Source: a virus. Taken from it: a stretch of DNA of 32,408 nt. The stretch covers positions 1 through 32,408 of IMG/VR virus record IMGVR_UViG_3300009164_000214; one strand, 5' to 3'. Shown one piece after another: positions 1 through 32,408 of the stretch; the stretch's first letter is position 1; each line of letters starts with the position of its first letter. The notes beneath the pieces were generated by a model, which did not search any database, was not told the origin of the DNA, and saw only the letters and a list, made by a program, of their open reading frames with translations. A program made the translations under genes and the position numbers.

Positions 1-81
1 AGTATTTGGGAAGATAAGAAAGGTAGACATTATAGGGTTTATGAATTATTTAAAGAAGAATATTTAAAAACAAAATATTAA
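1..81 (+). CDS. 3' end of a truncated gene, unknown
   Basis: An open frame enters from the left edge in frame 1 and stops at TAA (79-81), giving 26 residues rich in Lys, Glu and Tyr, with ELFKEEYLKTKY at the end. The start lies outside the window. It is on the same strand as the replication genes that follow, and a 38-base gap separates it from the next start. The fragment is too short to assign a function, and it could be an open frame without meaning, but its sense and spacing fit the plus-strand operon. Confidence 0.45.
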   Translation, partial: SIWEDKKGRHYRVYELFKEEYLKTKY

Positions 82-119
82 ATAGAAGAAAAATACAACG
101 AAACATACGGAGGTAACAA

Positions 120-206
120 ATGATAATAGTAATATGTGCAGTTATGGTAGCTATGCCACTTTGGGTAATTGCTAGTGAATTAAGGGAAATAAGGATAAAG
201 AAATGA
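120..206 (+). CDS. 28-residue single-span membrane peptide
   Basis: A 28-codon frame starts at ATG 120 and ends in TGA (204-206), overlapping the next start as ATGA (203-206). The first 17 residues (MIIVICAVMVAMPLWVI) are hydrophobic enough to span a membrane, followed by a charged tail ending EIRIKK. A strong Shine-Dalgarno-like GGAGG (109-113) sits 6 bases upstream, one of the few clear ones here. The overlap and ribosome site argue it is translated. Its function is unknown; small phage membrane peptides of this form can be inner-membrane effectors, but nothing here proves that. Confidence 0.55.
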   Translation: MIIVICAVMVAMPLWVIASELREIRIKK

Positions 207-439
207 GTGAGAAACCAAAATTAGAAAAGTGTTCCTTCACATTTGGGCAAGAAGGAAACACCAATGGAACAACTGATAAATACGAGGAGATAACCATAGA
301 ATGTGAGTCTGGACTTGGTATCGATAACGATGAAGGTTGTTATTACGTTTTGAAAACTGAATCTGGTTGGAGCATAGACAATGTAAATGACTTACAAGAA
401 TTATTCAATAGAATTAACAAAGTAATAAATGAACGCTGA
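203..439 (+). CDS. small acidic hypothetical protein
   Basis: A 78-residue protein I do not recognise. It is acidic and polar (KYEEITIECESG, a DNDEG stretch) with a C-terminal segment that looks helical (VNDLQELFNRINKVINER). No zinc ligands, signal peptide or membrane span is visible. The start overlaps the preceding membrane peptide (ATGA), and the 3' end overlaps the primase-helicase start by 11 bases, so it is translationally coupled in the replication operon. An AAGGA-like ribosome site lies just upstream. A replication accessory role is only suggested by position. Confidence 0.7.
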   Translation: MSEKPKLEKCSFTFGQEGNTNGTTDKYEEITIECESGLGIDNDEGCYYVLKTESGWSIDNVNDLQELFNRINKVINER

Positions 440-2168
440 TAAACTAATTAAGTTAGGTATAGACCTAAGAGATAAATGGAGTGGTGAGGTTAAGACCAAA
501 TGTCCTAAGTGTTCATCCAGCAGAAAGAAACAAACCGACCCCTCCCTTGGTGTTAATATAGACAAGGGTGTATGGAAGTGTCACCATTGTGGATGGAGTG
601 GTAGCGTGAATGAATATGTGAGACCCGAACCAAGGGCACAAGTCACAACTGCAAAAATACTTGAGTACTTTGAGAAGAGAAAGATTACTGCTGAGACCGT
701 AAAGAAGTTTGATGTATCTGAGAGTAACGAATGGATGCCCCAAGATCAGAAAGACCACAAGGTAGTTTGTTTCAATTACTATCTAGATGGAGAACTAATC
801 AATATTAAATTTAAGACATCGGATAAGATGTTTAAGATGGTCAAAGATGCCCGTAAGATTCCGTACAATATCGATTGTATTAAGAATTCGCCATATGTAA
901 TTATATCTGAGGGCGAGGAGGAGACAATGGTTTGGTCTCAGAGTAATTTGAATGCCATCTCTGTACCTAACGGGGCCAGTAAGAATAACAATAATCTTGA
1001 GTGGTTAGATTCTGTATATGATTTGTTTCAAGACAAAACAATCTATATCGCTACAGATAACGATGAGCCAGGCAGAAAACTTAAGGATGACTTAGCTCGT
1101 AGGTTTAGTTCATCTGATATACGTATCATTGATTTCCCTGAGGGCGAGAAGGATGCCAATGATTGTTTGGTGCGTTATGGTCAAGACTTTGTATCTCGTT
1201 TGTTTATCGATGCAAAGCAATTACCAATTACCGAGATTTCCTCGGCATCTGATTACTTATCTCTGATTGAATCATATAGGAAGGATGGTTATCCAGTTGG
1301 GTCTCACGTAGGAATGTCTGAGACCGATGAACATATATCTTGGAATCGTGGGGAGTTAGGTGTAGTTACGGGAATCCCCGGATCAGGTAAGAGTACTTGG
1401 TTAGACTTTATGTTTGTCAGGTTGGCTTATTTAAAAGGATGGAAGTTTGCGATGTTTAGTCCAGAGAATATTGCTCCATTAAAAATTACACGTTTGTCTG
1501 AACAAATATTAAATAAAGGCTTGGGCTCTATGAACTCAAAAGAGGTTGAACATAGCGTTGGTATTATCAATAAACACTTTTGGTTTTACAACGTAGAAAC
1601 CTTGGAAGACTACACGATTTCAAATCTATTGAGACTTGCTGAGACTATGGTTAAACGTAGTGGAATTGATTGCCTATGTCTTGATCCGTTTAATTATATC
1701 GAACAAGATGCAAGTGATGACAGCAGTAACGAAAAAATTGGAAACCTTCTGCGTAAACTTAAGCAGTTCGCTGTTAAGATGAACGTATTGGTTGTATTGG
1801 TTGCCCATCCACGTAAGATGGATAAGACTGGTGGCAACTACAATGTGCCAAGACTATACGATATCTCTGGGTCTCACCACTTTTTTAACGTACCTGATTG
1901 GGGTGTAGCAGTACATCGTACATTTCAGAACGGACAGAAAGACCCTGTAGAAATACACGTACAAAAAATTAAATACCACTTCCGAGGTAAATTGGGAAGA
2001 ATTGACTATGAGTTTAACCGTGACTCTGGTCAGTATACAGAAGACGGAAAGTTTAAATCTTTAATACTATTAAAAAATGATATTCAAACAGATGAGAATG
2101 ATATGTTTAGCTCACAAGAAGCGTGGGGAAGAGGTGCTGGAATTCAACCTGTCACCACACTATTTTAA
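429..2168 (+). CDS. Twinkle/T7 gp4-like DNA primase-helicase
   Basis: This 579-residue protein would prime and unwind DNA at the phage fork. The N-terminus has a zinc ribbon with two cysteine pairs (CPKC near residue 25, CHHCGWSG near 51), as in bacteriophage primases. A Toprim-like region follows, with the acidic ISEGEEE near residue 159 and the YIATDNDEPGR motif near 209. The C-terminal half is a RecA-fold helicase of the DnaB/gp4 type: Walker A GIPGSGKST near 314, a Walker B-like CLCLDPFNYIE near 416, and the conserved LVVLVAHPRKM strand. Domain order and length fit the T7 gp4/Twinkle family. It sits directly upstream of a DNA polymerase, as in many phage replication modules. The start ATG 429 overlaps the preceding gene. 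Confidence 0.93.
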   Translation: MNADKLIKLGIDLRDKWSGEVKTKCPKCSSSRKKQTDPSLGVNIDKGVWKCHHCGWSGSVNEYVRPEPRAQVTTAKILEYFEKRKITAETVKKFDVSESNEWMPQDQKDHKVVCFNYYLDGELINIKFKTSDKMFKMVKDARKIPYNIDCIKNSPYVIISEGEEETMVWSQSNLNAISVPNGASKNNNNLEWLDSVYDLFQDKTIYIATDNDEPGRKLKDDLARRFSSSDIRIIDFPEGEKDANDCLVRYGQDFVSRLFIDAKQLPITEISSASDYLSLIESYRKDGYPVGSHVGMSETDEHISWNRGELGVVTGIPGSGKSTWLDFMFVRLAYLKGWKFAMFSPENIAPLKITRLSEQILNKGLGSMNSKEVEHSVGIINKHFWFYNVETLEDYTISNLLRLAETMVKRSGIDCLCLDPFNYIEQDASDDSSNEKIGNLLRKLKQFAVKMNVLVVLVAHPRKMDKTGGNYNVPRLYDISGSHHFFNVPDWGVAVHRTFQNGQKDPVEIHVQKIKYHFRGKLGRIDYEFNRDSGQYTEDGKFKSLILLKNDIQTDENDMFSSQEAWGRGAGIQPVTTLF

Positions 2169-2319
2169 AGAGTTAAAACAAAACTATTTCCTCTTTGATA
2201 AGAAGGAAATACCCATTATATCTTCGGGGTGGAATAAAATAGAAGATTACTATTATAAAGAATTACACACAAGCCAAGGTAGTTTTTACGGCAACACAAT
2301 TAACTATAGCTTAAGATGA
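2077..2319 (+). CDS. small hypothetical protein between helicase and polymerase
   Basis: A frame of up to 80 residues overlaps the end of the primase-helicase and finishes with ATGA (2316-2319), coupled to the polymerase start. The true start is unclear. ATG at 2077, 2092 or 2098 would make a long overlap with the helicase; GTG at 2134, preceded by a purine-rich GGGGAAGAG, would shorten it to about 35 bases and give a 61-residue protein starting with the LEFNLSPHYF stretch. The well-formed, non-repetitive remainder (many Tyr, Phe, Lys) looks like a real small protein. No family is recognised; a replication accessory is a guess from position alone. Confidence 0.6.
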   Translation: MIFKQMRMICLAHKKRGEEVLEFNLSPHYFKELKQNYFLFDKKEIPIISSGWNKIEDYYYKELHTSQGSFYGNTINYSLR

Positions 2320-4244
2320 TAAAAGTATACGACATAGAAACATTCTGCAATTGTTTTACCTACATAGATTACGATCCTGACACTAAAGAAAGTAAGGAGT
2401 TTGTAGTGACAAGTTTCAGAAACGAACTAAAGGATTTTGTTTCCTATTTGAAAACTTTAAAAAAGAAAAAGGCCGGGATGGTTGGCTTCAACAATGTACA
2501 CTTTGACTGGCCTATAGTACGTGCTATTATGGAAGGAGAATTACGTACAGCCGAGCAGATTTATTCTTTGACTCAGAATATTATTTCGAATGAAAAGAAA
2601 ACTTATACCAAGCAAGAGATTCCTCAGTTAGATTTGTACTTGCTGAATCACTACGATAACAAAGCACGTAGCACATCTTTAAAAGCTTTGGAAGTTTCTT
2701 TGGGGTGGGATAACGTATTGGATATGCCTTTAGACCATACCACGGAGATTACTCCTAACAATATTGATATTCTATTATCGTACAATAGAAACGATGTTAT
2801 GTTTACTGCTGAGTTCTATAAGGCGTGTGCTGAGAAGATTGAGTTACGTAAGAAAATCAGTAAGAAGTATAACCTCAAGGTTATAAATAAGAGCGATGTT
2901 GTAATAGGAGAATCAATTTTTATTAAATATTTATCTGAAGATATGGATATACCACCGAATGAACTAACTAAAATTAGGGGAAAACGTGCAGACGTGCCCC
3001 TAAAACAGATTATCTTTCCTTATGTGAAGTTTGATGAGCCTCGCTTCCAAAAGTTGCTTAGATTGATGCAAGAAACTGTTTCCTCCAGTAACTTTTTAAA
3101 AGACTTTGTTGAGAATTTAGACACGGGTTTGTCAACCAATGAACTATTGGAAAAGTTTAAGGATAACAATATCCGTGTGCAAAGAATTGCCCAACAGAAA
3201 AAGTCATTCTCATTTAGTGTTCAGCACGATGATTTGAGGATTGATTATGGTGTGGGTGGTATCCACGGATGTATCAAGCCTGGGGTATATAAGTCAAGTT
3301 TATCACACGGAATACTTGACATTGATGTTAAATCATATTACCCTAACTTATTTATTCAAAATAACTTACATCCACGTCAGATGGATCAACATACCTTTGT
3401 TAAAGTATACTCAGACATATTTCAAGAGAGGGTTAAAGCACAGAAAGAAGGCGACAAATTAACCTCCGATGCACTCAAGTTGGCACTCAACGGTTTGTTT
3501 GGTAAGACGGGCTCAGATGTCAGTTGTTTCTACGATCCGTTTGTATTTTATTCGGTAACTGTAAATGGTCAACTGCTTTTGTCTATGTTGGTAGAGCGGC
3601 TTACTTCTAAAGGTGCGTCCCTACTGCAAGTTAACACAGATGGTGTTACAATTTTATATGATTATTTGTTACGAGATGAAATTATAAATATATGTAAAGA
3701 ATGGGAAGCCATCACCAAATTACAATTGGAGTATGCAGACTATTCTCAGATGATTATCCGGGATGTAAATAATTATATTGCTGTAGGTACTGATGGTAAG
3801 ATTAAAGAGAAAGGTTCTTTCGAAACTAAGAAGGATTGGCATAAGGATAATTCTTATATGGTTGTACCTTTGGCTGTACGTGAATACTTTGTAAATGGTA
3901 CTCCAATAGAGGAGACCTTAGCCAAGCATGAAAACATATTAGATTTCTGTGGTAGGTACAAGGCATCCAAAGGATGGCACGTAGAGTTTGCTTACTTGGA
4001 TGGCAATACTGAGAAACGAATTGAGTTTGGTAAGATATATCGATTCCTTCCAGTAATTAAGGGTGGTGTATCTTTGAAATTAAATAAGGATGGCAGACAA
4101 CACCATCTATGTGAAGGGTATCAAACCTATCCGTATAATCAATTGGAGAAATTTGATAAGAGTAATTTGAATATGAAATTTTTTGTAGCAGAATGTCAGA
4201 AACTAATCGAGACGATATATCCATCGCAGGAGGTACTCTTCTAA
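2316..4244 (+). CDS. family B DNA polymerase with 3'-5' exonuclease
   Basis: A 642-residue replicative DNA polymerase. Exonuclease motifs are visible: Exo I with D6-I-E8, Exo II GFNNVHFD (57-64) and Exo III YNRNDVMF near 157. Polymerase motif A is DVKSYYP (337-343), motif B is KLALNGLFGK near 388-397, and motif C is VNTDG with D442. Motif C reads NTD rather than the usual DTD, so the first Asp is Asn while the second, metal-binding Asp is kept. Only about 50 residues separate motifs A and B, leaving no room for the TPR1 insertion of protein-primed (phi29-type) enzymes, so it probably extends primers made by the upstream primase-helicase. It is short for family B but complete by motifs. It is coupled to its neighbour by ATGA. 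Confidence 0.92.
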   Translation: MIKVYDIETFCNCFTYIDYDPDTKESKEFVVTSFRNELKDFVSYLKTLKKKKAGMVGFNNVHFDWPIVRAIMEGELRTAEQIYSLTQNIISNEKKTYTKQEIPQLDLYLLNHYDNKARSTSLKALEVSLGWDNVLDMPLDHTTEITPNNIDILLSYNRNDVMFTAEFYKACAEKIELRKKISKKYNLKVINKSDVVIGESIFIKYLSEDMDIPPNELTKIRGKRADVPLKQIIFPYVKFDEPRFQKLLRLMQETVSSSNFLKDFVENLDTGLSTNELLEKFKDNNIRVQRIAQQKKSFSFSVQHDDLRIDYGVGGIHGCIKPGVYKSSLSHGILDIDVKSYYPNLFIQNNLHPRQMDQHTFVKVYSDIFQERVKAQKEGDKLTSDALKLALNGLFGKTGSDVSCFYDPFVFYSVTVNGQLLLSMLVERLTSKGASLLQVNTDGVTILYDYLLRDEIINICKEWEAITKLQLEYADYSQMIIRDVNNYIAVGTDGKIKEKGSFETKKDWHKDNSYMVVPLAVREYFVNGTPIEETLAKHENILDFCGRYKASKGWHVEFAYLDGNTEKRIEFGKIYRFLPVIKGGVSLKLNKDGRQHHLCEGYQTYPYNQLEKFDKSNLNMKFFVAECQKLIETIYPSQEVLF

Positions 4245-4540
4245 CAAACTTTATTCCTCATTATGGAATAGACTTAAGGGTAATTTTATTATCGTTATCA
4301 AATGAATTGGTACGTAAAAAAATTACCTTTGGGCCTTATTTTACAGATAGAACCGATGTTATAGTTCCTACACTAAAACATCGATTTTATACTAAACCTG
4401 TACGTGGGTACTTAATTGTATCTTGTAGGTCAAAAATTAAAATACCAATGGAGACAGATAAGAATGGATTGAGTCTTAATACGATTGAAATACTTTGTGA
4501 GTATTTAGAAAAGATAGAAATTAACTATCCTATATTTTAA
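4193..4540 (+). CDS. hypothetical protein, last gene of plus-strand module
   Basis: A 115-residue protein starting inside the last codons of the polymerase gene (about 50 bases overlap) in another frame. The sequence is mixed alpha/beta with a basic central part (RFYTKPVRGYLIVSCRSKI) and no recognised motif. An AGGAGG-like stretch lies within the frame near 4228, not upstream of the chosen ATG, so a later non-ATG start cannot be excluded. It ends at 4540, overlapping the end of the convergent terminase gene by 11 bases. Function unknown. Confidence 0.7.
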   Translation: MSETNRDDISIAGGTLLTNFIPHYGIDLRVILLSLSNELVRKKITFGPYFTDRTDVIVPTLKHRFYTKPVRGYLIVSCRSKIKIPMETDKNGLSLNTIEILCEYLEKIEINYPIF

Positions 4541-6341
4541 CTGTCTTCCAAACACGGACGTAACGACCACCTTGGTATTCAACAAAAGGAATTTCCTTTG
4601 TCTTGACCTCCTCTGGTTTCTTACGTTCGTATTTTTTAATTCTATTTTTGTGGTGAATTTCACAAGCAACAATTGCATCGGATATATCCGTATTTTCTAT
4701 AAGGTAGTTTTTAAGTTCTTGTATAATTTCCAAGAACCAAATCTCATCGCAGTATGCCTTAAGATAGTCTATTAGATATGAATTGCCTCGCTCTGCTGTA
4801 ACATCGTTCTTGTAGTATCCAATTGAATCATCGTCCTTGAAGAAACCTTTACCTAAGAATACTGGTTTCTTAGCAAGTAGATGTATCTTACCAAAGTCTT
4901 TGTACTTTTGTTTTACTACACCTCCTCTGTTAATCTCTATCATTGCTATAGCGTTATTGTAGTACTCTTGCATTAGAATCATATTCTTTACAATTTCTTC
5001 TGGGTCTGAGTCCCTTTCGGTATAGTATGCAACGTAACGATTGGTATCGATATCCTTGATGGCAATCGCTTGTTTAGAACCATCGCCCATATTCTTTGAG
5101 TTAAATGGAATAGGGTCAATACCAGCAATATAAGTATGTCCTTCAACCACATCTTCTAAAAAATGCATAGGGCTGCTTAGGTTGGGTTCTTTGACAATTC
5201 CTCCATTAAAATCATAACGAAGAGTCGAGCGGTCAATAGGTGGACGTGATGCTAAGATAATACGTTCTTGTGTATCTAACTTATCCATAATGTATTTAGG
5301 AAACGCACCTCCTCCACTAACAGAAAATACCTCATTGATATCCAAAGGATATTGTTTGATAAACGAATTTAAGAAAGACTTATCTTCTAACCTATCTAAC
5401 TTATCCCTAGTCTTCATAATGTACTCAGTCGCTGCTTTCTCATCGCTGTGACCATTAGGACAGAAGTTTAGATACTTGCCAGTTTCCTTACCCTTATCAT
5501 CCAACTCTGGAGCCTCCATAATACCTTGGTATCCTGGAAGAAACATCGTTAATATATTTAGTTCGGCAGCAGAATCCCATAGAGTACGTGCAAGTTTTTG
5601 TCCTACAGATGTAGCTTCCCCGGCACTTCCTCCAATAACAATAGGAGCAACCTTAACGAAACCTGATCGTGTACTTGCCTGAGCAGATTTGTAAACCTTA
5701 TCTGCCTTGGGATGCAACATACACTCATCTATAAAAATATGCATTGCACGATACGCCTCAAATGCTGTTGGTGTATCTACGGTCTCTTTGGTAATAATCT
5801 GAGAGTCCAAACCAGTTACACTACCAGTTTTTACCTCTCTCTTACCCAAGTGTAAGTAACCTTCTTGTCTTGTCGATACAACACCAGGACGGGCATATGA
5901 ATCAAATTCATCGTATACAACACGCAGTTTATCCTTGAATAAAGCCTCTAGTCTTTTCTTATCGGCAGATGTAATCAAAGAAGTCGATCCTGGATTGGTC
6001 ATTGCTATCCACATAGGAATAATTCCTCCAAATATAAAAGATAAGCCGACCTCACGTCTCTTAGTCACGAATAAATCGTGATTAGTTCTACGTGCCTCTA
6101 GGTATCCTCCATAAATTAAATCATCTATATCTCGCCAAATCGGTCTTTTTTTGAAACCTCTGGCGTCTTTTACGAATCCTTGAGTTAACGCATAGTAATG
6201 AGGACCAGCTAAATCGAAGCGTCCTTCAATCCAATATTCCTTTTCCTTACTCCACCATAAATCTTTTTCTTGCTTAGTGGAGTTAGGATTGATTAGGTAC
6301 TTACTTGCCCAATCTTCGTATACAAATTTGGATGCTTTCAT
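4530..6341 (-). CDS. terL: terminase large subunit (DNA packaging ATPase/nuclease)
   Basis: A 603-residue packaging motor protein that would pump DNA into proheads and cut concatemers. The ATPase half has a non-classical Walker A (KRREVGLS near residue 93) of the type found in large terminases, and Walker B IFIDEC near 203. The C-terminal half fits an RNase H-like nuclease: AGIDPIPF near 407 gives the first acidic residue, with conserved acidic positions later, including ISDAIVACEIHH near 553. Length is normal for the family. It is the last gene of a minus-strand module, and the upstream gene overlaps its start by 4 bases. It ends in TAG inside the end of the convergent plus-strand gene. Confidence 0.93.
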   Translation of the reverse strand: MKASKFVYEDWASKYLINPNSTKQEKDLWWSKEKEYWIEGRFDLAGPHYYALTQGFVKDARGFKKRPIWRDIDDLIYGGYLEARRTNHDLFVTKRREVGLSFIFGGIIPMWIAMTNPGSTSLITSADKKRLEALFKDKLRVVYDEFDSYARPGVVSTRQEGYLHLGKREVKTGSVTGLDSQIITKETVDTPTAFEAYRAMHIFIDECMLHPKADKVYKSAQASTRSGFVKVAPIVIGGSAGEATSVGQKLARTLWDSAAELNILTMFLPGYQGIMEAPELDDKGKETGKYLNFCPNGHSDEKAATEYIMKTRDKLDRLEDKSFLNSFIKQYPLDINEVFSVSGGGAFPKYIMDKLDTQERIILASRPPIDRSTLRYDFNGGIVKEPNLSSPMHFLEDVVEGHTYIAGIDPIPFNSKNMGDGSKQAIAIKDIDTNRYVAYYTERDSDPEEIVKNMILMQEYYNNAIAMIEINRGGVVKQKYKDFGKIHLLAKKPVFLGKGFFKDDDSIGYYKNDVTAERGNSYLIDYLKAYCDEIWFLEIIQELKNYLIENTDISDAIVACEIHHKNRIKKYERKKPEEVKTKEIPFVEYQGGRYVRVWKTVKI

Positions 6342-6745
6342 CGTCTAGTATTTACACGATCAAGGAATGAATCAGCAGAGTCATCAATTACTTCATCCTC
6401 TGGATACGCTTCTAATTTCGCTAACTTTAAACTCTTGTTAACTTTGTCTCCTGCTTGGAGTAATTTAAACAGACCATCTTGATATGGGTCATCTAAGTCT
6501 AAAGTGTGGTCACGTACAGATTTCATCAGTTCCTTAGATGCTGTGATTAAAACTGCATAAAAGTCTTTAGCAGGATCAAACAATTGTACCTGCAATCTTT
6601 CTATGGCTTCGGTCTCAGAAATATTATTTTCCGTTAGGAATTCCGAAAGCTTTTCTAAGCTCGTTGATTTTACGTTTTTGATCTTCAATTTCTTTTTGTG
6701 CCTTATTGGCCTCAATTGGGTTACCGATAGCGGTGTAGTACTCAC
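6338..6745 (-). CDS. probable small terminase-like or packaging accessory protein
   Basis: A 135-residue protein directly before the large terminase and overlapping its start by 4 bases. It is mostly charged and probably helical: a basic N-terminus (RHKKKLKIKNVKS), a central FLTENNISETEAIERL segment, then an acidic tail (PEDEVIDDSADSF). Position, size and charge pattern fit a small terminase subunit, but I see no clear helix-turn-helix, so this is inference. The ATG at 6745 makes a 122-base overlap with the preceding gene; a TTG start near the KLKIKN stretch would shorten that overlap. Confidence 0.65.
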   Translation of the reverse strand: MSTTPLSVTQLRPIRHKKKLKIKNVKSTSLEKLSEFLTENNISETEAIERLQVQLFDPAKDFYAVLITASKELMKSVRDHTLDLDDPYQDGLFKLLQAGDKVNKSLKLAKLEAYPEDEVIDDSADSFLDRVNTRR

Positions 6746-6812
6746 ACCACGAGATTAACTTCTGAAGTTCTTTAACTTCGTCTTCGATTATTTGTTTATT
6801 GCTTTTAGCCAT
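6624..6812 (-). CDS. small coiled-coil protein
   Basis: A 62-residue, highly charged protein that looks like one or two long helices (IEDEVKELQKLISW, then NKAQKEIEDQKRKINELRKAFG), consistent with a coiled coil. Its start overlaps the end of the upstream gene by 25 bases and its last 122 bases run inside the next gene in another frame. It lacks hydrophobic spans and any known motif. It may be a packaging or scaffold accessory, since it sits two genes from the terminase, but no function can be read from the sequence. Confidence 0.6.
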   Translation of the reverse strand: MAKSNKQIIEDEVKELQKLISWCEYYTAIGNPIEANKAQKEIEDQKRKINELRKAFGIPNGK

Positions 6813-7159
6813 TGCTCTAAATTAAAGTTTGCAAAATCACCCTCTTCGATAATTTCTCCCAAAGATAAATAAAATCTTACAATAATACCAAGAGTTTTTA
6901 ACTGCTCTCTTGTTGCAGTATTTCTGTATTTATAGTCGGGATCTAACCCACCAATAACTGCTAAATGAACTTCGTTTCCTGGACAATAGTCTAAAACAAA
7001 GAAGTGACCTTGAGCATCAATACAATGAGTTATAAATGGTTTTCTATCCAGACCACCAATATGCGTAGTTTCATTACTTAAACGATATGGTCTCTTCTCG
7101 TGAGAATATACCTCGCTAGGTAATAAATCTATTAAACTATATGTCCAGTATATTTTCAT
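6788..7159 (-). CDS. hypothetical protein in terminase module
   Basis: A 123-residue soluble protein that I do not recognise. It is rich in aromatic residues and looks alpha/beta, with a central stretch CIDAQGHFFVLDYCPGNEV and a C-terminal helical part (GDFANFNLEQWLKAINK). It overlaps the DUF3310 gene upstream by 4 bases and the coiled-coil gene downstream by 25 bases, so it is translated as part of the same unit. No signal peptide, membrane span or catalytic motif is evident. Confidence 0.75.
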   Translation of the reverse strand: MKIYWTYSLIDLLPSEVYSHEKRPYRLSNETTHIGGLDRKPFITHCIDAQGHFFVLDYCPGNEVHLAVIGGLDPDYKYRNTATREQLKTLGIIVRFYLSLGEIIEEGDFANFNLEQWLKAINK

Positions 7160-7443
7160 AATAAACTAAAGCCGGGATGTAAATCAGCCGACATATTTGT
7201 TGGACTCGACTCCATGGTAAAAAATACAGTTCCTGTTTGCATACTAATCATTTTTTCTAAATACCATTTTGCTTTTTTCATATCTTCTACTCCGCCTTTC
7301 TCCTCACATCTCCAAAGATACTTAATTACATTGGCAGTACAAACTGCATCTAATCCTTTCTTGTTAATGGTTGCTGACTCGATGGCATCGATACATTCTA
7401 CTTTACCTTGTTTGTAGTGGGATGGGTTGATATTGTCTTTCAT
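7156..7443 (-). CDS. DUF3310-family phage protein
   Basis: A 95-residue protein with the hallmark of the DUF3310 family: an N-terminal PSHYKQGKVECIDAI, then an ANVIKYLWRCEEKGG core and DMKKAKWYLEKMI helix. This family is widespread in phages, often near nucleotide metabolism or DNA-handling genes; its biochemical role is not established. A longer frame reaches 7476, but the family begins at the MKDNINPSHY start, so ATG 7443 is chosen; this start overlaps the stop of the upstream gene. The last 25 or so residues (after MQTGTVFF) are an unusual tail. A TATATTTG element lies 22 bases upstream, inside the previous gene. Confidence 0.85.
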   Translation of the reverse strand: MKDNINPSHYKQGKVECIDAIESATINKKGLDAVCTANVIKYLWRCEEKGGVEDMKKAKWYLEKMISMQTGTVFFTMESSPTNMSADLHPGFSLL

Positions 7444-7883
7444 AATGTGAATTCTTCTGTGGGCACAAATATACACAAATCTTTTGGAACACGAAAAAAA
7501 TTATCTGATCCTTTACGATCTTGTGTATTTATGTAAAGTTTTTCTTTATATTTTTCGTCAAATATAATATTAGATTGACAAAATATAGCAGCGTTTGTTT
7601 CCTTGCAGATGATGACATACCAGAAGTTTTTATTCTTCCATTTGGCTTTTCTGTTTAGAAATGAGACCGAATCAAAAGGAAAGTCCTCCTTGCAAGTCCA
7701 TGGTCTACGGGATTTCATTTCTACTTCCCACCAGTATTGTTTATCATCTTTGTAGGAGTATAAATCTATACCATAGATATCCTCGTTCTCATAAACCTCA
7801 TGACCTTTCTTAAATAAAAAATCTATAAGGAGACCTCTCCCTACATTATCATTTTCTTCGAAAGATTTCTGATTGAACTTCAT
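7440..7883 (-). CDS. probable PD-(D/E)XK-fold nuclease-like protein
   Basis: A 147-residue protein. The middle contains GIDLYSY, then about a dozen residues, then WWEVEMKSRRPW: an Asp on one strand followed by E-x-K on the next, the core signature of PD-(D/E)XK nucleases such as restriction and Holliday-junction enzymes. The rest (NRKAKWKNKNFWYVIIC, then a basic FRVPKDLCIF) fits the later strands of that fold. The start ATG 7883 is chosen because it overlaps the upstream stop as ATGA; an in-frame extension to 7940 runs inside the spanin gene. It lies between lysis and packaging genes. The enzymatic role is inference from a short motif. Confidence 0.65.
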   Translation of the reverse strand: MKFNQKSFEENDNVGRGLLIDFLFKKGHEVYENEDIYGIDLYSYKDDKQYWWEVEMKSRRPWTCKEDFPFDSVSFLNRKAKWKNKNFWYVIICKETNAAIFCQSNIIFDEKYKEKLYINTQDRKGSDNFFRVPKDLCIFVPTEEFTL

Positions 7884-8278
7884 GGTCTTATTCGGTGTCC
7901 TAATAGCATTCCAGTTATGAACGCTACCAATAACCACCAAGGATTAAATGCTCTTTTAGTAATTATTCTACCCGGAACTTTAACTTGATAAGAGATTGTA
8001 TCTCTGAAAGTTAAAGTATCTGGTTTAATGGTTATTCCAAAACGATTTCCTTTTTTTGAAATCTTTAATTGTTTAGTTTCGATGATAGTATCGTGCTGAA
8101 TAATAAATGAATCACTAAATTCTTCAGTTGTTATTGTGTCTATTTCAACTAAAGTATCCTTAATAGTTACTGTATCCGTTTCAATTAAATCTGGATACTT
8201 CATAATCAATCGATCATACCTTTGCTTGGGACTCCAACAAGAAGCCAAGATTAAAGAGAATAAAATTATATATTTCAT
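7880..8278 (-). CDS. candidate unimolecular spanin (u-spanin) lipoprotein
   Basis: A 132-residue protein with both anchors of a unimolecular spanin. The N-terminus MKYIILFSLILASC has a short lysine-headed hydrophobic stretch ending in the lipobox LASC, so it should be lipidated and sent to the outer membrane. The C-terminus FNPWWLLVAFITGMLLGH is a transmembrane span with a basic end (RIRP) for the inner membrane. Between them lies a strand-rich periplasmic region full of DT pairs (ETDTVTIKDT, HDTIIETK, KPDTLTFRDT). T1 gp11 has the same plan. It would fuse the two membranes at lysis. The start 8278 is chosen over an in-frame extension because the signal peptide begins there and a TATATTTG promoter element ends 4 bases upstream. 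Confidence 0.75.
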   Translation of the reverse strand: MKYIILFSLILASCWSPKQRYDRLIMKYPDLIETDTVTIKDTLVEIDTITTEEFSDSFIIQHDTIIETKQLKISKKGNRFGITIKPDTLTFRDTISYQVKVPGRIITKRAFNPWWLLVAFITGMLLGHRIRP

Positions 8279-8386
8279 GTCACAAATATACAAAAAATTG
8301 TGACATTTTCTTGTCGCAATTATATGTTAAAAATGCGACAAGATATATCGTTCAAAAAGCTCAAATATATCGTTCACGAAATCGTG
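8277..8386. promoter_or_regulatory. cluster of dyads and direct repeats, operator-like
   Basis: Several small symmetric elements crowd the space upstream of the spanin gene. A perfect 9-bp inverted repeat, ATGTCACAA (8277-8285) and TTGTGACAT (8298-8306), brackets the -7 element. A second perfect 9-bp inverted repeat, CTTGTCGCA (8310-8318) and TGCGACAAG (8334-8342), follows. Then ATATATCGTTCA occurs twice (8343-8354, 8365-8376), 22 bases apart, and a short CACGA/TCGTG dyad sits at 8375-8386. The half-sites TTGTGACA and TTGTCGCA are related, suggesting one dimeric regulator. The regulator is not identified. Confidence 0.55.
8278..8290 (-). promoter_or_regulatory. Bacteroidota-type -7 element before the spanin gene
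   Basis: On the minus strand TATATTTG (8290-8283) is followed by four bases and the ATG of the spanin gene. If transcription starts where it does at known TAnnTTTG promoters, the messenger would begin at or next to the start codon. No convincing -33 TTTG is seen at the right distance, so activation may depend on the adjacent dyads. Confidence 0.6.
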
Positions 8387-8413
8387 TACAAATGAATTTA
8401 ATGAACATAGAAA

Positions 8414-8431
8414 AGGGGCTATTACGCCCCT
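8414..8431 (-). terminator. intrinsic terminator after the HNH gene
   Basis: Read on the minus strand, AGGGGC, a six-base loop and GCCCCT are followed by TTTTC, a GC-rich hairpin with a short T run. It lies about 40 bases downstream of the HNH stop codon, in the right sense to end that transcript before the spanin promoter. Confidence 0.75.
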
Positions 8432-8471
8432 AATTCCACACACATGAAGACAGAAATCTTTTACAAATATA

Positions 8472-9044
8472 CTAAATTATTTCACAATTATTACTTACCC
8501 TTCTGCACATTTCTATAAAGTGCTCTTGAGAGTAAACATTTTTCATTCTATTTATATCTTTGTGAACCCATTGAACATTATCTTTTGTATATCCTTTTGA
8601 TGAATCAATTCTATCTAGAGAAGCAGTAGATTTTTTTAGTTCTTCTTTGTTGTTATTTTTAGGAAATGTTAAATGTAAACCGCTTAAAGCACATTTTCTT
8701 TCTTGTCTCAAAAATAAATCCCAAATAAATTGAATATCTATATCTAATTTTTTTTCTATTCCTAATCTACTTTTTCTTCTTGATGCAGCTCTATGTATAA
8801 TATACCAAAACCAATTACCACTAATTTCTCCAACTCCTCTAAACAAAGGATTATCAATTCCTTCTCTATGCCAACAACCACAACTAGAAAATTGTGATCT
8901 TTTCATAGATGTAGATGTTCTAACTATTAAATTACCACATTTACATTTACACAACCAAGAAGAATGCCCCCTAGGAGTAGGAGGCCTTTCTTCTATTACT
9001 TCCAATAAGCCAAATGTTTGACCTAATAAATTTACTTTTCGCAT
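8472..9044 (-). CDS. free-standing HNH homing-type endonuclease
   Basis: A 190-residue protein. The N-terminus has the module often seen in phage HNH proteins (GQTFGLLEVIEE, then WLCKCKCGNLIV and a SSCGCW cysteine cluster), probably zinc-binding. The C-terminal half holds the HNH nuclease: CALSG, then SLDRIDSSKGYTKDNVQWV and a following IN-R-M-K helix. It would nick or cut DNA, typically next to its own insertion point. It sits just downstream of the ribonucleotide reductase gene, a favoured homing target. It has its own promoter, a terminator, and a 14-bp direct repeat at each end. ATG 9044 is chosen since the promoter lies just upstream and the in-frame extension to 9083 lacks homology. It ends Cys-Glu-Ile-Ile like the reductase. 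Confidence 0.85.
   Translation of the reverse strand: MRKVNLLGQTFGLLEVIEERPPTPRGHSSWLCKCKCGNLIVRTSTSMKRSQFSSCGCWHREGIDNPLFRGVGEISGNWFWYIIHRAASRRKSRLGIEKKLDIDIQFIWDLFLRQERKCALSGLHLTFPKNNNKEELKKSTASLDRIDSSKGYTKDNVQWVHKDINRMKNVYSQEHFIEMCRRVSNNCEII
8474..8487. repeat. 14-bp direct repeat, distal copy (end of HNH gene)
   Basis: AAATTATTTCACAA occurs here and again at 9082-9095. This copy covers the last codons and part of the stop of the HNH gene; the other covers the last codons and part of the stop of the reductase gene. The pair brackets the HNH gene exactly. Confidence 0.7.
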
Positions 9045-9052
9045 AACTACTA

Positions 9053-9084
9053 CAAATGTAGGCAATAGTTGCGAAATAATCAAA
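9053..9084 (-). promoter_or_regulatory. promoter of the HNH gene
   Basis: On the minus strand TTTG (9084-9081) is followed by 20 bases and TACATTTG (9060-9053), a full match to the Bacteroidota -33/-7 pattern. The -33 TTTG overlaps the stop codon of the reductase gene. Only eight bases separate the -7 box from ATG 9044. Confidence 0.7.
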
Positions 9085-10939
9085 TTATTTCACAACCGTT
9101 TGGTCCAGCACACCCTGATTGGTCCATAAGATTAGTATTATCTTTCATTTCGATAATCATAGTCATATCTAAATTTGATAAACTTTTCATACCCTCAAGA
9201 TAAACTTCCTCAGTAATTGTCTCGTAAGGAGTCTGATCATAAGAACCTAAGTCTTCTGGCATTACAGACAAACCATTGTAATGATTTTTATTTTCCCACA
9301 TCCATTCACCAACCATACCCCACTCGTGGTTTCTCATAGTAACGGTAGCACTTACGTTGTGCGTATTTTCTCCGTACACATGACCGGGTTTAATCCATTT
9401 CTCGTGGAGTAATTTAACACGCTCAAGGAATTCAATTGCTGACTCATCCAATCTTGTAATTGCACCTTTAGGAGCAGCGATAGGAATTTTAACAAAGGCC
9501 ATGGTTGTAGGCTTAGCTATATCATCTTCAATTAACTCTGGGTGGTAAACTGCTAAGTACAAATACAAAGCCTCGTTCTTACCTAATTTAATTCTACGAT
9601 AGTAATAATTGTCGTGCCATGGATGAACACCACTAGACGTTCCTAATACCAAAGAAGATGTACCAGATGGTTTTACGCAAGTGATACGAGCAGCAGTATT
9701 AATACCGATTGTATTAGCAACAAAAACATTTGTTATTACCGCTGTTTCAGCAGCCTCAGCCATATCTAAATCAAGTACTTTACCAGAAGCAATGCCTGTC
9801 ATTCCAATACCCAATAAAGCTTCACGCTCAGTTACTTCTTTCCACTCTTCACGTAAGTAATGAAAGTCTGTGTATGATGCTTGAATCGTGCCAATGAATG
9901 CCGCAGCTTGTGTTCTGTCTTCGTAATCAAACTGGTCTGTGATGTCTGAGGCGTTAATTTCTACAAGGTTGCAGAACTGAAAACAATTTAACGAAATCTC
10001 ACAGCATGGATTCGTACCTAAATTCAAATCATTTGTGAAATAAAAACCAGGCTCACCTGAGTTACTCAATTCAACTTTCTTCCACAAGTCTAAGAATTGC
10101 TGTTTAGAAATCTTATCTCTAAGAAGCATAGCACTATTGTTAGCACGACCACGCTGAGCATTGTTATCATACCACGTACCAAATTTACAAGTAAGCATTT
10201 CTTCATCATCGTGATCAAACAAAGAAATCATTGCTGACCTTCTGATACCACCGCTCAATACTGCATCTGCTATATGACATAAGATATCATGGCATTGTAT
10301 AGTAGATAATTGTGTTCCTTCTTCTACGCCTTGGAGAATACTTTCAATGTGAGCCAAACAAATCTTCAAAGGTTCTGGACCTGGAGCAACACCACCACTT
10401 GTGATTAGTCTCTCTCCTTTGGCACGAATCGATCTGAAATCAAAGTTTGGTTTCCAATTGCTGAGACCGAAATATCCCTTCATTAAAACCTTAATTGCAT
10501 CAGCCCAACCTTCAATATTATCCGGAACTAAATAGCGTTTAGTTTTCTTTGGGTGAGTAATACTAGGTAATTTGGAAACATGATGTCTTTGGATAGAATA
10601 CCCCACACCAGTGCCCGATAGTAATAAAAACATGGTCTCATTGAATGCCCTATAATCATCAATATGTAGATAGCTACAATTAAATAGACGAGCATTGTTA
10701 ACCTCAATCGGCTTACCACCGAACTGAAGTGAACGCATAGAAGGGAGTACTTTCTTTTCATATACAAATTGGTAATTGATTCTGATTAACTTTTCGAGTT
10801 GAGGAAACTTACGAATGTGCATCTCCATATTACGAGTCACCATCTCTTCCCAAGTTTCCCTACGTTTTTCTGAATCTATGTATTTTGCATACTTAGCCCA
10901 TACTACAACATCGGATAATATTTTGTGTTCTAATTCCAT
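9080..10939 (-). CDS. class II (adenosylcobalamin-dependent) ribonucleotide reductase
   Basis: A 619-residue enzyme making deoxyribonucleotides for phage DNA. Visible landmarks: PSMRSLQFGG and FNCSY near residue 65-90 (first redox Cys), LLSGTGVGYS near 106, NPCCEI at 310-315 (Cys radical site and catalytic Glu), FCNLVEI shortly after (second redox Cys), CVKPSGTSSLVLG near 420, and a C-terminal Cys pair (C610, C616) in the form C-x5-C that would shuttle reducing equivalents. The pattern fits monomeric B12-dependent triphosphate reductases (RTPR type), and no small R2-like subunit gene is nearby. It is shorter than the roughly 740 residues of the Lactobacillus enzyme. It is coupled to the MazG-like gene by a TAATG overlap. 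Confidence 0.9.
   Translation of the reverse strand: MELEHKILSDVVVWAKYAKYIDSEKRRETWEEMVTRNMEMHIRKFPQLEKLIRINYQFVYEKKVLPSMRSLQFGGKPIEVNNARLFNCSYLHIDDYRAFNETMFLLLSGTGVGYSIQRHHVSKLPSITHPKKTKRYLVPDNIEGWADAIKVLMKGYFGLSNWKPNFDFRSIRAKGERLITSGGVAPGPEPLKICLAHIESILQGVEEGTQLSTIQCHDILCHIADAVLSGGIRRSAMISLFDHDDEEMLTCKFGTWYDNNAQRGRANNSAMLLRDKISKQQFLDLWKKVELSNSGEPGFYFTNDLNLGTNPCCEISLNCFQFCNLVEINASDITDQFDYEDRTQAAAFIGTIQASYTDFHYLREEWKEVTEREALLGIGMTGIASGKVLDLDMAEAAETAVITNVFVANTIGINTAARITCVKPSGTSSLVLGTSSGVHPWHDNYYYRRIKLGKNEALYLYLAVYHPELIEDDIAKPTTMAFVKIPIAAPKGAITRLDESAIEFLERVKLLHEKWIKPGHVYGENTHNVSATVTMRNHEWGMVGEWMWENKNHYNGLSVMPEDLGSYDQTPYETITEEVYLEGMKSLSNLDMTMIIEMKDNTNLMDQSGCAGPNGCEII
9082..9095. repeat. 14-bp direct repeat, proximal copy (end of reductase gene)
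   Basis: Identical to 8474-8487 and in the same orientation, 608 bases away. Both copies encode Cys-Glu-Ile-Ile followed by stop on the minus strand. Confidence 0.7.
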
Positions 10940-11340
10940 TAGAAAGCTTTTCCGTGTTTATAACCACGCATAGAGTTGTATTTCATTTTCAACTCAATGT
11001 GCTTTTCTAAATCGATACCAAGACCGCCACATAAATCAAATAGGCGAATTGCTACATCGGCAACCTCATCTTCAAAAGAAGACTTAACTGCAAGTTGAAA
11101 TTTCTCTTTCCAAGCAATAGCTTTTAGCAAGAACTCTTCATCGGTTCTGTCTAATTCTAAATCTCTGCTTAAATCTTCAACTGCAAAAGGATCTGCATAG
11201 TGATTTTTACGTAGTGCTTCTTGGGCTTCTGCCAATTCACTAACGATTAACATTAACATTTCGGAAACATTTCTGTTTTCTGTTTCCCAGAAGCCTTTTT
11301 CTTTAGCTACTGCGTGTGCTTTCTCTATATAATTTTTCAT
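10939..11340 (-). CDS. MazG-like nucleotide pyrophosphohydrolase
   Basis: A 133-residue all-helical protein. The metal-binding signature of the MazG/dUTPase-like helical superfamily is visible: SELAEAQEAL (E-x-x-E type) near residue 36-45, and DEVADVAIRLFDLCG near 100-114. These enzymes hydrolyse nucleoside triphosphates to monophosphates, and phage versions are thought to adjust nucleotide pools or stringent-response signals in the host. It is coupled to the reductase gene (TAATG at 10941-10937), which supports a nucleotide-metabolism role. The start ATG 11340 is chosen because the family begins near MKNYIEKAHA and a promoter lies eight bases upstream; the in-frame extension to 11433 overlaps the next gene and is not family-like. 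Confidence 0.85.
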   Translation of the reverse strand: MKNYIEKAHAVAKEKGFWETENRNVSEMLMLIVSELAEAQEALRKNHYADPFAVEDLSRDLELDRTDEEFLLKAIAWKEKFQLAVKSSFEDEVADVAIRLFDLCGGLGIDLEKHIELKMKYNSMRGYKHGKAF

Positions 11341-11348
11341 AGGGGCTA

Positions 11349-11381
11349 CAAATATAATCTGAGACCCTACGAAAAAGCAAA
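11349..11381 (-). promoter_or_regulatory. promoter of the MazG-reductase unit
   Basis: On the minus strand TTTG (11381-11378), 21 bases, then TATATTTG (11356-11349), with eight bases to ATG 11340. The spacer contains the recurring octamer CTGAGACC (plus strand 11359-11366). Confidence 0.65.
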
Positions 11382-11392
11382 TTAAATTTAAA

Positions 11393-11668
11393 TTATTTTT
11401 TGGTAGACTTACCGTTCTGCCCGTTACGAGCACGATTCTTTTTTGCGGATTCCAAAACTAAACCACCGCTCTTTGTGTGACTTAAGTCTTTACCAGCAGC
11501 GTGTCTTTTTCCGTAAACACCACGTTTACGTGCCTCACGATTTAATTCAATACGTTTAGCAACCTCCGATGGTTTTTTATTATAGGCTTTTTGATAAGCC
11601 AAATCTCTACCCGTGGCTTTATTAGAACCAGGTGCTTTATTTTTTCCTACGATTGTGTTTCTTGCCAT
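11393..11668 (-). CDS. small basic phage protein
   Basis: A 91-residue protein dominated by Lys, Arg and Ala, with elements such as YNKKPSEVAKRIELNREARKRG and the tail SAKKNRARNGQ. This layout resembles a widespread group of small basic phage proteins that pair an arginine-rich helix with a GKD-x-x-H segment and a final NR-rich stretch. I recall the resemblance from general knowledge and could not check it. It may bind nucleic acid or belong to the virion. ATG 11668 is chosen; a TTG five codons upstream is in frame. It overlaps the preceding 36-residue gene and is last in its module. Confidence 0.75.
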   Translation of the reverse strand: MARNTIVGKNKAPGSNKATGRDLAYQKAYNKKPSEVAKRIELNREARKRGVYGKRHAAGKDLSHTKSGGLVLESAKKNRARNGQNGKSTKK

Positions 11669-11747
11669 GGGTAAATTCGTCAATTAAAATAAATATTCCT
11701 AATACAAAAACAAGCATTAAAGTCGAAACAATATATGCTGTGTTCAT
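11637..11747 (-). CDS. 36-residue single-span membrane peptide
   Basis: A frame from ATG 11747 to TAA 11637 encodes a peptide with a hydrophobic core (IVSTLMLVFVLGIFILI) and a basic C-terminus (HGKKHNRRKK), the classic form of an inner-membrane peptide with a cytoplasmic tail. Its start overlaps the upstream gene's stop (ATGA at 11747-11744), and its 3' end overlaps the next gene by 32 bases. It is below usual length cut-offs, but the coupling and composition suggest it is real. It could be a holin-like or membrane-modifying peptide; this is speculation. Confidence 0.6.
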   Translation of the reverse strand: MNTAYIVSTLMLVFVLGIFILIDEFTHGKKHNRRKK

Positions 11748-11890
11748 TTCTTTTTAGCGGTCTTTAGAGATTGTTTAAAAGCTTTTGCTGTCGGAGCACC
11801 CTTAGTACCCGGCTTTCTCATAGTCTCTCCGCTACCTGCTGCAATACGCTTCTTCTTAGCGTTTACATTTGCATAAAGTCCTTGTTTCAT
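11744..11890 (-). CDS. 48-residue basic phage protein
   Basis: A complete frame starting with MKQGLYANVNAKKKRIAAGS and ending in SLKTAKKK. The GLYAN-x-x-AK-RI-AGSGE-MRKPG pattern is one I recall as common among small hypothetical phage proteins, with unknown function. ATGA overlaps join it to the genes on both sides. It is strongly basic and without hydrophobic spans, consistent with a nucleic-acid-binding or virion-associated peptide. Confidence 0.7.
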   Translation of the reverse strand: MKQGLYANVNAKKKRIAAGSGETMRKPGTKGAPTAKAFKQSLKTAKKK

Positions 11891-12027
11891 CCCTGACCTT
11901 TGTATTTTTTTTGATAATTCCTACTACTCTTAGTAGAACTAGTCTTAGTCTTGGCGTGAACGCCTGGTCTACTAACTTTTGATTTAGCAGACCAAGATTT
12001 CACAGACGATTTGTCTTTATTTGCCAT
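11887..12027 (-). CDS. 46-residue Lys/Ser-rich peptide
   Basis: A frame from ATG 12027 to TGA 11887. Composition is almost entirely Lys, Ser, Thr and Gly (SVKSWSAKSKVSRPG, then NYQKKYKGQG). The start overlaps the upstream stop (TAATG) and the stop overlaps the next start (ATGA), so it fits the tight packing of the module. Probably disordered and nucleic-acid-binding; no family recognised. Confidence 0.65.
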   Translation of the reverse strand: MANKDKSSVKSWSAKSKVSRPGVHAKTKTSSTKSSRNYQKKYKGQG

Positions 12028-12239
12028 TATTTCTTTTTAGTGGCAGACTTCCACATTTGCTTTGCTGCTACAGCTTTACCAATAGCAGTTGCTTTTTTAG
12101 GAGACATACCTTTCTTTTCGTAACTCTTCGCTACAGCATCAGCCATAGGACCAAAACCCTTACCTTTTTTACCAATGTCTTTACCTGCTCTTGCAGCCTT
12201 TGCAATGGTGCTTCTTTGTTTTGCAGTTCCGTATGCCAT
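12027..12239 (-). CDS. 70-residue basic phage protein (GKDIGKKGKG type)
   Basis: A 70-residue basic protein with the block RAGKDIGKKGKGFGPMADAV near residue 17, then a helical AVAKSYEKKGMSPKKATAIG and an AAKQMWKSATKKK tail. This block recurs in small uncharacterised phage proteins, as far as I recall. The charge suggests DNA binding, perhaps in the head, but the role is unknown. TAATG overlaps link it to both neighbours. Confidence 0.75.
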   Translation of the reverse strand: MAYGTAKQRSTIAKAARAGKDIGKKGKGFGPMADAVAKSYEKKGMSPKKATAIGKAVAAKQMWKSATKKK

Positions 12240-12451
12240 TAGTTACCGTACATCATAGGCATTTTCATTGCCTTTTTAGCGGGAGATTTTTTAGCAGCAG
12301 TTTTCTTAGCAAACATAGCATCTTCTTTTTTTGCAACTTTTTTACTTTCGGTTTTTTCGTGCTTTACCATAGCTGCTTTAGAAGCGTACTTCTCCATGCC
12401 TCCGTGCTGAGAAATCTTCTTAGCAGGGGCTTTTTTCATTGGTTTTTTCAT
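12239..12451 (-). CDS. 70-residue Lys/Ala-rich histone-H1-like protein
   Basis: A 70-residue protein made largely of Lys, Ala, Met and Pro, with PAKK and AKK repeats (KKPMKKAPAKK, KKSPAKKAMKMP) reminiscent of the C-terminal tails of histone H1 and bacterial H1-like proteins. It is probably disordered and able to bind DNA non-specifically, which would fit compaction or charge neutralisation in the capsid. It overlaps the next gene by a TAATG and lies two bases after the upstream stop. No family assignment is possible from composition alone. Confidence 0.7.
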   Translation of the reverse strand: MKKPMKKAPAKKISQHGGMEKYASKAAMVKHEKTESKKVAKKEDAMFAKKTAAKKSPAKKAMKMPMMYGN

Positions 12452-12452
12452 A

Positions 12453-13211
12453 TTAATTGTAGTTTTTCTTAGTTGTTTTAAATTGAGATCCAGCTTTTTT
12501 AGCAGGCATTTTACTCTTTGTTTCCACGTATGGTCCTCCTCTTACTGTACCTGTATCTCCATAGTTATTTGAAGATTTGATTGTTGGTATTTTCTGAGCC
12601 GGCTTCGATACTGGAGCACTAACTGATTTAGTCATTGGCTTTATAGCAACTGTGTCCTTAACCATCGGTTTAGAAACGGCTGGTTTTGTTACGACCGTAT
12701 CTTTGACTATTGGTTTACTTGCAGGTTTTTGATACTTTACAGGTTGTACTGGTTTTTTGTAAATGTCAATCCATCCTCCTCCTGTACCACGATTTGAAAT
12801 ACCTATTCCTCCTATCGGTTTAATTTTTTGACCTTTAGGGTTCATATTAAGATCATATCTTCCTGACTTATTGTTTGGACGGTAATTTACAAAATCATAA
12901 TCTTTTTTTGAAAATTCTTTTGGTGAAACGCCTTTTTTTATATACAGCGGTGTATCGTCATTATTGAGTTTTATTTTTTTAAGTGTGTTTTTACTTTTGT
13001 TGTATAGATTTAAACTATCGCTATATGATTTTATTCTTTTATCGTTAGGATTTGAAGTATAAATTGGCTCTGCTGTTTTAGAAATAGCTGTTTTTTTCCA
13101 AGTAAAAGATTCATCCATTCTGGCAATCGGATTAACAGAAGTACCTTTAGGTTTAGGACCATTGCTCATTGCAGCTCTTTCGTACATATGATCCTTTAGT
13201 GACTTTGCCAT
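12453..13211 (-). CDS. Lys/Pro-rich disordered protein with VKDTV repeats
   Basis: A 252-residue low-complexity protein. The first half is basic and polar; the second half contains repeated elements such as KPIVKDTVVTKPAVSKP and a near copy KPMVKDTVAIKP. Hydrophobic core residues are few, so it is likely extended or disordered. It heads the module of basic proteins and has a promoter immediately upstream. The frame can be read from a TTG at 13217, but ATG 13211 (MAKSLKDHM) is the better start and lies three bases from the -7 box. Function unknown; a structural or packaged protein is possible. Confidence 0.7.
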   Translation of the reverse strand: MAKSLKDHMYERAAMSNGPKPKGTSVNPIARMDESFTWKKTAISKTAEPIYTSNPNDKRIKSYSDSLNLYNKSKNTLKKIKLNNDDTPLYIKKGVSPKEFSKKDYDFVNYRPNNKSGRYDLNMNPKGQKIKPIGGIGISNRGTGGGWIDIYKKPVQPVKYQKPASKPIVKDTVVTKPAVSKPMVKDTVAIKPMTKSVSAPVSKPAQKIPTIKSSNNYGDTGTVRGGPYVETKSKMPAKKAGSQFKTTKKNYN

Positions 13212-13222
13212 ATACAAATATA
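13209..13222 (-). promoter_or_regulatory. -7 element at the head of the basic-protein module
   Basis: TATATTTG on the minus strand (13222-13215), then TAT and the start codon ATG (13211-13209). A -33 match is not evident. The element begins two bases past the stop codon of the preceding small gene. Confidence 0.55.
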
Positions 13223-13223
13223 A

Positions 13224-13328
13224 TTATTTTTTGGGTTTATTCTGTGATACCTTTACCTTACCACTTGGTTTGGTAGGTTTTGAGTTGTTGTGTTCTAGCT
13301 TCTTAGCTACAAAATTACAGTTATACAT
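13224..13328 (-). CDS. 34-residue basic peptide
   Basis: A frame from ATG 13328 to TAA 13224, overlapping the upstream gene's stop as TAATG (13330-13326). The sequence starts MYNCNFVAKK and continues with Lys, Pro, Ser and Asn (SKPTKPSGKVKVSQNK). It fills what would otherwise be a 116-base gap. Small size lowers confidence, but the coupling and composition match its neighbours. Confidence 0.55.
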   Translation of the reverse strand: MYNCNFVAKKLEHNNSKPTKPSGKVKVSQNKPKK

Positions 13329-13624
13329 TAGCACTTCCATCTTTTACGGGCTTGTCTCAGTCTTGAATTAGGATCTGAGGCCGCACCCGGAAACATTTTC
13401 ATTTGACCAGCACTACGAGCACAAAATGATTTGCGTCTCTTAGCGTCTGCACTACCTGCCTTTACCTTACCCGTAACGGCTGTTTTTAATTTACTACCTG
13501 GATTAGCCTTTCTATATGCTGCAACACCTTTAGCCGTCATACCTGCCCCACTTTTAGTAGGGAGGTAATTAGCAGATTTGCCTTTAGTTGTTTTAGCTAT
13601 TGGGTTATCCTTTCTAGTTGCCAT
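13328..13624 (-). CDS. small basic phage protein (DUF6321-like)
   Basis: A 98-residue protein containing GAGMTAKGVAAYRKANPGSK near residue 26, then VTGKVKAGSADAKRRKSFCARSAGQM, and a final RLRQARKRWKC. This arrangement (GAG-T-KG-AAY, TGKVK-GS--A-RRKSFCAR, C-terminal RKWxC) is one I know from a conserved family of small phage proteins, probably DUF6321. Conserved Cys and Arg clusters suggest nucleic-acid contact; the role is not known. It lies directly after a fibre gene and overlaps the next small gene by TAATG. Confidence 0.75.
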   Translation of the reverse strand: MATRKDNPIAKTTKGKSANYLPTKSGAGMTAKGVAAYRKANPGSKLKTAVTGKVKAGSADAKRRKSFCARSAGQMKMFPGAASDPNSRLRQARKRWKC

Positions 13625-13625
13625 T

Positions 13626-14423
13626 TTAAACGTTTCTAGATAAAGCTGTTTGGAATGTATTTACGGCTGTATAAAAATTAGCTGCTTGTGTATCAGTTAA
13701 GCCTGTACCGATAGTCGCAAACGCAATTTGAGTTGGTGAAGGTTCAAATCCAGCAGATCCGTTTACAGCACAAACATAAATATTTTTATTAATTAACTGA
13801 CTAGGAGCTTGACTGCTTCTACTATCGAATAAAGAATTATTTTTATAAAGTTTTATTACGGAGCTAAGTCTTGATACTAAATAAAAACCATGAGAGTCTG
13901 GGTTAGTACTAATAGTGGTATTCATACCTGCGTTTAGTCCATAATATAAATCACTCGAACCAGCGGCTTGTATATGTATACCATTATAACGACTAGTGTT
14001 TGCTCCAATCTGTCCATTGTCGGTAGGTAGTCCAATACTTCTAGAATATACAGAAATGTGTGCAGTACTCAAAGTACCGTTAACGCTAGGATTGTACCCA
14101 GTATCCATATAACCAGTACTTCCGTCTCCTGTTATTCCAGTACTACTAACTGCCACTGTACCTGTAATAGTACCTGTGAATGAAGAACTTATAAGATTCT
14201 GTCTAACAGCTATTGAACTATTACCAATCATAGGGTATGCAGCTTGAATAGAATTCCAAATACCATAAGCTTTCAAATCCACAACCAATTGCTTAACAGC
14301 GTTTTGTTCAGTTGTTGTAAGTGATCCTCCAGCAGCTACTACTCTGTCGATGTATGCTTGTCCGTCAGTATCAGGTGCACTACCACCAGAAGAAGCAATA
14401 ATACTATTAAGTGTTAAATTCAT
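13626..14423 (-). CDS. tail fibre / receptor-binding-type structural protein
   Basis: A 265-residue protein. The N-terminal part (TDGQAYIDRVVAAGGSLTT, then AVKQLVVDLKAYGIWNSI) is a helical module I have seen at the start of many phage tail or fibre proteins, followed by AAYPMIGNSS. The remainder is Ser, Thr and Gly rich and strand-like, resembling a concanavalin/LamG-type carbohydrate-binding sandwich (TGYMDTGYNPS, SVYSRSIGLP, FYLVSRLSSVIKLYKN). It would be displayed on the virion and contact the host surface. It is three bases from the preceding structural gene. Confidence 0.7.
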   Translation of the reverse strand: MNLTLNSIIASSGGSAPDTDGQAYIDRVVAAGGSLTTTEQNAVKQLVVDLKAYGIWNSIQAAYPMIGNSSIAVRQNLISSSFTGTITGTVAVSSTGITGDGSTGYMDTGYNPSVNGTLSTAHISVYSRSIGLPTDNGQIGANTSRYNGIHIQAAGSSDLYYGLNAGMNTTISTNPDSHGFYLVSRLSSVIKLYKNNSLFDSRSSQAPSQLINKNIYVCAVNGSAGFEPSPTQIAFATIGTGLTDTQAANFYTAVNTFQTALSRNV

Positions 14424-14426
14424 AGT

Positions 14427-14852
14427 TTAGATAACTATATCACCGAACACATAAGCCTCAGTAGGACTGATGAAAAGTATTCCGGCAGTACTATACTGAG
14501 CATTTATCTTTAACTTACCACCAGAACTGCGTAAAGTCATACCAGCACCTGCAACGAAAGTAACTTGACCTGCTCCATATTGAGCAACCATTACTTGGTT
14601 TTCACGATTAAATACATTGGCAGGAACAGTTACGTTCACAGCACTTGCTGAGTTTATCTCAATTACTTTTTCAGAATCAAATAAAGTAAGTGTGTAAGCA
14701 GCGGTTTGTCTAGCACCTATATTGGTTGCTGAGATAGAACCAATTGGTATAATTTTACTTTCTCCAGAACTATTATCGAAGACTTCAAGTAGATCACTAC
14801 TCTTGTCTAATTGTGTTGGGGACAACTTAGGTCCATTAGGGTTTATAGCCAT
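14427..14852 (-). CDS. fibre-type structural protein
   Basis: A 141-residue beta-rich protein. The central part reads like a common phage fibre module: AAYTLTLFDSEKVIEINSAS, then VNVTVPANVF, then QYGAGQVTFVAGAGMTLRSS, ending in FISPTEAYVFGDIVI. Comparable modules occur in tail fibres and virion decoration proteins. It is coded just before another fibre gene, suggesting both belong to the host-recognition apparatus. The exact role is not determined. Confidence 0.7.
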   Translation of the reverse strand: MAINPNGPKLSPTQLDKSSDLLEVFDNSSGESKIIPIGSISATNIGARQTAAYTLTLFDSEKVIEINSASAVNVTVPANVFNRENQVMVAQYGAGQVTFVAGAGMTLRSSGGKLKINAQYSTAGILFISPTEAYVFGDIVI

Positions 14853-14856
14853 GATT

Positions 14857-15063
14857 TTATATTTCGTTATTTTTATTTGTGAATTTTTCTGCTACAGTTC
14901 CGAGACCGTATGCAATGGTAATATATTCTACTGCCTCGATTGCTTTGATATCTTTATGTGCGAACATATATATAATCAAAGATAAGAATCCAATACCTCC
15001 AAGAAACCTCTTGTGAGAAGCTCCTTCGCTTGATGAGAACATATCTACAAAAAACTTTTTCAT
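14857..15063 (-). CDS. small two-span membrane protein, holin candidate
   Basis: A 68-residue protein with two possible membrane segments, FLGGIGFLSLIIYMFA near residue 20-35 and VEYITIAYGLGTVAE near 45-59, joined by a short charged loop (HKDIKAIEA). The N-terminus is soluble (MKKFFVDMFSSSEGASHKR). Size, topology and position beside other membrane and lysis-type genes suggest a holin or holin-like role, but there is no diagnostic motif. The start overlaps the preceding gene as ATGA. Confidence 0.6.
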   Translation of the reverse strand: MKKFFVDMFSSSEGASHKRFLGGIGFLSLIIYMFAHKDIKAIEAVEYITIAYGLGTVAEKFTNKNNEI

Positions 15064-15392
15064 TTGATTATATCGCTTTGAGGATTGCTTATTTTCATCA
15101 TTAAACCGCCTTCAAGTCTTTTAACTTCTTGGCCATTGTTTAACACGATGATTGTTGGAACTGTTCTGACTTTCATTTTGTCTTTTAGTTCTGGAAACTT
15201 ATCCAAAGATAAGAAATAATATTTTACTCCGTTGACTGTTTTCCACTGGTAAGTATTTACTTTGTTCCATTCGTAGTTAATTTGAACTACTGTCTTACCA
15301 TCATTTAAATTTGGAACTCCTTGCTCTGGTTTCTTAAATCCGAACCATATACCGATAACGGCTAGTGAGGCTATTGTTAAAAAAGTTTTCAT
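15060..15392 (-). CDS. exported thioredoxin-fold protein lacking the CxxC active site
   Basis: A 110-residue protein with a cleavable-type or anchoring N-terminal segment (FLTIASLAVIGIWFGF). The rest fits a thioredoxin fold: the strand VVQINYEW, a helix region, YYFLSLDKFPELKDKMKV, the cis-proline signature VRTVPTIIVL, and NGQEVKRLEGG. The redox CxxC that normally follows the first strand is missing (the position reads EWNKVN), so it is unlikely to be an oxidoreductase. It could be a binding or scaffold version acting in the periplasm. ATGA overlaps tie it to the neighbouring membrane-protein genes. Confidence 0.7.
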   Translation of the reverse strand: MKTFLTIASLAVIGIWFGFKKPEQGVPNLNDGKTVVQINYEWNKVNTYQWKTVNGVKYYFLSLDKFPELKDKMKVRTVPTIIVLNNGQEVKRLEGGLMMKISNPQSDIIK

Positions 15393-15667
15393 CTCATTAA
15401 ACGTTCTTCCATTTTTTCCAATCTCATATCAATTTTCTCAACCTTACGATCTATGTTATCTACTGTTGTTCGTAGTAACTGATCTTTTAATTGATACTCT
15501 TCGGCTGAGACCGCAGGTTTCGGTAATTGCTTTGCTTCTTCAATGTCAGATGAAAGTTTATAGTATACTCCCATCAATGACCCCAATCCACAAACTATTA
15601 CGATTAAGAATTCCAACGTTAACGTAAATTTGGTATTCTTACTAACTTCCATACTTTGATTTTCCAT
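15389..15667 (-). CDS. membrane-anchored coiled-coil protein
   Basis: A 92-residue protein with one membrane span (FLIVIVCGLGSLMGVYY, about residues 20-36) and a C-terminal heptad-like helix (TTVDNIDRKVEKIDMRLEKMEERLM). This resembles i-spanin-like or holin-accessory proteins of phage lysis cassettes, but equally other membrane-tethered coiled coils. ATG 15667 is chosen over the in-frame TTG at 15676 because the longer form overlaps the -7 promoter box. It heads a module whose next two genes also encode membrane or exported proteins. Confidence 0.7.
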   Translation of the reverse strand: MENQSMEVSKNTKFTLTLEFLIVIVCGLGSLMGVYYKLSSDIEEAKQLPKPAVSAEEYQLKDQLLRTTVDNIDRKVEKIDMRLEKMEERLMR

Positions 15668-15673
15668 TATTAA

Positions 15674-15705
15674 CAAAGATAATAAATTAAAACAAAAAAC
15701 GCAAA
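15674..15705 (-). promoter_or_regulatory. promoter of the membrane/fibre module
   Basis: TTTG (15705-15702), 20 bases, TATCTTTG (15681-15674) on the minus strand, six bases before ATG 15667. The -33 TTTG is part of the downstream arm of the preceding terminator. Confidence 0.7.
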
Positions 15706-15724
15706 CCTTTGTAGATTTGCGTTT
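15697..15724 (-). terminator. intrinsic terminator after the 109-residue gene
   Basis: On the minus strand AAACGCAAA (15724-15716), a ten-base loop and TTTGCGTTT (15705-15697) form a perfect 9-bp hairpin that runs into a T-rich stretch (TTTTTTG). It lies 36 bases past the stop at 15760. Confidence 0.85.
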
Positions 15725-15759
15725 CTAGATTTAGTACCTTAGATTTTCTAACTTTTAAT

Positions 15760-16089
15760 TTAGATAACCCAAGGTAAAGGTGTATTTTCTGGAGATACAG
15801 GAGGATTGATTTGAGAATCAATTTGACCTTGAATACAAGCCTCAATGTTTTCTACTCCGTCTGGTGTTAATTCGCTTTTAATCCAAGTTGTAACGATTTC
15901 GTTTGTTAGATCTTCATAGGGAATAAATGTAGATACTGAAGCTGTAGAAAATTGCGCTACATTGCTTAAGGTTGCGGTATAAATACCGTCTACTCCTGTT
16001 ACGTCATAGTAAGCAATTACTACATAGTTCTGTTCATTTTCGACTGGTTGTGTGTAAAGGGTAGTTACTACCCAAGTATAGTTTGTCAT
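15760..16089 (-). CDS. small virion-type protein (DUF7936-like)
   Basis: A 109-residue protein beginning with strands YTWVVTTLYT and NYVVIAYYDVTGVDG, then FIPYEDLTNEIVTTWIKSEL, and ending IDSQINPPVSPENTPLPWV. The arrangement W-V followed by Q-VV--Y---G, PYE-LTEE-V-WIK and a final LPW matches a small phage protein family often found among tail genes, which I believe is DUF7936. Its function is unknown. It follows the repeat fibre gene by four bases and ends before a terminator. Confidence 0.7.
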   Translation of the reverse strand: MTNYTWVVTTLYTQPVENEQNYVVIAYYDVTGVDGIYTATLSNVAQFSTASVSTFIPYEDLTNEIVTTWIKSELTPDGVENIEACIQGQIDSQINPPVSPENTPLPWVI

Positions 16090-16093
16090 AGTT

Positions 16094-17530
16094 TTATGCT
16101 AATAATATTTTTTGTGCTACTCCGTTAATAATTACATCCCAAGTTTTAGTTTGTGCTGCTACCGCTGTTGTTACTGCTCCAGCGTTTGTTCCTGAACTAC
16201 CAACTACAAATTGATTGTTTGCAGTTGCAGTTGCACCTACTCCTATAATTACTGAACCCGAAAAATTTCCAGTTACAGTATTATAACCTATTGCAACATT
16301 ATTGGAACCAGTTGTATTATTTTGAGCAGCAAATGTACCTATACCAGTATTACCACCACCTGTAGAAAATAATAAAGAACCACTTCCAACACCAGTATTA
16401 TTACTACTTGTTGTTGTGGTAGCAACAGATTGGTAACCTATTCCTGTATTATTTGTTCCTGTAGTAACTGCAAGTCCTGCCTGAAACCCTACTGCGGTAT
16501 TGTTTGAGCCTGTAGATGCTTTTAACGCTTGATAACCCATAGCAACTAAACCCGTAGCCGATGTATTCGTCAATAATGCTTGTGCCCCTACTGCCGTATT
16601 ACTATCTGCGGTATTCCCTTGTAATGCTTGAGCACCTATCGCAACACAACTAAATTGACCCGTACCTAATTGTAACGATAAATAACCAAGTGCTGTATTA
16701 TTTCCTCCTGTAATATTTGCTCCTAACGATAAATTACCTAAAGCGGTATTATTTGCCCCTGTAGTATTTGCAACGCTTGATTGAAAACCTACTGCAGTGT
16801 TGTTTGAGCCTGTAGAAACTCTTAACGCTTGATAACCTATTGCGGTAATTTGTGTTCCACTTGTATTAGTTAAAGCAGCCTCATAACCTACTGCCGTATT
16901 ATTTGATGCCGTATTATTTTGCAATGCCGTTCTACCAATTGCTACGTTATTACTTCCTGTCGAATTAAGCTGTAAAGAACGACCTCCTAAAGCAATATTA
17001 CCTGTTCCCGTAGTTATAGAAGTTGCGGATAAATAACCTACAGCCGTATTGCTGCCCGCAGTTGAAACTCTTAACGCTTGGTAACCTACTGCAGTAGTTT
17101 CCGTTCCTGTTACGTTTAAAGCCAAAGTTTGAGATCCTATAGCAGTATTACCGTCTGCAGTAGTATTTAATCTCAAAGCATGTTTTCCAAAAGCAGTATT
17201 AAAGCTTCCTGTATTTGATAATAAAGCTTCATGCCCAAAAGCAGCATTGCTACCACCGGTTAAATTTGAAGATAAAGCCGATAAACCAAAAGCAGCATTA
17301 TCTACACCGGTAGTGTTAGCCGTTAATGCTGTTTGACCAAAAGCAGTATTAGAAGCTATTGCTCCACCACCGTAATTTGTTACAGCCGTTGTAGAAAGCA
17401 AAAGAGGGGAGTCGTTTCCAGCTCCGTCAGATAATTTTTTTAATGTTGCGCTTATTGCGGTATTGTCCGTAGTTTTAATTAACCCAGAGAATGTTGTTGC
17501 TGGGGTTAATCCGCTTAATGTATTTCCCAT
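16094..17530 (-). CDS. repeat-built tail fibre, YadA-head-like
   Basis: A 478-residue protein. After about 65 residues that may attach it to the virion, it consists of about 23 repeats of roughly 16-18 residues with the core [NT]TA[VIF]G-x-x-[AS]L, for example NTAVGYQALRVSTGSNNTAVG. Such G- and A-spaced hydrophobic repeats resemble the left-handed beta-roll of trimeric adhesin heads (YadA, Hep_Hag), suggesting a long trimeric fibre. A short, different C-terminus (TKTWDVIINGVAQKILLA) may be the tip or trimerisation piece. The underlying DNA is imperfectly repetitive, so repeat number may vary between relatives. It likely contacts the host surface. Confidence 0.8.
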   Translation of the reverse strand: MGNTLSGLTPATTFSGLIKTTDNTAISATLKKLSDGAGNDSPLLLSTTAVTNYGGGAIASNTAFGQTALTANTTGVDNAAFGLSALSSNLTGGSNAAFGHEALLSNTGSFNTAFGKHALRLNTTADGNTAIGSQTLALNVTGTETTAVGYQALRVSTAGSNTAVGYLSATSITTGTGNIALGGRSLQLNSTGSNNVAIGRTALQNNTASNNTAVGYEAALTNTSGTQITAIGYQALRVSTGSNNTAVGFQSSVANTTGANNTALGNLSLGANITGGNNTALGYLSLQLGTGQFSCVAIGAQALQGNTADSNTAVGAQALLTNTSATGLVAMGYQALKASTGSNNTAVGFQAGLAVTTGTNNTGIGYQSVATTTTSSNNTGVGSGSLLFSTGGGNTGIGTFAAQNNTTGSNNVAIGYNTVTGNFSGSVIIGVGATATANNQFVVGSSGTNAGAVTTAVAAQTKTWDVIINGVAQKILLA

Positions 17531-17531
17531 A

Positions 17532-17654
17532 TTATGACCAAGTTTCTGTTATATCGTTCCAAAAAGTTACTGTTAATAGTTGCCATTGAACATCTCTAAA
17601 GTCAAGAATAGAATCATATCTGACCTTATTTATACTAACACCAATGCCTATCAT
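17532..17654 (-). CDS. 40-residue hypothetical protein before the fibre
   Basis: A frame from ATG 17654 to TAA 17532 that overlaps the upstream stop as ATGA (17654-17651) and ends one base before the fibre start. The peptide (MIGIGVSINKVRYDSIL, then WQLLTVTFWNDITETWS) is amphipathic and Trp-rich, with no match I know. The exact fit between two coupled genes is the main evidence that it is translated. Confidence 0.6.
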   Translation of the reverse strand: MIGIGVSINKVRYDSILDFRDVQWQLLTVTFWNDITETWS

Positions 17655-17932
17655 ACCAAGTAAGCAATTACACTTCCACTAGTTAAAGTGATTGAACTAA
17701 AATAGTCTCCTTTAGGCATTGAAATAAGCATACCTTTTGTTAATGTTACTGAAGTGAGACCCAAATCAGAGGTTACATCATTTCCACTTTTGTTTAAAAC
17801 AGCAGAAACTACTGCATCCGCATTTATAACAAAAGCTTGAAATCCTCCCGTATTAGCACTTGTGCCAGTCAATACTTTACACCCGGTCATTCCACCTTGA
17901 AAGTCTATTGATCTTGATTCGATAATTTCCAT
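17651..17932 (-). CDS. small beta-rich structural protein
   Basis: A 93-residue protein with alternating short strands and Gly/Ser/Thr turns (GCKVLTGTSANTGGFQAFVI, then SVTLTKGMLISMPKGDYFSS and SGSVIAYLV). This composition is typical of small virion proteins from tail or decoration regions. It starts a module that leads to the repeat fibre, with a promoter box four bases upstream and a terminator before that. Exact role unknown. Confidence 0.7.
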   Translation of the reverse strand: MEIIESRSIDFQGGMTGCKVLTGTSANTGGFQAFVINADAVVSAVLNKSGNDVTSDLGLTSVTLTKGMLISMPKGDYFSSITLTSGSVIAYLV

Positions 17933-17936
17933 AATT

Positions 17937-17967
17937 CAAAGATACATAATAAAAACAAAAAAGGCAA
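17937..17967 (-). promoter_or_regulatory. promoter of the repeat-fibre module
   Basis: TTG (17967-17965), 20 bases, TATCTTTG (17944-17937) on the minus strand, then AATT and ATG 17932. The TTG is part of the preceding terminator stem. Confidence 0.65.
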
Positions 17968-17982
17968 CCCTCTCAGATTGCC
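17963..17982 (-). terminator. intrinsic terminator after the 86-residue gene
   Basis: On the minus strand GGCAA (17982-17978) pairs with TTGCC (17967-17963); a T-G and a C-G pair extend the stem, and TTTTTTG follows. It lies about 20 bases past the stop at 18005. Confidence 0.75.
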
Positions 17983-18004
17983 CTTCTTAAAACCTAAAAC
18001 TAAT

Positions 18005-18265
18005 TTATAAACAAGCAAGAGCTTGAGCCTTTGCCAATACGGTCAATTGCTCATTTTCTTTAATAAAGTTTTTTAGTGTTTCTACATCAGTAGGATCAAG
18101 CTCTAACTCTTCTCCTGCGTGTAATTTTAATGCCCAATGCCACAATTTAGCAGCATCTCCTTTGTTTGTAGTTGCTAAGATATTAGCAATTAATTTACCT
18201 AAATTGCTGTCTGCAATTTCTTTTCCGTCTAAACCTAAAAGGTTGTGATTTAAATTTATTTTCAT
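18005..18265 (-). CDS. small phage protein, tail-assembly type
   Basis: An 86-residue protein with a beta start (MKINLNHNLLGLDGKEI), then helices (GKLIANILATTNKGDAAKLWHWALKL), an acidic turn (EELELDPTDVETLKNFI) and a final helix (QLTVLAKAQALACL). I recall this arrangement from small conserved phage proteins near tail genes, sometimes described as tail-assembly-chaperone-like, though their function is unproven. It is three bases from the preceding gene and followed by a terminator. Confidence 0.7.
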   Translation of the reverse strand: MKINLNHNLLGLDGKEIADSNLGKLIANILATTNKGDAAKLWHWALKLHAGEELELDPTDVETLKNFIKENEQLTVLAKAQALACL

Positions 18266-18268
18266 ATA

Positions 18269-18559
18269 TTATAGTTTTGTTAATCCTAATTCGTTTAATG
18301 CCCAGTCGATTACATAGTTATCATCTGAGGCCCACAAAGAATATTCTTCTGTGGTCATGATTAAATTGCCTTCAATTAAAGTTGGTCCAGGAATCTCTGT
18401 TTGAACTTCATCAAATGCATAAGGAACTGCTTTTCTTAGTTCCCAATAAAAAGAAGGAGCAGCTTCACTAGATTCTTTTAAATCAATTTGAAGACATCTA
18501 AGACTGAAATACTTAGCAATTCCTTTGGTAGGTATTTCTATAGGTTGAATCTTAATCAT
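18269..18559 (-). CDS. small structural-region protein
   Basis: A 96-residue protein that starts with strands (IKIQPIEIPTKGIAKYFSLRC), continues with PSFYWELRKAV and ends in DNYVIDWALNELGLTKL. It has the look of small tail-region proteins but I cannot name a family. It heads a two-gene module with its own promoter box four bases upstream; the next gene follows after three bases. Confidence 0.65.
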   Translation of the reverse strand: MIKIQPIEIPTKGIAKYFSLRCLQIDLKESSEAAPSFYWELRKAVPYAFDEVQTEIPGPTLIEGNLIMTTEEYSLWASDDNYVIDWALNELGLTKL

Positions 18560-18571
18560 TTTACAAATATA
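18557..18571 (-). promoter_or_regulatory. -7 element of a two-gene module
   Basis: TATATTTG (18571-18564) on the minus strand, then TAAA and ATG 18559. No -33 TTTG at the expected distance. The box begins seven bases past the stop of the upstream fibre gene. Confidence 0.55.
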
Positions 18572-18578
18572 ACTAATT

Positions 18579-19730
18579 TTATATTAAATTTACCCATGCA
18601 CCATTTTCATAACCACGAAATTTATTTGTGGTTGTGTTATAATAAATCATTCCGTTTGTTCCTGATGGATCAGCTGTTAAATTACCTAGAGTTAACATAT
18701 TTTGTATTCTAACCCTACCATTTACATCCATTTTGAATGTACCATTTGTAGTAGTTCCAATTAATAGGTTACCATCATTCGTAATTCTCATTCTTTCTCC
18801 ATAGGAATCAGCGTTCCTTGTACGAAAAGTCATATAGGAACTTCGGTTTGCAGCAGTAGCCCAAGTTGCACTTAATCCAAATACTCTTATATCGGCTGCG
18901 TCTACGGGACCAATATTATCATCCCCTTGCCATCTTATACCACCAATTAAATCATTAGTGATTGCAAGACTATTTTTCATTTTGTACAATTCTATAAAAG
19001 CACCAAAAGTAGTTGAACTTGCAGTATTACAAGAAATTGTATGCTTTAGATCTCTAGCAACTGCAAAAAATGCCCCTTGTTCAATATTCTCATAAGTAGT
19101 TACTTGTTTATTGACTATCATTGAATTACCAAATTCTACGGGTAATGTCCAACTAGAAGTATTAGTTCCTATGTTAAATTGCAACATTGTCTGTCCACTT
19201 CCCGACCCAAGAAGATTACTATCCCAATCACTTCTTGGATAACCCGTAATACTAAAGTATCCACTTTGGTCAAAAAACATTATACTACCCACAGTCCCCG
19301 AAAGGAATCCACTAAATTTAACATAACTTAATCCCATCAAAGGAGTTCCTGCGGCATACCCCGATGTAACTTTAAATTGAGCACCAGTTGTTGGTACTGC
19401 ATAATACTCACGAACTTCTATTGTATTGGTGGTGACGTTTCCTGCTGTAGTTACTTGATTTAAAGTAGGGACAATAGGAGTTTGATTTTGCCATTGAGAA
19501 GTAGTTGAATTATATGCTAAGACTTGAGCATTGGCAGGAGCACTTATGGTGACATCTGTTAATCCATTAAGATCTGAGGCCCCACCTAACGATAACGTAT
19601 CTAACTCAACTACAATCCTACGAAGTCTAGACTCTTGGTCTTTATATTCTTGGTTACGAGTTGTTGCGTATAACTTATTCAGATATATCGCTTGTTTAAG
19701 TAACTCTTGTTTAGTAACCTCTAAAGACAT
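18579..19730 (-). CDS. tail fibre / structural protein
   Basis: A 383-residue protein. A helical N-terminus (LEVTKQELLKQAIYLNKL, then YKDQESRLRRIVVELDTLSL) probably forms a coiled coil. A fibre linker follows (SDLNGLTDVTISAPANAQVL, SQWQ), then a beta-rich Gly/Ser/Thr region. The C-terminus has the pattern MRITNDGNLLIGTTTNGTFK followed by ADPSGTNGMIYYNTTTNKF and GAWVNL, common at the ends of fibre proteins of Bacteroidota phages and related adhesins. It lies directly after the endolysin-like gene (TAATG coupling) and is last in its module. Confidence 0.75.
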   Translation of the reverse strand: MSLEVTKQELLKQAIYLNKLYATTRNQEYKDQESRLRRIVVELDTLSLGGASDLNGLTDVTISAPANAQVLAYNSTTSQWQNQTPIVPTLNQVTTAGNVTTNTIEVREYYAVPTTGAQFKVTSGYAAGTPLMGLSYVKFSGFLSGTVGSIMFFDQSGYFSITGYPRSDWDSNLLGSGSGQTMLQFNIGTNTSSWTLPVEFGNSMIVNKQVTTYENIEQGAFFAVARDLKHTISCNTASSTTFGAFIELYKMKNSLAITNDLIGGIRWQGDDNIGPVDAADIRVFGLSATWATAANRSSYMTFRTRNADSYGERMRITNDGNLLIGTTTNGTFKMDVNGRVRIQNMLTLGNLTADPSGTNGMIYYNTTTNKFRGYENGAWVNLI

Positions 19731-20353
19731 TAATTAATCAAGTTAAAATTGATTATTTCTCCTTCTGAGAAGTGTTTAATTATTTCTTTCCAATGTACAT
19801 CTGGAACAACTTGGCATCCAGCACTCCACTTATCGATTAGGCCTCCGAGACCTCCTCTATGTAAGTTGATTCCAAATAAGCCAAATTGCTTTGGTGCTCT
19901 TCTGTCTAAGGTAGCATCCTTATTTCCATCTCTGAAAATATCAATAGGTCTTACTTGTTGGAAGTAAGGCATCTTTAACCATAATGTACTCCAGTCTTGT
20001 TTGTATATGTATTTATGAGACCCAATCACTTGCTGTTCTACAGCGATGGCCGTCCCGGTAATTCCACCATAACTGATTGGATTCTGAACGTAGTACTTAC
20101 CTGCTGTTGTAGAACAAGGAGCAACCTTTACAATTTCTCCACCTACAATCAAAACTACAAAGTCATCATAACTATTTGTAAGTTTTTCATCTGTACGTAT
20201 GTATACCAAACCTTTGCTAACATGAACATATTTCTTGTTCAAGAATATTGTAGAGATATACTCTTTTAAAATGGCTAGTGTATTTTTTCCGATAACACCA
20301 TCCACTTCTAAATTATAGCCTTTAGACTTTAAAAATATTTGTAATCCTTTCAT
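19730..20353 (-). CDS. endolysin candidate: peptidoglycan-binding plus YkuD-like domain
   Basis: A 207-residue protein. Residues 1-35 fit a PG_binding_1 module (LQIFLKSKGYNLEVDGVIGKNT). The rest resembles the L,D-transpeptidase (YkuD) fold, with the catalytic signature INLHRGG near residue 165 and SAGCQVV near 181, where His and Cys would be the active residues. A phage enzyme of this kind would attack or remodel peptidoglycan at lysis or during entry. No signal peptide is visible, so it would need a holin or virion delivery. It sits between two fibre genes, coupled to both, and away from the spanin at 7880-8278. The catalytic direction (hydrolase or transferase) is unknown. Confidence 0.75.
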   Translation of the reverse strand: MKGLQIFLKSKGYNLEVDGVIGKNTLAILKEYISTIFLNKKYVHVSKGLVYIRTDEKLTNSYDDFVVLIVGGEIVKVAPCSTTAGKYYVQNPISYGGITGTAIAVEQQVIGSHKYIYKQDWSTLWLKMPYFQQVRPIDIFRDGNKDATLDRRAPKQFGLFGINLHRGGLGGLIDKWSAGCQVVPDVHWKEIIKHFSEGEIINFNLIN

Positions 20354-21345
20354 TATAATGCTTGTCCGCTAAGTACGTAAGTATTTGTATTTATACAAGT
20401 AACTGTAATAACTCTGCCTCTCAAATTAGTAGGGTTATATGTTCCGCTTGGTGAAACTGTAATAGTTGTTCCTACAGCATTGATATAGTAAGCACTTGCC
20501 GAAACACCACAAGTAAAACTAATTGCTTGAACGGTATTGGTGATGATTGTAAATGATGCACCGGTAGTTACAGCAGGGCTATCTTGTAAGTTAAAATTAA
20601 CAATACCAGAACCATGGCCAACTACATAAATAGAATCTCTGTTTAAATCTGCCAAAGGATACGCACCGGCAGAAGCAACCGCAACAATTGATTTAGTTTT
20701 TAATGCTACGTTTGCAGACAACTGAGCATCAGGAAGTGTACCACTATTAATTGCACTTGCGTTTAAGTTAGTTACTAAAGATCCGTTAGATGCTGGTAAA
20801 CGACTAGTTCCATCTAATTGAACTAGTTGACTTGCACCATTAAAAGTATTACCTTGCACTGTTACTTGAGCACTCAAACGAGCATCTGCCAAAGTACCTC
20901 CGCTTATATTACTAGCATTTAAAGTTGTAAGTAAGTTACCGCTCAACGCAGGTAAACGTCCAATTGAATCTAATTGAACTAGTTTGTTTGCTATGTTAAA
21001 TGTATTACCTTGAACTGTTACATTTGCAGATAACTGAGCATCAGGAAGTGTACCACTATTAATTGCACTTGCGTTTAAGTTAGTCAATAGAACACCACTT
21101 ACTGCTGGTAATTGAGTAGAAGCATTTAACTGAACTAATTGACTAGCTCCGTTAAAAGTATTACCTTGAGTTGTAAAATTACCAGTAGCAATAATTGCTG
21201 TGGTCAAATCTGTTATTGTAGTTCGTTTAGTTTCACCAGCCGCAGTAGATGAAATATCTACAATAAGCAAAAGGTCACCCGAAGCAATAGATCCACCCGA
21301 TAAAAGGGTTAATTCACTTATTGCACTATCTTTAAAATCGCTCAT
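20353..21345 (-). CDS. tail fibre with three 52-residue repeats
   Basis: A 330-residue protein. After about 55 residues (DSAISELTLLSGGSIASGDL is typical for fibre N-termini), three repeats of about 52 residues follow, each containing TVQGNTFNGASQLVQL, a LPA stretch, LLTNLNASAINSGTL and PDAQLSANV. The first and third repeats share an identical 53-base DNA segment, while the middle one has diverged. The C-terminal third is beta-rich (GSGIVNFNLQDSPAVTTGAS). The layout is that of a phage fibre or baseplate-attached structural protein. It overlaps the endolysin start by one base. Confidence 0.8.
   Translation of the reverse strand: MSDFKDSAISELTLLSGGSIASGDLLLIVDISSTAAGETKRTTITDLTTAIIATGNFTTQGNTFNGASQLVQLNASTQLPAVSGVLLTNLNASAINSGTLPDAQLSANVTVQGNTFNIANKLVQLDSIGRLPALSGNLLTTLNASNISGGTLADARLSAQVTVQGNTFNGASQLVQLDGTSRLPASNGSLVTNLNASAINSGTLPDAQLSANVALKTKSIVAVASAGAYPLADLNRDSIYVVGHGSGIVNFNLQDSPAVTTGASFTIITNTVQAISFTCGVSASAYYINAVGTTITVSPSGTYNPTNLRGRVITVTCINTNTYVLSGQAL
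20720..20772. repeat. 53-bp direct repeat, copy 1
   Basis: Identical to 21032-21084, offset 312 bases (104 codons, two protein repeats). It encodes the LNASAINSGTLPDAQL part of the fibre repeat. The copy in between is diverged. Confidence 0.8.
21032..21084. repeat. 53-bp direct repeat, copy 2
   Basis: Identical to 20720-20772 and in the same frame of the same fibre gene. Confidence 0.8.
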
Positions 21346-21347
21346 TT

Positions 21348-21734
21348 TTATAATATTATTTTATATCCGTTTTGTAATAATAACCAAGAACCATTCTGTT
21401 TAAGAAGGTATCCTCCAAGTTTAGATTTTTTCATTAGCAATCTACCTAATTCTGTGTCCATAAATGTTTCAATTTCTGCTGGTGTCACAGAACAATTACC
21501 GCATTTTTTTGCAAATCTTTTTGCTACAGATAACATTTTATCCATATTATCATTGTAACAACTGATACTCTCTAGGCAAAACAATATAAACAAACCTTTC
21601 TTCTGCTGTGTTTCCATAGCACAACAAGGAGTATCATATTTCTTAGCAGTATTGATTTTATTCTCCGTAGCAACGATTGCCTTACGGACTGCTAAGTAAG
21701 TACCTAAATAATCATATAGATTGATGTAAACCAT
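21348..21734 (-). CDS. cysteine-containing hypothetical structural-region protein
   Basis: A 128-residue protein starting with MVYINLYDYLGTYLAVRKA, a helical part that includes YDTPCCAMETQQ, then FILFCLESISCYND, KKCGNCSVTPAEI and a basic C-terminus with LKQNGSWLLLQNGYKIIL. The cysteine pairs might bind metal or form disulfides. ATG 21734 is chosen because it overlaps the stop of the preceding gene (TAATG); a frame extension to 21764 runs inside that gene. Function unknown; it lies among tail-type genes. Confidence 0.65.
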   Translation of the reverse strand: MVYINLYDYLGTYLAVRKAIVATENKINTAKKYDTPCCAMETQQKKGLFILFCLESISCYNDNMDKMLSVAKRFAKKCGNCSVTPAEIETFMDTELGRLLMKKSKLGGYLLKQNGSWLLLQNGYKIIL

Positions 21735-22309
21735 TAGCAACCACAACTTGAACCAATAGACCAACTATTACAATCAGAATCTGATAGCATCAAAGTTATT
21801 TCATCAAATAAATCTTGTGCAAGTGTATAGTCTGCACATTCAAATGCTTGAACCATTCGATCATACATAAATTTAACCTCTGCATAATTATTGGTTTCCA
21901 TATCGCTCAATGCCAATTTACCAATAGAACAAACTAAATCGTTCACTCTTAAAGAGTATTCAGTCAAGGCTGGAATTCCACTTCCAACAAAGTTTATTAC
22001 GTATTTCCAAATACCGTCTTGTAAAGTAAAGGTCGGTACTACCGAAGTAACATCATTAAGCAAGTCATATGCCCTATCTACACTTGTAAAAAAAGTAGTA
22101 GTAATTAAATTAGAAGTTCCTATACTTACAGCAGAAGAAGGAAGATATATGTCTAAGTTTATTGCTGTTATTGGGCCTGAAGTATGTGCGACATTAGGAG
22201 GATTACCCCATCCACCAGGATTAGAGACAGCATTGTAATCACCAGTATTGTCGGTGATTACAATTTTATCATCGTAATTTATAATTCCAATTTTGATTGC
22301 TAGTGCCAT
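21734..22309 (-). CDS. structural-region hypothetical protein
   Basis: A 191-residue protein with a beta-rich N-terminal half (IKIGIINYDDKIVITDNTG, then AINLDIYLPSSAVSIG) and a helical C-terminal half (KFMYDRMVQAFECADYTLAQ) ending in a Cys/Ser-rich tail (DCNSWSIGSSCGC). The terminal cysteines are unusual. It is the first gene of a module with a promoter immediately upstream and follows the giant polyvalent gene. A tail or neck role is possible but not shown. Confidence 0.7.
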   Translation of the reverse strand: MALAIKIGIINYDDKIVITDNTGDYNAVSNPGGWGNPPNVAHTSGPITAINLDIYLPSSAVSIGTSNLITTTFFTSVDRAYDLLNDVTSVVPTFTLQDGIWKYVINFVGSGIPALTEYSLRVNDLVCSIGKLALSDMETNNYAEVKFMYDRMVQAFECADYTLAQDLFDEITLMLSDSDCNSWSIGSSCGC

Positions 22310-22313
22310 AACT

Positions 22314-22344
22314 CAAAGATACAAAAATTATCTAAGGAATCAAA
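22314..22344 (-). promoter_or_regulatory. promoter of the fibre/endolysin module
   Basis: TTTG (22344-22341), 19 bases, TATCTTTG (22321-22314) on the minus strand, then AGTT and ATG 22309. The best -33/-7 match in the window; the -33 lies inside the end of the giant gene. Confidence 0.7.
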
Positions 22345-25300
22345 CCGTTTTCATCTGCTATACCAACCCTCTTTAATTTCACCATCATATCCGGAGTAAT
22401 CAAACCTCTTTCCTTCATAATTATCAAGTATTTCTTTTGTCTTTGGGTATAATACTCTTTCATATAACTATCGTTAGCGGCTTTCTGTGTTTTTTGGAAT
22501 TGCTCAAATAAAGTAATAATTTTATTTTTTGCTCCTTCTACATCTCCATCTTCGATATTAGTTTTTATCTTAGCTTTGATGTCTATAATTTCATCACCAT
22601 AAGACCTAAGAGATGTACGCATAAACTCTCCTCTCAATCTCAATTCTTGTCTGTATAAATCGTTAGGTAAACTATATCCAATAAACTTAGGTACATTTTC
22701 TGAATCATAACCATCGATAGTAGTTTTTTCTAACATCTGAAAATCATTTTTTAAAGGATTAGCAATAATTTGATCTATAGGTCTTGTTTTTTTGTTCCAT
22801 TGCCATTCATAATTTTTACCAGACATTTGTTCGTACATTAGAGCAAAATCTATTAAGCCACTATATAATTTTGAAGACTCAAGATAGATTTGTTTTTCTT
22901 TGTTTCTTAATAAAACTGGTGTAGTATGGTCATGTATCGCAAAAGGATCAAATATTGCTTGTAAATAAGCAACAGCAGAATAATCTCCATCTGGATCGGC
23001 AATTGTAACTCTTGTGCTTAAATCTTCTCCAAATGGTCCTATTGCTTCTTTGAAAAATTCATTTCTTGTGCTTTCATTAAAAGAAATATTTCTATTTAAT
23101 TTTTGTACTGTTTTTGTAATTGTTCTTCCAAATACAGCTGGCCAAGTATCGCCTTCTCTTTCCGAGAAAATCTCATTTGAGTTTTGTACCATTTGGGCAT
23201 TTCCTTTATACATGAAAGAATAAAAAGATGGGAAGAAAACAGCCATTGATGTAGACAAGGTTCCTGATGCAAAATTTTCCCATGCTCCTTTACTTGCTTC
23301 TGGGTCTTTAAAATCAGAAAGTAATTGACCAATACGTGCTAAACCTTGGAACATCGGTAATGTCTCAATACCATTACTAAGTGTATTTTGAAACATAAAA
23401 CCTATTCCATTTTTTGCATCATCTACTAATTCAGTCATAGAATCTTGATATGCTTTGCGATTAGCGTTATGAGTACTACCATATAAATTCATAGCATATC
23501 CAACAAAACCAGCATTATTTGTGTTTAAGATAACATCACCAGGCAATGCAAAACCACCTCTTCTTGCTATAAAATAATCTGTTCCTCTTGTTTTATAGTC
23601 ACCACCAAAGAAATTTAAACCAGTTTTGGCAGCATTTTTTGCTTGTTCTGCTAAATATTCATAGTGCAAAGTAGCGTTATAAATACCTCCACGCAAATTA
23701 ATATTTTTTAGATTTTTTTCTTTTTCTGGTTCTTGACCACTAGCCATAACAGCTCCACATTTAACTGCTGACATAGCAAAACCATAGATTGCAAAACTCG
23801 TTGCCATTTGAGCAGCATCGTGTGTTGTTTGTCTTTTTGCAGCAAACAATTCAATTTTATCTTTTTCGTATTGTAATCTTTTTCTTTCGCTGTTTAATTT
23901 TGGAATACCTTTTCCCCATTTATCACTAGAGTGAAACTGAAAATATTTATACTGATAATACCCTTCAGAAAAAATGTATTTGGCTGAAGCAATATGAGGC
24001 ACAGTTTTAGCAATTGCACTACCTAAAAAGTTCACGGGAACTTTTGTAAATGGCATAAGAGTCCAAAGACCAGCATCTAAGATTTGTAATAAATTTTTAC
24101 TTATTCCTAAAGCTGTAAATTGTCTTTTGGCTTCAGAAAAAATACCTGTTCCAGAAGTATTTGCACGATTTGCAATATATGCATTTTTAATTCCTTTTCT
24201 AAGAGAACCACGAATTGTTGATATACCTCCAGATATTAAATTATCTGCTAATAATGTACGTTTTAATCCTTCTTTTTCAAATGTTTCGTACAATTCTGGC
24301 ATATTATAAAGAATAGTACTTAAAGAACGAATTGCATTTTTATCCAAATTTCCTTTTGCATCTTTAATCATATTATCAAATACACCACCTTGGTAATTTG
24401 TACCTTCGATGTTTTGAAAATAATCAATCATTGCACGTTGAGCTGCCATTTGACCAAATGCTATATCACCTCCGTATGCCATAACACGACCTACAAATTC
24501 AGAAGTAGCAGGACCAGCAGATGCTAATAACATTGATGCATTTCCACCTACTACAGCAGAAACAGGACCTAATCCAAAACTCCAAGCCAAACTACGAGCT
24601 AAAGTATAGTCTTTACCATCTCTTAATTCAATTGTGCCATCTTTTAATTTGGTGAGTGTTAAGTCTAAAGCATCTGCCTGTTCTTCCATAGTCATTTCAG
24701 ATAATGATTTACCAGTAGTTTTTCTTATCATAACATTCATAAAGTTAAATGCCCACGCAGGATCTTTAAAGAAGTTTACTTGAGCAAGATTATCATAATA
24801 ACGATTTAAACCTTTTGATGTATTTAAAGCACCATATTTAAAGTTATTCTGTTGAGTATAATGAATTCTATCTGATGTCAATTGTCTAGCCATTTTCCAA
24901 TTTGAAAAACTTAAAGTATTACCTTTAATTCCTCTTCCTACTGAATCACGTAATTTTTGTATTCCTCTTGCTGCATAGTTAGTAGTCCAAAGATTGTTTT
25001 CTACGTTTGCAACTAAACTTAATACAGTAGTTGAAATTCCTAATAATGCTCTACTACCACCAGATGTTATTCTTTCATTCCAGAATATTGGTTTTCTAGC
25101 ATCTAAGAATTGTGCTAAACGAATAGTGGCATCTCCTATTGCTTTTTCTGAGGCCCAATAAGTATCAAATGCATTATCACTCCAATCGGTATGTAATTCT
25201 TCTAAAGCCTTCTTATTTCTCTGTTGTGATGTTTTATAATCGTTTGCAAGAGAATTTAAAGTTTCTTTTTGTTTTTCTGTAAGAACTACTCCATTATTTT

Positions 25301-28300
25301 CTATAGCTCTTTCTAAAACGCTTAGAATATTCTTTTCGCTAAATGAACGAGCCATTTGTAAAATTCTACCTGCTTGGCTAAATAATTGAGATGAAACTTG
25401 GAATGCATATACTATAGATTCCGGATTGTATAAATTATCTCCAACTTTACCGGAACGAACTTGATCCGCCCAATCTAAAGTTTTATCTACTAAATTTCTA
25501 TCTTGTGAAAACTTTTTAACAGCGTTGGTTAATTCAATAGCAATTTGGTCAAAGCCATTTGTTGCTAGATAATCAAGGAACAAATCCATAGTGACAGCAC
25601 TATCAACTAAACCTATTCCAGTTTGACGTAATACATTAGAAACATCAGCAGCCGTTTGTTCAACTTTTAAATTTTTAACATCTTGTTCCAAATCTTCCAT
25701 AAAGTCAGTTGGAAATTCTTTGTTTGCATCTAAAGCATTTTTAACAGTCTCACGATATTCTGCACCGAAGATATCAATTAACTCTGCGTTGCTCATATAA
25801 TCCATATCCGTAACTGCTTTGAAAATTTCCAATGGAGAAAAATTAACCATTACTCCATTGTGTTCCATACCATCTGCAATTAAATCTTCATAAATTAAAC
25901 CAAGTTGACCTAAATTATTGGTGATTTGTTGTTTAATATATTTTTGACGATCAAAGAATACATCGTGAACCTTAGTCATCGTCTCCATAGCAATTTTGGC
26001 TTGTGCTTGTTTAAACGAATTTTCATCAAAATTGGCAAGACCTATTTGTTCTTTGATGTGCTTAGGAGTATAACCTTTATTAATAAGGGCCATATAACTC
26101 GAAATCTTATTGTTATTACTTTGCATCATCGCCCTGTGATATTCAGAACCGATGTTACTATAGTTCAATTGACCTTTATTTTTATAGCCGTCAATAATCG
26201 GTTTTAAATGTTTAGCAAAAAATGAATCAGGATCATTTATATCTTTGATTGTGATATAAGGATCAAATATTTTTGTTTCTCCATCGGCATCTTCGGCAGC
26301 ATTTTTTTCATGTATATCATCTACAATAAGACCTTTTTGAGTAATGGTAACATGATGAGCACCATTTTTACTAAATACTTTTGCTTCAAAACCACTTTGT
26401 TTAGTAATTTCTTTTGCAAGTTCTTGCATATCTGATAAAGAAAAACTACTATATTCTCTAAAAGAAATTGATAAAGCTGGTTGTTTTGTAACAAAAGAAA
26501 GTTGATTTTTACCATTTAAATCTGACCTTGAAAAACCAACAATTTCATAAGCAGTATTGCTAAACATTAAATTATGCGCTGCAAATCTGTAGAAATCATA
26601 GTCAAAACCTCTTTTATAAAGGTTTGCTATTGTGTTTTTAAATACATATTTACAACCTTCACCTAGCCATACTTTCGATTCCATACCTTGTTTTATTTCA
26701 TATTCAGGAGCAGGGAATAGATTTTCTACGTTGTTTATCCATATGCCATTTTTCTTGGCCCAATCTTCTAAGTGGTTTTCTTGTTCTCTGATTGTTTGTT
26801 CAGAAGCTCTGGTGCCCGTGTTAAACTCTTTCGAAAATCTTCCAAGCTCATTAAAGGCCTCTTTTCCCACATTTCCAATGCTGTACTTGTTTGCTTGGGG
26901 GCTAAGTTGTTGCTCTGCGAGAGTTCCGAGTTGTCGTTCGTTTCCGTTTTCATCTATTAATAATGTATTTTTAAGTTGTCCTTTGTTAATTATAGTTGTT
27001 GTACTGACAGGTTTAGTAATAGTAACACCTATCGCACCAAATGTATTGTTTTTTTCTACTACAGCAGATGGTCCTAATCTATCTTGAATGTATTCAAGTA
27101 ATTCATTACCGTCAAATCCTTTTTGATATGCTCCAGTACTTTCAATCTTGTAACTTTTGCTTTCTAATCCCGGCTTTCCTCCTTTAGTTGGTTGAATATC
27201 TCCAGCCCATTTACGAGTACTTATTACTGCTTTACCGCCTTCGTTCAATTTATCGTAAATATCTTGAACGATAGCATCACGTACATCTTTCGGTACGACA
27301 TTTAATACGTTCAATGATACAACAGCATCATATTTTTTATTTATTTGATCTGAGGCCGTAAAAGTAGGTTTTTCTTTACCTTGCCATCTTTCTGTGTTTG
27401 GTTCATAAGAATCTATTGTTCTACCTAATTTACTACCTAACACATCTACTCCAAGACCTAACCCTGCTCCGTAATCTAAAACATCACCTTTTACATCAGC
27501 AATTATATTAGCAACTTTATTGTAAGATGCTACGGTATTAGCACGTTGAGTTGTACCACTACTTTTTTCAGCTGCTATTTGACCTTTATTAATTGTGTTA
27601 TCAATCCTAGGTTTTTTATTCAATAAATCATTTAAAGTAACAGAAGAACCAAAATTATCTCTAAGTTTATTAGTTTTTAATTCTTTAGTTACTTTGTCTT
27701 CAGAATCAAATAAACTATCTTTATTAAAAATAAGAAAGTTGTCTACTCCTATTTTATTTTCTTGCAAGATATCTTCATCTTTAAAAGCAATACCTGTATA
27801 TCCTTGAGATTTAAGTTTTTCTATTAAAGCCTCAACATCTTTTTCATTAATAGAAGTTTCGAATCGTGGGTCTAAAAGTTCATGTATACCTAATTCATCT
27901 GTAGTCCAACCTTCTTCTCTTGGCTTAAGTCCTAAATCGTTAATAGTTTTTCTAACTAAATCTTCAGAAGCCATTTCAATCGGATTTATAAAAAACTTGC
28001 TAACTTTTCCATAATTCATATTAGCAAATTCTTTCGCTTGTCTTCTATCGCTAGCTACATATAAATTATTTCCTTCGTTATCAAAATTGCCTCCGTGGTA
28101 TACTGGTATAGTTTCATTTAGATTAAAATCATTTTGTGCTTTATTAGTAATTTTACCTTTTGCTTTAGTTTCTTTAGAGCCTTTGTTTGTTTTTTCTGTT
28201 TGACGATTTGTTTTCAATTTACCTGTAACTTGTCCACTAGCTAAAGTGTCAGATAAATCATTCATATACTCAATGAAATCCTTACGATTATTTATACTAT

Positions 28301-31300
28301 TGAAAATTTGAACTCTACCTTTAGAAACATACGCCACAAAATCAGAAATGGCTTTAGCAATTTTATCTATGGTAGACAAATCTAATTTCTTTCCGTCTCT
28401 AGACATAAGAGCTGCCAATTCTACTAAAAACTCTTCACCTTTTTGATTATCTCTATATTCCTCAACTAAACTATTTAAGTTTGCTAAATTCTTTTCGCCT
28501 ACTTGAGATGCAAGTACATTTTGTAAACTTTCTTTCATTCTATTAAATAATTCTGGATTTTGTCCTAAACTATTTAATAGAAGTACGTGTGAAACTTCGT
28601 GACCAATAGTTGTAGAATTTGCAGTATCCATATTAATTTGAATTTGTGCTTGAAACTTGCCCGTTTTCTCATTAAATGATATAGTTATGTTTCCATTTCT
28701 ATTTTTCTTTGTATCCAAACTAGTCATCGTTTCATTAAAATCATTAGTATTTAATAAAACAATGTTAACACCCGGAGTTGCTTCGTCTAGTACTCCTTGT
28801 AATCTTTTAGCATCATCTAATATTACATCTGCATTTTGTTGTCCAGCAGCCCTTGCATTATCAGCAATTAAATTTAATTTTTCTTCATCTTTAACTATCG
28901 CACCTGTTTTACTTGCCTTTGTACTTAATCCTGTTACAATCTGAGGCCCAGAAACAACCTTAGTATCGTTCTCTGTCATTTGTTTTTTGAATTCCTCAAG
29001 ACCTTTAGTTATTTCTTGGTTTTGAGTTTCAACTTTAATTTTACCATCTAGTAAATCATTTGCAAATTTTTCATCATTCAATGAAGCAATTAAATCAGTA
29101 TCATCTACAATGATGGATTGTTTATTATCAAAAGTAATTTTGGTATAATTTAAATTCTTTCCGTTTGGAATATCTGACATTTTTTTATCCAAACTTTTAA
29201 TTTGAGAATCGATAGCATTTTTTAAATTCTCATCGGTTTGAGCATCAGATGCTTTTTGTAATTTAGCCTTTTTTGAAGCCAATGCCAAGTAATACTTTTG
29301 ATGATCTGGATTTTCTATTATTTCTTTAGCAGCAGGAAAAGTTTTAATTACTTCATCAAATGCTTTTCTCATATCCGCTAATTCATTAGCATCAATTTGA
29401 CCTGTGCGATATAGCATTTCTGGAATAAAACCAACTCCTTTTTCTCCTATAATTTGCATAGCATCACTAACCATTTGACTTAGTCCGCTATCTTTTAATT
29501 TATTAAGTACACGATTCTTTGCTATCTCTACTTGCTTTTCTCTATATGTTTCCATCATTGCACTACCACCACCTAAAACCATTACAGTTGGGGTAATGTT
29601 AATCATAGTAGACATACCATTTTTACTAGTCCAATCCCAAAAACCATCTGGGTTTTCAGTAGTATATTTATACTCTAAGTAACTTTGTGGTAATTCTTGA
29701 GCTCCTTCTGTTAATAATTCAAAAGTCGTACCTGCACCAAACTTTTTAGCTATCCCTCCTATTCCTACTCCTTTTCCTAATTTACCAAGGAAACCTTTTG
29801 TAAAAGGTAACATTTCTGCTACATATGTAGGAGCAAGTAATAATTGAACTCTTAAGCTTTCAGCAGCAGCGTTTTCAGCATCTGCAACAGATCCTGTTCT
29901 TTTAAAAGCATTTTTATAATTCTGACCAGTTTGATCCCAAGTATCTTGAGCAAAACCTATTGAACCACCTACATATGCACTACCACCTAAAAGTGTTGCA
30001 GCCATTGCTGGTGCATAATTAACAGTTTGCATAGCAAGATTTTGTACAACATTTTTTAACGCTGCTGTACTTAATAATCCTTCTACTTCTAAAACTTTAT
30101 CAAATGGTGAAATATGAACTTCGCTCTTTTTTTGTACTAATTGTAAATGTTTTAATAAACCAGTTAGTGGATTATTTTCATATCCTACAGCAGCACTAAT
30201 AGATTGTATTGCATTTTCAAAATTATCAGCAGCTCTTCCTTGAATAATATCTACTATTCTCCACCCTAGGTTTGAACTATTGCGTTCTTCATCTATTGCA
30301 AAGTCATCGTATGCATCACGATAAGCATCTCTATATTTACGATACGCTGCTGTTGTTACTCTTGCTCCTTCTTCGTTTGCGTCATGAGCAACACCATATT
30401 TTTTTTGTAGTTTTTCAAAGTCTTTTTCAGATTGACCATCAAGTTGAATTTGATATTGAGTATATTTTTCTTCTGCTGCCTTTTTTAAATCGTTTTTAAG
30501 TTTTTCGTTTTTGTCGTTTTCTTCTTTTACAAAATTTACATACTTTGCATATTCAGCTGCATTTTGTTCTGGCGTTATATTAGGAGTTTGAGAAAATGAC
30601 AAATATGTTTGATAAGAAAGATTAACACTTTGTTTAGATGCCTCAGCAGCTTTTTTCATTGTTTGTTCAAAGTCATTTGCTAAACTTAAACTATATGAAT
30701 TTAAAACTTTATTTTTATCAAACACTAATTGCTTTATGTCTTTTTCAAAATCTAAATTTGCCCTTGATATATCTTCAGCAAAAATATTTTTATCATTTAC
30801 TTTTTTCTCAACTATATTTTCAATTAAATTTTCTTCTGCTCTTTGTGACAATAAACGAATCATACGAGGTTTAATAATAGCTATAACATCTTCTTTGCTC
30901 ATATCTAAGCGTTTCAATGTTTCATCTTTAATAAAACCCATAGGAGCATTTAAATATTTATCTACTTGGTCTTCTATATAAATAGGATTGATTTTTGGAT
31001 TGTTAGCATCATCTAGCATTACTAATCCATAATCTCCAGCTAATTGTCTGTTTGGATTTAATCCTTTAGAACTTGTTTTAGTTATTTTTCCAACATTATT
31101 AATACTTTCTGTTGTAATTGTTGTAAGTGCTGGATTATCATAGAAATTAACTGGCAAATTAAAATTAGAACTTTTTAAAATTTTATTAATCTCTGGAGTG
31201 ATTATTTGGTCAAATTGATTTCCTGCAATATTTAAATCTCCTTCGACATCAAATCTTCTATCAGAAGAAGTAGCAATACTTAAATCTTGGTACGCTGAAT

Positions 31301-32096
31301 AATTTCTTACGTAACTTTCTAATAAATTTTGACTTTGTTCAACTGGCTTAGGTTTGTTTAACTCGGTTAAACTTTCAGTTAATGTAAACTCTTTAAAAGG
31401 TGCTCCTTTTTGAATTGGGGCAAAATTAATTGCTTGAGTACCTTCGCCTTTTGGTTTTATCTCAATGTTGTTATTGTTAATATTAACATTGAATTTTTTA
31501 TTTGCTGTTTTTACTATGGCATCTAAATCTTCTTGAGCATTAGGGTCAGATTTAAATTGTTTATATAATTGTACAAAATTATCTGTTTTATCCTTTAGTA
31601 AATTTAAATTTACATTAGGCTGAGCTAATAAATTTTGTATCTCTCCATATAAGGTTTGATACTGATTCTTCATAGAACCAGTATATGGCATTTGTCCTAC
31701 AGACTTTATAATACCATTTGTCGGGGTAGGTTTTGGTATTGATGGACCAGTAGAATTTTCAAATCCTACACTCATCAAATTATTGTTTTCTTGTTGACTT
31801 ACATTTCCAGCGTTTTCTGGTAAATTCGCTTGGGTTTGGTCCACCACATTTTCAGTCTGTCCACCCGAAAGAGATTGAAAAGAAGAACTTTCTTCTGCGA
31901 GGTTTTGAATAATCGGTTGGTCTTTTTTTTTTAAATATTCTGAGGCCGATTTCACTCCGAATAAATCTTCAAGTTGTTTATCTGCCTCTGGGGCACTAGT
32001 AATAAACTCTTGAAAATCTTCTTTGTTGTTAAAGTACTGACCGAAATCAGGTTTTTGGCTTAACTCGCCATACAGTTCTTCAAAATTTTCTGCCAT
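22332..32096 (-). CDS. giant polyvalent virion-type protein (protease, ART, methyltransferase, kinase-like domains)
   Basis: A 3254-residue protein filling 30% of the window. By eye: a polar, partly disordered N-terminus; helical stretches; hydrophobic segments near 685-715 and 750-850; a metalloprotease-like region with HEVSH at 1166-1170 and a downstream EFLVELAAL that may give the third metal ligand; an ADP-ribosyltransferase-like region from about 1330 (PVYHGG) to 1465; a SAM-methyltransferase fold at about 1510-1665 (LDYGAGLG, later YDAVVSLNVLNVVP); a kinase-like polyvalent domain at about 1775-1960 (EYEIKQGMESKVWLG, later DDIHEKNAAED and KIFDPYI); then a long helical C-terminal half with more hydrophobic segments near 2500-2790. 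Such 'polyvalent' proteins are packaged and injected to modify the host. It starts three bases from the preceding stop. Confidence 0.85.
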   Translation of the reverse strand: MAENFEELYGELSQKPDFGQYFNNKEDFQEFITSAPEADKQLEDLFGVKSASEYLKKKDQPIIQNLAEESSSFQSLSGGQTENVVDQTQANLPENAGNVSQQENNNLMSVGFENSTGPSIPKPTPTNGIIKSVGQMPYTGSMKNQYQTLYGEIQNLLAQPNVNLNLLKDKTDNFVQLYKQFKSDPNAQEDLDAIVKTANKKFNVNINNNNIEIKPKGEGTQAINFAPIQKGAPFKEFTLTESLTELNKPKPVEQSQNLLESYVRNYSAYQDLSIATSSDRRFDVEGDLNIAGNQFDQIITPEINKILKSSNFNLPVNFYDNPALTTITTESINNVGKITKTSSKGLNPNRQLAGDYGLVMLDDANNPKINPIYIEDQVDKYLNAPMGFIKDETLKRLDMSKEDVIAIIKPRMIRLLSQRAEENLIENIVEKKVNDKNIFAEDISRANLDFEKDIKQLVFDKNKVLNSYSLSLANDFEQTMKKAAEASKQSVNLSYQTYLSFSQTPNITPEQNAAEYAKYVNFVKEENDKNEKLKNDLKKAAEEKYTQYQIQLDGQSEKDFEKLQKKYGVAHDANEEGARVTTAAYRKYRDAYRDAYDDFAIDEERNSSNLGWRIVDIIQGRAADNFENAIQSISAAVGYENNPLTGLLKHLQLVQKKSEVHISPFDKVLEVEGLLSTAALKNVVQNLAMQTVNYAPAMAATLLGGSAYVGGSIGFAQDTWDQTGQNYKNAFKRTGSVADAENAAAESLRVQLLLAPTYVAEMLPFTKGFLGKLGKGVGIGGIAKKFGAGTTFELLTEGAQELPQSYLEYKYTTENPDGFWDWTSKNGMSTMINITPTVMVLGGGSAMMETYREKQVEIAKNRVLNKLKDSGLSQMVSDAMQIIGEKGVGFIPEMLYRTGQIDANELADMRKAFDEVIKTFPAAKEIIENPDHQKYYLALASKKAKLQKASDAQTDENLKNAIDSQIKSLDKKMSDIPNGKNLNYTKITFDNKQSIIVDDTDLIASLNDEKFANDLLDGKIKVETQNQEITKGLEEFKKQMTENDTKVVSGPQIVTGLSTKASKTGAIVKDEEKLNLIADNARAAGQQNADVILDDAKRLQGVLDEATPGVNIVLLNTNDFNETMTSLDTKKNRNGNITISFNEKTGKFQAQIQINMDTANSTTIGHEVSHVLLLNSLGQNPELFNRMKESLQNVLASQVGEKNLANLNSLVEEYRDNQKGEEFLVELAALMSRDGKKLDLSTIDKIAKAISDFVAYVSKGRVQIFNSINNRKDFIEYMNDLSDTLASGQVTGKLKTNRQTEKTNKGSKETKAKGKITNKAQNDFNLNETIPVYHGGNFDNEGNNLYVASDRRQAKEFANMNYGKVSKFFINPIEMASEDLVRKTINDLGLKPREEGWTTDELGIHELLDPRFETSINEKDVEALIEKLKSQGYTGIAFKDEDILQENKIGVDNFLIFNKDSLFDSEDKVTKELKTNKLRDNFGSSVTLNDLLNKKPRIDNTINKGQIAAEKSSGTTQRANTVASYNKVANIIADVKGDVLDYGAGLGLGVDVLGSKLGRTIDSYEPNTERWQGKEKPTFTASDQINKKYDAVVSLNVLNVVPKDVRDAIVQDIYDKLNEGGKAVISTRKWAGDIQPTKGGKPGLESKSYKIESTGAYQKGFDGNELLEYIQDRLGPSAVVEKNNTFGAIGVTITKPVSTTTIINKGQLKNTLLIDENGNERQLGTLAEQQLSPQANKYSIGNVGKEAFNELGRFSKEFNTGTRASEQTIREQENHLEDWAKKNGIWINNVENLFPAPEYEIKQGMESKVWLGEGCKYVFKNTIANLYKRGFDYDFYRFAAHNLMFSNTAYEIVGFSRSDLNGKNQLSFVTKQPALSISFREYSSFSLSDMQELAKEITKQSGFEAKVFSKNGAHHVTITQKGLIVDDIHEKNAAEDADGETKIFDPYITIKDINDPDSFFAKHLKPIIDGYKNKGQLNYSNIGSEYHRAMMQSNNNKISSYMALINKGYTPKHIKEQIGLANFDENSFKQAQAKIAMETMTKVHDVFFDRQKYIKQQITNNLGQLGLIYEDLIADGMEHNGVMVNFSPLEIFKAVTDMDYMSNAELIDIFGAEYRETVKNALDANKEFPTDFMEDLEQDVKNLKVEQTAADVSNVLRQTGIGLVDSAVTMDLFLDYLATNGFDQIAIELTNAVKKFSQDRNLVDKTLDWADQVRSGKVGDNLYNPESIVYAFQVSSQLFSQAGRILQMARSFSEKNILSVLERAIENNGVVLTEKQKETLNSLANDYKTSQQRNKKALEELHTDWSDNAFDTYWASEKAIGDATIRLAQFLDARKPIFWNERITSGGSRALLGISTTVLSLVANVENNLWTTNYAARGIQKLRDSVGRGIKGNTLSFSNWKMARQLTSDRIHYTQQNNFKYGALNTSKGLNRYYDNLAQVNFFKDPAWAFNFMNVMIRKTTGKSLSEMTMEEQADALDLTLTKLKDGTIELRDGKDYTLARSLAWSFGLGPVSAVVGGNASMLLASAGPATSEFVGRVMAYGGDIAFGQMAAQRAMIDYFQNIEGTNYQGGVFDNMIKDAKGNLDKNAIRSLSTILYNMPELYETFEKEGLKRTLLADNLISGGISTIRGSLRKGIKNAYIANRANTSGTGIFSEAKRQFTALGISKNLLQILDAGLWTLMPFTKVPVNFLGSAIAKTVPHIASAKYIFSEGYYQYKYFQFHSSDKWGKGIPKLNSERKRLQYEKDKIELFAAKRQTTHDAAQMATSFAIYGFAMSAVKCGAVMASGQEPEKEKNLKNINLRGGIYNATLHYEYLAEQAKNAAKTGLNFFGGDYKTRGTDYFIARRGGFALPGDVILNTNNAGFVGYAMNLYGSTHNANRKAYQDSMTELVDDAKNGIGFMFQNTLSNGIETLPMFQGLARIGQLLSDFKDPEASKGAWENFASGTLSTSMAVFFPSFYSFMYKGNAQMVQNSNEIFSEREGDTWPAVFGRTITKTVQKLNRNISFNESTRNEFFKEAIGPFGEDLSTRVTIADPDGDYSAVAYLQAIFDPFAIHDHTTPVLLRNKEKQIYLESSKLYSGLIDFALMYEQMSGKNYEWQWNKKTRPIDQIIANPLKNDFQMLEKTTIDGYDSENVPKFIGYSLPNDLYRQELRLRGEFMRTSLRSYGDEIIDIKAKIKTNIEDGDVEGAKNKIITLFEQFQKTQKAANDSYMKEYYTQRQKKYLIIMKERGLITPDMMVKLKRVGIADENGLIP

Positions 32097-32099
32097 TTT

Positions 32100-32408
32100 T
32101 TATTTTTTAACGTATTGTTTTACTAAAATATTTATTTGTCCAAGACTTGTAAATGTTTTTCCTTGGAGTGCATTAGTTGCTTTGGTTGCTTTTTCTTTCA
32201 TAGTATTCAAATAAGTTCCCATTTGTTGTAAGTTCCATTTATTACCAGCCAATTTAGCATAAGAATAATTTTCCAAAGGAGTATAATAAGTTCCTCCCGG
32301 ATGACTAAACTCAACAAATGGAGCAACTCCTTTTATTAGAGCAAACTCATTTGCGTGAGCAATAATTTTATCTCCGTTTACTAGTTTATAAGGTAAAGTA
32401 CGAACACG
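32100..32408 (-). CDS. 3' end of a truncated gene, unknown
   Basis: An open frame enters from the right edge and stops at TAA (32102-32100), giving the last 102 residues of a minus-strand protein. The sequence (NEFALIKGVAPFVEFSHPGG, then YYTPLENYSYAKLAG, a helical NLQQMGTYLNTMKEKATK and a final INILVKQYVKK) is well formed but unknown to me. It lies three bases before the giant polyvalent gene, so they are probably co-transcribed; a virion protein is the likely class. Confidence 0.65.
   Translation of the reverse strand, partial: RVRTLPYKLVNGDKIIAHANEFALIKGVAPFVEFSHPGGTYYTPLENYSYAKLAGNKWNLQQMGTYLNTMKEKATKATNALQGKTFTSLGQINILVKQYVKK

Follow-up and report, generated by a model that had tools for sequence, protein, structure and literature searches.

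A giant phage protein with a variable enzyme bay and protease-linked junction motifs: a proposed self-cleaving cargo polyprotein of a crass-like podophage

Introduction

The 32,408-base IMG/VR record IMGVR_UViG_3300009164_000214, a linear fragment analysed here in full and referred to as the window, carries a gene for a single protein of 3,254 residues (P0001, the giant) with several apparent enzyme domains. Does such a protein act as one chain, or are its enzymes set free, and if so by which protease and at which sites? Large polyvalent proteins have been described from phages and conjugative elements (Iyer et al., 2017; PMC5512222), and self-processing by their metallopeptidases (MPTases) was proposed in the same work. 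We examined the domains of the giant, its relatives in other phages, and short sequence patterns at the domain junctions.

Results

The giant combines an MPTase with three further enzyme-like domains

The gene is, as an earlier note on this DNA had read it, a single minus-strand frame, starting with ATG and free of internal stops across its 3,254 codons (Table 1). The label of polyvalent protein also holds: the chain unites at least two disparate biochemical activities [Kinase-PolyVal and a SAM methyltransferase (MTase) by Pfam; an MPTase by its conserved active site], making the giant a new member of this class (Iyer et al., 2017). The hydrophobic, possibly membrane-penetrating segments of the earlier note are not borne out; 19-residue Kyte-Doolittle windows gave no stretch of transmembrane-level hydrophobicity in the giant (best mean 1.38). 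The giant had no PDB match by sequence. RNA polymerase was considered and rejected: Pfam gave no such profile match in the giant, and relatives do not share a DPDGD sequence found near residue 3033, their consensus being ADPGTAG.

Table 1. Features of the giant and its neighbouring genes in the window
Feature	Residues	Position	Strand	Evidence
Syntenic gene directly after the giant, 191 aa, putative		21734..22309	(-)	in 10/10 homologue records tested, 45-61% identity
Giant polyvalent cargo protein P0001, 3254 aa (proposed cargo role)	1-3254	22332..32096	(-)	ATG-started single open frame; full-length homologues L010-L016
C-terminal constant region	1971-3254	22335..26186	(-)	alignment A2, 35-65% identity to 5 relatives
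Junction site 4, NKGQL	1973-1976	26169..26180	(-)	motif scan; L012-L015 homology restarts at residue 1971-1973
Kinase-PolyVal	1771-1951	26244..26786	(-)	PF18762; motifs kept in L010, L016, L014
Junction site 3, NKGQL	1704-1707	26976..26987	(-)	motif scan; AF2 block means drop from 47 to 28
Class I SAM methyltransferase	1511-1698	27003..27566	(-)	PF13489; Foldseek 3h2b; 253 related IMG/VR stretches
Junction site 2, NKGQ	1503-1506	27579..27590	(-)	motif scan; AF2 block means 27-42
ART-like domain (tentative)	1328-1472	27681..28115	(-)	ART-PolyVal below cut-off; homologues L052, L099, C75C1
Junction site 1, NKAQ	1318-1321	28134..28145	(-)	motif scan; AF2 block mean pLDDT about 29-30
Zincin-like metallopeptidase	1090-1290	28227..28829	(-)	alignments A3, A4; AF2 core pLDDT 81-96; common to 118 giants
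HEVSH catalytic motif (HExxH)	1166-1170	28587..28601	(-)	H1166, E1167, H1170 invariant
N-terminal constant region up to the MPTase	1-1085	28842..32096	(-)	BLAST homology 28-53% to L010-L016 (residues 1-1295 or part)
Preceding cargo-region gene, C-terminal end, cut by contig end		32100..32408	(-)	44% identity over 54 aa to the 514-aa gene directly before the giant in G010

The HExxH protease of the earlier note is upheld. The three HExxH residues and the third ligand, E1222, are invariant in a 21-row alignment of the domain, and the predicted secondary structure (AF2, pLDDT 81-96 at residues 1085-1234) follows the order given for polyvalent zincins, an N-terminal helix and beta sheet followed by two C-terminal helices, the first with HExxH and the second with a glutamate (Iyer et al., 2017). 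The BFVD fold matches include an M34 endopeptidase (E = 1.7e-3), with IrrE and SprT-like proteins as weaker matches. No Pfam model scored above cut-off for this domain, and the MPTase/ART model had no significant PDB fold match.

The ADP-ribosyltransferase-like (ART-like) identity of the next domain is weakly supported by its sequence. ART-PolyVal (Tox-ART-HYD2) domains have a triad of H in strand 1, Y in strand 2 and D in strand 5. H1334 and Y1346 fit the first two positions, in keeping with the earlier proposal of such a domain; the third catalytic residue is uncertain, falling at a variable position (N/D/N/E) where the model is weak, and the Pfam match stays below cut-off (E = 0.0027; 18.9 bits against 31.2). 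E1406 and D1409 are invariant, and in one homologue R replaces the triad H.

The methyltransferase and the polyvalent kinase-like domain were both confirmed. PF13489 (Methyltransf_23) matches residues 1534-1628 (E = 1.7e-6), the fold is that of class I SAM methyltransferases (Foldseek, 3h2b, E = 2.9e-7), and the DYGAGLG motif is kept in relatives. The position of the NPP(Y/F) motif of DarB-type DNA adenine methylases reads NVLNVVP, and a helicase match is absent. Judged by the neighbours of its modelled fold, the MTase is predicted to be of the small-molecule/protein type; because of this and the missing adenine-methylase motif, nothing points to a DarB-like protection of DNA. The same MTase occurs in smaller phage proteins adjoining portal or capsid genes (L002:11323-13830, L006:3657-7292, L007:3438-7403), among them gp40 of Roseobacter phage CRP-738 and gp97 of mycobacteriophage Myrna, which is annotated as a tape measure; these gene neighbours suggest a widespread virion-associated MTase. 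The kinase (residues 1771-1951) matches PF18762 (E = 1e-17; 65 bits against a cut-off of 27) and retains ATP- and phosphotransfer-site residues (K1820, D1926/D1927, H1929, N1932, D1945), with DD[IL]H and DP[YF]I motifs common to the relatives listed in Table 1. It is a truncated kinase.

Constant end regions enclose a variable bay

A single-sequence scan of IMG/VR gave no direct relatives of the giant. Scanning IMG/VR with an MTase alignment (A1) returned 253 related stretches; 80 were retained, and seven of these (L010-L016) hold full-length giant relatives. L092, L095 and L099 came from a scan with the C-terminal region; the MPTase, used as a further query, led to 118 giants, reduced by clustering to 73 representatives. 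Searches with the C-terminal half in phages and with the N-terminal half in plasmids gave no matches. The C-terminal region was likewise absent from the bacterial genomes searched, which precluded a host assignment from prophages.

Homology to the full-length relatives runs unbroken through residues 1-1295, or a portion of this stretch (28-53% identity by BLAST), and through residues 1971-3254 (33-59%), the latter region having no Pfam match; the bay between them differs. L010 and L011 lack the ART-like domain, L012 and L013 lack the kinase, and in L014 and L015 the kinase precedes the MTase. A MAFFT alignment of the entire bay misplaced the kinase and ART pieces, and the bay was therefore modelled in two halves. 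Comparison of these sequences indicates a cargo bay of variable content, where enzymes have been gained, lost and reordered, framed by constant N- and C-terminal regions. The earlier note had proposed that the four-enzyme combination may be a distinctive anti-host or anti-defence package. Among the 118 giants with this MPTase, the MPTase, this ART-like domain, the MTase and the kinase do occur together in the window only, because the cargo region is swappable; the combination is one state of a shuffling bay, not a fixed package.

A short motif marks the domain junctions

In the giant, NK[GA]Q occurs four times against 0.17 expected (0 of 20,000 shuffles reached four): before the ART-like domain, before and after the MTase, after the kinase, and nowhere else. 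The remaining window proteins (6,558 aa) contain no NK[GSA]Q. All four sites lie within AF2 linkers of low confidence or on their borders. The linkers are predicted to be flexible and are rich in K, S, N and Q. A broad regular expression for the motif was not significant in the window taken alone (p = 0.098) and is excluded from the evidence, which consists of the precise NK[GA]Q spelling, the places where it lies and its recurrence in the family.

Related giants carry other spellings at equivalent places, and the aligned junction sites read roughly [PFVI][KVI][SAGT][KR][SAQ]Q[LIK]D. An unbiased search of each giant for over-represented short patterns ranked SKSQ, SRSQ, RQQK and FSRR high, the pattern differing from phage to phage, and these flank the MTase on both sides. 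In small proteins that carry the MTase outside a giant, matched motifs on its two sides are mostly missing. The 3015-aa giant at L066:6065-15109 has five FSRR copies, all downstream of its HExxH at 900; two of them bracket the MTase with different codons, as another junction spelling would. In the elemovirus giant (L195:3546-14630), reading by eye places a probable ART-like segment (PTYRGTS), upstream of the MPTase, between KTQEDAVQKQ and KAQEDAVQKQ.

Across the 73 representative giants, the motif occurs less often than expected upstream of the MPTase (0.62x); it is enriched 6.5x within 40 aa after the MPTase and 3.35x from 41 to 900 aa after it, and is near expectation (1.2x) beyond 1000 aa. 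The motif had been framed on a first set of giants, with 49 held out for replication. The held-out giants gave 12 occurrences against 1.3 expected and 65 against 16.7 expected, with a 9-fold enrichment within 40 residues after the MPTase; the motif letters vary, and by the narrow regular expression 15 of the 49 have no downstream motif. When the order of the letter classes was permuted, the median number of matches was 35, as against 139 for the motif itself.

The motif also lies where homology between giants breaks off. Its median distance to a recurrent homology breakpoint is 2 aa, compared with 41 aa for other bay glutamines (p = 6e-34), a median that is somewhat flattering because BLAST ends are drawn to the shared motif and a p-value that, like the others here, is optimistic because related giants were counted as separate observations. 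Even so, the difference is wide: within 20 residues of a breakpoint lie 81% of motif sites and 38% of other bay glutamines.

Spelling agreement is 0.43 between copies within a protein and 0.20 between proteins. The codons of motif copies differ synonymously and include serine AGY/TCN switches, which need two changes, so it is the peptide and not DNA identity that is kept; arms for DNA-level recombination were rejected on account of the same differences. Spelling covaries with MPTase similarity when MTase similarity is allowed for (partial Mantel r = 0.43, p = 0.001), and the reverse test, spelling against MTase similarity, gave r = -0.24 (p = 0.98). This covariation could reflect inheritance together with the entire N-terminal region instead of a fit between protease and substrate.

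By synteny, the giant belongs to a late cluster of crass-like virion genes

The late genes of a related genome (G010) run, with others between, in the order portal, 305-aa gene, major capsid, ring, adaptor, muzzle, 246-aa gene, 514-aa gene, giant. Relatives match the crass muzzle (crAss_MUZ, E = 2e-53) and ring (CrAss_Ring_2, E = 4.1e-11) profiles, and 44 of 50 giant-bearing records have a muzzle homologue, against 0 of 14 control genomes. The giants are thus encoded with virion genes of the crass-like lineage, an assignment made directly in the relatives and by synteny for the window, which ends before the muzzle and ring genes. The giants of the cultured elemovirus and Gundel phages are annotated as structural proteins, annotations that may rest on homology. 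Synteny and annotation together support loading of the giant into the virion. Since the cultured relatives infect Flavobacterium, Tenacibaculum and Cellulophaga, the host is likely a member of the Bacteroidota.

Elsewhere in the window, a DNA polymerase (phrog_1252) and a primase-helicase (phrog_239) lie on the plus strand (429-4244), opposite to the late genes. A run of small, very lysine/alanine-rich proteins (11393-13624; including 96, 70, 70 and 98 aa) contains a 98-aa member that matches phage families of unknown function (phrog_10346); these proteins are possibly DNA-condensing or packaged. A 207-aa protein (19730-20353) has an HRG...SAGC sequence that by eye resembles the active site of an L,D-transpeptidase (YkuD), with no Pfam match, and is possibly a peptidoglycan enzyme.

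Discussion

The domains, the modular bay and the motif, with its placement, its conservation at the protein level and its covariation with the MPTase, are observed; that the chain is cleaved, when this would happen and what its enzymes might target, we infer. We regard it as moderately probable that a crass-like podophage, probably one that infects Bacteroidota, loads this protein into its virions as a cargo polyprotein, and that the protein's own MPTase cuts it at junction motifs to free the enzymes. The constant N- and C-terminal regions would probably serve packaging and ejection, and the exchangeable bay would hold host-modifying enzymes (the ART-like domain, the SAM methyltransferase and the truncated kinase), each flanked by copies of the junction motif (NK[GA]Q in the giant). 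The polyprotein would be ejected as a thread, and the upstream zincin would most likely cut at or next to the motif, in the head or after injection, to release the enzymes. The earlier note's suggestion of effectors split from the chain by the protease finds unexpected support in candidate sites that covary with the protease. A preference for glutamine at P1 would be unusual for a zincin.

The same sites would be expected if a different protease, from the phage prohead or the host, cut the motifs and the embedded MPTase were an effector against host proteins. In T4 and phiKZ, a separate protease processes head and injected proteins at short repeated motifs. MPTases as effectors are also allowed for by Iyer et al. 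(2017). Against this stand the confinement of the motif downstream of the MPTase and a motif dialect that tracks the MPTase of the same chain; moreover, prohead sites would be expected in head proteins, and NK[GSA]Q is absent from the other proteins of the window, the capsid gene lying outside it. We consider a separate protease improbable. A low but appreciable probability remains with a chain that acts intact, the motifs being exchange seams for cassette recombination or hinges for ejection. The coincidence of breakpoints with the motif, the variation of cassettes among relatives and the predicted flexibility of the linkers all fit that explanation, but motif copies differ at synonymous sites, AGY/TCN serines included, so that DNA identity is not kept, and a hinge needs no fixed four-letter peptide with a protease-linked dialect.

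An ordinary polyvalent protein, in which the motif arises by chance or from the composition of K-, S-, N- and Q-rich linkers, would account for the result of the broad regular expression in the window. It is at odds with the excess of the motif over permuted letter-class orders, its replication in held-out giants, its depletion upstream of the MPTase and the count of NK[GA]Q in the giant, and we disfavour it as very improbable.

The self-cleaving polyprotein, our preferred explanation, can be extended to the family. As an evenly balanced conjecture, a large family of crass-like phages would load self-cleaving polyproteins in which MPTase and site spelling co-evolve, any enzyme placed between two sites becoming releasable cargo in a plug-in effector format. 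If so, phages deliver many enzymes as one ejectable thread, a viral-polyprotein strategy, and the protease-site pairs form a natural set of proteases with differing specificities. The segment between two motifs offers a sequence-only route for finding and delimiting phage effector domains of unknown kind.

The giant resembles the known polyvalent proteins in being a large, multi-enzyme chain with a zincin MPTase, an ART-like domain (tentative in the giant), an MTase and a truncated Kinase-PolyVal, and those proteins are likewise predicted to be injected (Iyer et al., 2017). It differs in its MTase: most of those described are adenine DNA methylases that bear the NPP(Y/F) motif and are accompanied by SWI2/SNF2 helicases, whereas that of the giant has neither the motif nor a helicase. 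Self-processing has been proposed since 2017 without named sites, and we found no processing-site motif in the text of Iyer et al. (2017); exact candidate sites can now be named in the window and in cultured relatives. We found no reports of such junction sites in the literature searched, most subscription papers lying outside the search. What is new is the layout: a cargo bay set between constant regions, with a junction code that is tied to the protease.

Bayfield et al. (2023; PMC10172136) describe large cargo proteins, gp45-gp50, that are packed into the virion of crAss001, a muzzle-bearing phage, and ejected; the giant is comparable in being encoded downstream of a muzzle homologue, as in G010. 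In crAss001, gp47, gp49 and gp50 are RNA-polymerase-associated, whereas the giant has no RNA polymerase match; protease and cleavage terms are absent from the main text of that paper (Bayfield et al., 2023).

Among cultured phages, the Flavobacterium elemovirus giant (QMP84890.1) shares the MPTase (elemoC, E = 1.2e-55) and the late-gene position and carries a TRQQK site near residue 2078, and the Tenacibaculum phage Gundel_1 giant has a C-terminal region in common with other giants. Both (3694 and 2482 aa) carry other cargo; tblastn of the window giant against them gave no match, and they are linked to it through intermediates. The giant of Rhodobacteraceae phage LS06-2018-MD07 (L003:6868-16022) is homologous to that of the window in the MTase only, with another MPTase and another motif, yet it has its own HExxH at 905, followed by the MTase and by repeated [ILM]FQ (6 against 0.9 expected), all downstream of that HExxH and several at domain junctions. 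By eye, it also contains an ART-like YHGT motif. Its sequence suggests the same format with another protease clade, and other phage lineages may reach this format with other proteases and spellings, such as [ILM]FQ and FSRR.
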